NCBI GenBank assembly: GCA_023249225.1
Contig: JAHFDA010000012.1
Span: 1 to 58,117, forward strand
Source: a bacterium
Lineage (GTDB): Bacteria; Margulisbacteria; Marinamargulisbacteria; JAHFDA01
Reading direction: 5' to 3'
Length of the DNA stretch: 58,117 bases
Shown here piece by piece: positions 1 through 58,117 of the stretch. The notes under the pieces are model-generated. The model saw only the letters and a list, made by a program, of their open reading frames with translations. It had not been told where the DNA came from and did no database searches. Each line of letters starts with the position of its first letter. Position 1 is the stretch's first letter. Position numbers and translations under genes: made by a program.

Positions 1-2
1 GG

Positions 3-1202
3 ACCGTAAAAAAATATATCGGAATCCAGTTATATCAAAAAACGCTGGGTGTGGTAGGACTTGGAAAGATCGGTCGACGCGTGGCGGGATATGCCCGGCA
101 CTTTGGCATGCGGGTTTTGGCTTATGATCCCTTTGTGCCTGATGACATGATGGCCGATATGAAATTTGAAAAAGCCGACCTTGACCGTATTTTTTTAGAA
201 TCCGATTTTATCACCCTGCACGTTCCTAAAACGGACGAAACCCAAAACCTGGTCAGTGCCCAGACCCTGTCTAAAATGAAACCGGGTTGCCGAATTATCA
301 ACTGCGCACGCGGCGGAATTATTCATGAGCAAGACTTGCTTGAAGCCATTGAACGCAAACATATTGCCGGAGCGGCCATTGATGTTTTTGATAAAGAACC
401 CAACACCGAATCTCCCCTGATATTTAATCCGGATGTGATTGCCACACCACACCTTGGGGCTTCAACCGAAGAAGCGCAAGTGCTTGTGGCGATGGATGTC
501 GCTGCCGATATTGTGCGTATGTTGCACGGTGAACCTGCGCAAAACGCAGTCAACCTGCCACTGCTGCGTCCTGAAATTGTCAGACCGGTGGCGGCTTACT
601 TAAAATTGTCCGAAAAATTAGGTTTGTTTGTGAGCCAGCTTTTTGACGAGGCTGCCACCCAAGTCGAAGTTAAATATCATGGCGAGCTGGCCACCCACGA
701 TGTCTCTCCGCTGACGCTGGCGTTTTTAAAAGGTTTTTTAACTCCCCATGTGGGAGACCGTGTCAATTACGTCAATGCTTCGTTGATTGCCAAGGAACGT
801 GGTATTGCCCTGAACGAGATCAGATATGAGGGCCCCAGCGATTACGTTAATTTGATCAGCGTCAAGGCGCAGGGTCAACGACAGTCGCATACGGCAGCGG
901 GCACCAAAAGCGCTGTTTTTGGAGAAACCATTGTCAATGTAGACGGCTTTAAGCTTAATGCTTTGTGTGAAGGCCTGTTGCTGGTCGTACCTAACCGCGA
1001 TGTCCCAGGCATGGTGGCCAAAATTGCTACCTATTTAGGCAACAAAAATATCAACATTGCCGGCATGACCGTGGGTCGCGAACGTATCAAAGGTGAAGCC
1101 CGCATGATCCTGAATGTGGATGATCCCGTATTAAAAGAAGACCTTGATGCCATTGGCCGTTTTGAAAATATCCTCGGTCCGCTCCGGCAGATCAAGCTTT
1201 AG
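3..1202 (+). CDS. serA: D-3-phosphoglycerate dehydrogenase (5'-truncated)
   Basis: This enzyme oxidises 3-phosphoglycerate to 3-phosphohydroxypyruvate with NAD+, the first step of serine synthesis. The reading frame is open to the left edge of the window, so the N-terminal part of the substrate domain is missing. Visible parts are the Rossmann nucleotide-binding motif GLGKIG just after the edge and the dehydrogenase catalytic residues: Arg in NCARGGI, Glu in DVFDKEP and His in ATPHLGAST. An intervening regulatory domain and a C-terminal ACT domain (from about VPNRDVPGMVAKI) follow, so this is the long form that may be feedback-regulated by serine. An internal GTG at base 51 is not the start, because homologous sequence continues upstream of it. 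Serine or phosphoserine made here could feed the cysteine synthase gene near 54 kb, which is an inference. Confidence 0.95.
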   Translation, partial: TVKKYIGIQLYQKTLGVVGLGKIGRRVAGYARHFGMRVLAYDPFVPDDMMADMKFEKADLDRIFLESDFITLHVPKTDETQNLVSAQTLSKMKPGCRIINCARGGIIHEQDLLEAIERKHIAGAAIDVFDKEPNTESPLIFNPDVIATPHLGASTEEAQVLVAMDVAADIVRMLHGEPAQNAVNLPLLRPEIVRPVAAYLKLSEKLGLFVSQLFDEAATQVEVKYHGELATHDVSPLTLAFLKGFLTPHVGDRVNYVNASLIAKERGIALNEIRYEGPSDYVNLISVKAQGQRQSHTAAGTKSAVFGETIVNVDGFKLNALCEGLLLVVPNRDVPGMVAKIATYLGNKNINIAGMTVGRERIKGEARMILNVDDPVLKEDLDAIGRFENILGPLRQIKL

Positions 1203-1251
1203 TCCGATTTAGCACTTTAGGAGTCAGGCAGACCTCGTTAATATAAAGGTA

Positions 1252-3723
1252 GTGCTAAAACGCTGTTTAGGCGTCGGGGTGGTGGTATGCCTTTTGGGCG
1301 GATTTTCGACGCTTGCCTTGGCCGCCCGTGGACCCCAAGAGGTCAATGCCACCGTAAAGATTTTTGACGTTCCCGTGGTGTTGCAGTCCCCGGCAGTCGT
1401 GATTGACGAGCACCTGTATGTTCCACTGCGTGATGTAGCCGTGCCCATGCAACTAGAGGTGTTCTTCGACAAACGCGCTGATGAATATACCGTCAAGCGT
1501 TATCCGGATCAACGCTGGATGGTATTTTCGGTTGCGGCACGTGAAATTCTAGTCAACGACAGCCAGGCCTTGATGGCCGTACCGCCGTTGGAGTACGCCG
1601 GAAGAGTCTATGTGCCGCTGGGGCAGTTTGCCTGGTTATTTGGATTAACCATGCGTCACGACAAGCAAGGGCACTATGTTGTATCAAATCGGTTGGTACA
1701 GATTTCGGTGGAAAAAGACCACTTGGTGTTTGAAACCAGCAGTCCTATGGATCCAGAATCGTGGTTTCATCAGGAGCAATCACAACTGATCGTGGATTTT
1801 CCGCACACCGTATTGGTTGGCAATAACCGGGTGATCAAAGGTGCAGGCGCTTTGGGCAAGGTCTTTGTTGCCCAGAACCAGTTGTTACCCGATCTCACCC
1901 GCATCAGCATCAAACTGGGATCGTATGAAGGCCACCGGGTCGTGACCGAAAACGCGCACAAGCGATGGACCCTGTACCTTGGCAAGGTTCCGGTGATGCC
2001 TGCCAAAACACCCGACCTTCAAATTGCTGAAACGCAGGAGACCACCTCTCAAGTGCTGGCCTCGACCGGCCGGTATCAAGAATCCACCATGTTGGTGTTA
2101 TGGCTGCCCCACTTGGCCTCACAGGCGCAGATTCGCTTTCGCGTGAAGCAACAGGAGGTTGCTAAAGAGCCTCCGCACTATGATGGGGAAACGCTTATGT
2201 TTCCGGCGGGAGCCGTGTTAAGTGCCCTTGGATATTCAGTCTATTACGATCACGGTCACCACAGCACCGAGATCACTCGCGGAAGCGGCCGCACCTATTC
2301 GATACGTGACGGCAGCAGCGAACTGCTTATTCACGAGGCCCGGCAATTGGATCGGCGTCTGGACCTGGGAATCAAAGCGCAGTCCGTAGGCAACGAAACC
2401 TATTTGCCACTGGTGCCTTTGTTCCGCGTATTGGGTGAGGGTGCCAAATGGGATGCACAAAACTACACGATACAGATTAATCCGGTGATCCACGAAATGC
2501 TGCTCGAAGACCGTCAGGGCAGGTTGCAGATCAGCGCTTTGGCCGAAAGCGAGCTTGATGCCGGCCAGGCTGGCCAGGCCAGGCAACCCGAACGTTTGTT
2601 TGTGGACATTCCCAACGCTTATGTGGATGTTCCTAAAACCTCGTTTGAGGTAGATCTTCCGCATATAAGCGCCGTGCGTATTGCACAGTTTGACCCCACC
2701 ACCGTCCGTCTGGCAGTGACTTTAAGGCGCGATATTTCTTATGCCCTGCATCAGGATCAATCAAAAACCGTTCAGACTCTGCAGTTTGTGCCTTGGGTAG
2801 AGCGGGTGGCCCTTTCAGGTGATGCGCAAAACAGCCGACTGGTGATCGAAGGTACCGGACAAGTACCTTATGTTTTTACCGAGCTGCAAGCGCCACGCCG
2901 CTATGCCTTTGATTTTCCGGGTGTCCTGATGAAAACCGAGGGGGTCGAACTGACCGCCAATGATTTGGTACAGGGCGCTGAAGTCAGTCAATGGAGCGTC
3001 GATCCGTATATTGGGCGCCTGATTTTGACGGTGGGTCCGCAAGCTCGCATTGTTCGCGATCTCACGCAGGCCCGTTTGACCTTTATGGTTTCACGCGCGC
3101 CCGACGAACAGGGCGTGGTTGCCTCCGCCCCGAAAAGTGCTGATCCCCGGCGCACAAAAGCGCCTTCGCCGCTTAACGGAAAACGCATTGTGATCGAGGC
3201 TGGCCATGGAGGTATGGATCCGGGTTCAGTCGGCCGACGTGGAACTTTTGAAAGCAATGTGACGCTTGCCACGGCACTGTATCTTAAGGAACTCCTTGAG
3301 TCTGAAGGCGCACGGGTTTTGCTCCCGCGCCAGGATGATCGTTTTATGAGCCTCTCACAACGCGTGTCGTATTCAAACCGTCTGATGGCAGATGCGTTTA
3401 TTTCTGTGCATTACAACAGCCACGATCATACGACCCTGCGGGGAACCGAAACCTTTTATTACAAGGGGGTCGATTACGGATTGGCGCGCGCCGTTCACCG
3501 CAGCATGCTCAAAGAACTTAAATTGCCTGACAACGGAATTCGCAAAGCGGGATTTTATGTGCTGAATCATACCCGTGCGCCCGCCGTATGCGTGGAGCCC
3601 GCTTATCTGTCGAATTTACACGAAGAAAGTCTGATTCGCAGGCCTGGATTTCAACGCCAGGTCGCCCAGGCGGTGGTGGTCGGACTGAAGGATTATTATA
3701 AAAGTTTAACCGCCAGCCGGTAG
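1252..3723 (+). CDS. N-acetylmuramoyl-L-alanine amidase with stalk and AMIN-like domains
   Basis: This is a predicted exported peptidoglycan hydrolase that cleaves the bond between N-acetylmuramic acid and L-alanine. It starts at a GTG and has a signal peptide (hydrophobic stretch ending near ALAA). Next comes a copper-amine-oxidase-like stalk domain (about residues 45-145), an AMIN-like segment (about 150-240), a second stalk-like domain (about 300-420) and further AMIN-like strands (about 480-620). The Amidase_3 catalytic domain occupies about residues 642-815. Its zinc-site residues are the His in EAGHGG, the Glu in GTFESN and the His in SVHYNSH, and the catalytic Glu is in CVEPAYLSN. The protein is much longer than a typical AmiC because of the doubled N-terminal modules, which probably bind the wall or an envelope partner. 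Confidence 0.93.
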   Translation: MLKRCLGVGVVVCLLGGFSTLALAARGPQEVNATVKIFDVPVVLQSPAVVIDEHLYVPLRDVAVPMQLEVFFDKRADEYTVKRYPDQRWMVFSVAAREILVNDSQALMAVPPLEYAGRVYVPLGQFAWLFGLTMRHDKQGHYVVSNRLVQISVEKDHLVFETSSPMDPESWFHQEQSQLIVDFPHTVLVGNNRVIKGAGALGKVFVAQNQLLPDLTRISIKLGSYEGHRVVTENAHKRWTLYLGKVPVMPAKTPDLQIAETQETTSQVLASTGRYQESTMLVLWLPHLASQAQIRFRVKQQEVAKEPPHYDGETLMFPAGAVLSALGYSVYYDHGHHSTEITRGSGRTYSIRDGSSELLIHEARQLDRRLDLGIKAQSVGNETYLPLVPLFRVLGEGAKWDAQNYTIQINPVIHEMLLEDRQGRLQISALAESELDAGQAGQARQPERLFVDIPNAYVDVPKTSFEVDLPHISAVRIAQFDPTTVRLAVTLRRDISYALHQDQSKTVQTLQFVPWVERVALSGDAQNSRLVIEGTGQVPYVFTELQAPRRYAFDFPGVLMKTEGVELTANDLVQGAEVSQWSVDPYIGRLILTVGPQARIVRDLTQARLTFMVSRAPDEQGVVASAPKSADPRRTKAPSPLNGKRIVIEAGHGGMDPGSVGRRGTFESNVTLATALYLKELLESEGARVLLPRQDDRFMSLSQRVSYSNRLMADAFISVHYNSHDHTTLRGTETFYYKGVDYGLARAVHRSMLKELKLPDNGIRKAGFYVLNHTRAPAVCVEPAYLSNLHEESLIRRPGFQRQVAQAVVVGLKDYYKSLTASR

Positions 3724-3776
3724 GGGAATGAGCGTCCCAGACAATCCTCTATAATGAAAAACATGGGGCTTAGGCT

Positions 3777-5069
3777 ATGAATCAGATCTCGGAACGCTTG
3801 GCGGTGATCGAGGGGGTACGCACGCCTTTTGCAAAAGCAGGCGGAGAGCTTAAAGACTTGGCAGCCCAAGACTTGGGGCAGGTCGCTTTTTCCGAGGCCT
3901 TGTCACGATCCGGAATCGCGGCCAAAGAAATCGACGAAGTCATTGTAGGTTGCGTGGGTCAGCCGGCCGAAGCCATGAATATTGCCCGCGTGATTGCGCT
4001 TTATTGCGGGCTTGATCAACAAGTGCCTGCCGTCACCGTGCATCGCAATTGCGCCTCGGGCATGGAGTCGATTACCTCGGGCTGGGAAAAAATCCGTGCC
4101 GGACAGGCACGCATTGTGCTTGCCGGTGGTGCCGAATCGATGAGCAATTTACCCTTGCTGTATGGCCGTGAAATGACGGCTTTGTTTGCCGACCTTAGCC
4201 GCAGCAAGTCTTTGTTACAAACCTTAAAAGTCTTAAGCCGCTTTCGTTTGCGCTTTCTTAAACCAATCATTGGCGTGCAACTTGGCCTGACCGACCCCGT
4301 CAGCGGCATGATCATGGGCGATACGGCCGAAGTTTTGGCCCGCGAATTTCATATCAGCCGCCAGGATCAAGATGCCTATGCACTCGAAAGCCACCAAAAA
4401 GCTTGTGCGGCGGCCCCACGTCTTAAAGAAGAAATCGTGCCGGTGCCTCTGCCTCCCAAGTACACCCAAGTGCTGACAAAGGATATGGGCCCGCGTGACA
4501 ACCAGTCTATGGAAGCCCTGCAAAAGCTGAAGCCTTTTTTCGACCGCCATAATGGCACCGTCACGGTAGGCAACGCCTGCCCCATTACCGATGGCGCGGC
4601 GGCCGTGGTATTGATGTCTGAAAGCCAGGCGCGTGACATGGGGTTGGCCCCTCTGGGTTACGTGCGCGCCTACGCCTATGCCGGGCTTGATCCGGCGCGG
4701 ATGGGTCTTGGGCCGGTCTATGCGACCCACAAAATGTTGCGCAGCACCGGTTTTCGCTTAAAAGATTTTGACCTTGTTGAAGTCAACGAAGCCTTTGCAG
4801 CCCAGGTATTGGCCTGTGAAAAAGCCTTTGGTTCTGAAAGTTTTAGCAAGGAGCATCTGGGCCTGCTTGGGTCGCTTGGCTCACTTGATATGCGCAAGGT
4901 GAACGTCAACGGAGGGGCGATTGCCCTGGGACATCCGGTGGGCACGACGGGTACACGACTGGTACTGACTTTACTTAAGGAACTAGGCCGAAGGGGTTTG
5001 CAACACGGTCTTGCCACGCTGTGTGTCGGCGGAGGACAAGGGGCAGCCTTGCATTTGGAAAAAATATGA
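3777..5069 (+). CDS. fadI: Acetyl-CoA acyltransferase (3-ketoacyl-CoA thiolase, FadI type)
   Basis: This thiolase cleaves 3-ketoacyl-CoA with CoA in the last step of beta-oxidation. The nucleophilic cysteine is Cys92 in HRNCASGME. The C-terminal acid-base motifs are GHPVGTTG and CVGGGQGAA. At 430 residues, with a long loop around residues 130-180, it matches the larger trifunctional-complex (FadI/HADHB-like) thiolases rather than short biosynthetic ones. It is followed after 27 bases by the FadJ-type gene, its expected complex partner. A TATAAT sequence at 3750-3755 lies 21 bases before the start and could be the operon promoter's -10 box, but no good -35 is visible. Confidence 0.93.
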   Translation: MNQISERLAVIEGVRTPFAKAGGELKDLAAQDLGQVAFSEALSRSGIAAKEIDEVIVGCVGQPAEAMNIARVIALYCGLDQQVPAVTVHRNCASGMESITSGWEKIRAGQARIVLAGGAESMSNLPLLYGREMTALFADLSRSKSLLQTLKVLSRFRLRFLKPIIGVQLGLTDPVSGMIMGDTAEVLAREFHISRQDQDAYALESHQKACAAAPRLKEEIVPVPLPPKYTQVLTKDMGPRDNQSMEALQKLKPFFDRHNGTVTVGNACPITDGAAAVVLMSESQARDMGLAPLGYVRAYAYAGLDPARMGLGPVYATHKMLRSTGFRLKDFDLVEVNEAFAAQVLACEKAFGSESFSKEHLGLLGSLGSLDMRKVNVNGGAIALGHPVGTTGTRLVLTLLKELGRRGLQHGLATLCVGGGQGAALHLEKI

Positions 5070-5096
5070 ACATCAACATGTCAGAGGCGGGAAGTC

Positions 5097-7292
5097 ATGG
5101 ATAAGGCATTTTTTGTAGAGAGTATCGGTGGCGACATTGGGGTGATTTATTTTGATTTGCCCCATGAAAAAATCAATAAGTTATCAACACCCGTCATGGA
5201 CGAGCTGTCGCAGTTGCTGGACGACATTCGCAAGCAAAGTGCTTGGAAGGCCGTTATTTTTGCCAGCCGCAAGCCTGGAATTTTTATTGCTGGCGCAGAC
5301 ATTAAGGAAATTGAAGATGTCAGTGACGCGGAGCAAGGTTATCGCTTGGCCTGCCGTGGACAGGCGGTTTTTCAGAAAGTGGCCGATCTGCCGTACCTCA
5401 CCGTGGCGGCCATTGACGGAGCCTGTTTGGGCGGTGGCCTGGAGTTTGCCCTGGCTTGCCGTTTTAGAGTCGTAAGCGACCACGAAAAAACCAGCCTGGG
5501 CCTGCCAGAAACCAAGTTGGGCATCATTCCCGGTTTCGGTGGCACCCAGCGCTTGCCCAAGGTGGTGGGTCTGCCAAAAGCGCTTGAAATGATCACCAGC
5601 GGCAGCACGGTCGATGGGCCCAAGGCGTATAAGATTGGCCTCGCCGATGAAATGGCGCATTCGGCCAACCTGCTTGATAAAGCAGTGCAACTGGTGCGTC
5701 ACGTGCAAAAGTTTGGTAGTAAAAAGTACCTGCGTCGGCGGGGCACGCGGGGGCCGCTCAAATGGCTTGAACGCACCCCGGGCTTGCGTGAGATCATGTT
5801 TAGTCAGGCACGGAAGGCAGTGCTTAAACTGTCCAAGGGGCAATACCCCGCACCGCTCAAGGCCATTGTCGCTATTCAGGCCGGTGCCAACGCTATTTTT
5901 CCGGCCAGGGCTTACGAAAAAGAGGCGCGTATCATTGGCGAACTGATTCCCTCGCCGATTTGCAAGAACCTCATACACCTTTTTTACCTGACAGAGGCTG
6001 CCAAAAAAGATAATGGTCTTGCGCTCGGAACCCTGGCTCCTCCGGCCAAACCACTCCAGCGTGTTGGGGTTTTAGGTGCCGGGGTCATGGGCGGAGGTAT
6101 TGCCTGGCTGCTGGCCCACAAGGACGTTTTTGTGCAGCTTAAAGATATTCAAGAAAAGGCCTTGCAGACAGGTCTGGCCCATGCCGCTGACTTGTTTGAA
6201 AAACGCTTGAAACAGCGCCGCATGACTGCCGATGCGTTTAAACGCGCCATGTTACGTATTCGCGCAACGCTCGATTACAACGCCTTTCATTCGCTCGATG
6301 CGGTCATTGAAGCCGTGGTCGAGGACATGAAAATCAAAAAGGCAGTGCTGCGGGACGTGGAGAAATCAGTTTCGCCCCAGGCCATTATCGCCAGCAATAC
6401 GTCGTCGTTATCGATCAGTGAAATGGCCAGCGCCCTGCGTTTTCCGGAACGTTTCGGGGGCTTTCACTTTTTTAATCCGGTGCATCGCATGCCGCTTATC
6501 GAAGTGATCTATGGCAAGCAGACCAGTCCGGAAACGCTTGTGGCGCTTATGGATTTTGCGCGTAAACTGGGCAAAACGCCTGTGCCCGTCAAGGATGGAC
6601 CTGGTTTTTTAGTCAACCGCTTGTTGGTGCCCTATATGAACGAGGCTGCGCTGATCTTGCAAGAAGGCGGCGCAGAAGCTGCTGCCCTCGATGAGATGGT
6701 CGCCGAGTTTGGCATGCCCATGGGACCGTTGACGTTGATTGACGAAATTGGCATAGACGTTGGCTACAAGGTCATTGACATCCTTTATCACCAGCTTGGT
6801 GAACGCATGAAACCGGCGCAATTGGTATTTGATGTCTACTCGGCAGGCTGGCTCGGAAAAAAATCTGGCCAGGGTTTTTATGTAAACCATGGATCTCGGC
6901 CAACGCTTAACCAGGGGTTGGAGGCGCTGATCGAAAAAACCCGTTTGGCCCTTAATCTTAAACCCAAACGTATTCCCAGCGAGGATGCCTTTGACCGCAT
7001 GATTCTGCCCATGATCAACGAGGGCGCCCGCTGCCTGGAAGAAGGTATTGTGCGCCATGCGGGTGATGCCGACCTTGCCATGGTCTTTGGCACCGGTTTT
7101 CCGGCCTTTAGGGGTGGTTTGCTGCGTTACGCCGACAGCCGGGGCGTGGCTGCGCTGGTGGATCGCTTGCATTATCTGCGGCAGAACTATGGCGACCGTT
7201 TTCGCCCTTGTGCCTACCTTGAGCGCCTGAAAACTGAAAACAAGGGTTTTTACGAGCTTGCTAAGGAACGTGCCCATGCGTCCGCCGTTTGA
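5097..7292 (+). CDS. fadJ: Enoyl-CoA hydratase / 3-hydroxyacyl-CoA dehydrogenase (FadJ type)
   Basis: This is a bifunctional beta-oxidation enzyme. The N-terminal crotonase domain (about residues 1-190) hydrates enoyl-CoA; it shows the oxyanion-hole motifs IAGADI and DGACLGGG. The dehydrogenase NAD-binding domain starts near residue 320 with GVLGAGVMGGGIA. The C-terminal domain includes the conserved FHFFNPVHRMPLIEV and PGFLVNR segments. The length of 731 residues is normal for FadJ/FadB or mitochondrial alpha-subunit homologues. The end of the gene overlaps the acyl-CoA ligase start by 17 bases, so the two are probably translated together. Confidence 0.95.
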   Translation: MDKAFFVESIGGDIGVIYFDLPHEKINKLSTPVMDELSQLLDDIRKQSAWKAVIFASRKPGIFIAGADIKEIEDVSDAEQGYRLACRGQAVFQKVADLPYLTVAAIDGACLGGGLEFALACRFRVVSDHEKTSLGLPETKLGIIPGFGGTQRLPKVVGLPKALEMITSGSTVDGPKAYKIGLADEMAHSANLLDKAVQLVRHVQKFGSKKYLRRRGTRGPLKWLERTPGLREIMFSQARKAVLKLSKGQYPAPLKAIVAIQAGANAIFPARAYEKEARIIGELIPSPICKNLIHLFYLTEAAKKDNGLALGTLAPPAKPLQRVGVLGAGVMGGGIAWLLAHKDVFVQLKDIQEKALQTGLAHAADLFEKRLKQRRMTADAFKRAMLRIRATLDYNAFHSLDAVIEAVVEDMKIKKAVLRDVEKSVSPQAIIASNTSSLSISEMASALRFPERFGGFHFFNPVHRMPLIEVIYGKQTSPETLVALMDFARKLGKTPVPVKDGPGFLVNRLLVPYMNEAALILQEGGAEAAALDEMVAEFGMPMGPLTLIDEIGIDVGYKVIDILYHQLGERMKPAQLVFDVYSAGWLGKKSGQGFYVNHGSRPTLNQGLEALIEKTRLALNLKPKRIPSEDAFDRMILPMINEGARCLEEGIVRHAGDADLAMVFGTGFPAFRGGLLRYADSRGVAALVDRLHYLRQNYGDRFRPCAYLERLKTENKGFYELAKERAHASAV

Positions 7293-9087
7293 TACCTATA
7301 CACTGCCTAAACTGTTTTTAAAAACGGTCGAACGCATACCCGATCGGCCCGCGCTGGGTTGGAAACATGGCTCCACGTGGGAAAGCATGCCCTATCGCGA
7401 GCTTGCTCAAAAAGTAAGCCAGCGCGTGCAGGTTTTACAAAAGCTGGATCTGAAAGTCGGGGACCGGGTAGCCTTACTTTCAGAAAACCGCCCTGAATGG
7501 GCCTTTATGGATCTGGCCATGCAGTGCCTGGGTCTGATTAACGTGCCGCTGTACTTTACCTTGAGCACAGCGCAAATTAAGGTTTTGGTAGAACATTCAG
7601 GCGCTGCGGTCATTTTGGTCTCGGGCGGAGAACTCTTACACAAGGTGCTTTCGGTACTGGGAGAATTGCCTGGCGTAAAAAAGGTGCTGCATTTTGATGC
7701 CTTGCTGGATCCACCGCTTGGAAAACCTGTAACCCATCTGGATGTTTTACTTAAAGACACTCCGGCCAAAGATCTGTCTTTTTTAGAAGAAGTCAGTCGT
7801 TCCGTTAAGCCAGACATGTGCGCCAGTATTGTATACACCTCGGGAACCACCGGAAATCCCAAGGGCGTGATGCTGTCGCACCAAAATTTTTGCAGCAATG
7901 TCGACGCATGCATCGAGGCGCTGCCCCTGAACGAGCAGGATCGGGTGCTTTCGTTTTTGCCACTGTCACATGTCTTTGAGCGCACCTGCGGTTACTACGT
8001 TATTCTTGCAATCGGTGGTGCAATCTATTATGCCGAAACCATGGAAAAAGTGGCCGACAATATGGGTGAGGTGCATCCCACGGCCGTGATAAGCGTTCCA
8101 CGGCTTTACGAAAAAATGCATGCTGCCATTTTAGAAAAGGTCGAAGCCGCCGGAAGGCGTCCGTTGTTTGATTGGGCCCTGGCCAAGGGAAAGGCCCTGC
8201 TCGATAGCCCTGCGCCATCACCGTGGTTAAAGTTTCAGTATAAAATTGCCGAAAAACTGGTTTTCTCCAAGCTTAAAAAACGTACCGGCGGCAAGCTGCG
8301 CTTTTTTGTCAGTGGCGGTGCCGCACTGCAAAAACACCTGGGAGAATTTTTTAAATACGCTGGCCTAGATATCATTGAAGGTTACGGACTTACCGAGTCT
8401 GCGCCCGTCATCTGTTGCAACCGTTTTGGAAAGATTAAATTTGGGTCAATCGGCCTGCCGCTGTTTAACTTAGAAGTCGATATCAAAGCCGATGGCGAAC
8501 TGTGCGTCAAAGGCCCTAGCGTCATGCTGGGGTATTACCAAAACCTGGCAGCCACGCATGAAGTGTTGGGCGCTGACGGATGGTTACATACCGGTGATCT
8601 GGCCAAGATGGATCAGGACGGATACCTTTGGATCACAGGCCGCAAAAAGCAGATTTTGGTACTAAGCAACGGTAAAAACATATCCCCCGAACCGATTGAA
8701 GCCGCCGTCGCAAGCAGCCGTTTTTTTGAACAGGTCTTGCTTCTGGGGGATGATCGTAATTATGTGGTGGTCGTGGCTGTTGCGGCAGAAAATTATTTAA
8801 GAACAAGAGCAAAAGAAATTGGGGTCAATGGATCAGCACTTCACGATTACCTGTCGAATGTGACGATTCAAAATTTACTTCTCAAAGAAGTTCATGACAT
8901 TTGCAAGGATTTTGCGCGTTTTGAACAACCTAAACGTCTGCTTTTACGATCTCGCTTGTTTGCCATCGAGGAGGGCACGCTGACCCCTTCGCTAAAAGTA
9001 ATCCGCGGAAAGGTATTGACGCTGCTTAAATCAGACATTGAACAGCTTTATAAAGGGGACAAGGACGTCCTAGTGGCTGACAGCTAG
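7276..9087 (+). CDS. fadD: Long-chain fatty-acid--CoA ligase (AMP-forming)
   Basis: This ligase activates fatty acids to acyl-CoA with ATP. The P-loop-like AMP-binding signature YTSGTTGNPKGVML lies near residue 185. Further motifs are GYGLTESAP and the hinge region GWLHTGDLA followed by ITGRKKQILVLSNGKNISP. The C-terminal extension resembles the long-chain (FAA1-like) class. I chose the ATG at 7276 because an AAGGAA ribosome-binding sequence lies 7 bases upstream; a TTG at 7258 is in frame but would overlap the previous gene more. In the operon it supplies the acyl-CoA used by the FadI/FadJ pair. Confidence 0.92.
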   Translation: MRPPFDTYTLPKLFLKTVERIPDRPALGWKHGSTWESMPYRELAQKVSQRVQVLQKLDLKVGDRVALLSENRPEWAFMDLAMQCLGLINVPLYFTLSTAQIKVLVEHSGAAVILVSGGELLHKVLSVLGELPGVKKVLHFDALLDPPLGKPVTHLDVLLKDTPAKDLSFLEEVSRSVKPDMCASIVYTSGTTGNPKGVMLSHQNFCSNVDACIEALPLNEQDRVLSFLPLSHVFERTCGYYVILAIGGAIYYAETMEKVADNMGEVHPTAVISVPRLYEKMHAAILEKVEAAGRRPLFDWALAKGKALLDSPAPSPWLKFQYKIAEKLVFSKLKKRTGGKLRFFVSGGAALQKHLGEFFKYAGLDIIEGYGLTESAPVICCNRFGKIKFGSIGLPLFNLEVDIKADGELCVKGPSVMLGYYQNLAATHEVLGADGWLHTGDLAKMDQDGYLWITGRKKQILVLSNGKNISPEPIEAAVASSRFFEQVLLLGDDRNYVVVVAVAAENYLRTRAKEIGVNGSALHDYLSNVTIQNLLLKEVHDICKDFARFEQPKRLLLRSRLFAIEEGTLTPSLKVIRGKVLTLLKSDIEQLYKGDKDVLVADS

Positions 9088-9096
9088 AGACGCCTG

Positions 9097-9858
9097 GTGA
9101 ACATATGGGTTTGCGTCAAACAGGTGCCCGATACCGACAGTGTTCTGTTTCCTCAAGGCAGCGACATCGACCGCTCCCGTCTGCCCTATGTAATCAATCC
9201 CTATGATGAATTTTCGATTGAGGAAGCCTTAAAAATCAGGGAGCAGTTTCCGGGCACAGTCGTTACGCTGCTGACAGTGGGCCCTTTAAGGGTTGAAGAA
9301 GCTCTCCGACATGGCCTGGCAATGGGAGCCGATGTGGCACTACGCATTTGTCTGGAGCAGGAGAGCCTTGATCCTCTGGTGGTGGCCCGACTATTAGCGG
9401 CTGTCTTAAAACAGCGGACAGTGGATCTGGTATTTTGCGGCAAACAAGCCGTAGACGACGACAGCGCGTTGGTCGGTGCTGCCCTGGCAGGAATTTTAAA
9501 CTGGCCACACGTTAGCGTGGTACGCAAGGTGACGGCAGAGGAAAAAATTGTTGTGGCAGAAAAAGAAACCGATGGCGGGGTAGAAATTGATGAAGTGCAG
9601 TATCCCGCCGTACTGACCACGCAACTGGGACTTAACCAACCGCGTTTTGCCAGCCTACCCGGAAAATTGCGCGCCAAGAAAGTGCTCATCGAGCAAGTGG
9701 ACGCCACCCGTCTGGGTGTAGATTTAACCCCTACCGTAAACGTTGAACGTTTGGATCTGCCGCCACAACGTTTGGCCGGTCGTATGCTAGCGGGTTCTGC
9801 CGTTACGCAGGTTCAAACATTGCTGGACGCATTGCGGCAGAAAAAACTGCTGCCATGA
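9097..9858 (+). CDS. etfB: Electron transfer flavoprotein beta subunit
   Basis: This is the small ETF subunit, which binds AMP and works with EtfA to accept electrons from acyl-CoA dehydrogenases. Typical family sequence starts right after the GTG start (NIWVCVKQVPDTDS). It includes NPYDEFSIEEALKI, CGKQAVDDDSA and the signature TTQLGLNQPRFASLPG with its LR loop. The length of 253 residues is normal. It starts 9 bases after the ligase stop and overlaps etfA by 4 bases, so the whole block is one transcription unit. The acyl-CoA dehydrogenase and the ETF:quinone oxidoreductase it should partner are not in the window. Confidence 0.96.
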   Translation: MNIWVCVKQVPDTDSVLFPQGSDIDRSRLPYVINPYDEFSIEEALKIREQFPGTVVTLLTVGPLRVEEALRHGLAMGADVALRICLEQESLDPLVVARLLAAVLKQRTVDLVFCGKQAVDDDSALVGAALAGILNWPHVSVVRKVTAEEKIVVAEKETDGGVEIDEVQYPAVLTTQLGLNQPRFASLPGKLRAKKVLIEQVDATRLGVDLTPTVNVERLDLPPQRLAGRMLAGSAVTQVQTLLDALRQKKLLP

Positions 9859-10727
9859 AGATCCTGATTTTAGCCGAATATGACGGCGCCACGCTGACAC
9901 GCACCACACAGGAATGCCTTGGGCAGGCACAAATTTTTGAAAAAAACGTTGCCCTGTGTTCGTTACAGGATTTTGGGGAAATCCGCGCCCTGCTGGTGCA
10001 GCAAAAACCGGATGCTGTGTTTTTACCGGCAACGTATCGTGGCAAAGACCTTGCGGCCTGGCTGGCCGGCAGTCTGGATGCGCCCTTGCTTCAGGATGTG
10101 GTGGCCTTGGAACGGGTAGGGGATCACTTGCGGGCCACGCGGCCGGTGTACGCCGGAAAATTGCTGGCGCAACTGCGGCCTGCATCGGGTCGGAGACCGG
10201 TGATCGTAACCTTGCGTCCCAAGGTTTTTCCGTTCCATGAAGAGATTGTGGACATGACAAGGGTTGTAGAGACGCGATTAATTGCGTCTCTACAACCCCA
10301 ACCCCTGCGCTTGCCTGTCTTGCGACAGCGCATACCGGATACAGGCGATTTTCCAAGTTTGAATGATGCCAACATTGTGGTGGCCGGTGGGCGTGGCGTG
10401 GGCGGTCCGGAGGGCATGAAATTGCTGGAGGCATTGGCCGCAGTTCTGGGAGGCGCAGTAGGAGCCACGCGGGCGGTGGTGGACGCGGGTTGGTATCCGC
10501 CCAGCACGCAAATCGGCCAGACGGGCCGCACGGTTAGCCCAGATCTGTACATTGCCTGCGGGCTAGCGGGAGCCGTGCAGCACCTGTGCGGCATGGATCG
10601 TTCGGGCTGCATTGTGGCCATTAACAAGGATCCCCAGGCCCCCATCTTTAAGCTGGCCGACTATGGCCTTACAGGAGATCTTTTTGAGATTGTGCCGCTG
10701 CTGATCGAGTTTCTGAAAAAGACTTAA
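9855..10727 (+). CDS. etfA: Electron transfer flavoprotein alpha subunit with an in-frame palindrome insertion
   Basis: This is the FAD-binding ETF subunit. Domain I runs to about residue 130. Domain II contains the FAD motif, including VVAGGRGVGGPEG and the terminal signature with LYIACGLAGAVQHL, VAINKDPQAPIFKLADYG and GDLFEIVPLL. At 290 residues it is slightly short for the family. Codons for about residues 136-148 (RVVETRLIASLQP) are made almost entirely by a 38-base palindromic repeat that sits between domains I and II without breaking the frame. This hinge is a place where an insertion could be tolerated, so I infer that the protein remains functional. Confidence 0.95.
   Translation: MKILILAEYDGATLTRTTQECLGQAQIFEKNVALCSLQDFGEIRALLVQQKPDAVFLPATYRGKDLAAWLAGSLDAPLLQDVVALERVGDHLRATRPVYAGKLLAQLRPASGRRPVIVTLRPKVFPFHEEIVDMTRVVETRLIASLQPQPLRLPVLRQRIPDTGDFPSLNDANIVVAGGRGVGGPEGMKLLEALAAVLGGAVGATRAVVDAGWYPPSTQIGQTGRTVSPDLYIACGLAGAVQHLCGMDRSGCIVAINKDPQAPIFKLADYGLTGDLFEIVPLLIEFLKKT
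10261..10298. repeat. 38-bp palindromic repeat inserted within etfA
   Basis: Two exactly complementary 15-base arms (GGGTTGTAGAGACGC and its reverse complement) flank the 8-base centre GATTAATT. The centre itself is nearly palindromic, so the whole is a near-perfect dyad with one G/T mismatch. Such GTAGAGACGC-type palindromes are dispersed repeats in several bacterial groups, to my recollection most obviously cyanobacteria. Here the repeat is read through as codons of etfA. No second copy of this exact sequence is visible in the window. Confidence 0.9.
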
Positions 10728-10784
10728 AAAAACTTAAAAAAACCTGGTGCAATTCACACGTAACAGAATCGATACATACATAGG

Positions 10785-12170
10785 ATGTCTCTAAGCGGGA
10801 ATACTATCGGTATGCTTTGTCGGCATGTTGCTTTGGCTATGGTAGTCCGACCTATAGAGACCGACTTTTTTCCACGGAAGCCTGATGAAACCGTACGCAG
10901 TCATGTTGCTTTGGCTACGGCGGCTGTCCAACCTACAGAGACCGACTTTGTTCCACGGAAGCCTGATGAAACCGTACGCAGTCATGTTGCTTTGGCTATG
11001 GCGGCTGTCCGACCTATGGAGACCAACTTTTTTCCACGGAAGCCTGATGAAACCGTACGCGACGAATTTGAAAATGTATTAGGCACCCCCGGTTTATGGG
11101 AACTGCCCGGTCAGTATTTAAATGCCCAGATCTGGCTGACAAACACCCAGCCACAGGCGCTTAACCCTGCCAGCGTCGAATTACGCCGCAGCACGGCCCT
11201 GGTATGGCAGCGCATGGCAGAACATATTTTTATGGAGGATGCCATGACTCCATTATCCCGCGACGAAATTTCAAAGCAGTTTTTGGCTTACGCCGATGCC
11301 GTGGATGAATTGAATGCATTGCTGGTCAAACCGCTGATCACCCAATTTCAAGCGGGCGATTACGCCAATGTCTTGGATCTTTTTGAGGCTGCCCGCCACC
11401 AGATTCCGGATTCGGACTACAGCGCTTACAATGCCGGACAGCTTTCAAATGATGAAAAATTTAATTTTGGATTTCGTACCGTGGCAGCGTATGTCTCCAA
11501 ATTAAAACAACCTGATCAAAATGTTTATCTGGGACTGTGCCGCGACCAGAATTTTGTAATGGCTTTTGTGTTGCAACGCCTTATTGAAGATTTGGGCCTC
11601 GAAAATCAGTATGCTGCCGGGACTGAAATCGGTTTTGTAACTGACCGATTGGCAGATGGCAAAGAATTGCATACACCCCATGTGCGTTGTTTCGTCGTTG
11701 ACCGCGAAGGCATCTGTACACATTTTGACCGCATGTATGGAAGTGGGAGGGAGATTGATTTTACGCCCGTGGCAGCAGGGGATTGGAGTCTGGCGGCCGT
11801 CGACCGCAACTTTATGATGGCTCATAACACTATTCGGGCCTTAAAAAGCTCGGGGGTTAACTTGGAGCGGTACAGTTATTTTTTATCTGCATTTGTACAG
11901 CAGGGGATCTTGGATTTGGGTGGACCAGGCAGCAATGCCATCAAAGAACTTGCTTTGCTGACCTTTTTCAAACTAACGGAAACCTGGGAACGCGCCGAAC
12001 AAGCCTTGTTTAAGGTGTTTACGCATTGGGGAGATAACGCTTTGGTCTGGACACAAGCACAGGAGTTTTATGAATGTTGGGCCCGCGCTCTGTCCCAAGC
12101 AGGTCAAGTGCCAGACGCTGTCCAGAAAAACGTGCAAGCCATGGCATATCGGGCCAGGCTGGAAGGTTAA
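10785..12170 (+). CDS. Unrecognised protein with repeat-coded N-terminus
   Basis: I do not recognise this family. Residues about 14-92 are encoded by three near-identical 78-81 base tandem repeats, each giving a segment ending in PRKPDETVR. The rest (about residues 93-461) has normal, mostly helical, soluble-looking sequence with no signal peptide or membrane span. Start choice is uncertain: the ATG at 10785 has no clear ribosome-binding site but follows a GATACATACATA stretch. An ATG at 11244 has a good GGAGG 5 bases upstream but would discard about 60 residues that look coding. The stop codon overlaps the stop of the convergent metalloprotease gene. Confidence 0.7.
   Translation: MSLSGNTIGMLCRHVALAMVVRPIETDFFPRKPDETVRSHVALATAAVQPTETDFVPRKPDETVRSHVALAMAAVRPMETNFFPRKPDETVRDEFENVLGTPGLWELPGQYLNAQIWLTNTQPQALNPASVELRRSTALVWQRMAEHIFMEDAMTPLSRDEISKQFLAYADAVDELNALLVKPLITQFQAGDYANVLDLFEAARHQIPDSDYSAYNAGQLSNDEKFNFGFRTVAAYVSKLKQPDQNVYLGLCRDQNFVMAFVLQRLIEDLGLENQYAAGTEIGFVTDRLADGKELHTPHVRCFVVDREGICTHFDRMYGSGREIDFTPVAAGDWSLAAVDRNFMMAHNTIRALKSSGVNLERYSYFLSAFVQQGILDLGGPGSNAIKELALLTFFKLTETWERAEQALFKVFTHWGDNALVWTQAQEFYECWARALSQAGQVPDAVQKNVQAMAYRARLEG
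10824..11060 (+). repeat. Three tandem 78-81 bp repeats at the 5' end of a gene
   Basis: The unit beginning CATGTTGCTTTGGCTA and ending CCGTACGC(AGT) occurs at 10824-10901 (78 bases), 10902-10982 (81 bases) and 10983-11060 (78 bases, last three bases absent). Units differ by a few substitutions and one 3-base insertion. All lengths keep the reading frame. The frame shifted by one is also open across the block, so which frame, if any, was originally coding cannot be told from the repeat alone. Confidence 0.9.
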
Positions 12171-14512
12171 AAAGAATGCAGCATGTACTCTTTGCTTAAA
12201 GCGCCCACCAGCTTTTTATCGATGATGGCCTCGGACTTTTTAGTGCTGTCCTTGACATTAAGCCGGGCATTGAGCTTTTTAAGCGCCCGAACTGTGTTCA
12301 TGCAGGGATACCCAATTTTGGTAGGCAGGTAAAACTCAAGCAGCTTGGCTTCTTCCATGTCGGCTTCGTCAAGGTGCCACACCTTGTCGAGCAAGGTGTC
12401 GCCGTCCAAGCATACCTTGGACTTTAACAGTTCTTCGAGCTGCGGCAAGGGTAGCAGGCTTTTTTTAACGCGCAAGATGCGGATCTCGTCAAAGACCTTT
12501 TTGTTGATCTGTTCCACAAGTTCATCCAGCTTTTTCTCCAGGGTTTCGGCACTGGAACCATCTCCCTCCTTGAGCGTCATTGAAATAGACTGATCGAGCG
12601 GACTATCTTTTTGCTTGCGCAGCATTTCTTGCAGCACTTCTACAAAGGGCGAGGGCTCGCCGCTGTGCGACAAGCGCACGGTTTTGGGGCTGCCTTTAAG
12701 AATAGGGTGGAACTCCTTGGCGGCTTCTTTTTGCTCGTTTTTGCTAAAGAAGAGGTCTTCCATCACCATTTTTAACGTGTCGGTTACTTTCAGGGGCTGG
12801 GGCTCCAGCCAATATCCGGCAGCCTTCATTTTTTCGACAATGTATTTACGATGGTCATACGCAAAAGCTTCGGCTACTTTTTCGCCCGCCACTTGTTTAA
12901 AAACTGCCTTGATGGATTCTTCACCGGCTTTTTCGAGAAATTTTTGAATCTTCTGCTTAAGATCGTTCTGGCTCTGGTCAATGGCATTAAAGATTTTGTC
13001 CCACATGACATTTTTAAAATCAAGGTTTTCGGTGTCGGTGACTTCTTTGCCGTCAAGGGCCCGGTCTTCTTTAATGGCCACCAGCACTTCGTTTAACACC
13101 GATTTAAAATTGACGATGGTTTCGTCGTTAAACACATAGGTAGACTGGGTGACCATCTGGTCGATTTTTTCACACAAATGGAAATAGAGGTTTTCGATAA
13201 ATCCGTAGATCGAAGCCAGCCGGGAGCGCTCATCGGTTTCGGAGTAGATATCGCGTTTTAAGCGCGCAAAATCAAAACTGCCGTCCGGGTTTAAATAACC
13301 CGCCAAAATGGTCATCATAATGTCGCTGTGCAAAAACATGTAATTTTCGCCGGTGTCATAAAACCAGGAATCCGAAATATACATCAGCAGCAGACGCGTG
13401 GCTTCGGTGGTCTTTTTTTCGTCGGTGGCCAGGTCGATACAGGTCTTGATGGGGCCTTTTTGCACCCACATTTCGGTTTGAATCACCCAGTCTGCTAAAA
13501 ATTCTTTAAGATGCGTCAGGATATTTTCGCCGTAGCGGCGCACGCCTTCGCCAATGGCGTAATAATCCAGGTACTTGCCATTGAGTTGCGATACGTTATG
13601 TCCCAGCTCATGTTGCACAATAATGTCGCCCATTTCTTTGACAAAGGCATCTTCAACCGCAATCAGGGAGTTTTCGTCGTTGCCGCTGTAAAGCTGGGCA
13701 CACTTGAGTTTGATGGCCTCGCTGATGTTGCTCCAGGGGTCTGAAAGCAAAAGCTGTTTTTCGCGTTGGTCATAGCGGTAAATTTTGACCCACTTGTTAT
13801 AGAAAATAGTGCGGCAGGCCTCGAGGCGCAGCCAGATGTTTTTTTTGGCGATCATGGCCGCAATGGAGAGTACGTTGTTGGGCGTGCGGGCATCTTCGTT
13901 TTCGAAATAATAAATCCAAAAATCGCCTTCACGACGTTCGTGCGCGTCGCCAATGATGATGCTGGTGGTATTGCCGTAGAAACCAGCCGCCATGCGCTTT
14001 TTAGAACCCAGCTTGCGTAAAATCTCATTGGCCGAGTCGGCCACATGGTCGATCAGGCGGTATTTAACGCCCAGTATGGCCGGACGTAAGTCTTTGTATT
14101 CGGACTTGAGCGCTTCTAGATCTTTGCCTTTTAAGCCCAGCTGCTGGCGTTCGTCTTCAACCTTGCGCCGGAATATATCGGCATCAAACTGGGTGACGGG
14201 GCGGTTGTGCGGAATATTCAGGAGCTTACGGCAATAGCTGATAGAGACACGTTGCTCACCGCATTCGCCGTAGTCGTTGCTAAGTTCCATGATGTGGTAT
14301 TTGCGGGCGGCCATTTCCTTGACAACAGCCACCAGACCGTCTGCGATGGTCTGGCGCAATTCCAGCAGCTCGCTTTCTTGCGCGGTCACAGTACGCGCAC
14401 TTAAAAATTCTGCCAGCGTGGGATAGTCTTGCAGAATTTCTGGGTTCATCAGATCTTTAATGAGGGCTTCGCTGGCCCAGGAAGGTTTACTTGGCAAGGT
14501 GCTGGTTTCCAT
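12167..14512 (-). CDS. Putative zinc metalloprotease with HELGH motif
   Basis: This is a large (781-residue) protein without signal peptide or membrane spans. It carries HELGHN at residues 301-306, a zincin-type HExxH in which the two histidines bind zinc and the Glu is catalytic. A second motif, KEFLADW at residues 336-342, lies about 32 residues later and has the ExxxD spacing of gluzincins, so Glu337 is a candidate third ligand. The arrangement recalls dipeptidyl-peptidase III-like (M49) enzymes, but those have an HExxGH variant, so the relationship is only suggested. The C-terminal 250 residues are charged and helical. It lies downstream of a strong terminator, so it needs its own promoter. 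Confidence 0.8.
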   Translation of the reverse strand: METSTLPSKPSWASEALIKDLMNPEILQDYPTLAEFLSARTVTAQESELLELRQTIADGLVAVVKEMAARKYHIMELSNDYGECGEQRVSISYCRKLLNIPHNRPVTQFDADIFRRKVEDERQQLGLKGKDLEALKSEYKDLRPAILGVKYRLIDHVADSANEILRKLGSKKRMAAGFYGNTTSIIIGDAHERREGDFWIYYFENEDARTPNNVLSIAAMIAKKNIWLRLEACRTIFYNKWVKIYRYDQREKQLLLSDPWSNISEAIKLKCAQLYSGNDENSLIAVEDAFVKEMGDIIVQHELGHNVSQLNGKYLDYYAIGEGVRRYGENILTHLKEFLADWVIQTEMWVQKGPIKTCIDLATDEKKTTEATRLLLMYISDSWFYDTGENYMFLHSDIMMTILAGYLNPDGSFDFARLKRDIYSETDERSRLASIYGFIENLYFHLCEKIDQMVTQSTYVFNDETIVNFKSVLNEVLVAIKEDRALDGKEVTDTENLDFKNVMWDKIFNAIDQSQNDLKQKIQKFLEKAGEESIKAVFKQVAGEKVAEAFAYDHRKYIVEKMKAAGYWLEPQPLKVTDTLKMVMEDLFFSKNEQKEAAKEFHPILKGSPKTVRLSHSGEPSPFVEVLQEMLRKQKDSPLDQSISMTLKEGDGSSAETLEKKLDELVEQINKKVFDEIRILRVKKSLLPLPQLEELLKSKVCLDGDTLLDKVWHLDEADMEEAKLLEFYLPTKIGYPCMNTVRALKKLNARLNVKDSTKKSEAIIDKKLVGALSKEYMLHSF

Positions 14513-14544
14513 AAGGTAGTTACTATTGTGCCGTACTTACAGGC

Positions 14545-14577
14545 AAAAAAAAACCCCCTGTTTGACCAGGGGGTTTT
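14545..14577 (-). terminator. Intrinsic terminator of the Ala/Ser-rich gene
   Basis: An 11-bp perfect stem (AAAACCCCCTG with CAGGGGGTTTT) and a 6-base loop is followed, on the minus strand, by a run of nine T residues including those in the stem. It lies 23 bases beyond the stop codon of the 14601-14891 gene and so separates that gene from the metalloprotease gene. On the plus strand the T run is only four bases, so termination should be mainly in the minus direction. Confidence 0.92.
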
Positions 14578-14600
14578 AAAAACTGATTGGTTTTTAGGGT

Positions 14601-14891
14601 TTAGGCAGCTTCGCCAGCTGAACCGTCGCCTTCACCGTCTTTTGCAGACACCGCAATTGCCGCCGCCGCACCTACACTGGTGCTGGATGCAGCCGCCACG
14701 CTGGCAGCGCTTACTGAAGTGGCCGAAACCGAAGCCGAAGCCAGGTTCAGCGCGCTATCAACTGCGCTAGAAGCGATCGATGAAGCAATCTCAGCAGCTC
14801 TGGAAGCAGCGCCGCTTGCGTTAACCGCAGCCGCGATGCCAGACTGGACTGGAGCTTTAACTTGAACTTGAGAAACTTGTGCAATAGCCAT
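14601..14891 (-). CDS. Small Ala/Ser-rich protein of unknown function
   Basis: A 96-residue protein made mostly of Ala, Ser and Val, with no aromatic residue and no Cys. It has no clear signal peptide. The pattern of alternating small residues with occasional charge could form an amphipathic helix or a packed fibre, but this is inference. Evidence that it is real: a strong GGGAGGG ribosome-binding sequence 7 bases before the ATG, a dedicated terminator, and an AT-rich upstream region. The C-terminus ends in an acidic DGEGDGSAGEAA tail. The gene could be highly expressed and structural. I do not recognise a family. Confidence 0.75.
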   Translation of the reverse strand: MAIAQVSQVQVKAPVQSGIAAAVNASGAASRAAEIASSIASSAVDSALNLASASVSATSVSAASVAAASSTSVGAAAAIAVSAKDGEGDGSAGEAA

Positions 14892-15231
14892 ATTTTTGCC
14901 CTCCCCTCGTTTTTAAAAACGAAAGTAATTTTTGATTACAGTAACTTATCGCCGGTACTTTTAATTGATTTCACTTATTTTTACTAAATGTAACATGCTT
15001 TGGCAAGGCATATTTAAATTTTGTTGTGGTGACAATGAAATATTAACATATCGAAAGTTTGTGTTTTGTTTATTATGGGTGTCTGGACGATAAATAATAA
15101 AGAATGTTAGCCTAATTATAGCCCGCACCATTCATACTCTCTTGTAGCGGGCTCCCGTGTGTAGGTGTCCGCTTCATATGAGTGAATAATCCGGGATAAG
15201 GTTTTATGCTTCAGAAAAATGGGAATATTTA
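14892..15231. other. AT-rich divergent intergenic region with a stem-loop
   Basis: This 340-base gap lies between the minus-strand Ala/Ser-rich gene and the plus-strand HicB-like gene. It is clearly AT-richer than its surroundings and holds no convincing open frame. A 7-bp inverted repeat, AGCCCGC at 15120-15126 and GCGGGCT at 15147-15153, encloses a 20-base loop. No T run follows, so it is not a standard terminator; it could be an operator or an RNA structure. Promoters for both flanking genes should lie here, but I cannot pick a good -35/-10 pair. Confidence 0.55.
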
Positions 15232-15444
15232 ATGATGATGAACGAGATCATTTTTATGGTAGATGAGGCTCCCGAAGGTGGATTCATAGCCCGAGCCCTG
15301 GGACATTCAATTTTTACCGAAGCGGATGATCTTATCAGCTTAAATAAAAACGTCCGGGAAGCTGTATGCTGTCATTTTGATCAGGGAAAAGCGCCCCAGG
15401 TCATCCGCCTTCATTTTGTCAGGGAAGAAGTTATCGCACTATGA
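15232..15444 (+). CDS. HicB-like antitoxin (short form)
   Basis: A 70-residue protein resembling the small HicB-like fold, with FMVDEAPEGGFIARALG and the helix segment LNKNVREAVCCHFD. It lacks the C-terminal DNA-binding domain that longer HicB antitoxins use for autoregulation. It overlaps the HicA-like gene by 4 bases (ATGA), the usual arrangement for a pair in which the antitoxin comes first. Three successive ATG codons (15232, 15235, 15238) make the exact start uncertain. The role is inferred from gene pairing; activity is not shown by the sequence. Confidence 0.8.
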   Translation: MMMNEIIFMVDEAPEGGFIARALGHSIFTEADDLISLNKNVREAVCCHFDQGKAPQVIRLHFVREEVIAL

Positions 15445-15689
15445 AATTGCCCCGGTCCCTGTCTGGGGCCGATCTTGCCAAAGCATTAAAAAAAATTGGA
15501 TATGAAGCAACCCGTCAAACAGGAAGCCATCTGCGGTTAAGCTTCCAAAAGCCAATTCAACATCACATTACCATCCCCAATCATGATCCACTTCGGGTAG
15601 GTACGCTGTCTGCTATTTTGGGTGATGTGGCTGAAAACTTAAAGATAAGCAAACAAGAACTCCTGTATAAGTTGTTCCCTGAAACATGA
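15441..15689 (+). CDS. HicA-like mRNA interferase toxin (YcfA type)
   Basis: An 82-residue protein of the double-stranded-RNA-binding-like HicA fold. The key feature is the GSH motif (TGSHLRL, His30), the conserved histidine needed for mRNA cleavage in this family, preceded by the usual LAKALKKIGYEATRQ helix. It is translationally coupled to the HicB-like gene by an ATGA overlap. Its own stop overlaps the alr start in the same way, so toxin and alanine racemase are read from one message. Confidence 0.85.
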   Translation: MKLPRSLSGADLAKALKKIGYEATRQTGSHLRLSFQKPIQHHITIPNHDPLRVGTLSAILGDVAENLKISKQELLYKLFPET

Positions 15690-16774
15690 ACCGTGCCTGG
15701 GTAGAAGTCGATTTAAACCGTCTTGCGCAAAATGTGCGTGACATTTGCGTGCGCCTGCGTCCGGGTGTGCGTTTGATGGCCATGGTAAAAGCCGATGCCT
15801 ATGGCCACGGTGCCGTAGAAGTGGCCCGTGCGGCGCTTGAAGCCGGAGCCAGCTACCTGGGTGTGGCCTGGGTTACCGAGGCCGAGCAACTGCGGCAGGC
15901 AGGTATAACAGCACCTATTTTGGTACTGTCAGAACCAGGTTCCGACGATGCCATTGCAGGCATGTTGCGTGCCGGCGTTGAAGTCACCGCCTACACCTCT
16001 GAATTTATCAGTGCCCTGGCTGCCGAAGCGCAGCGCCTTAAACAGCAAGTGTCCGTGCACGTTAAAGTAGACACGGGCATGGGACGCGTAGGAGTCAGTC
16101 TGGCCGAAGCGGTGACGCTGTGTCAGCAAGTGGTCGCAGAACCCTCCTTAAAACTTAAAGGTGTCTACACCCATTTTGCCATGGCTGATCAACCTGAAGA
16201 TCCTTACACGGGGCAGCAGATCCAACATTTTGACAAGGTCTTGCAGCAGCTTAAACTTGCAGGCATCAGCCCAGAACTGGTGCATGCCAGCAACAGCGCA
16301 GGCACGCGGCATTTTCCGCAGGCCCATTACGGCATGGTGCGGGTGGGACTCGACTTGTATGCCAATGTGCTTACTTTTAATACAGTGGTGACGCAGGTCA
16401 AACAGGTACCAGCCGGTCAGCGCCTTTCATATGGCGGTATTTATATCACGCCCCAGGCCACGCATATCGCCACCTTGTCGGCAGGCTATGCCGATGGTGT
16501 GGATCGGCTTTTGAGCAACCGCGGACGGGTGCTGATTCACGGACAGCCGTATCCCATTGTGGGACGGGTAACCATGGACATGCTGCTGGTCGACCTGGGG
16601 CCACGGCTGGATCCCGAAATCCGGCGTGGCGATTTGGCCGTGCTGATTGGCCGCAGCGGAAAAGAACATATCTCGGTGGACGAGATGGCCAACGAATGCG
16701 GCACCATTCCCTACGAAATTATGTGTGGCATCGGAAAGCGGGTGCCACGGATGTATACGCAAACAAACACCTAG
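15686..16774 (+). CDS. alr: Alanine racemase
   Basis: This PLP enzyme interconverts L- and D-alanine for peptidoglycan synthesis. The PLP lysine is Lys35 in VKADAYGHG, and the catalytic tyrosine is Tyr249 in RLSYGGIY. The protein is 362 residues long, normal for the family, and has the C-terminal beta domain with VGRVTMDMLLVDL and the final GKRVPRMY. Its start overlaps the stop of the HicA-like toxin gene by 4 bases, which is unusual for a housekeeping gene and implies coupled expression. Confidence 0.96.
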   Translation: MNRAWVEVDLNRLAQNVRDICVRLRPGVRLMAMVKADAYGHGAVEVARAALEAGASYLGVAWVTEAEQLRQAGITAPILVLSEPGSDDAIAGMLRAGVEVTAYTSEFISALAAEAQRLKQQVSVHVKVDTGMGRVGVSLAEAVTLCQQVVAEPSLKLKGVYTHFAMADQPEDPYTGQQIQHFDKVLQQLKLAGISPELVHASNSAGTRHFPQAHYGMVRVGLDLYANVLTFNTVVTQVKQVPAGQRLSYGGIYITPQATHIATLSAGYADGVDRLLSNRGRVLIHGQPYPIVGRVTMDMLLVDLGPRLDPEIRRGDLAVLIGRSGKEHISVDEMANECGTIPYEIMCGIGKRVPRMYTQTNT

Positions 16775-16823
16775 ATATATTTCAAGGTTTCATAGCTGTG
16801 ACTGATGGGTACAGCTTTCGGAT

Positions 16824-18971
16824 ATGGGTATTTTTGGCATTTTCAGGGCCCCCAAAAAGTCTGGCGGGGGACAGGGTTTGGGCGTCGATTTTGGACGTTT
16901 GGTTTATGGCCATCCGCGCTGGGTGTATCCGTTTTGGGTGCAGCGTCAGTTGGCCGGTGACAATTCGGCGATCACGCCGCAGGGCGAATTTAAAAACCAT
17001 GCCGAACGCCAGGCGACTTATCTTGCAAACCCCCACAGCCGCGAAGGAATCTGGGTAGATCCCCATGGCCTGGTCTTGCCGCTTGATCAGGCCTTTGGAA
17101 TTGATTTGTGGCTCTACGATAACGGCACGACTTATTTTCCAAGCCAGGCTGTGTCGGGCGTCAGTCAGTGCCGGGCCGACGAGGCGCGCAGCCTACTGAC
17201 CCGTTTTAATCCCTTTGAGTTAGAAGTCACGCAACGCTGGTCGGTGGCTGTAAAAGACGGCAGCGCCATTGCAACCGGGCTGATCACGGTTAAAAATTTA
17301 AGTGTCTTTGAACGTGAGGTGTCGCTGGCGCTGGCGCTGCGGCCTTTTAATTTAGAAGGAGCCGGAAGCGTGACGCATTTAAGTTATGACCCCCGCGCTG
17401 CGGTGCTGACGGTCGATGGCCAGCCGCGTTTAAAATTTTTTGATGAAGCCGATGAATGGCAGTTGTCTTCGGCCAGCGAAGGTGATCTGGCGCCACGCTT
17501 TGGCAAGGGTTGGGCAGGTCTCAATCAAGTGCATTGCCCGCAGGGACTAGGCATGGCCGCCTTTGCTTTTAAAAAGACGCTGCCGGCTGGCGAAGCCAAA
17601 CATCTTTACGTACAGCTGGCGCTCGAAAAAAATCCGGCACGGCACGGCACGGTTCCCTGGTTGTCAGTCGATAAATTTTTTGTGTTTGAAAACGAAAAGA
17701 TGACGGGCTTAACTTTACACGTTCCGGATGCGGCCACAAACGCCCTTTTCGATGCAAGCAAAACAGACGCTTTAATTATCTTTCGCCAAATGCAGCTTGA
17801 ACAATTTAAAACCGCAACGCCCGATGATCTGACGGCGTTACTGCGTGGCCTGCTAACGCTGGGATGTGTCCCTGAAGCGCAGGCTTGTCTTGAACAGCTT
17901 TGGAAGCAGGCAGCGGATTCCACACAAAAATCTGTGTCGGCGCATGGCCAGGCCTGGGGTCAGGCCTTTGGGCTGACGCGTCGCTATGTGGAGTGGTTTA
18001 AATCGGTCGAAGCTTTAGACCCCTGGCTCCTGGCGATGCAGCGGGTCGGGGAAGCGCTATTAGAAAACCTGGCACGCAACCACAGGGACAAGGAAAAAAC
18101 GCCTCCGCAAATGCTGGCCATACTATGGCAGCAAGCGGGCTTGTCCGCTATGGCTGATCTGCTGCGTAAAATCGGCGATGTCGAAAGTTTTAAACGTTAC
18201 CGCAGCATTTTGGCACGCCATGGGATCAGTCCGCAAAAACTCAAACAGAAATTTCCGGATCCCAACGAACAGAGCGGGCGGGTTTCTTTTGAACCTTGGT
18301 GGGTGGATCTGTGCGCCGCGGTTTGGCCACTGCATTTAGTCAAAGATGACTTGGCTGGGTGGCAGCGCTGGCTGGGTGCTTATCACGATACATGGATCCG
18401 CAACGGATTGGTGTTTGATCCCCGGCAAGACGGACTTTTGCCCGAAAAGTCAGTATCTCTGGCGCAAGCCTTACGCCACTGCGGCGACCCGCGCGCTGCG
18501 GCCATTTTTGAACAACTCACGGCCACGGCTGGCGCAGCATGTCGCTGGCCCGATGTCCTGCATCCGGGCAGCGGAGGCGGCAGCGGACACTTGGCACACG
18601 ACTGGCGCGTGCAACTGGCCTATGTCGAGTTGCTGCGCTATTTTTTGGTAGACGATAGCGCTGCTCCCGATGAACTCACCTTGTTTGCAGGGATACCCAC
18701 CTCATGGTGGCAAAGCGCCGGGGGCTTTAAGTTTTTACAAATGCCAACCGCATTTGGAACACTGGGGCTTAAAGTAGAGTATGCGCGCGACCAGGTGGCC
18801 CTGGTATTGAACCCGCAATTTAAAATTTTGCCAGAACGCATCCGCGTGTTTTTACCGGCCGAGGTCCGGGCTACCAGCGCCGGTCGACCCATGGGCCGCC
18901 AACTGTGGTTGCCGCCCGATGCCGTTCATGCCGAATTTCGATTAACCCACTCTGTCTTTACGCCCGCGTAG
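16824..18971 (+). CDS. Unrecognised protein, possible glycosidase-like fold
   Basis: A 715-residue protein that I cannot assign firmly. The first half is rich in beta-strand-like sequence (about residues 30-290). The second half is helical, with repeated Trp- and Leu-rich segments, ending in another beta-like part with an ELTLFAGIPTSWW segment. That order (beta-sandwich, alpha/alpha barrel, small beta domain) recalls six-hairpin glycosidases and glycogen-debranching-like enzymes, so carbohydrate processing is a possibility. I cannot point to catalytic acids. No signal peptide is seen, so it is probably cytoplasmic. It follows alr by 49 bases and precedes the radical SAM gene by 20 bases. Confidence 0.75.
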   Translation: MGIFGIFRAPKKSGGGQGLGVDFGRLVYGHPRWVYPFWVQRQLAGDNSAITPQGEFKNHAERQATYLANPHSREGIWVDPHGLVLPLDQAFGIDLWLYDNGTTYFPSQAVSGVSQCRADEARSLLTRFNPFELEVTQRWSVAVKDGSAIATGLITVKNLSVFEREVSLALALRPFNLEGAGSVTHLSYDPRAAVLTVDGQPRLKFFDEADEWQLSSASEGDLAPRFGKGWAGLNQVHCPQGLGMAAFAFKKTLPAGEAKHLYVQLALEKNPARHGTVPWLSVDKFFVFENEKMTGLTLHVPDAATNALFDASKTDALIIFRQMQLEQFKTATPDDLTALLRGLLTLGCVPEAQACLEQLWKQAADSTQKSVSAHGQAWGQAFGLTRRYVEWFKSVEALDPWLLAMQRVGEALLENLARNHRDKEKTPPQMLAILWQQAGLSAMADLLRKIGDVESFKRYRSILARHGISPQKLKQKFPDPNEQSGRVSFEPWWVDLCAAVWPLHLVKDDLAGWQRWLGAYHDTWIRNGLVFDPRQDGLLPEKSVSLAQALRHCGDPRAAAIFEQLTATAGAACRWPDVLHPGSGGGSGHLAHDWRVQLAYVELLRYFLVDDSAAPDELTLFAGIPTSWWQSAGGFKFLQMPTAFGTLGLKVEYARDQVALVLNPQFKILPERIRVFLPAEVRATSAGRPMGRQLWLPPDAVHAEFRLTHSVFTPA

Positions 18972-18991
18972 ACCGTTAAAATCATGCCTGC

Positions 18992-19723
18992 ATGCCCGAT
19001 GTATCTTACCGCGTGCTCACGGCTTGTTCGTTGTCCTGCGAGTTCTGCAGTTTATGGCAGCAAGCGCCGCATCAACAAGATTACCTTCCGTTGTCAGACG
19101 TCTTGTGTGATTTAAAGGCACTGGCCGGTGCAAAAGTGTGTTTGCATCTGGGAGGCGGCGATCCCTTGTTGTATCCCCAGCTTGCCGATCTCCTGCAACA
19201 AGCGCAGCCTTGGTTTAAGGCACTGTGGCTTTATACGCCCGGAATGCGCTATCCGGCCATGGCCGAACGTATCCGGCCCTGGGTGGATGAATTGTGTCTG
19301 GTGCTTAATCACCCGCTCGAAGCGGACAATGACCGCATTGGCGGAGAACACCACTTTGAACTTGTGCGCGCCAGCGTGCGCAAGGCTCAAGCCATCGGTC
19401 AGTCGCTGCGCCTGCTGCTGCTGACACACTGCGAAAGCGCGCTCTTTTTGCCCGAGGCCGAAGAACTGGCGCGGGCACTGGGTGTGCGGCTAGAGCTAAG
19501 GCCCACCCACGTCTACCTCCAGAACGCACGACTGACCTCGGAGACGCTGGCGTATATCAAACGGTATACACGTGTGCCAGGCATCATCGTATGGCCAAGG
19601 GAACTGCGATCCAAGAAAGATTCTGTTACGAGCAAACAATGTGCGGCCTTACCGGGGGCGAAACGTAGTGCTTTTGATCATGGCCTGCAACACGTAAGGC
19701 AGTCTTTTCCAGGATGGCTGTAA
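18992..19723 (+). CDS. Small radical SAM domain protein
   Basis: This protein carries the radical SAM cluster motif CxxxCxxC as Cys12, Cys16 and Cys19 (CSLSCEFC), which binds a 4Fe-4S cluster and S-adenosylmethionine. The next conserved element is the glycine-rich strand LHLGGGDPLLYP. At 243 residues it is a minimal barrel with no obvious C-terminal auxiliary cluster domain, so the substrate cannot be predicted. An in-frame-shifted ATG at 18984 is not used. The last 75 bases overlap the 3' end of the convergent comEC gene, so one of the two C-termini may be an extension. Confidence 0.85.
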   Translation: MPDVSYRVLTACSLSCEFCSLWQQAPHQQDYLPLSDVLCDLKALAGAKVCLHLGGGDPLLYPQLADLLQQAQPWFKALWLYTPGMRYPAMAERIRPWVDELCLVLNHPLEADNDRIGGEHHFELVRASVRKAQAIGQSLRLLLLTHCESALFLPEAEELARALGVRLELRPTHVYLQNARLTSETLAYIKRYTRVPGIIVWPRELRSKKDSVTSKQCAALPGAKRSAFDHGLQHVRQSFPGWL

Positions 19724-21787
19724 CCGTACCGATACATTTTGGTTGTGAACGTACAGTTCGATATTGCCGTTTTCGTCGGTGCGGTAGATCGCGCAGCCTT
19801 GCTGCCGCAAGCGTTCCAACACGTCGCGATGCGGATGGCCAAAATGGTTATGGCGGCCGCACGAAATCACAGCCAGCTGCGGATGAATGCGTTCAAGAAA
19901 GGCCGCGCTGCTCGAACTATGGCTGCCATGATGCGGCACTTTTAAAACCGTGACTTCAGAAAGTTCGGGCAAGGTCAGCAGCAGCTGTTCGGCGTCGGCT
20001 TCGATATCTCCGGTAAACAGCACCTGGGTTTCGGCGCAATCCAGGCGGGCAACGGCCGAATTATTGTTGATGTCCGAAGCCGTGCCTGATAAAAAAGGCT
20101 GATCGGGATGCAATATCCGTAAATCGCAATCGGGAGACAAGGCCATGTGCTGACCGCGACGGGCATGTTTGTAAGGCACTTTTTTTACCCGCAAAGTTTC
20201 TAAAAATTCCCGGTACAGCGCGGTATCGTAGGGCAGTCCCGGATCAAGCACCAGCCCCACCGGCAGAACTTTAAGCACATCGAGCAAACCTTCTAAATGG
20301 TCGGCGTGCGCGTGCGACAACAACATGACGTCTACTTTATTAACGCCTTGGCGACGCAAATAGGGGAGCAAAACTTTTTTTCCAGGACTCTTGAAATTCT
20401 TTGCAGGCGCGGAACCATACTCAACCTGGCCTCCACCATCGATGAGCGCCACGCGGCCCCTGGGAAACAACAAGACGGCGGCATCGCCCTGACCCACGTC
20501 TAAAAAAGACACTTGTGCCAGCACGGGCGCGCTGCCCGCGCCAGGTCGTGGCACAAGCGCTGCGCCCAAGGACAGCATCAAAAGGGTAAACAGCCAGAGT
20601 CCGTCCCGCGCAGACAAGCGCCGGTCGTGGTGCCAGCGCTGTGCCAGGAGCATGACCGCAGCCATGCAGACCCCGACAAAGAACCAGCCGGGCGCTTTGA
20701 CGTGCAAGTAGGCATACGGCAGCTGGCCAATGAATTGCAGCATGTGCTGCATACACCACATCAGCCCCCATAGACCCTGAAAGACAATATGTGCCAAAGG
20801 GCCAAAGATAAGTCCGATAAACGTGCCTGCAAAGCCCCCGAGCACCACAAGCTCTACCCAGGGCGTCACCAGCAAGTTGCTGACAAATGAAGCCAGTGAC
20901 AGGCTGCTAAAGTTCTGCATGACAAGCGGCAGCGTCACCAGACTGGGAGCCATGGCCAGCGCCAGCAGCCCCGACAGGCCATTTTGCCAGGCGTTGCGTT
21001 TTTCAGGCGGCCCAAATGCAAGCGCAATTTTTTTTTCGAAGGCTGGCGCAATCCACAGTAAGGCTGCGGTGGCGGCAAACGAAAGTTGAAATCCGGGCAT
21101 GAACAGATAACGTGGCTCATACAGCAGCATCAGCAACCAGGCCAGCGCAAAGGTCAGCGGGGCGTAGCTGCTGCGGCCCAGCCACAAGCCCAGCAACATG
21201 ATTTCGGCCATGATACCCGCCCGCGTGACGCTGGGATCGGCACCCGTCATCAGCACAAAAGCAACGTTCACAACACTGGTAAGCGCAAAACTTGCCAAAG
21301 GCGGCAGACGCAACGCGCGTGCGCAGGCGCTGCAAACGCCAACCAGCAAGGCAATCTGGCTGCCGCTGACCACCAAAAGATGGGTCACGCCAGTGCGGCG
21401 ATACAATTCGTTCCATTCCTCTGGCAGCGGCGAGGCTGACACCCCCAGTAGCAGACCCCCCAACAGGGCATCGTAGGGCGCGGGCACGTGTGCATGAATC
21501 ACTTGCACGCAACGTTGTTTCAGCTTGTTCAGGCTGGCAATCTGCGGGCCGTGCCGTTGTGCCAAAGGCAGCGCACCGGTCACACGCAGATCAACATACA
21601 TCACGCCGATGGCGAACAGGAGCAGCAACCACAGCGCCGGACGCAAGCGCGGGCGCGGAAAAATAGCCAGTAATGCCAAACCCAGCCAGACGCTTGCAAG
21701 CACAAGCAACAGCGGCCAGGCCAAGCCCGCCACCACAATGTCTGCGAGCGTCAGCGCCAAGGCTGCCAGAATCAGAGGATGACCCAT
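19649..21787 (-). CDS. comEC: ComEC/Rec2-type DNA-uptake channel
   Basis: This is a predicted inner-membrane channel for single-stranded DNA uptake. The N-terminus has several hydrophobic spans. The Competence domain begins near YDALLGGLLLG, with the family segment VTHLLVVSGSQIALL and many membrane helices to about residue 430. A C-terminal metallo-beta-lactamase-like domain shows SFLDVGQGDA, the metal motif SHAHADHLEG, LFTGDIE and VPHHGSHSS. The region between the first spans and the Competence domain is very short. The OB-fold domain (DUF4131-like) usually found there is absent or strongly reduced. It is the last gene of the cimA operon, 12 bases after panB. Confidence 0.93.
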   Translation of the reverse strand: MGHPLILAALALTLADIVVAGLAWPLLLVLASVWLGLALLAIFPRPRLRPALWLLLLFAIGVMYVDLRVTGALPLAQRHGPQIASLNKLKQRCVQVIHAHVPAPYDALLGGLLLGVSASPLPEEWNELYRRTGVTHLLVVSGSQIALLVGVCSACARALRLPPLASFALTSVVNVAFVLMTGADPSVTRAGIMAEIMLLGLWLGRSSYAPLTFALAWLLMLLYEPRYLFMPGFQLSFAATAALLWIAPAFEKKIALAFGPPEKRNAWQNGLSGLLALAMAPSLVTLPLVMQNFSSLSLASFVSNLLVTPWVELVVLGGFAGTFIGLIFGPLAHIVFQGLWGLMWCMQHMLQFIGQLPYAYLHVKAPGWFFVGVCMAAVMLLAQRWHHDRRLSARDGLWLFTLLMLSLGAALVPRPGAGSAPVLAQVSFLDVGQGDAAVLLFPRGRVALIDGGGQVEYGSAPAKNFKSPGKKVLLPYLRRQGVNKVDVMLLSHAHADHLEGLLDVLKVLPVGLVLDPGLPYDTALYREFLETLRVKKVPYKHARRGQHMALSPDCDLRILHPDQPFLSGTASDINNNSAVARLDCAETQVLFTGDIEADAEQLLLTLPELSEVTVLKVPHHGSHSSSSAAFLERIHPQLAVISCGRHNHFGHPHRDVLERLRQQGCAIYRTDENGNIELYVHNQNVSVRLQPSWKRLPYVLQAMIKSTTFRPR

Positions 21788-21799
21788 GGACGTGTGGTT

Positions 21800-22597
21800 T
21801 TAGTAAGGTGAATGCGTTGCGTCGGGAAAGCGATGCTGGCGCACATCCTCAACGTAAGCCGTCACCGCCTTGGAAATTTCTACATCCAAATGGGCGTAAC
21901 GTTTTGAAAACCTGGGTTGAAAGCGCGGATCAAGACCAAGCACATCATGCAGCACTAAAATCTGTCCATCGCAATGCGGCCCGGAACCGATACCAATGGT
22001 CGGTATCGAAAGCATGGCCGTCAGTGCCTTGGCAACCGTGGAGGGCACCATCTCAAGTACCAGGGCGCAAACACCTGCGCGTTCAAGTGCCCGGGCATCC
22101 TGTGTCAGGCGCTCCACCTCGGCAGGCGTGCGGCCAAAGGCAGTGGGTTTTCCAATCTTGGCCAGTTGCTGCGGAAGATATCCAAGATGTCCCATGACCG
22201 GCACGCCCATGGCCACGCAAGCTTCAATTAAAGCTACCTCTTCAGCGCCTTCGATTTTGACAAACTGGCAGCCGCTGTCCTGTGCCAGCAAGCGCAAATC
22301 TGCCAGCGCGCGGTCGTGGCTCTGCTGACAGACACCAAAAGGCACATCTACCCCCAGCAAGGCCCGCTGGCTTCCGCGTGCAACGGCGGCAGCGTGATGA
22401 CACATCATTGTCAGGGTCACCGGCAAAGTGGAGTCGAAACCCAGCAGGGTATTACCCACCGAATCGCCTACGAGGATGATATCCACGCCCGTCTGATCGA
22501 TCAGTCGCGCAAAGGCGGCATCATAGGCCGTCAAGGCCACGAGCGGCTGACCCTCGCGTTTGGCCTTGGCCAGAGCTTGCACCGACAAGCGGCTCAT
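21800..22597 (-). CDS. panB: 3-methyl-2-oxobutanoate hydroxymethyltransferase
   Basis: This enzyme makes ketopantoate from 2-ketoisovalerate and methylenetetrahydrofolate in pantothenate/CoA synthesis. It is full length at 265 residues. Family motifs include ALTAYDAAFARL near the N-terminus, LVGDSVGNTLLG with the metal-binding Asp, HLGYLPQ, and IGIGSGPHCDGQILVLHDVLG. It overlaps the cdaA stop by 4 bases. The rest of the pantothenate pathway (panC, panD) is not in the window. Confidence 0.96.
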   Translation of the reverse strand: MSRLSVQALAKAKREGQPLVALTAYDAAFARLIDQTGVDIILVGDSVGNTLLGFDSTLPVTLTMMCHHAAAVARGSQRALLGVDVPFGVCQQSHDRALADLRLLAQDSGCQFVKIEGAEEVALIEACVAMGVPVMGHLGYLPQQLAKIGKPTAFGRTPAEVERLTQDARALERAGVCALVLEMVPSTVAKALTAMLSIPTIGIGSGPHCDGQILVLHDVLGLDPRFQPRFSKRYAHLDVEISKAVTAYVEDVRQHRFPDATHSPY

Positions 22598-23370
22598 GTG
22601 GGTTTGACCTGTTGCTCCTGGGGTACGTGAAAAATCTCAAACAAACGATCGCTTAATTTTTCTTTGGTCAGGTTGCTGTAAATGATGCCGTACTCGGCAA
22701 TGCTGATCTGCCCGGTTTCTTCGGATACCACAACGCCCACCGCATCGGTGTGTTCGGTAGCGCCGATGGCGGCGCGGTGCCGCGTGCCAAAGCGGTGATC
22801 GAGATCTTTCTTAGACAAGGGCAGCAATACGTTACTGGCGAGCAGCAGGTGATCGCGCACCACCACCGCACCGTCATGGGTAACCGTGGTGGGGTTAAAC
22901 AAAGTTACCAGGAGGTCACTGGATATTTCGGCCCCCAGCAGCAGACCCGTCTTGACGTAGTCATTCAATTTAAAACTGCGTTCGATCAAAATAATTCCGC
23001 CCCACTTGTTCTGGCTTAAAGTTTCGACCGTATCGATAATGTGTTTAATGACTGGAATAGACAGCTGTGTGCCCTGTTCTTGAAAGATCGGCAGCATACG
23101 CCTGCGTCCGAGCAACTCCAGCGAACGCCGCAATTCGGGCTGAAAGACCACCACCAGCACCAGGGCAATGACCGTGGCCAGATTGCCCATAAACCAATAC
23201 ACCGTACGCAGGCCCAAAAGTTCGCTGACCAGGTACAACACAAAAAAAGGAATCAGCCCAAGCAGCAGGCGTCCCGCCTGGGTCTCACGCACAAAGAGCA
23301 GTACCTGGTACACCAAAAAGCTCACCAGCAAAATGTCGAGCACGTCGATCCAGGTAACGTAGGGAACCAT
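22594..23370 (-). CDS. cdaA: Diadenylate cyclase, membrane-bound CdaA type
   Basis: This enzyme makes the second messenger c-di-AMP from two ATP. The N-terminus holds three hydrophobic segments (about residues 8-28, 36-55 and 60-77). The catalytic DAC domain (about 95-250) has the signature Asp166-Gly-Ala168 and Arg197-His-Arg199. No CdaR regulator or GlmM gene is adjacent, unlike the usual firmicute arrangement. Instead it lies between lysA (2-base gap) and panB (4-base overlap), so its expression is tied to amino-acid and vitamin genes. Confidence 0.95.
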   Translation of the reverse strand: MVPYVTWIDVLDILLVSFLVYQVLLFVRETQAGRLLLGLIPFFVLYLVSELLGLRTVYWFMGNLATVIALVLVVVFQPELRRSLELLGRRRMLPIFQEQGTQLSIPVIKHIIDTVETLSQNKWGGIILIERSFKLNDYVKTGLLLGAEISSDLLVTLFNPTTVTHDGAVVVRDHLLLASNVLLPLSKKDLDHRFGTRHRAAIGATEHTDAVGVVVSEETGQISIAEYGIIYSNLTKEKLSDRLFEIFHVPQEQQVKPT

Positions 23371-23372
23371 GA

Positions 23373-24701
23373 TTATTTGAGCAGATCGGGCGGCAGATGT
23401 TGGTCATGCCTAAGCAAGTCTTCGGCCGTCTCGCGCGCCACAAGGTCAAGCACCTGGTCGGCCGTGACCAACACCATGGCGGGGCGGGGTACGCGGTTGT
23501 AATTGCTGGCCATACTATAGTTGTAGGCGCCCGTGGCATAAACCACAAGTACATCGCCAATATCCAGTTTGGGGAGCTGGGCCTCTTTGAGCAGGATATC
23601 GCCCGATTCGCAGAATTTTCCGACCACTCGATATTTATGGGTCAGGTCTTCGGTGGCTTTGTTGACGCAATCGACAGTGTATTTGGCACCATAGGTAATC
23701 GGACGCGGATTGTCGGCCATGCCACCGTCTACCGCCGCAATGCTGCGCACCCCCAGAATTTCTTTAAGCGTACCCACGCTGTATAACGTCAATCCGGCAG
23801 TGGCCACCAGCGAACGTCCGGGTTCGAGCATCAGTCGGGGAAGCGGTTTTTTAAGCTGACTGCACTTGTTCTGAATGCTGATAATCAGCCGTTCAGCCAC
23901 CTGCTCAAGCGCCACCGGATGGTCACTGTCGGTGTAAGCAATGCCCAGTCCGCCACCAATGTTAAGGTCGTCGATCCATGTGCCGGTCTGCGTTTCAATG
24001 TGCGCGGCCAGATCAAGCAGTACCTCGGCACACTGGGCCAGCGGTTCGGCATCAAAGATCTGGCTACCCACGTGGGCGTGCAATCCGCAAAAACGGATGC
24101 GGGGTTGTTTAAGCACCCGACGCACCGCTTCGAGCACCTGCTCGGATGGAATGCCAAATTTGGTATCGCGTTGGCCGGTTTTAATATGTTCGTGCGTATG
24201 GGCTTCGATGCCCGGCACCACGCGCAGTAAGACTTCGGCCGGCAAGCCGGTGTCGTGCACAAGGCTTTCAAGGCGCGTCAGTTCGTCCAGGCTGTCGATG
24301 ACAATGCGTCCCGTGCCGGCCATCAGGGCGTCGAGTAATTCTGCACGGCTTTTGTTGTTGCCATGGAAGACAATTTTTTCTCCGGGCAGACCTGCTTTAA
24401 AGGCCGTCAGCAATTCGCCCCCCGACACCACGTCAACCGCAAAACCCAGCTTGTGCATCAGCTGCAACACGCCCACACACGACAGTGCCTTGCTGGCGTA
24501 GACCAGCTGCACTTTGCCCGGGTAAGCATTAAAGCATTGCTGATAAGCCTGGCAACGGGCCATCAGGGTCGCCAGGTCGAGCACATACAGGGGCGTGCCC
24601 TTGTCCTGGGCCAGGGCATGCAAGTCGGTATTGGCGAGCCACAAGTGCCCATTGTCGCCATAACGCAAACTGATGGGCTGCCAGGATTGCGAGATCCTCA
24701 T
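23373..24701 (-). CDS. lysA: Diaminopimelate decarboxylase
   Basis: This PLP enzyme makes L-lysine from meso-diaminopimelate. The PLP lysine is in YASKALS, the glycine-rich phosphate site is in NIGGGLGI, and the conserved active-site segment is CESGDILL. The length of 442 residues is normal. It is preceded by cimA with a 4-base overlap. No other lysine pathway gene is present. Confidence 0.95.
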   Translation of the reverse strand: MRISQSWQPISLRYGDNGHLWLANTDLHALAQDKGTPLYVLDLATLMARCQAYQQCFNAYPGKVQLVYASKALSCVGVLQLMHKLGFAVDVVSGGELLTAFKAGLPGEKIVFHGNNKSRAELLDALMAGTGRIVIDSLDELTRLESLVHDTGLPAEVLLRVVPGIEAHTHEHIKTGQRDTKFGIPSEQVLEAVRRVLKQPRIRFCGLHAHVGSQIFDAEPLAQCAEVLLDLAAHIETQTGTWIDDLNIGGGLGIAYTDSDHPVALEQVAERLIISIQNKCSQLKKPLPRLMLEPGRSLVATAGLTLYSVGTLKEILGVRSIAAVDGGMADNPRPITYGAKYTVDCVNKATEDLTHKYRVVGKFCESGDILLKEAQLPKLDIGDVLVVYATGAYNYSMASNYNRVPRPAMVLVTADQVLDLVARETAEDLLRHDQHLPPDLLK

Positions 24702-26272
24702 TTGGATTTCAGGAGCTTGTACTCTACGGCGTCTACCAACGCCAGCCAGCTGGCTTCAATGACATTTTCACTGACGCCAATGGTGATCCAGGCGCGTTCG
24801 TCATCAGCCGACTCGATCAGCACGCGCACCTTGGCGGCGGTGGCCTCGCGCGTATTTAAGACGCGCACCTTGTAATCTACCAGGCGCATGCTGGCGATCT
24901 GCGGAAAGTAAGCAAGCAGCGACTTGTTTAAGGCCCGGCTCAAGGCGTCGACCGGGCCTTTGCCATCGGCGGCAGTGTGAATCAGCTGATCGCCCACCTT
25001 GACGCGGAGGGTGGCTTCGATGCCCAGTTTTTCGTCCTCACGGTGCTGTTCGTTGATGATGCGAAAACCCAACACCTGAAAAGGACGTTTTTTACCGTGC
25101 AGATGCCGGTGCATCAAGAGCTCAAAACTGGCTTCGGCGCCTTCGTACTGATATCCCTGGTGTTCCAGATCTTTGACGGTTTCGAGCAGCATCTGCGAGC
25201 GTGGGTCGGCCTTGTCGAGCGGTAAACCAAACTCCTGGGCCTTAACGACCAGGTTCGACATACCCGATTGTTCGCTGATGATCACGCGGCGGGTGTTTCC
25301 GACATGCGTGGGTTCGATATGCTCGTAGGTGCGCGGATGTTTAAGGATGGCGCTGACATGAATGCCGCCCTTGTGCGCAAAGGCAGAGCGCCCCACATAA
25401 GGCGTGCGGTCGGTCACCACCAGGTTGGCAATTTCAGCAATATGAAAGGCCAGATGCCGGAGATTTTTAAGTTGCTTATCCGATACCACCTTTGAAAATC
25501 CCATCTTGAGCTTGAGCGCCGGAATGATACTGACCAGGTTGGCGTTGCCGCAGCGTTCGCCGATACCGTTGATGGTGCCCTGCACATGGCGGCAGCCCGC
25601 CTGCACAGCCATCAGACTATTGGCCACACCGCTTTCGGCATCGTTGTGGGTGTGAATGCCCAGAGTGCTTTTAAATTGCTCACGCACCAGACGCACGATT
25701 TGTTCGATTTCAGTCGGCAGGGTGCCCCCGTTGGTGTCGCACAGCGTCAGAATGTCGGCTCCGCCGCGCTCGGCCGCCCGCAAAACCTCGATGGCATAAC
25801 TGGGGTTACCCTTGTAGCCGTCAAAAAAATGTTCGGCGTCAAAGATCACTTCTTCGGCGCGTTTTTTTAAGTATGCAATCGAGTTTTCGATCATTTCCAA
25901 ATTCTTGGGCAGCGAGACCTTAAGCGCATGGGTCACATGAAAATCCCAGCTCTTTCCAAAGATGCATACGACTGGAGTGGCTACTTTGAGCAAGGCCTGG
26001 GTATTAGGATCTTTGGCGGGGCTTAAATGGGCCCGGCAGGTCGAGCCAAAGGCCACCAGCCTGGCATGCCGCAGTTTAAGTTTTTGAGCCTGCTTAAAAA
26101 AATCCACCGCCTTGGGATTGGAGCCAGGCCAGCCGCCTTCAATATAATGGATGCCGGCCTCGTCGAGCAGCTGGGCGATTTTGAGCTTGTCCGCTACGGT
26201 AAACGAGATGCCCTCGGACTGTTCGCCGTCGCGCAGGGTGGTGTCGAACAGGGTCATGGGAATCCCGCTCAT
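24698..26272 (-). CDS. cimA: (R)-citramalate synthase, CimA type
   Basis: This protein belongs to the isopropylmalate/citramalate synthase family. The metal/substrate motif TLFDTTLRDGEQSEG sits at the N-terminus, with FDAEHFFDGYKGN, LCDTNGGTLP and GIHTHNDAESGVANSL in the TIM barrel. A C-terminal LeuA-dimer regulatory domain follows. The sequence pattern and length (524 residues) match CimA-like proteins that condense pyruvate and acetyl-CoA for threonine-independent isoleucine synthesis; an isopropylmalate synthase role cannot be fully excluded. It heads a five-gene operon. The ATG at 26272 lies 8 bases downstream of a TAAAAT box. Confidence 0.88.
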   Translation of the reverse strand: MSGIPMTLFDTTLRDGEQSEGISFTVADKLKIAQLLDEAGIHYIEGGWPGSNPKAVDFFKQAQKLKLRHARLVAFGSTCRAHLSPAKDPNTQALLKVATPVVCIFGKSWDFHVTHALKVSLPKNLEMIENSIAYLKKRAEEVIFDAEHFFDGYKGNPSYAIEVLRAAERGGADILTLCDTNGGTLPTEIEQIVRLVREQFKSTLGIHTHNDAESGVANSLMAVQAGCRHVQGTINGIGERCGNANLVSIIPALKLKMGFSKVVSDKQLKNLRHLAFHIAEIANLVVTDRTPYVGRSAFAHKGGIHVSAILKHPRTYEHIEPTHVGNTRRVIISEQSGMSNLVVKAQEFGLPLDKADPRSQMLLETVKDLEHQGYQYEGAEASFELLMHRHLHGKKRPFQVLGFRIINEQHREDEKLGIEATLRVKVGDQLIHTAADGKGPVDALSRALNKSLLAYFPQIASMRLVDYKVRVLNTREATAAKVRVLIESADDERAWITIGVSENVIEASWLALVDAVEYKLLKSK

Positions 26273-26280
26273 AGATGTTC

Positions 26281-26286
26281 ATTTTA
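26281..26286 (-). promoter_or_regulatory. Possible -10 box of the cimA operon
   Basis: On the minus strand the sequence TAAAAT (five of six matches to TATAAT) ends 8 bases before the cimA ATG, and no ribosome-binding sequence lies between. Transcription would begin about 1-2 bases before the start codon, giving an almost leaderless message. No good -35 box is visible. Confidence 0.4.
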
Positions 26287-26368
26287 TCACGCGGGCCAGA
26301 CCGGAATTGGCTTGGCCTTACTTCTGCCGAAATCAATACACTCATTTGATTTAACGCCGACAAATCCT

Positions 26369-27787
26369 ATGCAGAATTTTGCAAGCCGTCGTGTGGCCGA
26401 AACCCGTCCAAGCTATTCAAAGCGGGTCGCAGACCAGCACCATTTTTTTGAAAGTGGCGCCACGCGCAGTTATGCGTTTCGCGTTCAAATGCTTGCCCGC
26501 CTACATGCCGTCATCACCCAATCTGAAGCGGCCATCACGGAGGCTTTGCACACAGATCTTGGAAAACCAGCTTACGAAACATTTGTTGGAGAAATTCAGC
26601 AGGCACTGTTTGAAATTGACTTCCTGCGCCGCCACCTGGGCCAGTGGATGCAAGCGCAGCCCGTGAGAACGCCACTTTTATACTGGCCCGGAAAAAGTTA
26701 CCGCCTCTTTGAGCCTAAAGGCACGGCGCTGGTGATTGCTCCCTGGAATTATCCGTTTCAGTTGTCGATCAATCCAATCGCCGGAGCCATTGCGGCCGGA
26801 AACACCGCCGTGCTTAAACCTTCTGAATTGACGCCCCGCACCAGCGCCTTGCTGGCAAAGTTGATTCGAGATCATTTTCCGCCAGAATTTTTGACCGTGG
26901 TAGAAGGAGGTCCTGTCGAAACTCAAGCCTTGCTTGACGAAAACTGGGATCACATATTTTTTACAGGCAGCACGGCTGTCGGAAAAATCATTGCCTATCG
27001 GGCTGCCGAGCATTTAACCCCGGTCACTTTGGAACTGGGCGGAAAGAGCCCGGTGATCGTAGATGGCACGGTTTCGCTGGCCAAGGCGGCCCGGCGCATT
27101 GCGTGGGGCAAATTTTTTAACGCCGGACAAACCTGTGTGGCACCCGATTATGTTCTGGTTTCTGAAGATCGGGCCGATGCCCTTTTGGAAGCGCTCAAAA
27201 GTTCCATCACTGATTTTTTTGGAGCGGACGCGCAAAACAGCGCGGACTACGGGCGCATCGTCAATGCACGGCATGTGCGGCGTGTGGCTGCGTTGCTAGA
27301 GGGGCTTAACCTGTATCACGGCGGAAAAGTTGACATCGACGACCGATATATTGAACCCACGCTGCTTAAAAATCCGCCGCTGGAGTCGGCCATCATGCGC
27401 GAAGAGATTTTTGGGCCGCTATTGCCCGTACTGACTTATAAACGCCGTCAGGATGCCCTTGATTTTATCCGCTCGCGGCCCCGGCCACTGGCGCTGTATG
27501 TTTTTACCAGTGATCCCAGCTTTCGTGCGGCAGCCATCGAAAGCATTCCCTTTGGCGGGGGTTGCGTCAATGACACCCTGCTGCATCTGTCGATACCCAA
27601 TTTACCTTTTGGCGGAACTGGCGCAGCGGGTTACGGACAGTATCACGGTTTTCACAGCTTCTGCGCCTTTTCGCACGAAAAAGGCATTTTTGAACACAGT
27701 CTGGCTGTAGACCCGGCCTTACGGTATCCGCCTTATCCCAGGTTGAGCAGGTGGTTGCGCTGCCTGTTTAACAGAACCGGGCATTAA
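26369..27787 (+). CDS. Aldehyde dehydrogenase (class 3-like)
   Basis: This NAD(P)-dependent enzyme oxidises aldehydes to acids. Motifs include PWNYPFQLSINPIAGAIAAGN, the catalytic Glu in LELGGKSP and the catalytic Cys in FNAGQTCVAPDY. The 472-residue length and the C-terminal segment typical of the fatty-aldehyde/class 3 group fit a long-chain or aromatic aldehyde substrate. The frame is open further upstream to 26027, but that part is antisense to cimA; the ATG at 26369 begins family-like sequence. It is divergent from cimA. Its stop is 2 bases from the stop of osmC. Confidence 0.92.
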   Translation: MQNFASRRVAETRPSYSKRVADQHHFFESGATRSYAFRVQMLARLHAVITQSEAAITEALHTDLGKPAYETFVGEIQQALFEIDFLRRHLGQWMQAQPVRTPLLYWPGKSYRLFEPKGTALVIAPWNYPFQLSINPIAGAIAAGNTAVLKPSELTPRTSALLAKLIRDHFPPEFLTVVEGGPVETQALLDENWDHIFFTGSTAVGKIIAYRAAEHLTPVTLELGGKSPVIVDGTVSLAKAARRIAWGKFFNAGQTCVAPDYVLVSEDRADALLEALKSSITDFFGADAQNSADYGRIVNARHVRRVAALLEGLNLYHGGKVDIDDRYIEPTLLKNPPLESAIMREEIFGPLLPVLTYKRRQDALDFIRSRPRPLALYVFTSDPSFRAAAIESIPFGGGCVNDTLLHLSIPNLPFGGTGAAGYGQYHGFHSFCAFSHEKGIFEHSLAVDPALRYPPYPRLSRWLRCLFNRTGH

Positions 27788-27789
27788 AT

Positions 27790-28200
27790 TTATTCTAAGA
27801 CAGCCTCCATGGTGATCTTGGCCGTCAGCGCCTTAGAAATGGGACAATCGCGTTTGGCTTCTTCGGCAAATTGTTTAAACTTGGCAGCGTCCAGGCCCGG
27901 CACTTTGGCCTTTAAAACCAGGTGCGACTCGGTGATGGCGCTGTTTTCAAGCGTAATGGTGCAGGTGGTATTAAGCGACTCGGCTGTAAAGCCAGCGCCC
28001 ACCAACACAAAACTTAATTTCATGTTAAAACAACCCGCATGCGAGGCAGCCATCAGTTCTTCGGGGTTGGTGCCCGGACCATCTTCAAAACGATCCTTGT
28101 AGTTGTACGCCGTATTTTTGAGTATGCCGCTTTGGGTGCTCAATTTTCCTTTGCCTTCTTTGCCGGTGCCTTGCCATAGGGCAGTTGCTGTGCGTTTCAT
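27790..28200 (-). CDS. osmC: OsmC-family peroxiredoxin
   Basis: This small thiol peroxidase removes organic hydroperoxides. The two catalytic cysteines are in ASHAGCFNMKL and KRDCPISKAL, with the family spacing. The protein is 136 residues long, and the N-terminal KRTATALWQGTGKEGKG fits OsmC rather than Ohr. A clear AGGAGG ribosome-binding site lies 7 bases before the ATG. The gene stands alone between the convergent aldehyde dehydrogenase gene and a tRNA-Ser gene on the same strand. Confidence 0.95.
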   Translation of the reverse strand: MKRTATALWQGTGKEGKGKLSTQSGILKNTAYNYKDRFEDGPGTNPEELMAASHAGCFNMKLSFVLVGAGFTAESLNTTCTITLENSAITESHLVLKAKVPGLDAAKFKQFAEEAKRDCPISKALTAKITMEAVLE

Positions 28201-28223
28201 AATTTTTCCTCCTATTTTTTATC

Positions 28224-28314
28224 TGGCGGAGGAGGGGAGATTTGAACTCCCGCGAGGTTTGACCCTCCTACCGGTTTAGCAAACCGGCCCCTTCAACCAC
28301 TTGGGTACTCCTCC
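28224..28314 (-). tRNA. tRNA-Ser (anticodon GCT)
   Basis: On the minus strand the acceptor stem GGAGGAG pairs with CTCCTCC, followed by discriminator G and an encoded CCA (28224-28226). The anticodon stem is CCGGT/ACCGG type with loop TTGCTAA, reading serine AGC/AGU codons. The long variable arm (TAGGAGGGTCAAACCTCGC region) is typical of a class II tRNA-Ser. Length is 88 bases plus CCA. Confidence 0.96.
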
Positions 28315-28416
28315 ACGTCAGGCTGATCTTGCCATTTTAACTTTAAATGCATGGGTTTGAAAGCCGCATGTACGCTTTGGGGGGTTTCATATTACTATCA
28401 GAATAATCCATCTTGC

Positions 28417-28491
28417 GCCGGCGTAGCTCAGCGGTAGAGCAACTGATTTGTAATCAGTAGGTCGCGGGTTCGATCCCCATCGCCGGCTCCA
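28417..28491 (+). tRNA. tRNA-Thr (anticodon TGT)
   Basis: The acceptor stem GCCGGCG pairs with CGCCGGC at 28481-28487. A T discriminator and encoded CCA (28489-28491) follow. The anticodon arm CTGAT-TTGTAA-TCAG carries TGT, which reads threonine ACA. The T arm contains GGTTCGATCC. It faces away from tRNA-Ser about 100 bases to the left. Confidence 0.97.
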
Positions 28492-28511
28492 GAGGTTGTT
28501 TCAATTGTCGG

Positions 28512-29837
28512 TCAGCCGCCTGGTTTCACAAGTACCGTTCTAATCTCGGCACCATACCCGGCATAGTCATCTTGTCGCAGGCCTCCCATATTTTGAGACG
28601 TCAGCATCCGCCGGTTGACCATAAAACGGCCTTCGCTTTCGATCATAAAGGCCAGCGTGTGATCGATTCGTGCCGAAAGGCTTTGGTCTTCGGCAATGGC
28701 GCGGAAATAGGTTTCGGCATCCGGGCCGTGGGGCACGCCCGCTGGATGCATGCTGAATCCGCCCGGTTGAAATCCGCCCCTGCCATCGGCCTTGGCCTCG
28801 TAGCGTCCGTGGATCAACCCCATGAATTCGTTCATGCGCGCGTTGCGGTGAAAGTAGGGTGGGCGGAAAGTATGTTGCGTGGGATTCCAGCGCGGCGGAA
28901 ACACCGCCACATCACAGGCCGATGACACCAACACGGTAAAAATGCTGGGATCAAGGTGATCACGGTCTACGTAATTGATCGGTTTAAACAAGCCCAGGTC
29001 ATATTTGTAGGGATAGGCATTGCCCTTCCAGCCAAAAACGTTAAAAGGACTGTCAGCACTTTTTGCGCGATAAAGTTTGCCGTGGCTAAGTTTGATCAGT
29101 TCGTAGGGTGCCGACAGATCTACGCTGGCAACAGGCACCTTAAAATGCAAAGGATCAACCGAGCCATTGGGCCCCACAATGCCGCCATCGGGCAGATGCA
29201 GGCGGTCCGAGGCGTTGATGAACATGTAGCCTCGAATGGGAGCGTCATGGACAAGCTGCACGCTAAACCACACGCCCTGGGGAATCACCACAAGTTCGCC
29301 CGGTTTGACGAGCAGACAGCCAAATTCTGTGCGGATGTCGAGTGCTCCGCTTTCGGGCAGAATCAAAACCTCGCCATCGAGTACCGAAAAGGCCTTTTGC
29401 CCCATGGATGTGATGGCCGCGTACACATGGTGGGTGAGCGCGGGAGCGGAACCGTCTTTGAAGGTAGCGCCCACCGTTTTTAAGCCCGTTATAAAATCGA
29501 AGGATTGTTGGGGGATGGAGAGCGGGTTCCAGCGGTAGGGTTCGGGAGACGGTTCAATTAAATATCCCAGACGAAAGGCAGAATGATCGTGACGCATAAA
29601 ATGCTGCGGCAGACTGATGCTGGGGTACAGACGATAAAGCCAGGCATAGGCGTTACGCCCACGCGGGTTGGTAAAGCGATCGAGACTGATTTGTTCGGCG
29701 ACTAATCCTTTGGGGACGGATTGCGGCGTGTTTTGTTCCCAAGGCACAATGCCCTGATGTGTTTCGCTTAAAAAAAAGTTTCCAAGGCCCAGTTGATAAC
29801 GGTAAGGGTCGGCAGCGGGCTGGTCGCTTTCGGGCAT
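28512..29837 (-). CDS. hmgA: Homogentisate 1,2-dioxygenase
   Basis: This Fe(II) enzyme opens the ring of homogentisate to give 4-maleylacetoacetate in tyrosine breakdown. The iron site region is visible: FPPRW, PPYFHRNARMNEFMGLI with its His and Glu, and HPAGVPHGPDAE with the second His. The start is uncertain: ATGs at 29927, 29885 and 29837 are all in frame. I chose 29837 because family-like sequence (DPYRYQLGLGNFFLSE) begins just after it and the upstream codons look non-conserved. The gene is divergent from hppD, whose product makes its substrate. Confidence 0.92.
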   Translation of the reverse strand: MPESDQPAADPYRYQLGLGNFFLSETHQGIVPWEQNTPQSVPKGLVAEQISLDRFTNPRGRNAYAWLYRLYPSISLPQHFMRHDHSAFRLGYLIEPSPEPYRWNPLSIPQQSFDFITGLKTVGATFKDGSAPALTHHVYAAITSMGQKAFSVLDGEVLILPESGALDIRTEFGCLLVKPGELVVIPQGVWFSVQLVHDAPIRGYMFINASDRLHLPDGGIVGPNGSVDPLHFKVPVASVDLSAPYELIKLSHGKLYRAKSADSPFNVFGWKGNAYPYKYDLGLFKPINYVDRDHLDPSIFTVLVSSACDVAVFPPRWNPTQHTFRPPYFHRNARMNEFMGLIHGRYEAKADGRGGFQPGGFSMHPAGVPHGPDAETYFRAIAEDQSLSARIDHTLAFMIESEGRFMVNRRMLTSQNMGGLRQDDYAGYGAEIRTVLVKPGG

Positions 29838-30012
29838 ATCAAAGGGATCAACGCAGGCGCTTGAAATTCGATGCAGGCAAAACATGCTGGTATTTATCGA
29901 AGTAGGGTTTGGATTTGGTGCGCCCAAACAGATTGAAATATTTAGAATGCGAAAAGATGCAATTCAACTTTAGGATATTTCTGGCGATAAGCGCCTACAT
30001 GGGTAGGCCGCA

Positions 30013-31218
30013 TTGAGGACTCAATATAAACGACTGGCAGTGCCTGCCATACCCCTGGTGAACATCCACAGTTACGAACACTATGTGCATGACCTTGATC
30101 GCGCGGTGGAATTTTACCGGCACGTGCTGGGCTTTGAGGTCATTGGACGCTCGCATCCGGCAGCCGAGGTGCTGCAAGGCGTGCGCCGTCTGGTGCTTTC
30201 GGCCAGTAAAGCTATCAATGTCATCGTTTCACAATCGTTAAGCAATGACTCCGTCGTGGGGCGTTATTTGGCCTTGCATCCCGAAGGCATGGGCTGCGTT
30301 AACTTTCGCGTGTCGGACATCCGGCAGGCGATTTCAGCGCTTTCTAAACGCGGCGCCAACATCATTTATCCACCCCATACTACCTACGACCGGGCGGCCC
30401 AGTTTTATCAGATTTCGATTGCCACGCCTTCGGCCAATGTGCGTTTTCGCTTTATCGACGACAGTTTTTATCACGGATTTGGAACCGCTTTTGTGATGGA
30501 AGCCCTTCCGGGAGAATACCTTTCGCCGTTTGGTTACGAGGCCATTGATCACATTACCAGCAACTTTTTAGAAATGGAGTCTTTTTTGCTGTGGCTGCGC
30601 GACGTCATGGGCTTTGAGCAATACTGGGATATTGAATTTCATACCCGTGACGTCAATCCAGCCATGGCCGGAGGCAGTGGGCTCAATTCAACGGTAATGT
30701 GGCATCCGGCTTCGGGCATTAAGTTTGCCAATAACGAACCCAAGCTGCCTTGTTTTGAAAATAGTCAGCAAAGCGTTTTTTGGCAGGATAACCGGGGCGC
30801 GGGCATCCAGCATATTGCGCTGCGGGTGCCCAACATTGTGCCTGTTATCCGCGCCATGCGGCGTAAGGGCGGTTTGTTTCTGCCAGTACCCGAGGTTTAT
30901 TACGCGTCTGTAATGAAGCGTGTGCGGGAAGCAGGTTTTAAGGGGCGTCTTGAGGAAAGGCTTAAAACACTCGCCAAGCTCGGAATTTTGGTAGACGGCA
31001 GCGCAGAGGGTTACTTGCTGCAGATTTTTATGCAGGAGCTTAACAAGCAAATGGCCTTTGATGAGGCCGGGCCATTTTTTTACGAAATCATCCAGCGCCG
31101 TGGTGAACGCGGTTTTGGCGCTGGAAACTTTCGGGCCCTTTTTGAAGCCATCGAAAACGACCAAAAAGCACGCGGCGTTATTTCGGAGGCCAGACGCATA
31201 CCGGAGGATTTGGTATAA
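30013..31218 (+). CDS. hppD: 4-hydroxyphenylpyruvate dioxygenase
   Basis: This Fe(II) enzyme converts 4-hydroxyphenylpyruvate to homogentisate. It has two VOC-type halves: YEHYVHDLDRAVEFYRHVLGFEV in the first, and GYEAIDHITSN plus MGFEQYW in the second. Candidate iron ligands are the His in AIDHIT, the His in GIQHIAL and the Glu in SAEGYLLQIF. The 401-residue length is normal. It begins at a TTG at 30013; an in-frame GTG at 30058 would also keep the first conserved strand. No clear ribosome-binding site is seen for either. Confidence 0.9.
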   Translation: MRTQYKRLAVPAIPLVNIHSYEHYVHDLDRAVEFYRHVLGFEVIGRSHPAAEVLQGVRRLVLSASKAINVIVSQSLSNDSVVGRYLALHPEGMGCVNFRVSDIRQAISALSKRGANIIYPPHTTYDRAAQFYQISIATPSANVRFRFIDDSFYHGFGTAFVMEALPGEYLSPFGYEAIDHITSNFLEMESFLLWLRDVMGFEQYWDIEFHTRDVNPAMAGGSGLNSTVMWHPASGIKFANNEPKLPCFENSQQSVFWQDNRGAGIQHIALRVPNIVPVIRAMRRKGGLFLPVPEVYYASVMKRVREAGFKGRLEERLKTLAKLGILVDGSAEGYLLQIFMQELNKQMAFDEAGPFFYEIIQRRGERGFGAGNFRALFEAIENDQKARGVISEARRIPEDLV

Positions 31219-31219
31219 A
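31214..31219 (+). promoter_or_regulatory. Possible -10 box before the 31227 gene
   Basis: TATAAA overlaps the stop codon of hppD and ends 7 bases before the GTG start of the next gene, with no ribosome-binding sequence between them. If used, the message would start almost exactly at the GTG. No -35 box is obvious. Confidence 0.35.
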
Positions 31220-31226
31220 ATCTAGT

Positions 31227-31904
31227 GTGCTTAAAAAAAGCCTGTTTTCATTTTGCATTTTGTATATATTAGGTTCTGTACTCTACGCCGCTCCGCAAAC
31301 TGTCACCGGCGACATTCCCTTTATCCACGGCCCTTTGGGTGTGACCTGGGGAATGACGGTTTCGCAGGCCGCTCAAATTTTGTCGCTCAACACGTATGAC
31401 TTGAGTTTCCGGCGACTGCCCCAGGATACTGATCTGCTTACGGTCAGCGTGCATCCAGACATGGCCTTGTTCGATGTCAAACTGCATGGCGTCAAACTTC
31501 CTATTCCGATTGAACGGGTGGTGCTTGAGTTTTATCGGCAACGGCTCATGGGCATGCAGTTGTGGGGCCCGGGACATCCGCAGGCTTTGCGGGTGAATCC
31601 AGAATTTGGGTATCTGCAAGAACAAGCGTCACGTGTGTACGTGCTGGATAAGATTCAAAACAACTTATACGCGCCCTTGCCCAACGTGTACTTCAGCAAT
31701 CCCGCCGTGATTGGCATTTTGTCATCGGCCTTTGAACAACGTTATGACGACGAACTCGGCAGGGAAGTTAAAATGTATTTCTGGCACCTGCAATACCGCT
31801 ACCGGGCACTTGATCCGCATCTTAATCAAGCGATCTCTGATTCGTTTCATCCACCGGAACGGTATAAGGACTTGGATCCACAGGCCAGGCACATTTTTCC
31901 TTAG
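31227..31904 (+). CDS. Exported protein of unknown function
   Basis: A 225-residue protein with an N-terminal signal peptide (KKSLFSFCILYILGSVLYAAP). It is then a soluble domain containing GPLGVTWGMTVSQAAQIL, a pattern like small periplasmic proteins that compare a substrate strand with a first helix. I do not recognise a family. It follows hppD by 8 bases, so co-transcription is possible, but it may also have its own promoter. Its stop overlaps the stop of the convergent SGNH-like gene. Confidence 0.75.
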   Translation: MLKKSLFSFCILYILGSVLYAAPQTVTGDIPFIHGPLGVTWGMTVSQAAQILSLNTYDLSFRRLPQDTDLLTVSVHPDMALFDVKLHGVKLPIPIERVVLEFYRQRLMGMQLWGPGHPQALRVNPEFGYLQEQASRVYVLDKIQNNLYAPLPNVYFSNPAVIGILSSAFEQRYDDELGREVKMYFWHLQYRYRALDPHLNQAISDSFHPPERYKDLDPQARHIFP

Positions 31905-32971
31905 TTTCTGATGTAATCCTTGGGATCAATCTGGGGATAATACGGCGATGCTTCCAACGCTGGAATACTATTGATGCGCAGGATGGCGCGCAAATGGTCG
32001 GCCACAATCTGGCTATAGATATGCGCGCCGTAGGCGTTGAGGTGATCCGTATCGGTGAACACATGTGGACTGCGGAACTGGGGGTAATACAGTTCGGTGG
32101 CCTCAATCAGGGGCACATGCTGCAGCTTGGCAAGCTGGCGCAGCAGGAGCAGATACATGCGCTCTTGTTCCCAAAGTTCATATTCGGTATCGCCACGCCA
32201 GCTGGGACCCAGACAAAATACAATCTGAATCTGTTTCTGACGGCTTTGCTGGATAAACTTCAGCAACTGGTCGAGTGCGTAAAAATCAATCTTGCCTTCA
32301 ACCAGATGCCGCGAAGAACCTTCTCGCAGTGTACCCTGGGTGACGTTAAAGCCATCGGGCGATTCTGGCAGGGCTCCAAAAAGGCCACGCACAATGGGCC
32401 AGAATGCGCTGCGATAGCGGCAGCTACTGGCCAGTACGCGCACATAGCGGTCAGGGGTTGAAATTCCGTTAAAAAATTCGGCCGCCACGGCGGAACGGCT
32501 GACAAACGGAAAGGCCACATAACGTTGCTGGTCGCTGCGGTAACTGCGGCGCGCGTCAAAGTTATGAAAGCTTAGGTCCAGCAGATAGAGTTGCGGCGTT
32601 TGTTCCATCTCAATCAGGTCGGCTTGCAGACGCAGGTACATGAGTTCGCGGCCCTCGCAACCGGCGTTAAAAAAGCGCAATCCGGTGGCCGCCGAGAGTA
32701 CTGCCGGATCATTGTGGTGTTCGGCGCGCGAGTCACCCAGAATGTAAGCGTCGGCATGGCTGCGCACGGCCTGGTTTAATTTTGCGCCTTCGGCTTGACC
32801 TACCACGGTGCGGGCAAAGGCATGGTCTAACAACACGGCCATGCCACGGTCAAGGCCATAGGCCAGGATGATAAAAACCAGAGGGTAAAGCGCATAACGC
32901 ACAACGTCCAAATACAAAACAGATTCCTGAAGTTTGGGCGGTGGCTGACGTTTGATTTTATGTTTGGCCAT
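31901..32971 (-). CDS. Membrane-anchored SGNH-hydrolase-like protein
   Basis: An N-terminal membrane span (about residues 24-44) is followed by an exported domain. ILGDSRAEHHN resembles SGNH block I with Ser in GDSR, and FTDTDHLNAYGAH resembles block V with the catalytic Asp and His three residues apart. Such DltD/AlgJ-like proteins move or remove acyl groups on envelope polymers. Here it is the third gene after fahA, 31 bases downstream of the flavin-reductase-like gene, so it may be co-transcribed, although a role in tyrosine breakdown is not evident. Confidence 0.72.
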   Translation of the reverse strand: MAKHKIKRQPPPKLQESVLYLDVVRYALYPLVFIILAYGLDRGMAVLLDHAFARTVVGQAEGAKLNQAVRSHADAYILGDSRAEHHNDPAVLSAATGLRFFNAGCEGRELMYLRLQADLIEMEQTPQLYLLDLSFHNFDARRSYRSDQQRYVAFPFVSRSAVAAEFFNGISTPDRYVRVLASSCRYRSAFWPIVRGLFGALPESPDGFNVTQGTLREGSSRHLVEGKIDFYALDQLLKFIQQSRQKQIQIVFCLGPSWRGDTEYELWEQERMYLLLLRQLAKLQHVPLIEATELYYPQFRSPHVFTDTDHLNAYGAHIYSQIVADHLRAILRINSIPALEASPYYPQIDPKDYIRN

Positions 32972-33002
32972 GAGTCAGGGGTGCAAGGCCCTGTCTCTTT
33001 TA

Positions 33003-34613
33003 TTAAATCAAAGCTTCGGCCAGAAAAATAATCCGCCACGCCTCGCGGATGTCGTCTTTAATGTAGGCCTTGTCATAATTTAGAATTTTTTTCGCTTTTT
33101 TAAGTAACTGCGCCATTTGTTGTTCTGGCGTTACCGACGCATCCCGGACTTGACTAAGCCAGGGTTTGGCCAGCAGCGGCGCGGTAAACTCACAAACTGC
33201 GGCTTCATCGCTGGGAAGTTCTGATGCTTCGAACATGGCCAGTTTTGCCAGGTGCTGCGGTGCCAGATGCGCGGACAACGGAAGTGTCTTGAAACGTTCG
33301 TGAATCCAAGCCATGCCTACGCCACGATCCATGGGGCGCGGAATGGAAAACAAGAGTCGGTCGCTCGTATGGCAAAACACGTTGTGACGGCGATAGCCGA
33401 CTTGACGCAGGGCATACTTGCCCTTTGAACGCAGGGCCGTGCGTCCGGGTTCAAGTGCGCTTGGGTCACAGACAAATTCTTCCACCTGCACACGCACATC
33501 GCGACCGGGAGCAAAATCATCGAGCAAAGTACAACGCAGGTTCAGCGGCGAGGTTTCCAGTCCCCGGCCCCAAAAGTGTCCCAAACCACGTTGCTCGGTT
33601 TTGTAAAAGCACTCGAAGCCCCCCTGGTTTCTGGAAATGCTGTGCGCCATGGCTTCGGTAAGCACGCTTAACCACAGCACGCTACCTGCTTTGACACCAT
33701 GGTATTCATTGCCGTGCGAGTTAAGATCGGTAAAATTCTCGCTGCCCAAAAGCAATACCGGAGGTTTAACGTTAACCACAGTCAAAAAACTTACCAGTTT
33801 GGTATACCCCTCGGGCACTGTCAGCATAAAGCACGGCATAGGCGTAAAGGCCGACGAAAGAATATGCATCTTCTGCGCCCGCTGAAGCTGATCAGCCGAA
33901 ACAGCCAGTACATTCTTGGCAGCCGGATCCATCACGCCTGCCGGATAACGCCAGTATCTGAAAGGATCACGCTGCGGATAGCGGGGATGCAGACGCTCGC
34001 CGCCCAGCATCAAAAATTCGCTGGCCTTCAGGTACTCGTCACCACCCATGCGTCCCACGGGGGACAACTGCTCCATGGGATTGAGGCTGGCCATGGAACC
34101 CATCAAGACGCGCCGGTCGACGCGCAGCGATTCCACTTGCACAATGACAGGTTCCCCCTGACCGGGCTGCGTGGCCACTGGCGCTTCGGCAATGACGCGG
34201 CACACCAGGTTGATCGGCGATTCCGCCACGCCAAAGGGTGCCACGCCGGAATAAGTTTCTTTGGTGAGTCCGGCACGCACAAATTCATCGTCGGGGTAGG
34301 GGGTGCTGGCAAGGATGCCTTGCATGACCACGTTAGGCGTAAACGCTGCGATGACAACCTGATCACCCACACGACTGTTGAGCGCGGTATCCTTGCGCAC
34401 ACCGTTTGAGGGGAGTACCGGCACATACACCAGGCGCATCCCGTCGTAATCCAAAATGGCCGCATAGCTGTACGGCGCCAGGTTCGCGCGATCGTCGCTT
34501 CCAATCGTGCTGACAAGATACGGATGGCGCGGCGCCACGCCGGGCAGGAGCAAACCCTGGAGTTCACGAATGTTCAGCGTATCCGCACGGAAAGCGATTT
34601 TTTTCTGCTTCAT
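33003..34613 (-). CDS. Flavin-reductase-like domain protein with unknown C-terminal half
   Basis: The first ~200 residues look like the flavin reductase (split-barrel, FMN-binding) domain: HPYLVSTIGSDDRANLAPYSY, KDTALNSRVGDQVVI and SPINLVCRVI. The following ~330 residues (from about PFRYWRYPAG) are unknown to me; they include MNxx-free soluble sequence with a Lys-rich C-terminal helix. At 536 residues it is about twice the size of stand-alone members. It overlaps the fahA stop by 4 bases (ATGA), so it is made with fumarylacetoacetase. A link to aromatic oxidation, for example supplying reduced flavin, is possible but only inferred. Confidence 0.72.
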   Translation of the reverse strand: MKQKKIAFRADTLNIRELQGLLLPGVAPRHPYLVSTIGSDDRANLAPYSYAAILDYDGMRLVYVPVLPSNGVRKDTALNSRVGDQVVIAAFTPNVVMQGILASTPYPDDEFVRAGLTKETYSGVAPFGVAESPINLVCRVIAEAPVATQPGQGEPVIVQVESLRVDRRVLMGSMASLNPMEQLSPVGRMGGDEYLKASEFLMLGGERLHPRYPQRDPFRYWRYPAGVMDPAAKNVLAVSADQLQRAQKMHILSSAFTPMPCFMLTVPEGYTKLVSFLTVVNVKPPVLLLGSENFTDLNSHGNEYHGVKAGSVLWLSVLTEAMAHSISRNQGGFECFYKTEQRGLGHFWGRGLETSPLNLRCTLLDDFAPGRDVRVQVEEFVCDPSALEPGRTALRSKGKYALRQVGYRRHNVFCHTSDRLLFSIPRPMDRGVGMAWIHERFKTLPLSAHLAPQHLAKLAMFEASELPSDEAAVCEFTAPLLAKPWLSQVRDASVTPEQQMAQLLKKAKKILNYDKAYIKDDIREAWRIIFLAEALI

Positions 34614-35908
34614 GGTTTTAATGCTGGCGCCACCGTTCCGCGCACTTCTCCAAAACCCACTCGATACCCTTCGCCTTGCGCATAAGCGTTCATCACAACC
34701 GTATCGCCGTCTTCGAGAAATTTACGCTCTTCGCCAGAAGGAAGTTTAAGCGGATTGGCCCCGTTCCAGGTCAGCTCCAAAAGACTTCCAAAAGAATCCG
34801 GCGTCGGGCCGCTAATCGTTCCGGAAGCCAGCAAATCGCCGGGGCGCAAATTACAACCGTTGCTGCTGTGGTGGGCCAGTTGTTGCAGCATGTTCCAGTA
34901 CAAGTAGCGCATGTTGCTGCGCGAAATCTGCGCCGGAGCATTCATCGCAGCGGTCTTGAGCGCCACGGCAAGTTCAATGTTCAGCGCCCAGTCTCCCACC
35001 GATTGCAAATAGGGGAGCGGCGCTGGATCCTGGGCGGGCGACGGCACACGAAAGGGCGCCAGCGCTGCCAGCGGAACGATCCACGGTGAAAGCGAGGTCG
35101 CAAAACTTTTGCCGAGAAAAGGCCCGAGCGGCTGGTATTCCCACTTTTGAATATCGCGCGCGCTCCAGTCATTGACCAGCACCAGGCCAAAAATGTGACT
35201 GGCCGCATCGCGAACAGAAACAGGGCGACCCAGCGCATTTCCGGGACCGATAAAAAATCCCATTTCAAGTTCAAAGTCTAAAATGCCGCTGGGTCCAAAT
35301 TGTGGAACACTCGCGCCATTTGAAAGGATCTGGCCAGAGGGCCGACGCACCGGCGTTCCGCTGATCACCACCGAACTTGCACGGCCATGATAGCCAATGG
35401 GCATATGCGTCCAGTTGGGCATCAGGGCATTGTCTTTGCCGCGCCACAGCGTGCCCACATTGGAGGCGTGTTCTTTAGAAGCATAAAAATCCGTATAGTC
35501 GCCAATGTCGACCGGCATACAAAGAGTCACCTGCGATTGCGGAATCAAAACAGCGTCCCGCAGTGCGGCGTGATCGCGCAATATGGAATTTTGTGCACTC
35601 AACAAATTTTGCAATTCCACCCGCACCATGGCCCAGGCCAAAGGTCCCAGGGCCATAAAAGCATTGAGCGTAGATTGCGACAAGGCCTCGCGTACAGCCG
35701 CTTGCGGATGACTAAAACAGCCGTTTTCCGCCAGGGCCGCCAGATCGAGCACATAGTCGCCAATGGCTACCCCGATGCGTGGCAATTCTCCAGTCCGACG
35801 GCGAAAAGTTCCGTAAGGGAGATTTTGGATAGGAAAGTGCGACTCCGCTGCCACTGGAATAAAGGAGCCAAGCAGACCCAGCGCCGGAGTTGCCACTTGT
35901 TTTTGCAT
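34610..35908 (-). CDS. fahA: Fumarylacetoacetase
   Basis: This enzyme hydrolyses 4-fumarylacetoacetate to fumarate and acetoacetate, the last step of tyrosine catabolism. The FAH-fold signature elements are FELEMGFFIGPGNALG with metal-binding acidic residues, LVNDWSARDIQKWEYQPLGPFLGKSF, and the N-terminal SH3-like domain starting SHFPIQNLPYG. The length of 432 residues is normal. It is the first gene of a minus-strand group with the flavin-reductase-like and SGNH-like genes, and is divergent from gshA over 66 bases. Confidence 0.95.
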   Translation of the reverse strand: MQKQVATPALGLLGSFIPVAAESHFPIQNLPYGTFRRRTGELPRIGVAIGDYVLDLAALAENGCFSHPQAAVREALSQSTLNAFMALGPLAWAMVRVELQNLLSAQNSILRDHAALRDAVLIPQSQVTLCMPVDIGDYTDFYASKEHASNVGTLWRGKDNALMPNWTHMPIGYHGRASSVVISGTPVRRPSGQILSNGASVPQFGPSGILDFELEMGFFIGPGNALGRPVSVRDAASHIFGLVLVNDWSARDIQKWEYQPLGPFLGKSFATSLSPWIVPLAALAPFRVPSPAQDPAPLPYLQSVGDWALNIELAVALKTAAMNAPAQISRSNMRYLYWNMLQQLAHHSSNGCNLRPGDLLASGTISGPTPDSFGSLLELTWNGANPLKLPSGEERKFLEDGDTVVMNAYAQGEGYRVGFGEVRGTVAPALKP

Positions 35909-35962
35909 GCTTTGTATCGCAAGACCCAGACAAAATCATGATTTGAATATATCGGGATTACG

Positions 35963-35968
35963 TATAAT
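35963..35968 (+). promoter_or_regulatory. Consensus -10 box before gshA
   Basis: A perfect TATAAT ends 6 bases before the gshA GTG, so the predicted transcription start is the start codon itself. No ribosome-binding sequence exists in the gap. The -35 region (about 35939-35945) is a poor match. The same 6-base arrangement occurs before purB. Confidence 0.5.
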
Positions 35969-35974
35969 GTTCCT

Positions 35975-37240
35975 GTGATCCGCCTCATTGAACAACGCCT
36001 GCGCGAGCGGCAGGGCGACGTGGATGCCTGGCTGGCGACCATCTGGAAGGACTGCGGTGTGCCCTTTTATGCCAGCGCGGATATCCGGAACGCCCATTTT
36101 AAGGTATCTGTGATTGATACCAATCTCTTTCCGGCGGGCTTCAACAATCTTTGTAGCACGGTTCGTGATGCTGCATCTGATGCTGTGCGAGACTACCTGT
36201 TGCGTTGCGCCGGAAATCCTCGATCGGTGCTGCTCATCACCGAAATGCATACCCGTAACCTGTATTACCTTGAAAATGTCGTGGCCTTGCAGGGCATTTT
36301 GCAAAAAGCGGGCGTAGAGGTTGTTTGTGGAACCTGGGGCTTGCCCGATGGCTCCAAACAGATGAGCTTTGATCTGCCCAGCGGACAAAAACTGCTGCTG
36401 CGCCAGATCTGTCGCAAAGACGTCAACGTGCTGGCTTGTGGCGAGACGGTGCCGGATGTGGTGATCAGCAACAACGATTTTTCAAATGGCATCCCGGAAC
36501 CGCTGCAAGGTGTGCGCCAGCCGATCTTGCCGCCGCCGCAACTGGGTTGGTATCAGCGCCGCAAAAGCGACCATTTTGTGTATTACAAAGACACTGTCAC
36601 AGAACTGGCCCGCATTCTCGACTTGGATCCGTGGTTGTTTTATCCGCTGACAGAACTCCAAGGTGGCATTGACTTTCAAGCCCAGGAAGGCCTGGAGGCT
36701 TTGGCGGCGACAGTGGATCGCGTGATTTCGCAGATACGGGAGCAATACGCGCGTTATCACATTACCGAAACACCCTACGTGTTTATCAAGAACAACCGTG
36801 GCACCTATGGGCTTGGCATCATGACTGCACGGCGCGGCGACGAGGTGCTGACGCTTAACCGCAAGCAGCGCAACAACATGGCCTACTCCAAATCAAAAAA
36901 AGCGGTGGACGAGGTGATTGTGCAGGAAGGCATTCCCACTTACGAGCGCGTTAAAGACCAGGCCGCCGAACCGGTCATGATGAGCATTGGTTCGCGGGTG
37001 ATTGGCGGATTTTTACGTTTTCACTCCGAACAAAATGACCAGGAAAACCTTAACAGTCCGGGCATGGCTTTTGAGCGCCTGTGTCTGACGGAATGTGTGT
37101 CAGAAGATCGTAGAGGACAGTTGTGCGTGGTCGACCGTTGCCGCGACACGGTGTATTCCTGCCTGACTCTGGCAGCGGTGGCGGCCTCCAGCCGCGAAAT
37201 GAAGGCCGTCCTGGCCAAGCCAGAGCAGATCCATGTCTAA
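35975..37240 (+). CDS. gshA: Glutamate--cysteine ligase
   Basis: This protein makes gamma-glutamylcysteine, the first step of glutathione synthesis. It resembles the ~420-residue ligase class known from Acidithiobacillus-like proteobacteria rather than the E. coli GshA class. Recognisable parts are FPAGFNNLC near residue 50, LITEMHTRNLYYLEN, and YVFIKNNRGTYGLGIM in the ATP-binding part. The assignment is supported by the following gene, glutathione synthase, which overlaps its end by 8 bases. The start is a GTG lying 6 bases after a TATAAT. Confidence 0.85.
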   Translation: MIRLIEQRLRERQGDVDAWLATIWKDCGVPFYASADIRNAHFKVSVIDTNLFPAGFNNLCSTVRDAASDAVRDYLLRCAGNPRSVLLITEMHTRNLYYLENVVALQGILQKAGVEVVCGTWGLPDGSKQMSFDLPSGQKLLLRQICRKDVNVLACGETVPDVVISNNDFSNGIPEPLQGVRQPILPPPQLGWYQRRKSDHFVYYKDTVTELARILDLDPWLFYPLTELQGGIDFQAQEGLEALAATVDRVISQIREQYARYHITETPYVFIKNNRGTYGLGIMTARRGDEVLTLNRKQRNNMAYSKSKKAVDEVIVQEGIPTYERVKDQAAEPVMMSIGSRVIGGFLRFHSEQNDQENLNSPGMAFERLCLTECVSEDRRGQLCVVDRCRDTVYSCLTLAAVAASSREMKAVLAKPEQIHV

Positions 37241-38183
37241 CGCCTTGCAGATTGCACATGTGCTGGACCCCTGGGCCAAGATAAATACACGCCTTGATAG
37301 TTCGATTCGCATTGCCTGGGCCTTGCAGGGGCGTGCCCATATCAATTGGTATGTACAGGCCGAGGATTTGATCTGGCACGAACATCAATTACAGGCGCGG
37401 GCACGGTCATTTACCATGTCAGAGGATCTGACGCAGATCAGTTTTCAAGAAGAACGCGTCTTGGATCTCTCCCAGATGGATGCCCTTTTTTTACGCAAAG
37501 ATCCGCCCTTTAGCACGGATTATTTGCATTACCTGCATTTGCTTGCACTCACACCCGAACGGCCTCTGTGCGTTAACGAGCCCGACGCGATCCGGGCGCA
37601 CAATGAAAAAATGTCCATTTTGGAATATCCGCAGTGGATACCGCGCACGGCCATTGCGCGCAAAGCCAGTGACATAAAACCCTTGGCACGGCAGATGGGC
37701 GGTCGCGTGGTGCTTAAGCCGCTTTATTTGTTTGGCGGAAAAAACATTCTGGTGGCCGATGTGCAAGACCGCAACTTTGACGCTCTGGTGGAGCTGGTGG
37801 CGGAACACGACACGCAATACATTATGATCCAGGAGTTCCTCGAAGACATTAGCCGGGGCGATGTGCGCGTGCTGGCGCTGGACGGCAAAATGCTGGGTTC
37901 GTTTACGCGCATTGCCGGACCCGAAAGTTACCGCAGCAATGTGGCGGCCGGCGGCAAGTGGCATCCGTATCCCCTCAACCCGCAAGAACAAGCCATTGTG
38001 AACCAGGTGATTTCCGACTGCGCCCGCAAGGGTCTGTACTTTGTGGGGCTCGACCTGATTGGCGGCAAGCTTACCGAAATTAACGTGACCAGCCCCACCG
38101 GTTTGCCGGCGCTGGATGAGCTGACGAATTTTAGGCACGAAGTCACGATTGCGGAGTGGGTGGAGCAACGGGTGAATCGGTAG
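37233..38183 (+). CDS. gshB: Glutathione synthase
   Basis: This ATP-grasp enzyme adds glycine to gamma-glutamylcysteine. Features in order are the N-terminal domain with FLRKDPPFSTDYLHYL, the ATP-grasp strands GGRVVLKPLYLFGGKNI, QEFLEDISRGDVRVLALDGK and the metal site ending in LTEINVTSPTG. The length of 316 residues is normal. The pair gshA-gshB is next to fahA. Glutathione is the cofactor of many maleylacetoacetate isomerases, the tyrosine-pathway step missing from this window. Confidence 0.95.
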   Translation: MSNALQIAHVLDPWAKINTRLDSSIRIAWALQGRAHINWYVQAEDLIWHEHQLQARARSFTMSEDLTQISFQEERVLDLSQMDALFLRKDPPFSTDYLHYLHLLALTPERPLCVNEPDAIRAHNEKMSILEYPQWIPRTAIARKASDIKPLARQMGGRVVLKPLYLFGGKNILVADVQDRNFDALVELVAEHDTQYIMIQEFLEDISRGDVRVLALDGKMLGSFTRIAGPESYRSNVAAGGKWHPYPLNPQEQAIVNQVISDCARKGLYFVGLDLIGGKLTEINVTSPTGLPALDELTNFRHEVTIAEWVEQRVNR

Positions 38184-38210
38184 GGGTGCTGCGTATGCCA
38201 AGGGGATGCA

Positions 38211-38396
38211 TCAAGCAGCTTGTTGTCTTGATTTCCTATCAACATAATAAACCTTATGCATGTGCCGGGTTTGTTCTTGGATAAACTCGACGTAACTGGC
38301 GCACCCACTTTTTAGAAAGTCTTTGTACAGATCTTCTTTGATATCCCAAACTTCTTGCATGTATTTATCGTAAGCATTTTGCTGATTACTTTTCAC
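38211..38396 (-). CDS. Small partner protein of the PIN-domain gene
   Basis: A 61-residue, charged, probably helical protein that starts inside the end of the PIN-domain gene (11-base overlap). Short helical proteins of this kind (pattern EVWDIKEDLYKDF) often follow PIN-domain genes in two-gene modules and are presumed antitoxins. The assignment rests on position and size; I see no DNA-binding motif. Confidence 0.65.
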   Translation of the reverse strand: MKSNQQNAYDKYMQEVWDIKEDLYKDFLKSGCASYVEFIQEQTRHMHKVYYVDRKSRQQAA

Positions 38397-38865
38397 AGAT
38401 CACCTCCATGGGATTCAAAAGACTTAACCCCCGTATATACCCAAAGGTCTGGTTGACGGCATTAAGCTGAATTTGTTTTTTAATGTTGGCCAGATGTTTA
38501 AAATTCCAACTTAGCAAAATATCAAATTCGTAAAAGGTCGCAAAAGCTACATGTAAAGCATCTTCCATTTTTGATTTTGGAATAACATTCTGTTGAATGT
38601 ATGCTTCAGCCAGGTCATTGATTTCAGCGTTCAAGGGCCCATATAAACGCAACTGATACGTTTTGACCGCATCTAACAAACCGGCTCTCTTAATGGCATC
38701 ATTCGTTTTTTGAATTTCAGTCATAACAACATCCGAGATGAAGATATCGTAATCCTGGAGATGCTCCTTAAAGAAGGTTTCAGTGATATCCCTGTAAACC
38801 GGCGCGTCATCAGCAAACAAAAATGAAATCACCGATGTATCCAAAGATATTGTTAAACGACGCAT
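38386..38865 (-). CDS. PIN-domain ribonuclease, VapC-like toxin
   Basis: This PIN-fold nuclease is predicted to cut RNA. Candidate metal-binding acidic residues are Asp9 (SLDTSV), Glu50 (VMTEIQ), Asp102 (KMEDALHVA) and Asp115 (FDILLSWNFKHL). The 159-residue length fits. The toxin is first and the presumed antitoxin second, the reverse of classical vapBC. A perfect TATAAT lies 8 bases upstream of the ATG on the minus strand. The gene is in an AT-richer patch with other accessory genes. Confidence 0.85.
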   Translation of the reverse strand: MRRLTISLDTSVISFLFADDAPVYRDITETFFKEHLQDYDIFISDVVMTEIQKTNDAIKRAGLLDAVKTYQLRLYGPLNAEINDLAEAYIQQNVIPKSKMEDALHVAFATFYEFDILLSWNFKHLANIKKQIQLNAVNQTFGYIRGLSLLNPMEVICEK

Positions 38866-38873
38866 CTTTTGCC

Positions 38874-38879
38874 ATTATA
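38874..38879 (-). promoter_or_regulatory. -10 box before the PIN-domain gene
   Basis: On the minus strand a perfect TATAAT ends 8 bases before the ATG, with no ribosome-binding sequence in the gap, so the message would have a leader of about 1-2 bases. The divergent zinc-finger gene begins 81 bases to the right, and the same short region must hold its promoter. Confidence 0.45.
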
Positions 38880-38945
38880 CTCGGTAAACTTGGTATACCG
38901 CCCAGATCCCAAACGCTGGACAAATTGGAAGGAGCGGCGCAAATC

Positions 38946-39188
38946 ATGGAAGCTTTTACTCACTGCCCGGTATGCGGCGGCGAACTGACCACCAAAAAAG
39001 TAGAAAAAATACTTAAGGGCGGCAATCATACCGCAGTCTTAACAGTGGACGCCGACGTATGCCTGGGTTGCGGCGAACGTTTGTATGATCAAGCCTTGGT
39101 GCAGCACTTCGAAAAAATCCGCAGCCAGTTGGAGCATCAGCAGACACAAGGTTTTAAGGTTATTGGACAGACGTTTCAGGTGGCCTGA
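38946..39188 (+). CDS. YgiT-type zinc-finger protein (orphan antitoxin-like)
   Basis: An 80-residue protein with paired zinc-binding motifs CPVCGG near the N-terminus and CLGCGE about 35 residues later, as in the YgiT/MqsA N-terminal domain. It lacks the helix-turn-helix domain of full MqsA. Proteins of this type usually follow a toxin gene of the DUF4258 or MqsR kind; none is visible here. The start was chosen from AAGGAG about 12 bases upstream; upstream in-frame codons to 38823 lie inside the PIN gene region. Confidence 0.78.
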   Translation: MEAFTHCPVCGGELTTKKVEKILKGGNHTAVLTVDADVCLGCGERLYDQALVQHFEKIRSQLEHQQTQGFKVIGQTFQVA

Positions 39189-39203
39189 ATGGCCTCTAAC
39201 ACA

Positions 39204-39375
39204 GTGAACTATTCAGCTTTGCCACATACCAGGCACAGCGGCAGGGGCCGCATGCGAGCTGGACACATGCGCTTTTTTCCAGGCCTTGCCTGGCTTAGAA
39301 GTGGAATGCCCTCTGTCCAGCTCCCAATGGCCCTGCCACTGGGCTTACGAACAACGGTAGGGCTGAATAGTTACA
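39204..39375. repeat. ~170-bp inverted-repeat element (MITE-like)
   Basis: The outer arms AACTATTCAGC (39207-39217) and GCTGAATAGTT (39362-39372) are exactly complementary. Inner arms GAGCTGGACA (39256-39265) and TGTCCAGCTC (39314-39323) also match perfectly, and a GGCAGGGGCC/GGCCCTGCC block pairs between them. The centre holds a small hairpin CCAGGC-CTT-GCCTGG (39279-39293). It fills most of the 221-base gap between the zinc-finger gene and the lipoprotein gene. It has no coding capacity; it could be a mobile element remnant or a structured RNA/DNA element. Confidence 0.82.
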
Positions 39376-39409
39376 ACATAGTACTTGGGGGTGATGACCA
39401 CTCCCGTTT

Positions 39410-41155
39410 TCATTCAATCTTAGTTGCCTTGTGAATTTTTCGATCAGTGGCGTTGAAATAGTAGAAAAGGGTTCCATTCCAATCTATTGCACCTTCGATA
39501 CCCCATAAATACGTGAGGCCGAGGTCAATTGTTTTTATTTTGTTCAGGTATGTATCAAAAATGTCCACCACGTGAGGATTCCCCATGTAGAAAAAATAGA
39601 AATTACCGTTTTCACCGCGTAACATTCTGGTTGAGCCGCCACTGGCCCCAAGTGGGAGTGTCGTTGAGATGAGCTCTTTGCCAGAGTCTGAAAATTTTTT
39701 AAAAACAGAACTTCTGGATAGGTAAAGATTATTGGCTGGGTCAGTTACCAGGTGCACATACGTTGTGATAATTTCATACTGATATACGTGGTTTGAATTG
39801 TATTTATGAACGCCCCCGCCAGTATTTCCATCTGTGGAGTACCCCAAATACACATTACTTTGCGAATCTATTGCCATGTAGGTATAGCGGTACCCCTGTA
39901 TGGGCCAAGTAGAAATCTTGGTTCCAGAGCAATTAAAAATATCAATCGTAGTGCTGCTGTTACTATCGTTACTTAAAATATAAATATTTGAGCTTGGATC
40001 AACACCGCCCAGGAGTGAACCGTAAGCACCCGGTATCTTAGCAACCAGTATGCCGCTATCGGTATAAATAACCCGTATGCCGATAGATGAAAGACTTGCT
40101 TCGACGACATATCCTCCGAGAGGCAGTGATTTTATTGAATTGACATAGTAACCCGGGGGGATATCCAAATCATAAACCGCCACATCGTACGGGTACACCG
40201 GAGAACCATACACCATGTTAGAAAATACAGACTCATTACCGTTGGAATCGACGGCGGTAACACGGTAATAATCAGCCTCGTAGTTGTTTAATGACAAGGC
40301 ATAATGGTTCACCGTAACGTAGACCGTTGAATAGCTGTCAAAACCACCCTTGTATACCTTGTAGCCGGTGACGCGGCTGTCCGAAGCAGCATCCCAATTT
40401 ACCGTGATGGCCACGTTTCCGGTTTGAATATAAACATTGGCCGGCACCGGTAGCGACAAACTACCGCCATTGGACGAAGCTGCCTGAAGCGTTAGAACAG
40501 TGATGTTTGTGGTCGCTTGGGTAACCACTGTCACGTTGGCCGTTGATGCACTGGTATAGCCTGACTTCTGCGCGTATAGGGTATAGGTGCCTTCGGCTAC
40601 GTTGGACATTGCAAAAGTGCCGTTACTGGCTGTATAAGCTGCAAAGGAGGTTCCTGCCATGAACACCAACACGCCTTCATGCGATGTAGCATCCGAAAGT
40701 TTTATGGTGCCTGCCACGGCGCCGCTGGTTTTTAACACCAAAGCACCTGTCTGCACATTTTCTTTTTGGACATGAATTGATTTCAGGGCAGAGTTTCCTT
40801 TTGAATCAACTGCCAGCAGGGTATAGACCCCCATGGACACATTGGAGAGTAAAAATGAACCCGTTTTGTCTGTGGTCGCTGTAGCGGCTACATCTGAAGC
40901 TGCCAATGGATGCAAGCTTGTGACCGAGACAGTCGTTGCTTTAGATAGGGTCACCTGTGCGTTAATGACTGGCTGATCAAACGAATCGATCAAAGCACCA
41001 GACACGACCAGCCCAGAACCGTTTTCCCCAACATCCAGATCTTTTAACACCCCGCACGACGTCGCTACAAACGGAACAGAGATGATGATCAAACCCGCTA
41101 TAATGCGTTGCGATAAGCACAGTGGGCCTGTCCAAATCTTTGCTTTTTTGTCCAT
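39410..41155 (-). CDS. Multi-domain surface lipoprotein
   Basis: A lipoprotein signal ends in FVATSC, with Cys as the lipidated residue. Domains in order are two carboxypeptidase-regulatory-like beta-sandwich repeats (about residues 48-225, with VSGALIDSFDQPVINAQVTL and AGTIKLSDATSHEGVLV), a fibronectin type III-like domain (about 235-330, ITVNWDAASDSRVTGYKVYKG) and a C-terminal beta-propeller-like half with repeated NIYILSN and NVYLGYS strands. These are features of secreted or surface binding proteins. The gene is AT-richer than the metabolic genes around it. Function is unknown. Confidence 0.82.
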   Translation of the reverse strand: MDKKAKIWTGPLCLSQRIIAGLIIISVPFVATSCGVLKDLDVGENGSGLVVSGALIDSFDQPVINAQVTLSKATTVSVTSLHPLAASDVAATATTDKTGSFLLSNVSMGVYTLLAVDSKGNSALKSIHVQKENVQTGALVLKTSGAVAGTIKLSDATSHEGVLVFMAGTSFAAYTASNGTFAMSNVAEGTYTLYAQKSGYTSASTANVTVVTQATTNITVLTLQAASSNGGSLSLPVPANVYIQTGNVAITVNWDAASDSRVTGYKVYKGGFDSYSTVYVTVNHYALSLNNYEADYYRVTAVDSNGNESVFSNMVYGSPVYPYDVAVYDLDIPPGYYVNSIKSLPLGGYVVEASLSSIGIRVIYTDSGILVAKIPGAYGSLLGGVDPSSNIYILSNDSNSSTTIDIFNCSGTKISTWPIQGYRYTYMAIDSQSNVYLGYSTDGNTGGGVHKYNSNHVYQYEIITTYVHLVTDPANNLYLSRSSVFKKFSDSGKELISTTLPLGASGGSTRMLRGENGNFYFFYMGNPHVVDIFDTYLNKIKTIDLGLTYLWGIEGAIDWNGTLFYYFNATDRKIHKATKIE

Positions 41156-41258
41156 AAATTTATTACTGTTTATATGCTGTCTATTCCCAAATTATGTCTA
41201 AAATAAACGATAATTTATTGAGTTAATAAATGCTGCTTTTATGGTGTATTTTTAAATA

Positions 41259-41924
41259 GTGGAAGTGGTTGCCAGATTGTCTGATGTAAACAAAATATTA
41301 TGCCGGGCAGCTTTATGTGTATTTCTTGGGGGTATTTTCTTATGGGGTTGTCTGGCTTGCTTAAGCACGGCTGACGCAGCAGATTCTAGACGCAGTATCT
41401 TGGATACAGACTATCTTGAGCAAGTTGATTTTCATGTCCCCCAAATGCGTGTGCTTGGGGTCATGGGATCACGGGGGCTAAGGGTAAAGGCAGGTGACGG
41501 CCAGGTATTCGAAGGGGCTTATGATTTTCAATATGGGATGGGTATTGATATCGCCTATCCCGCCGGTCCGATCTTGATGGTGGTAGGAGGGGATATTAAC
41601 GGCGGTAGTGCTTTAAAATACCAGGGCACTATTTTAGGACTACTGGGAATAAACCATTTTAGACTGGGACTCGAAGTACCCCTGATCGTTCACAAAGGTA
41701 GATTTTGTATAGGCGGTGGGGTCAATTATTCTTGGTGGTATGTTGCGGGGGGCACGGGTAGCTTGGGATATCAGCTGTATATGTTGTATTCATTTCCGTT
41801 AATGCGAAATTCTTTTATTGCTCAATTGGGCTACGATACTTATCAGGCCACAACGGATTACTATACGTCTACCATTACTTCTGGGGGCATTGTGGCTCGG
41901 GCAGGCTATGCTTTTCCATTATAA
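41259..41924 (+). CDS. Outer-membrane beta-barrel-like protein
   Basis: A 221-residue exported protein. The N-terminus has a hydrophobic segment (AALCVFLGGIFLWGCLACL) followed by a predicted cleavage region near ADAAD. The rest alternates hydrophobic and polar residues, with many Gly and aromatic residues (LGYQLYMLYSFPL, GGIVARAGYAFPL). It ends in a C-terminal strand closing with hydrophobic residues, as in outer-membrane barrels. It starts at GTG (41259) without a clear ribosome-binding site. It is divergent from the lipoprotein gene, so the two may be related in function. Confidence 0.7.
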   Translation: MEVVARLSDVNKILCRAALCVFLGGIFLWGCLACLSTADAADSRRSILDTDYLEQVDFHVPQMRVLGVMGSRGLRVKAGDGQVFEGAYDFQYGMGIDIAYPAGPILMVVGGDINGGSALKYQGTILGLLGINHFRLGLEVPLIVHKGRFCIGGGVNYSWWYVAGGTGSLGYQLYMLYSFPLMRNSFIAQLGYDTYQATTDYYTSTITSGGIVARAGYAFPL

Positions 41925-41978
41925 AATGCACCATAGATGTTGTATTAAAAATTGGACTTTCCATCAATTCTATTATGG

Positions 41979-42248
41979 ATGGCCCGCAAGGAAATCGCAT
42001 CCAAGTATATTCGACGCAGCTTGCTTGTCCGTGTGGGCAAACAGATACGCTTGCTCCGTAAGCAAAGGCGCATGAGTCTGGAAGCGCTGGCCGAAAGCGC
42101 TCACTGTCACCCCAAGTTCCTGCAAAAACTCGAAACATCCAGCCCCGAGATTATCAATATCAGCACATCGACTTTATGTGACCTGGCCTACAGCCTGGGT
42201 TTAAAACTGTACGAGTTTTTTAAGTTGGTGGAAGAAAAAGACAAGTAG
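41979..42248 (+). CDS. XRE-family helix-turn-helix regulator
   Basis: A small DNA-binding protein of about 90 residues with a Cro/CI-type helix-turn-helix: VGKQIRLLRKQRRMSLEALAESAH is the first half and LCDLAYSLGLKLYEFF closes the domain. An upstream ATG at 41952 is also possible. Positions of the adjacent tRNA-Thr and of the toxin-like genes make it a likely part of an accessory patch. Its target is unknown. Confidence 0.82.
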   Translation: MARKEIASKYIRRSLLVRVGKQIRLLRKQRRMSLEALAESAHCHPKFLQKLETSSPEIINISTSTLCDLAYSLGLKLYEFFKLVEEKDK

Positions 42249-42340
42249 ATCCAAGTACCTGACCAAGCCATAGCCCCGCAAAGTAGAAAAATGGCCTTGA
42301 TGCCCTGCAGGCAAATCCTATGTAGAATATTGAACGGTTG

Positions 42341-42416
42341 GCCAACGTAGCTCAGATGGTAGAGCAGCTCATTCGTAATGAGCGGGTCGCAGGTTCGATT
42401 CCTGTCGTTGGCTCCA
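42341..42416 (+). tRNA. tRNA-Thr (anticodon CGT)
   Basis: The acceptor stem GCCAACG pairs with CGTTGGC (42406-42412), followed by discriminator T and encoded CCA (42414-42416). The anticodon arm CTCAT-TCGTAA-TGAG carries CGT and reads threonine ACG. The T arm has GGTTCGATTCC. It borders the AT-richer accessory patch on its left. No direct repeat of its 3' end was found across that patch. Confidence 0.97.
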
Positions 42417-42455
42417 CCTCTCGCACTTTTCCACTGCCGCCGCTAGTATAAAGAT

Positions 42456-44279
42456 ATGAAGGCACTGGGGCTGCTGCTGGGGTTTGTATTATCTTTGCTG
42501 CCCTTGCCTTTGCAGGCCGCTGGCGAAAAACCGGCCAATGATGAACCGCTGGCGCGTTATTATTTGCAGCCTCCTGCGGGCGCAGAACTGGCGTCTGAAA
42601 AACTGTTTACGCCGCCGCCCCTAAGCATCACTGCCGAAGACCATGTGCTCTTGCAAGGCGTGGCCAGCGCCAACATGCCCGTCACGGTCAATGGCAGGGT
42701 GGTGACGCGGGTGCGTGATTCTGAAAAGTTTTTTATTAAATACACGCTGGACCACATCGGTTTTCATGAACTGCTGATCGGATTGCCAGGATCTCCACTG
42801 CTGTGGCGCGGCGTCTTACGGACACCCCGGCTTTTGCCCGCGCCGACGGACGACTTTCCAGCGCAGGATGCCGTGATCCTGTTGGCTCTGGCCTATGACC
42901 CGGTGGTGCCCTCTACGTTTGATTTGCGCCACGAACTGACCCGCGCCGAGGCCGTGGAGCAGGTGGTGCTCAATGCCTGGCTTGAAGAAATGCCGCTGAC
43001 CGAGAACCTTAAACTGACCGATGTGCCGGTGACTCATTCAGTTTATGCTGATGTTTGTTTTTTAATGCGTCAGGGCGTGATCGCGCCGACCGAAACGTTC
43101 AAGCCGCAAAGCGTCATGTCGCTGGCCCAGGGCATCACGCTGTTGTACCGGCTGGCGGGCGCGCCAGCGGTTGATGCTGAAAAATCCCCCAGTACCCTTG
43201 CCAGCGATGAATTTTTTAAAGCCGCCTGGGCTTGGGGACTGTCACAGCAGCGCTTGTCTGCCAGTGATCGTCCGGTCGACCGCCTAACGCAAGAAAAATG
43301 GTTGCGCTGGATACTCAAGGATACCTGGCACGGTGAGGTGGCGGGCTCTGCCAAGATGTTTCAATATGCTCCCGCCGTGGCGCCACAATTTGAAGCATTA
43401 AAACAGCAGTTACAAGAACATGATATCGCTGTGGCCGAACTGGCTGCGCCAAAACCGCTTGCAAAATTGGCTCCCTCGGCGGTCAGCAAGACACCCGAAA
43501 GCGCCTCTGTCCCCAGGCCTGCTGCGGCAGCGCCAGCCCCCCTGCCGCTTCAAATACCTCCTGCTCCAAAAGACCGGGTACTGCAAGTGGAGTTGGTTGC
43601 GCCCCTTGACCGCAATCCGGTTTATGGTTTTTCACATATCCTGGTATTGCGTGTGCAGTACGAGCAACAGGGTTGGGTCACTTTAAATCAAAAACTTAAT
43701 TTGGATCTTGGAAAAAACACAATCAAATTGGGTGGTTTTGACAAACCTTTAGAGCCCTTGCGCCTGGTCTGCCTCAAACAGTATTCAGATGTGGGTATTT
43801 TAAAACCCGAGGAACAAAAAAAAGTAGAATGGTTGAGCGGCATTGGCGTTTTTGATGATGTCCCCCACGGGGATCCCCTCTATTTGACCCGTCGCATGGT
43901 CAAGGAAAGCGTGTTGCGTGAATTGCGGCGTATCTCCACGTGGCGCAGTCAGATTGATGAGGGCAAGCTGGACGGTATTTTTTATCATCAGTCGAATGTC
44001 ACACGCGAACAGCTTTTAAAAGGGTTGGTCACACTGGAAGGCATTGATATTGTGCCGTTTCACAAACTGCGGCCTGATTGGAATCCGTTTGCTGACATTT
44101 CCATTATCCACCCATCGTTTCCGGTGGCAGCAGCGGCGTATCAGGCCAAAATTCTTACTGTGTCCCGCGTACGGCCCGATGACGTGGTGACGCGCGCGGA
44201 CTTTCTTGATTTTCTATGGAATTGTCCATCGGTGATGGCCAAAGTAGATGCGCTTCAAGATTGGGAGCAGGGATTTTAG
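42456..44279 (+). CDS. Exported protein with SLH-like domains
   Basis: A 607-residue protein with a signal peptide (KALGLLLGFVLSLLPLPLQAAG). Two SLH-like stretches can be seen: about residues 145-245 (DVPVTHSVYADVCFLMRQGVI followed by FKPQSVMSLAQGITLLYRLAG) and the C-terminal ~60 residues (FADISIIHPSFP to VVTRADFLDFL). A Pro/Ala-rich linker (about 340-370) separates the halves. SLH domains usually anchor proteins to wall polymers or the S-layer, so an envelope role is inferred. The start has no obvious ribosome-binding site, but a TAGTAT box lies 5 bases upstream. Confidence 0.75.
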   Translation: MKALGLLLGFVLSLLPLPLQAAGEKPANDEPLARYYLQPPAGAELASEKLFTPPPLSITAEDHVLLQGVASANMPVTVNGRVVTRVRDSEKFFIKYTLDHIGFHELLIGLPGSPLLWRGVLRTPRLLPAPTDDFPAQDAVILLALAYDPVVPSTFDLRHELTRAEAVEQVVLNAWLEEMPLTENLKLTDVPVTHSVYADVCFLMRQGVIAPTETFKPQSVMSLAQGITLLYRLAGAPAVDAEKSPSTLASDEFFKAAWAWGLSQQRLSASDRPVDRLTQEKWLRWILKDTWHGEVAGSAKMFQYAPAVAPQFEALKQQLQEHDIAVAELAAPKPLAKLAPSAVSKTPESASVPRPAAAAPAPLPLQIPPAPKDRVLQVELVAPLDRNPVYGFSHILVLRVQYEQQGWVTLNQKLNLDLGKNTIKLGGFDKPLEPLRLVCLKQYSDVGILKPEEQKKVEWLSGIGVFDDVPHGDPLYLTRRMVKESVLRELRRISTWRSQIDEGKLDGIFYHQSNVTREQLLKGLVTLEGIDIVPFHKLRPDWNPFADISIIHPSFPVAAAAYQAKILTVSRVRPDDVVTRADFLDFLWNCPSVMAKVDALQDWEQGF

Positions 44280-44309
44280 TCCGCCGTTATCAGTGAGTCT
44301 CCGATAAAC

Positions 44310-45878
44310 ATGCACGCACTCAAGCCCTTTATCGAAGCCCAGTGTCAAGAACTATGCGGTTATACGCTGACAACAGCGGTACTCGAAGTACCACCCGATC
44401 CTACGTTGGGCGACTTTGCCAACAAAGCCGCCTTTGCATTGGCAAAGCAGCGCCGCATGGCTCCGCCTAAAATCGCCGCAGAACTGGCGGAGCAGTTGCG
44501 TGCCGCAGCACCGGAGTGGCTGGCAGATGTTTCGGCGACCGGTCCGTACATCAACCTGCGCTTGTCGGATGCGTGGCTAATGGAACAGCTACAGGCCGAA
44601 ACCTGGGCGGGCACGGAGCCTGCGCCAGATTCAGTGGCTTGGTTGCTGGAATACGTTTCGGCCAATCCCACCGGCCCCCTGCACATTGGTCACGCGCGCT
44701 GGGCGGCGGTGGGGGACAGCCTGGCGCGCTTGCTGACGTATGCAGGAGAGCGCGTGCAGCGGGAGTTTTATGTCAACGATGCCGGTATGCAGGTGGCCAA
44801 CCTGCGCCGCTCGGTCGACGCCGTGCGCGCCGGAAAACCTGTGCCCGAAGACGGCTACCACGGAGACTACGTCAAGGAACTGGCGCAGCAGACCGCCGAC
44901 CCGGTGGGCCTGATGCTGGCCGAGCAACGCGAAACCCTGCATGGCGCAGGCGTGGAGTTTGATGTGTGGTTTTCGGAACTGGACTTGCATCGCAGCGGCG
45001 CGGTAGAAAAAGGTCTCGAACGTTTACGCCAGGGCGCTTTCACATTTGAACACGAAGGCGCCCTCTGGTTCCGCTCCACCGCCTACGGCGACGACAAGGA
45101 TCGCGTGCTACGCAAATCTGACGGCAGCCTGACGTATTTTGCCGCCGACATTGCCTATCACCTCAACAAACTCGAACGTGGCTTTGGGCGTCTGGTGAAT
45201 TTATGGGGCGCCGACCACCACGGCTACATCAAGCGCGTGGATGCCGCTGTGGCCGCCTTGTCCCAAAGCCTCGGACGGCCTTACGCGCCCGGCGAGACGC
45301 TGCATGTACTCCTCGGCCAGCTCGTAAACCTTTTCCGCAACGGCGAGCCGGTGCGCATGAGCAAACGCACGGGAGACATGGTCAGCATGCAGGAAGTCAT
45401 GGACGAGATCGGCGTCGACGCCCTGCGCTATCTACTCATTCGCAAGCATCCCAACACGCACATGGACTTCGATTTGGCCAAGGCCGTGGAGCAAAGCCCG
45501 GATAATCCGGTCTACTACGTCCAATACGCCTATGCCCGCCTCTCATCCATTTTGCGCAAAGCCTCGGTAGGGGCAATTCATGAATTGCCCCTACAATTAC
45601 CACAACCATTACATCCCTCCGAACGTGCCGTGATCCTTAAAGCGCTGCAATGGCGCGATGTGGTGGCCGAATCCGCCGCCTTGCTCGAACCACAGCGCAT
45701 TTGCACATTCCTGGAGGAACTTGCGGTGCTCTTGCACGTCTTCTATCACGACTGCCGCGTCATCGACGAAGCCGATGCCCCGCGTACGGCCTTCCGACTG
45801 GCGCTGGTGCAAAAGTGGCAAGGGCTTTTTCGGACGGGTCTGGAACTATTGGGGGTCAGCGCTCCGGAACAAATGTGA
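44310..45878 (+). CDS. argS: Arginyl-tRNA synthetase with an in-frame palindrome insertion
   Basis: This enzyme charges tRNA-Arg and is normally essential. Class I signatures are present: PLHIGHARWA (HIGH motif) and VRMSKRTGD (KMSKS-like). The C-terminal DALR anticodon-binding domain starts with YYVQYAYARLSSILRKA. Directly after this helix, ten codons (VGAIHELPLQ) come from a perfect 28-base palindromic repeat, which keeps the frame and leads into SERAVILKALQWRDVV. The total length of 522 residues is slightly short for the family. As it is probably single-copy, I infer the insertion is tolerated. Confidence 0.96.
   Translation: MHALKPFIEAQCQELCGYTLTTAVLEVPPDPTLGDFANKAAFALAKQRRMAPPKIAAELAEQLRAAAPEWLADVSATGPYINLRLSDAWLMEQLQAETWAGTEPAPDSVAWLLEYVSANPTGPLHIGHARWAAVGDSLARLLTYAGERVQREFYVNDAGMQVANLRRSVDAVRAGKPVPEDGYHGDYVKELAQQTADPVGLMLAEQRETLHGAGVEFDVWFSELDLHRSGAVEKGLERLRQGAFTFEHEGALWFRSTAYGDDKDRVLRKSDGSLTYFAADIAYHLNKLERGFGRLVNLWGADHHGYIKRVDAAVAALSQSLGRPYAPGETLHVLLGQLVNLFRNGEPVRMSKRTGDMVSMQEVMDEIGVDALRYLLIRKHPNTHMDFDLAKAVEQSPDNPVYYVQYAYARLSSILRKASVGAIHELPLQLPQPLHPSERAVILKALQWRDVVAESAALLEPQRICTFLEELAVLLHVFYHDCRVIDEADAPRTAFRLALVQKWQGLFRTGLELLGVSAPEQM
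45567..45594. repeat. Perfect 28-bp palindrome inserted within argS
   Basis: The arm GTAGGGGCAATTCA (45567-45580) is followed directly by its exact reverse complement (45581-45594). Its first base is the first base of an argS codon and the repeat is read as VGAIHELPL, with the next codon giving Q. From memory, this peptide appears at odd places in many bacterial proteins because this repeat is widespread. A different palindrome family interrupts etfA in this window. Confidence 0.92.
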
Positions 45879-45958
45879 CGCCGGGAGCGCCGAAAAAGTT
45901 CTACGCCGCCTTTGACCCTGATTTTGAAATTTGCCCTTGATGACACCGATACATATAT

Positions 45959-47116
45959 ATGCTGCTTCAACATCGAACCGCCTTTAACACTGGCTTTTTC
46001 GCCCTGGCCTTATGCGCCGGGTGTAGTAACGACCAACAATTTATCGGACAGCTCGATGCTCCGGCTTCGAATCTGGACGACGTGCTTTACGCCGACCCTT
46101 TGCTCGTCCTCAACGGGAAAGATCCGGACGGAAAATCCGAGCTTGTGGTCATGGATCTGGCGGGCGACCTGATCATGCCGGAAATCGCTCTGGAGGATTT
46201 AGAGTATAGCCTTACCGAAACTACCAGCTACCATCTTTACGCCGACAACCTGACCTTGTTTCAGGATCGTTACGTGCTAATAACCGGATACCTCCTGTAC
46301 GCAGTCGACACACCGCTGATCGAAGTGGTGGATCTGGATCAAGCAGATGCAACGCCGTACCGCATTACGCTGCCATTTGACGCCAGCGAAACCGTACTGG
46401 GAGTCCAGGCGGTCAATGATGCGCTTTATGTTCTCACGGCCACGGCGGGAGCCTACATCGATAACGTTCGGTTTTACGACGATGGCATCTATCAACTGCA
46501 CGACTACGATATCCGCGTATACACCCTGGCTTTGGACGGAACCATCAGTCTGGTCTCGGCGCAAACATTGTCTGGCATAGAGGCCTTTGGAAAGGAGACC
46601 CGGCAGGACTACGACTGGGGAACCGGATTTTCGCTGTATAAAACCCGCGCGCCCTATCTGGGCATGGTACATTTCATGAAGACGCTCGACGCTCCAAACC
46701 ACATGGATCATACGTTTTACTTTTTTGACACCACGGATCCCAACTTGGGCTGGCAGGAATATTCCCATACCGGTTTTGAAAATACCGTCCTGCACAACGA
46801 AGTGGACTATTACTATCCCGACGATGGTCTTTATTCCAAAATTCATGACGACGCCATGGCAGAACCTTACGTCTATTCCTGCGGTCGGCTGACGATGGAC
46901 TGGGAGGATCTCAACGGCGGTGCCGAAGACATCGACGCTCTGATTGAGGTTCCTGACGCCTGTGTGGTCAGCGCCTGGAGTTACAATCCGGATCAAATCG
47001 TGACTTTATACGCGTCCGATGGCGAAATTGTTTTAGATCGGTATATCGATTCCGCCGGAGTTGAACATCCCTTGCCACTCTACGGGGAGGTCGCGTTACT
47101 ATGGAAGCAACCTTGA
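45959..47116 (+). CDS. Tandem-family lipoprotein 1
   Basis: A 385-residue predicted lipoprotein with lipid-attachment region ALCAGC, after which the family motif CSNDQQF begins. It shares with the next three genes a central DxNGD/AGD-type segment, a YYPDDG motif near residue 285, a later pair of cysteines (SCGRL and DACVV) that could form a disulfide, and an ending GEVALLWK. Predicted to be mostly beta structure, perhaps a propeller. It may begin the operon: TTGAAA (45924-45929) and GATACA (45948-45953) could be -35 and -10 boxes. No ribosome-binding site is obvious. Confidence 0.82.
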   Translation: MLLQHRTAFNTGFFALALCAGCSNDQQFIGQLDAPASNLDDVLYADPLLVLNGKDPDGKSELVVMDLAGDLIMPEIALEDLEYSLTETTSYHLYADNLTLFQDRYVLITGYLLYAVDTPLIEVVDLDQADATPYRITLPFDASETVLGVQAVNDALYVLTATAGAYIDNVRFYDDGIYQLHDYDIRVYTLALDGTISLVSAQTLSGIEAFGKETRQDYDWGTGFSLYKTRAPYLGMVHFMKTLDAPNHMDHTFYFFDTTDPNLGWQEYSHTGFENTVLHNEVDYYYPDDGLYSKIHDDAMAEPYVYSCGRLTMDWEDLNGGAEDIDALIEVPDACVVSAWSYNPDQIVTLYASDGEIVLDRYIDSAGVEHPLPLYGEVALLWKQP

Positions 47117-48222
47117 ACCTTCTGCAAGCCCGCCGCTGCGCCGTTTCAAATCGTTTTGCGTTGTCGTTCCGCTTATCGGCTACCTTGCTTCTGCTACGCT
47201 GCAGCAGTGACCAGAATTTTATTAGCGCTGCCCCCAACGATTATGCCTCGCTCGATGATGTAATCGCCACAGCCCCCTTGTTGGCTGTGGTCGGAGAGAA
47301 TGCTTCGGGCGCCAATGAACTGCTTATCATGGACCTGAACGGCGATGAGGTCGCCGGACAAGAATACGTTTTGTACGGTTACTCAACGGACTACGCTTTT
47401 GCCATCACGGACGGATACCCGCACATCATGCAAGTCTTCCAGAACCAATACATCCTGTTGGCCGCTCCGGCGGGCAATCATACGCCCGCAAGTCTGTGGG
47501 TCGTTGACTTTGAGAACAACCAGATCATGACGCCCATCGAACTCGATTTCCCGTCCGGGCAGGAATGGATCGGATTCAGCGTACTCGACGATGCCATCTA
47601 CGCCGTCACGCTCGACGGCCACGATTGGTTTACCACGTATAGCGTAGACCTGACGGGCAACATGCAACAGATTGCACGCCAGCATATTTCCGGACCCAAT
47701 CGGGAATTCGATGACAATATGATCGCCGTGGTCGGAACCCGGCAGCCCTACATCAGTCTTATGCGCGTAAAAGATGCGGTCGACAGCATTCCGACCAACG
47801 GGTTTTACTTTATGGACACGAGCGCCAATGCGCCATCCTGGCAGTCCTACACCAGCGGGTACGAAGACACAGATATGTATGGCTACCCCGGCTACTATTA
47901 CCCCGACGACGGAATATTTGGCTATGCCATTTCTGCTTCGGACGGATATGCCGAAACGCTGTTGTGCGGTGACCGTTCGATCACCATGCAGGACAAAGCC
48001 CTGGGATATATTCGCGTCGATCCTGTTTTTAACGAAGCCGGAGCCTGCATCATGAGCGGCGGCTTGAACGAGAATACAGGTGGATCCAATATGACGCACC
48101 GCGACTATGTCATCCGCCTGTACGCCAGCGACGCCTATATGGAACTAAACGGTTTTAACACGACCGATGGACAGCAGCAGCCCATGCTGACGTCCGGCGA
48201 CGCTGTGTTGATATATAAGTAA
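47101..48222 (+). CDS. Tandem-family lipoprotein 2
   Basis: A 373-residue paralogue of the neighbouring lipoproteins, with the motif CSSDQNF after a Leu-rich signal (LLLLRC), MDLNGDEVAGQ, YYYPDDG, the paired cysteines LLCGDR and GACIMS, and the ending SGDAVLIYK. It overlaps gene 1 by 16 bases and has GGGGAGG about 10 bases before the ATG. It is more divergent than genes 3 and 4. Function unknown. Confidence 0.82.
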   Translation: MEATLNLLQARRCAVSNRFALSFRLSATLLLLRCSSDQNFISAAPNDYASLDDVIATAPLLAVVGENASGANELLIMDLNGDEVAGQEYVLYGYSTDYAFAITDGYPHIMQVFQNQYILLAAPAGNHTPASLWVVDFENNQIMTPIELDFPSGQEWIGFSVLDDAIYAVTLDGHDWFTTYSVDLTGNMQQIARQHISGPNREFDDNMIAVVGTRQPYISLMRVKDAVDSIPTNGFYFMDTSANAPSWQSYTSGYEDTDMYGYPGYYYPDDGIFGYAISASDGYAETLLCGDRSITMQDKALGYIRVDPVFNEAGACIMSGGLNENTGGSNMTHRDYVIRLYASDAYMELNGFNTTDGQQQPMLTSGDAVLIYK

Positions 48223-48264
48223 TCTAGCTAGAACAACTCTGAAATCCGCATTGGCCAGACTCGA

Positions 48265-48270
48265 TATATA
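48265..48270 (+). promoter_or_regulatory. Possible -10 box before tandem lipoprotein 3
   Basis: TATATA ends 7 bases before the ATG at 48278 and only 1 base before an in-frame GTG at 48272. No ribosome-binding site is seen. If used as a promoter, it would give a leaderless message starting at the ATG. No good -35 box is visible. Confidence 0.35.
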
Positions 48271-48277
48271 AGTGACC

Positions 48278-49441
48278 ATGCTTTTTTACCATACCATTGC
48301 CTTGCGTCCATCCAGTCTTGGCTTGCTGATGGCCCTGTCGTTTGCAGGCGCTTGCGGCAGTGATCAGGGATTTACTGGTTCTGTCGGAACTTTTGATTCA
48401 CTCGACAGTATCCTCGGCCAGGATCCTTTACTGGCCATTGTGGGCCGCTACGTTGACGGCGATGGAGAACAGGTGGATTACGCTCTGCACATCGCCGACT
48501 TGAATGGCGACTTGGTTCCAGACGGAACACAGTATCCCGAATATCCCGCTCTTTTGACCTACGGATCTTCGTATCCCGAAAGTGCCGACAACCTCTACGT
48601 TTTTCAAAACCGTTATGTGGTTCTTACGGGCGTGGGACGATGCAATGCCCGTGTGCTCAAAACCTTCGACCTGAACGCATGGAATTGGCTGGAACCCCTG
48701 ATGCTCAACCTGTCCGAAGATGAACGGGTACTGGGGCTTAGCCCACATGCCGACGCGCTTTACATGGTCACGGCTCAACCGGTGGCGGATTTGGGTTGGA
48801 TAGACTCCGATAATTACTATATAAATTTTAAACGTTATGACTACGACATGCGTGTTTATGATGTCAATCTTCTGGATCAAGACATCCAGGAATTATCCGT
48901 TGTGCGGATGCGAGGCGTGGATACGGAGACTATAGCGAATGCCGACGTAAGCTGGGGCAGCTTATACGCCTTGTTTCAAAGCCGCGACCCGTACATCGGA
49001 CTCATCCACAAGGGTTCCGAAATCGGCGAAAACAATGACACATATTTTTTCAACGTGAATCACCCCGAAGATGAATGGCAATTTCAAAGCGTTATTGACA
49101 TAGGCGCCTATCACGGGCAGTTTGACTATTACCATCCCGATGACGGCTACTATGTGGCAATGTACAACGATGCCCAAATATATTATTTATGCGGCAGACT
49201 GACGATTACCGGAAGATTCGGTTCAATGACTGACATCGACCCGCTGGTAGACACGGGCAGCACCTGCATGATCTACGAGTATTCCGTCGTTAACGAACAT
49301 CTTATCTCCGATGTTTCGCTGTATGCTTCGGATAGCAACATGACCATCGGCCACCTGACGGCGCAAGACGGAAGCACGGTTGAGATGCCCAACTATGGCG
49401 AAGCGGCCCTGATTTGGAAAAGCAGGGAGGGAGATCAATGA
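48278..49441 (+). CDS. Tandem-family lipoprotein 3
   Basis: A predicted lipoprotein with signal ending FAGAC and motif CGSDQGF. It contains FDSLDSILGQDPLLAIVGRYVDG, DLNGDLVP, YYHPDDG, the cysteine pair YLCGRL and STCMIY, and the ending GEAALIWKS. Large parts are nearly identical, at DNA level too, to the following gene, so the two are recent duplicates. An alternative GTG start at 48272 is possible. Its stop overlaps the next ATG by 4 bases. Function unknown. Confidence 0.85.
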   Translation: MLFYHTIALRPSSLGLLMALSFAGACGSDQGFTGSVGTFDSLDSILGQDPLLAIVGRYVDGDGEQVDYALHIADLNGDLVPDGTQYPEYPALLTYGSSYPESADNLYVFQNRYVVLTGVGRCNARVLKTFDLNAWNWLEPLMLNLSEDERVLGLSPHADALYMVTAQPVADLGWIDSDNYYINFKRYDYDMRVYDVNLLDQDIQELSVVRMRGVDTETIANADVSWGSLYALFQSRDPYIGLIHKGSEIGENNDTYFFNVNHPEDEWQFQSVIDIGAYHGQFDYYHPDDGYYVAMYNDAQIYYLCGRLTITGRFGSMTDIDPLVDTGSTCMIYEYSVVNEHLISDVSLYASDSNMTIGHLTAQDGSTVEMPNYGEAALIWKSREGDQ

Positions 49442-50610
49442 AACCTTTGCAGCTTCGGCACAGCGCCATGCCTGCACGATGGACTACCCTTGCTTTCTTG
49501 GCTATGGCAGCTTGCGGCAGCGACCAAAATTTCACTAGTCCCGTTGGAACTTTCGATTCACTCGACAGTATCCTCGGTCAGGATCCTTTACTGGCCATTG
49601 TGGGCCGTTATGTCGATGGAGAGGATTACACCGAAACTTATGTTTTGGATATTATCGATCTCAATGGCGATCTTGTTCCAGAGGGCATTCAGTATCCGCA
49701 ATATCCCGCTTTTCTGGTGAACGGATCTTCGTATCCCGTAGGTGCCGACAACCTGTACGTTTTTGAAAACCGTTATGTGGTTCTGGCGGGCGTGAGGCTA
49801 TCCAGCGAAGGCAATACCAATGTGCTCGAAACCTTCGACCTTAATACGTGGGACTGGCTAGAACCTCTGGCGCTAAACCTTTCCGAAGATGAACGGGTGC
49901 TGGGACTTAGCCCGCATACCGACGCGCTTTATATGGTCACGGCTCAACCGGTGGCGGATTTGGGTTGGATAGAGTCCGACAATCCCTATACGTATTTCAA
50001 GCGTTATGACTACGACATGCGCGTTTATGCTGTCAATCTTCTGGATCAAGACCTTCGGGAATTATCCGTTGTGCGCATGCGCGGTGTGGAGGCTTTGGCG
50101 GCTGCCAGCGCAAGCAAGGGCAGCTTATACGCCTTGTTTCAAAGCCGCGACCCATACATCGGCCTCATCCACAAGGGTGATGAAATCGGCGAAGACAATG
50201 ACACATATTTTTTCAACGCGAATCACCCCGAAGATGAATGGCAGTTTCAAAGCGTTATTGTAGGCGGTTATGCGGGCCAGTTTGATTACTACTATCCCGA
50301 CGACGGCTCCTATGCGGCGGATAACGGTGCTGAACCGCCTTATTATGTTTGCGGCGGGCTGACCATTTACGGTGAACCCGATTCCGGAAACGTGGCCGAC
50401 ATCGACCCGCTAGTGGGCACAGGCAGCACCTGCATGACCTACAAGGAGGAGTCCGAAGATAACGGATGTTCTATCGCCAATGTTTCGCTGTATGCTGCGG
50501 ATAGCAGCATGAGCATCGGCCACATGACGGCGCAAGACGGAAGCACGGTTGAAATTCCCAACGAAGGCGAAGCGGCCCTGATTTGGAAAAGCACGGAGGA
50601 AAATCAATGA
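49438..50610 (+). CDS. Tandem-family lipoprotein 4
   Basis: A close paralogue of gene 3: signal ending AMAAC, motif CGSDQNF, the same FDSLDSILGQDPLLAIVGRY block, DLNGDLVPEG, YYYPDDG, cysteine pair YVCGGL and STCMTY, and ending GEAALIWKS. The start was set at 49438 (not the upstream in-frame ATG at 49414) because GGGAGG lies about 6 bases upstream and the ATGA overlap with the preceding stop is typical here. Its stop overlaps the start of gene 5 in the same way. Confidence 0.88.
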   Translation: MKPLQLRHSAMPARWTTLAFLAMAACGSDQNFTSPVGTFDSLDSILGQDPLLAIVGRYVDGEDYTETYVLDIIDLNGDLVPEGIQYPQYPAFLVNGSSYPVGADNLYVFENRYVVLAGVRLSSEGNTNVLETFDLNTWDWLEPLALNLSEDERVLGLSPHTDALYMVTAQPVADLGWIESDNPYTYFKRYDYDMRVYAVNLLDQDLRELSVVRMRGVEALAAASASKGSLYALFQSRDPYIGLIHKGDEIGEDNDTYFFNANHPEDEWQFQSVIVGGYAGQFDYYYPDDGSYAADNGAEPPYYVCGGLTIYGEPDSGNVADIDPLVGTGSTCMTYKEESEDNGCSIANVSLYAADSSMSIGHMTAQDGSTVEIPNEGEAALIWKSTEENQ

Positions 50611-51797
50611 ACACCCTGCAACTTCGACGGAGCGCCATGCCCGCACGCTGGACTGCCCTTGCCTTCTTTGCTCTGGTCGGCTGCAACATCGAAAACAATA
50701 TCGATAACTACACCCCGCCGCTCGAACTAAACGGCGATGATCCCGGTAATGGCAGTGGCTTTGATTTGGGAGCGCTGGCGGGTATTCCAGATTTCCGCAT
50801 TGCGTTTGTGGACTATCACGACAACGAACAGTATCTGCGCGGCGTCAACAAACTCATTAACCTGACGCACTCGCTGGAAATTCCGGTTGCAAGCTATGGC
50901 CACATCACGCACGCCATGCCCTGGCTGGAAGCGGACGGCACCCTGTCCTTTTACGATCCATATATATTGGTCACCCACGACAGCCCCAGCGCGCTACTGC
51001 CCGTCACCGACCAGGTCGATGGAACGATGTATCGTTCTGTACTCAAAGCCAGCATGGTCGACGAAACGGTCGCGGTACTGTTGACCGCAGATGACTTTAC
51101 GACCTTTGATATCGATCCCGAAACAGCGGAACTCGAAACCCTTGATCCTGCCACAATCGAATTTGGCCCGGCACTTGCGCTTGGGGACGACTGGGGCGTG
51201 TTCGTCTATTCAGGCGGAAGCATCTACGTATACAGCGATGTGTCCGGTGAGCAAAAGCTGACCACACTCGACATGCTCGGCCAGCAGTACGAAGTCGCAT
51301 CGGTCGGACTAGGTGCTTCGTTTAACGAGGTCCTTATCGCCAGTCAGGGAGACGAATGGTACGTGCACAGCTTCAACCTGCTCGACCAGAGCCTGACCGA
51401 AAAATATCACACCGACGATGACTACGATGTCTTTTTGGCCTCAACGCTGCTCGACGATTCCGGAAACCTGACGGGCGACATCGGTTTCATCTCCAGTACC
51501 CAGCACAGCAACTCCGCCGACACCACCGCTGAGATCATGAACGGGGACGAGTTGTTTGCCACCAGCGCCTTTACCAGTGGCGGCCTTGTGGCCCAGGACG
51601 ACACGGTGTTCGTCAACGAGCTCAACGACGACGACGATACGGCCCAGTGGGTGTTGCACTACGTGGCCTCGACCTCGGGCAACGGAAGCAATTTGGCCAA
51701 CAACTGGGACACCGTCACCATCGACCGCTATTACAACGTGGTGACTCCCAAAAAGTTTTTGACCCTTGATCTGATGTTCTTTCCGGAGTTTGAGTAA
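50607..51797 (+). CDS. Tandem-array lipoprotein 5 (divergent)
   Basis: A lipoprotein with a clear lipobox (ALVGC). Its signal region (NTLQLRRSAMPARWTALAFF) is clearly homologous to gene 4 (KPLQLRHSAMPARWTTLAFL). The mature part is different: it lacks the SDQNF, YYPDDG and ALIWK motifs and the cysteine pair. Repeated short strands (VAVLLTADDFTTFDI, WGVFVYSGGSIYVYSD, TAEIMNGDELFATS) suggest a beta-propeller. So the export signal was duplicated, or converted, onto another protein, or the gene diverged strongly. GGAGG lies upstream of the ATG, which overlaps the preceding stop. Confidence 0.82.
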   Translation: MNTLQLRRSAMPARWTALAFFALVGCNIENNIDNYTPPLELNGDDPGNGSGFDLGALAGIPDFRIAFVDYHDNEQYLRGVNKLINLTHSLEIPVASYGHITHAMPWLEADGTLSFYDPYILVTHDSPSALLPVTDQVDGTMYRSVLKASMVDETVAVLLTADDFTTFDIDPETAELETLDPATIEFGPALALGDDWGVFVYSGGSIYVYSDVSGEQKLTTLDMLGQQYEVASVGLGASFNEVLIASQGDEWYVHSFNLLDQSLTEKYHTDDDYDVFLASTLLDDSGNLTGDIGFISSTQHSNSADTTAEIMNGDELFATSAFTSGGLVAQDDTVFVNELNDDDDTAQWVLHYVASTSGNGSNLANNWDTVTIDRYYNVVTPKKFLTLDLMFFPEFE

Positions 51798-51829
51798 ACG
51801 CGTAAGCGACTTTTTTAGCAGTCCCAAGC

Positions 51830-51835
51830 TATAAT
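51830..51835 (+). promoter_or_regulatory. Consensus -10 box before purB
   Basis: A perfect TATAAT ends 6 bases before the purB GTG, so the predicted transcript begins at the start codon. No ribosome-binding site lies in the six bases. The -35 region is weak. The arrangement is the same as before gshA. Confidence 0.5.
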
Positions 51836-51841
51836 CACCCC

Positions 51842-53134
51842 GTGATCGAACGTTACAGTCGGCCGCAAATGGCCAATATCTGGACCCTGAAAAACAAGTT
51901 CCAGCGCTGGCTGGATGTTGAAATCGCTGCTTGCGAAGCCCAGTCCGAAATGGGACGCATTCCGGCGGCAGCGCTACAGGTCATCAAGAGCCGGGCCGCT
52001 TTTGATGTACAGCGCATTGATGAAATTGAAAAAACCACCCAACATGATGTGATTGCGTTTTTAACCAGTGTGGCCGAAAAAGTAGGCCCGGAAGCGCGCT
52101 TTATCCACCTGGGATTAACCAGTTCAGATGTGGTGGATACGGCATTTTCGCTGGTGTGCATGCAAGCCACGGATCTTGTGCTCGAGGAAATTGACCGGCT
52201 TTGCGCCGTGCTCAAAAAACGTGCGCTGGAATTTAAAAGTACGCCCTGCATGGGCCGCACACATGGCGTGCATGCCGAGCCCATGACTTTTGGCATGAAG
52301 CTGGCTCTGGCTTATGCCGAAATGGGCCGCAGCCGCCAGCGGCTGTTAGATGCGCGTCAGAGCATTGCGGTTGGAAAGCTTTCGGGAGCAGTGGGCACGT
52401 ACTCCAATATGGATCCCGAGGTTGAAAACGCAGTGTGCCGCAAACTGGGGTTACAGATCCTGCCGATTTCTACACAGATCATCCAACGCGACCGGCATGC
52501 CCAGCTCATCAGCGCGCTGGCCATTCTGGCAGGCAGTCTGGAACGCCTTGCAACCGAAGTCCGCGGACTGCAAAAGACCGAATGTGGCGAAGTTGAGGAA
52601 CCCTTTGGCGCAGGCCAAAAAGGCTCCTCCGCCATGCCGCATAAAAAGAACCCCATTATCTGCGAACGCATTACCGGTTTGGCGCGGGTGTTGCGGGGTT
52701 ACGCATTGGCGGCGTTTGAGAACCAGTCTTTGTGGCACGAACGCGACATCAGCCACTCAAGCACCGAGCGGGTTATTTTTCCGGATGCCTTTACGTCCAT
52801 CGATTACATGCTGGCCAAAATGACTTGGGTCATTGAAGGCTTGGTGGTTTATCCGCAGCGCATGCTCGAAAATATTGACGCTCTGGGAGGCCTGGTATTT
52901 TCGGGTCGCCTCCTGGTGACCTTGGCCGAAGCCGGCATGACGCGTGACGAAGCCTATGCCATGGTGCAGCGCCACGCCATGGAAGCGCGCAAGGGAGGCC
53001 CCACCTTTAAGGCCCGCGTGCAAGGCGATATGGACATCCGCCGCAAACTGACTCCGCAGATTCTTTCTTCGATATTCTCGCTACAGGATTACATTAAGCA
53101 CGCGCCAGCCATTGTGGAACGTGCCGTGAGGTGA
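51842..53134 (+). CDS. purB: Adenylosuccinate lyase
   Basis: This enzyme splits adenylosuccinate and SAICAR in purine synthesis. The superfamily signature is GSSAMPHKKNPI near residue 262. Other motifs are TSSDVVDTA, MGRTHGVHAEP with the catalytic His and QSLWHERDISHSSTERV. The length of 430 residues is normal. The GTG start follows a TATAAT by 6 bases. Its TGA stop is formed by the first copy of the palindromic repeat at 53131. Confidence 0.96.
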   Translation: MIERYSRPQMANIWTLKNKFQRWLDVEIAACEAQSEMGRIPAAALQVIKSRAAFDVQRIDEIEKTTQHDVIAFLTSVAEKVGPEARFIHLGLTSSDVVDTAFSLVCMQATDLVLEEIDRLCAVLKKRALEFKSTPCMGRTHGVHAEPMTFGMKLALAYAEMGRSRQRLLDARQSIAVGKLSGAVGTYSNMDPEVENAVCRKLGLQILPISTQIIQRDRHAQLISALAILAGSLERLATEVRGLQKTECGEVEEPFGAGQKGSSAMPHKKNPIICERITGLARVLRGYALAAFENQSLWHERDISHSSTERVIFPDAFTSIDYMLAKMTWVIEGLVVYPQRMLENIDALGGLVFSGRLLVTLAEAGMTRDEAYAMVQRHAMEARKGGPTFKARVQGDMDIRRKLTPQILSSIFSLQDYIKHAPAIVERAVR

Positions 53135-53220
53135 AGCGTCCGCTCGTGAAGCGTCCGCCCGTGAAGCGTGAAGCGTAATTTGTATTTGCGCTTCACGAAC
53201 GACGCTTCACGCTTCACGAA
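53131..53220. repeat. GTGAAGCGT repeat with inverted copies
   Basis: Copies of GTGAAGCGT (with GTGAAGCGTCCGC variants) occur in direct orientation in the left part and as inverted copies ACGCTTCAC in the right part. Together they form a large imperfect hairpin around a TTTGTATTTG centre. It fills the gap between the convergent purB and JAMM genes. Both stop codons (purB TGA at 53132-53134 and the JAMM TGA on the minus strand at 53207-53209) lie in repeat copies. It might also act as a bidirectional terminator, though it has no T run. Confidence 0.85.
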
Positions 53221-53629
53221 TTTGAATCTCTTCTTCCACCATCTGCTGCGCCTCGTTTAAGATCCAATTGTGATGATCGTGGTACTCGCCCTTGTGAATC
53301 GCAATGATGAGGTAGCTATACACTGGCCAGGCATGCAAGCGATCTGTTTCCGAGGCACGTGACGGATGATCGGGGTGGCTGTGAAAAATACCTACGATGC
53401 TAAGGCCCTCTTTGGCAGCTGCTTTTTCGGCGCGCATAAAGCCTTGGGGATCCAAATCGTAACGGTCGTGGGCGCGCGCGCGGTTTAAGTTTTCAATCTC
53501 GACCACCTGCGTCACAGATTTTACGCCGTCTTTAAGTGTCCCCACCATCACGCCGCAGCACTCGTGCGGATAGGCCTTGCGGGCAATGGCCACCATGTCT
53601 TTAAAAAGATTATTTGGAACCCAAAGCAT
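53207..53629 (-). CDS. JAMM/MPN+ metalloprotease (Mec-like)
   Basis: A 140-residue zinc isopeptidase-like protein with a complete JAMM motif: Glu23, then HSHPDHPSRASETD with His83, His85, Ser93 and Asp96. Small proteins of this kind release cysteine from the C-terminus of a ThiS/MoaD-like sulfur carrier (Mec in Mycobacterium). The gene overlaps the cysteine synthase gene by 20 bases, the expected partner. The last three residues (REA) and the stop come from the palindromic repeat, so the C-terminus has been altered. Confidence 0.88.
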   Translation of the reverse strand: MLWVPNNLFKDMVAIARKAYPHECCGVMVGTLKDGVKSVTQVVEIENLNRARAHDRYDLDPQGFMRAEKAAAKEGLSIVGIFHSHPDHPSRASETDRLHAWPVYSYLIIAIHKGEYHDHHNWILNEAQQMVEEEIQIREA

Positions 53630-54569
53630 AAGCTCCCCAATCGGTTACTTCAAAAATCTTTTGCCCCGCCTGCACATGGGTATCGTCTCCGGCCGGGAGA
53701 ATGGTCACCATCACGCCCTGACTGATTTCTGACGCAATGCGGCTTGCAGCCACCAGGGCACCCGCGGCAGAAGTGCCCACGTGCAGACCGCTTTGTTTCT
53801 GAAGTTTAGCCTGCATCTCATAAGCGGCATCGGTATCCACAAACAAGTGTCTATCGGCAAGCTTGGGGTCGTAGATGCCCGGCACAATTGCCGTGGCCAT
53901 GTGTTTAAGGCCTTCCATGCCATGCAGCGATTCTTCGGGCTCCATGGAGATCGCCTGGATCTTTTTGTGTTCGGCTTTGAGGCGCCGACTGGTACCCATA
54001 AAAGTTCCGGTCGTTCCCAGTCCGGCCACAAAGTGGGTGATGCGGTTTTGGGTTTGCCAGAGAATTTCAAGCGCAGTGGTTTGGTAATGGGCCTTCCAGT
54101 TGTGTTCGTTAAAGTACTGATCGGCGTAAAAATATTTTTCTGGGTTTTCTTTGACCCGTTTGCGGGCCAGAATAATGGCCCCGTCAGAACCCGCCAGGGG
54201 ATCCGAAAAGATGATTTTAGCGCCTGCCTTTTCGGCCGCATTGCGGCGTTCGTCCGCAACGTTTTTGGGCATCACCAGTTCCACCGCATAGCCCTTTAAC
54301 TGCCCCAGCACGGCATAAGCCACGCCGGTATTGCCAGAGGATGCATCGATGATTATTTTGCTTTTAGTAAGCTGCCCGCTCTTTTCGCCCTCTTCAACAA
54401 TATTCAGCGCCGGACGAAACTTAACCGAGCCGCTGGGGTTATACCACTCGGCCTTGGCAAAGATTTCCACGCCTGGTTTTGAAAGACCTTTAAAACGTAA
54501 CAGAGGAGTGGCCGGAAAACTTGCGATCCGTGACAGGGTGTTTAGTGGTGTTTGGGTATCCGGATGCAT
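53610..54569 (-). CDS. cysM: Cysteine synthase (CysM-like)
   Basis: This PLP enzyme makes cysteine by beta-replacement. The PLP lysine is Lys50 in NPSGSVKFRPALN; the residue after it is Phe rather than the usual Asp. The phosphate-binding loops SSGNTGVA and GLGTTGTFMG are present. The length of 319 residues is normal. It is translated with the JAMM gene, which suggests that the sulfur donor may be a carrier-protein thiocarboxylate, with O-phosphoserine or O-acetylserine as acceptor; which one cannot be told from sequence. Confidence 0.88.
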   Translation of the reverse strand: MHPDTQTPLNTLSRIASFPATPLLRFKGLSKPGVEIFAKAEWYNPSGSVKFRPALNIVEEGEKSGQLTKSKIIIDASSGNTGVAYAVLGQLKGYAVELVMPKNVADERRNAAEKAGAKIIFSDPLAGSDGAIILARKRVKENPEKYFYADQYFNEHNWKAHYQTTALEILWQTQNRITHFVAGLGTTGTFMGTSRRLKAEHKKIQAISMEPEESLHGMEGLKHMATAIVPGIYDPKLADRHLFVDTDAAYEMQAKLQKQSGLHVGTSAAGALVAASRIASEISQGVMVTILPAGDDTHVQAGQKIFEVTDWGAYALGSK

Positions 54570-54710
54570 GCCTTAGAGGTCAATTATACGACAGTATAAA
54601 AAATATTATTTAGATACTCTGGTTTTTTAAATAACTACTTTATTGAGTAAGAAAATTACGATTTCATTCGATAACTAATGCTTTCGTTATTTTTTGAGAG
54701 GATAACCCCG

Positions 54711-56795
54711 ATGCATTACAAACGCCTTGCCGCCAGCACCAGCGCCCCTTACAGCGGTGACCGCTTAAAAGAACTTTCTGATCAAAGCATCCGCAGGCCG
54801 CACATCCGCACTTATTCCGGCAAGGGCAATCCTCAATATTGGAATGATCTTGCGCGCGCGATTTTTGCAAAAGGCGACCGCAGTTTCAGTCTGGCTTTGG
54901 ATCATCCGACGCAGCTTGGTTTGGATATCCGTCGTGTGTCCAAAGGGGAAACACGGGAACTCGACGTTTACGCCGATGCGCGCGTGGTCGGAACGGTGGG
55001 GCAAATTGGCACGCCCATTCAACTTTTGCGCGACGCCCAGGCTTTACTCGAAGGCCTGCCTCTCGACCAGATCAACATGAGCCAGACCATCAACCAAACG
55101 GCCATCTGGCTGGGCGGCTTGTACCACACGGTGGCCCGGATGCGGGGCTTTGACACCGCCGCCTTACAGGGCACTTTTCAAAACGACGTCATTAAAGAAG
55201 CCATCTCGCGCGGCACCATTAATTTGCCGGTCGAAAAAGCGCTGGGCCTTTCGCTGGAGTTTATTTTGTGGGGTACGCAGCACCTGCCGCGCATGCGCAA
55301 AATCAACGTGTGCGGCTATCACATTGAGGAAGCCGGTGCCAACGAGGTGCAAACCATTGCCTACACCATGCACACCGCCATTCGCTATCTTGACCCGCTC
55401 TACCGCGCCGCAGCAGAGGGCCGCATCACGCGTAAGCAATTTGAAACCATTGCAAGCGAAATAACGTTTTTCATGTCGGCTGGAAAAAAACTTTTTTCAC
55501 AAATCGCTAAATTCAACGCTTTGGCGGACCTATGGCACCAGACCCTGACAAACCGCTATGGCATTCCTCCCCAAAAAGGCGACCGGCACCGCTTTACCTT
55601 TGGCGTGCAAACCGACTCCATTTCGCTACAGGCCAACTACCCGGTGTTTAATTTTGCGCGCATTATGCTGGGCATCCTTTCGGCCACGCTGGGTGGAACC
55701 GCGTCCATTCAAACGCCGCCTATTTCGGAGGCCTACAGCATTCCCAGCGTCGAAGAGCAGTGGCTGATGCGCCTGTTTCAGGAAACTATTTTGGAAGAAT
55801 CCGACATCCTGGCCAATTTGGCCGAAGCGCGTATGGCGACCGCCCCCATGGCCCGTGAGTTTAAAGCTGCTGCCGAGGCGGAGCTTGAGCGCGTGCTGGC
55901 CATCGAAAATCTTTCGGAAGCCATTGGCGTGATCCGCGGAAATCTGACGCGCGTCATGGCCGCGCGCGACCAGGGCATTGAATCCGGGGCAATCAAGGTG
56001 GTCGGCCGCAACTTTAAAGTCAGCGATGCCCAGGCGCATCTTCCGCATTTTGCAGGAATTCCGTACCCCATCGAAGAAGTCGCTACGTCCGATCTGGTAT
56101 CGAGTTACCTCGACAACTACGATGCCGCCATTGCCGCGCGCGATGCTTCGAAAGCCGAACGTTGCATCGACGCCCTGCGCGAAGCCGCCCGTAAAGGCGA
56201 ACCCGTGATGCCTGCCATCCTCGACGCCATCCAGGCTGGCGTGGCGGTGGGCGAGGGCTTCGACGTGCTGCGCGAGGTGTGGGGCACCTACCAGTTTGGC
56301 GACCTGGCATCCGCCGACACCCGCAGCGTGATTTATGATTTGCAAACGCCCGAACGCCAGCGCCTGCGCGAGCGCGTCAGCGCCTTTGCAACGCGCGCAG
56401 GTCGGCAACCGCGCATTCTGCTAACCAACGTCCAGTCCGACGGCCACAACAACGCCTTGCGACAGCTGACGGCCTTTTTAACAGACCATGGATTTACGGC
56501 AGAATGCCTGGGTCTTTTTCAGACCCCTGATGCAGTGGTCAAAGCGGCCATCGAAGGCGACGTGCATATTATCGGTATCAGCGAGTACGGTAACGCCTAC
56601 CGCCAGGCCGTTCCGCGTATTTTGGAGCTCTTGGCGGAAAAAGGTTCTACAGAAATTAAAGTGGTGCTGGGCGGCATCGTTCACGAAGAAGATCGCCAAA
56701 GCCTGCGTGCCAAGGGCGTAGCTGCTATTTTCCCGGCTGGGCAGGGTAGCTTGATCGAAATTGCGCATGCACTCATGGACATCCTTGAAAAATAG
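54711..56795 (+). CDS. Divergent B12-dependent acyl-CoA mutase-like protein
   Basis: This 694-residue protein belongs to the methylmalonyl-CoA mutase family. The barrel shows GTFQNDVIKEAISR, the active-site His204 in GYHIEEAGA, and GGTASIQTPPISEAY. A C-terminal cobalamin domain has the sequence SDGHNNALRQL with His579 as the likely lower cobalt ligand. Two differences from true mutases: the family Gly in DxHxxG is Ala, and the stretch where PSMR carries the carboxylate-binding arginine reads EKALGL here. The N-terminal barrel segment containing TMY is also missing. The substrate is therefore probably not methylmalonyl-CoA. The ATG at 54711 follows GAGAGG by about 10 bases. Confidence 0.85.
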   Translation: MHYKRLAASTSAPYSGDRLKELSDQSIRRPHIRTYSGKGNPQYWNDLARAIFAKGDRSFSLALDHPTQLGLDIRRVSKGETRELDVYADARVVGTVGQIGTPIQLLRDAQALLEGLPLDQINMSQTINQTAIWLGGLYHTVARMRGFDTAALQGTFQNDVIKEAISRGTINLPVEKALGLSLEFILWGTQHLPRMRKINVCGYHIEEAGANEVQTIAYTMHTAIRYLDPLYRAAAEGRITRKQFETIASEITFFMSAGKKLFSQIAKFNALADLWHQTLTNRYGIPPQKGDRHRFTFGVQTDSISLQANYPVFNFARIMLGILSATLGGTASIQTPPISEAYSIPSVEEQWLMRLFQETILEESDILANLAEARMATAPMAREFKAAAEAELERVLAIENLSEAIGVIRGNLTRVMAARDQGIESGAIKVVGRNFKVSDAQAHLPHFAGIPYPIEEVATSDLVSSYLDNYDAAIAARDASKAERCIDALREAARKGEPVMPAILDAIQAGVAVGEGFDVLREVWGTYQFGDLASADTRSVIYDLQTPERQRLRERVSAFATRAGRQPRILLTNVQSDGHNNALRQLTAFLTDHGFTAECLGLFQTPDAVVKAAIEGDVHIIGISEYGNAYRQAVPRILELLAEKGSTEIKVVLGGIVHEEDRQSLRAKGVAAIFPAGQGSLIEIAHALMDILEK

Positions 56796-56804
56796 TTTTG
56801 AGTT

Positions 56805-58117
56805 TTAGTTGATTACAACCAGCTTGCCCTTGCCGCGCGCCACGGTGCCCGCTGTATCTTGGGCTTCTACCAGATAAAAGTACACATCCATCGGCAGGCG
56901 GCTGCCGCGCTCATCGGTACAGTCGTACACGACCTTAACGTAACTGCTGGCAGGCGTTTTTGAGGTTGCCAGTGTGCGTAGCAACTGTCCACGTTGGCTG
57001 TAAACCTTAAGAGTGACGTTCACATTGGTGTCGGCACTAAAACCAAAGGTGGTGCTGGCACCCGCCGACACCGGATTGGGGTAGTTCATCAGGTTTGCAA
57101 GGTCACTTGAGCTAAAGGCGCTGGCTTTGAGTGTAGGGTCAACACTGCTCGAAAGCGCCAGCAACAGGGGATTCAATTCTAAAATTCCGTACCCGGTGTA
57201 TTTATCTTTGCCCACGTAAAGGGCACCGGTTTTGAGCGGGTCAAGCACGTCTTTGGCGGCAGTGGCCAGAGCCTGATTGATACCTGCGGCGGTCAAGCTT
57301 GGCTGGCGGTTCAGGGCCACCGCTAAAAGTCCGGATACCTTGGGCGTGGCCATGCTGGTGCCGCTCATGGTGGCGTAAGCGCCATTAAGGTAGGTGCTAT
57401 AAATGTTGACCCCCTCCACGGCAATATCCAGGTGAGCGCCATAGTTGCTAAAGCTGGCTTTATAACCGTCTGAATCCACCGCCGCCACGGCGATGCTGTG
57501 CGCGTAATAAGCCGGATAAAGTGGAGTTTCTGAATTGTAATTACCGGCCGCAGCCACCACCACGATGCCTTTTTCCTCGGCCTGCTGCATGATGTTCTGC
57601 AGGGTGGTCGAATTGTACGGATACCCAAAACTGCAATTGATGATTTGCGCTCCGTGTTCGATGGCAAAGCTGATGCCCTTGGCGGCATCCGAAAGGTAAC
57701 CCTTGCCGCTGTCGCTTAAAAATTTAACGGCCATCAATGCCACTGTATTTTCTCCGTTTGGATTAAGGGCATTTTGCAATATGATGCCGGCCACATGGGT
57801 GCCATGACCGTATTTATCGAGCGGGTCTGGCCCATCGCCGTTCAGTGAAGCCAGACAGGCGCCGTAAAAATTGTCTATCAAAGCATCGCCATCATTATCG
57901 ACGCCGTTGATTTCGGCACTGTCAATCTGCCCATTGCCATTAAGGTCTTCGCCAGGGTTAATCCACATGGCTTGTTTAAGATCGGGATGCGTGTAATCAA
58001 CGCCGGTATCCAGCACCGCCACAATGGTGCGTGGGCTAGCCTGGGGGGCACTGGCAGCTTTAAGGGATTGAATCTGTAAACATTGTATCGGATTGCTTTC
58101 CATGGGATCTTGTGACA
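56805..58117 (-). CDS. Subtilisin-family (S8) serine protease, 5'-truncated
   Basis: The catalytic triad is visible: Asp in AVLDTGVDYTHPDL, His in GHGTHVAGI, and Ser in SGTSMATPKVSG. An oxyanion Asn is in AAAGNYNSE. A calcium-like DLNGNGQIDSAEINGVDNDGD insert follows the first strand. A C-terminal beta-sandwich begins with NYPNPVSAGAS and ends in a VYFYLVEAQD strand, resembling FlgD-type immunoglobulin-like domains. Open frame continues to the right edge, so signal and propeptide lie outside; the internal ATG at 58103 is not the likely start. It is probably exported. Confidence 0.92.
   Translation of the reverse strand, partial: SQDPMESNPIQCLQIQSLKAASAPQASPRTIVAVLDTGVDYTHPDLKQAMWINPGEDLNGNGQIDSAEINGVDNDGDALIDNFYGACLASLNGDGPDPLDKYGHGTHVAGIILQNALNPNGENTVALMAVKFLSDSGKGYLSDAAKGISFAIEHGAQIINCSFGYPYNSTTLQNIMQQAEEKGIVVVAAAGNYNSETPLYPAYYAHSIAVAAVDSDGYKASFSNYGAHLDIAVEGVNIYSTYLNGAYATMSGTSMATPKVSGLLAVALNRQPSLTAAGINQALATAAKDVLDPLKTGALYVGKDKYTGYGILELNPLLLALSSSVDPTLKASAFSSSDLANLMNYPNPVSAGASTTFGFSADTNVNVTLKVYSQRGQLLRTLATSKTPASSYVKVVYDCTDERGSRLPMDVYFYLVEAQDTAGTVARGKGKLVVIN

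Follow-up and report, generated by a model that had tools for sequence, protein, structure and literature searches.

A lineage-restricted tandem array of acidic, putative propeller lipoproteins and an out-of-register duplication between lipobox regions in a probable Margulisbacteria genome

BamB, the propeller lipoprotein of the BAM complex, is conserved, PQQ-like and eight-bladed. BPP43_05035 of Brachyspira pilosicoli is a surface lipoprotein adhesin that forms a six-bladed beta-propeller (PDB 7ZAO) and binds glycans, and it was described as a single protein unique to that species (PMC11444514). BtuG of Bacteroides, a seven-bladed propeller surface lipoprotein (PDB 3DSM), binds vitamin B12 (PMC6143338). 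The locus considered here lies in a window of 58,117 nucleotides (the whole stretch of DNA that was analysed) on contig C60 of a 2.83 Mb genome that is 97% complete (G000). The ArgS encoded in the window has its nearest match among named genomes in Candidatus Termititenax (Margulisbacteria, 50%); a Marinamargulisbacteria contig (49%) and Saganbacteria are also among the high-ranking matches, and contigs labelled as spirochaetes score nearly as well. The host is accordingly taken to be a probable member of the Margulisbacteria that lacks near relatives among sequenced genomes. The argS-purB interval of the window consists of five co-directional genes, g1 to g5, the first four of which (45959-50610) are paralogous:

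44310..45878, forward strand: argS, the left flank of the array.
45959..47116, forward strand: g1, an exported, probable lipoprotein paralog of 385 aa, with a lipobox-like CAG-C22 (C at −3) and the C308/C335 pair.
47113..48222, forward strand: g2, a paralog starting at TTG 47113 or ATG 47101, with a signal-like N-terminus and Arg at −1 of the conserved Cys.
48272..49441, forward strand: g3, a paralog starting at GTG 48272 or ATG 48278, with the lipobox FAGAC.
49438..50610, forward strand: g4, a chimeric paralog with a body like that of g3 and a signal region like that of g5; ATGA overlap with g3.
50607..51797, forward strand: g5, an unrelated acidic lipoprotein with a signal region common to g4 and the lipobox ALVGC; ATGA overlap with g4.
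51842..53134, forward strand: purB (adenylosuccinate lyase), the right flank of the array.

Like BPP43_05035, the g1-g4 proteins are species-restricted, and they resemble it in size and in having one propeller domain behind a lipid anchor, both domain and anchor being predictions here; unlike that single protein, they form a set of four tandem paralogs. With BtuG they share an anchored propeller, again a predicted one here, and the presence of several homologs per genome, and extracellular ligand capture is BtuG's role. However, the BtuG genes adjoin btuB transporter genes, whereas no transporter gene was recognised beside g1-g5. A PDB search with the g1-g4 profile gave no significant match to BPP43_05035 and no significant sequence similarity to BtuG. 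The likeness to BamB lies in a lipoprotein with a propeller (predicted for g1-g4), but the g1-g4 family has no member in the 73 other phylum genomes searched and is without a PQQ-type Pfam match.

A sequence-only reading had taken the four tandem genes for one family, and they are indeed homologous over their whole length, both by BLASTP (E=4e-51 for g1-g3 and 1e-23 for g2-g3) and in the alignment, where 54 columns are invariant in g1-g4. Protein identity reaches 73% between g3 and g4 and lies at 28-35% for every other pair. The motifs that had been claimed, namely C-x-x-D-Q-x-F, YY/YH-PDDG, a cysteine pair and a G..xL..K ending, were all found in g1-g4, the conserved cysteines being C308 and C335 in g1 numbering. 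Because pN is lower than pS in every pair, g1-g4 are real coding genes, and they are under purifying selection; in the recent pair, g3-g4, dN is 0.19 and dS 0.47. Positive selection on the C-terminus of g3/g4 was considered and set aside, since the 1 synonymous and 12 nonsynonymous differences over 44 codons gave no significant departure (p=0.19).

The genes are tightly packed. The start codons of g4 and g5 are ATG 49438 and ATG 50607, rather than upstream TTGs; each gene overlaps the preceding stop by a 4-nt ATGA and has a GGAGG-like site before its start. The g2 gene most plausibly starts at TTG 47113, with a TTGA overlap with the g1 stop, or at ATG 47101. In the 50-nt spacer before g3 (48222-48278), 11 nt of the g2 3' end (GATATATAAGT) are repeated and then followed by TGA, and this repeat is perhaps the scar of a lost copy. 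Promoter and terminator scans gave nothing better than shuffled sequences.

We then turn to the distribution of the family. The four proteins were also said to belong to no recognised family, and this view was borne out: Pfam, NCBIfam and PHROG gave no match, and the searches outside the host genome gave no clear relative. The best E-values in these three profile collections were 0.06-0.2, none of them passing the cut-offs, and membership of g1-g4 in a known family was rejected for want of a significant match there. A copy-number survey with the g1-g4 profile found exactly 4 copies, in their own genome, and 0 matches in 73 other genomes of the same phylum. Three further phyla were searched together (~1,170 genomes): no match was obtained in 386 genomes from the phylum of a Gastranaerophilales genome or in 395 from that of a 'Deltaproteobacteria' genome, and one marginal, partial match in 393 from that of a 'Spirochaetia' genome. 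The collections of named genomes, phages, plasmids and viruses yielded no clear relative, the named-genome and viral scans having used short exact peptide patterns that would miss distant relatives. A phage or plasmid origin was likewise rejected, with no match among phages, plasmids and viral contigs. The g1-g4 family is thus absent from the collections searched. The spirochaete protein (L117:1321-2457) is a lipoprotein-like orphan that matches a beta-propeller family below threshold, and its gene adjoins a sugar-kinase-like gene; with a partial match of 26.6 bits and an hhalign Prob of 19%, it was not accepted as a homologue and is read as a possible fold echo.

The propeller fold had been a guess, and it found moderate support in a structure model, along with weak and non-significant sequence resemblances to kelch proteins and other propellers. 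The AlphaFold2 model built from the four sequences (pTM 0.69, mean pLDDT 63.5) is all-beta, with strands grouped in fours. According to this model, residues 99-359 would form five four-stranded sheets, and the N-terminal strands together with the C-terminal strand would form the sixth, the blade count being a reading of the model's strand list. Many of the Foldseek neighbours are propellers, including the kelch protein KBTBD4 (TMq 0.42), prolyl oligopeptidase, henipavirus G, the PHL lectin and GH43/levansucrase, the TM-scores in the PDB listing being 0.2-0.42 with large rmsd. The best Foldseek E-values were obtained for Tc-toxin subunits and for viral and phage proteins with differing folds; the Tc-toxin matches were not considered meaningful (TMq 0.26-0.30, rmsd mostly 15-18). 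The PDB profile search echoed mostly kelch proteins, none significantly. Moreover, comparison of the profile with itself gave no significant off-diagonal match indicative of internal sequence repeats. Propellers poor in sequence repeats are common, and the missing repeats are therefore compatible with a propeller. Altogether, a beta-propeller fold of g1-g4 is supported by the model but not proven.

The claim that these are lipoproteins has to be divided. The PS51257-like pattern used for scoring is satisfied by g3 (FAGAC), g4 (AMAAC) and g5 (ALVGC), and it is broken in g1 (LCAGC, with Cys at −3) and g2 (LLLRC, with Arg at −1). The claim thus stands for g3-g5, is likely for g1, where only position −3 is off, and is doubtful for g2, which may not be lipidated because of the Arg at −1 of the conserved Cys. 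Judged from these signal regions, a lipid anchor of g3, g4 and probably g1 is supported but not proven. The mature g1-g5 proteins are strongly acidic (pI 4.05-4.08, net charge −34 to −52; compare −14 for argS and +4 for purB). Omp85/BamA-type proteins are encoded in the host genome, which indicates a diderm envelope; LolA was sought in this genome and was not detected.

The fifth gene was thought to share only the signal region with the others. At the protein level this is correct, as g5 and g4 are 61% identical over 31 residues (residues 1-31) with no further match, but at the DNA level the similarity crosses the gene boundary: that of the g4 and g5 starts extends back into the 3' end of the preceding gene, g3 and g4 respectively. 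The possibility that g5 is a diverged fifth paralog was rejected, with an hhalign Prob of 1.2% against the g1-g4 profile and a genome search that gave no link between the bodies; its body is unrelated to g1-g4 in sequence. The structure model of g5 is of no use (pLDDT 32), so a fold in common with g1-g4 is conceivable. A comparison of the g3/g4 junction with the g4/g5 junction gives 178 identical DNA positions out of 205 (87%). The similar segment begins ~135 nt upstream of the start codon and extends ~70 nt beyond it, and the resemblance fades near the lipobox. The direct repeats D1-D6, spaced 1160-1169 bp apart, cover everything between the g3 lipobox and the g5 signal region, and this stretch resolves into two copies of one unit:

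48350..49509, forward strand: duplication unit, copy 1, from the g3 lipobox to the g4 lipobox (~1.16 kb).
49510..50702, forward strand: duplication unit, copy 2, from the g4 lipobox into the g5 signal region.

The signal shared by g4 and g5 is therefore explained by a tandem duplication of ~1.16 kb that runs between lipoboxes and is offset from the gene limits, and g4 is a chimera that joins a g5-like signal to a g3-like body. The simplest history of the array would start from four genes in the order g1-g2-A-E. An unequal exchange that paired the lipobox region of A with that of E would have duplicated the segment made of the A body, the junction and the E signal, leaving A (g3), an A body with an E signal (g4) and E (g5). 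When g3 is compared with g4, synonymous divergence is uneven along the gene (permutation p=0.003), which suggests later conversion or exchange. The locus is accordingly a tandem paralog array with recombination between adjacent homologous copies.

The site itself differs from that of other genomes. In three relatives (L012, L018 and L035, the last labelled Marinamargulisbacteria), argS is followed by ispG and then purB, whereas in the host the array fills the argS-purB interval and ispG lies on a different contig (G000:C51:14959-16047). The host ispG is only ~32% identical to the copies in these relatives, so a replacement, and not a simple relocation, is possible. An SLH-domain protein (42456-44279) is encoded directly upstream of argS, and weak matches to it occur upstream of argS in two further relatives (L023, L028). 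Elsewhere in the window, 26027-38183 encodes homogentisate dioxygenase, fumarylacetoacetase, aldehyde dehydrogenase and a glutathione synthesis pair (GshA and GSH synthetase), which points to aerobic aromatic amino acid degradation beside glutathione genes. At 53207-54569, a JAB/Mov34 metallopeptidase gene overlaps a PLP-dependent cysteine-synthase-like gene, resembling protein-bound sulfur transfer pairs.

With about even confidence, we consider g1-g4 to be lineage-restricted, strongly acidic, envelope-anchored, propeller-like binding proteins. They would be exported proteins of ~40 kDa whose mature part folds as a single, probably six-bladed, beta-propeller, in which the conserved G[ED]xxL[LI][WY]K end would complete, as its final strand, a blade that starts with PLL..G / DL.GD close to the N-terminus, and C308 and C335 would tie adjacent blades together. 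The proteins would most likely serve at the cell envelope in ligand binding or adhesion, with a separate paralog for each ligand variant. The array would have grown by tandem duplication and exchange between copies, and the out-of-register event between lipobox regions would have put the g5-type signal on g4. By analogy with the described propeller lipoproteins, the most likely function of g1-g4 would be to bind ligands at the envelope, and we infer a surface location.

Alternatively, g1-g4 might be structural or scaffold lipoproteins of the periplasmic face, BamB-like and devoted to envelope assembly, neither surface-exposed nor ligand receptors. The propeller-like model and the presence of Omp85 in the genome are in line with such a role, as is the position of the SLH-domain protein and argS immediately upstream of the array in the same orientation, but assembly parts are normally phylum-wide, which does not fit a family missing from the 73 other phylum genomes, and four divergent copies are unexpected for a core scaffold; we hold this reading to be rather unlikely. 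That they are enzymes, secreted or anchored, whose catalytic domain is a propeller of, for example, the GH43/68 or an esterase-like type seems unlikely to us: GH43, levansucrase and related five-bladed folds do occur among the structural neighbours and several Asp columns are invariant, yet no Glu is found among the 54 invariant columns, the TM-scores are low, and neither a glycosidase nor any other enzyme family was matched. One could also imagine horizontally acquired or decaying genes, functionless and kept as a transient duplication array, as the lack of homologs in the phylum and the poor lipobox of g2 might suggest. This is very unlikely in view of the intact reading frames, of pN below pS in each pair, the recent one included, and of a GC3 resembling that of the neighbours.

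Returning to anchored binding proteins, g1-g4 add an orphan family to a general kind already known, that of tandem exported, probably propeller, lipoproteins; for now it stands beside many other orphan families in such genomes. It illustrates cleanly how such a family spreads inside a single, poorly sampled lineage. The array also keeps a readable record of the origin of a new anchored protein, in which breakpoints at the lipobox gave a body the signal type of an unrelated neighbour. We speculate further, as a rather unlikely extension, that a family of propeller receptors was born in one probable Margulisbacteria lineage, where recombination at the lipobox swaps body and signal/anchor modules between unrelated lipoprotein genes that adjoin each other and thereby yields new anchored binding proteins. 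Should g1-g4 prove to be surface receptors, they would offer an initial way into how members of this uncultured group interact with their environment.
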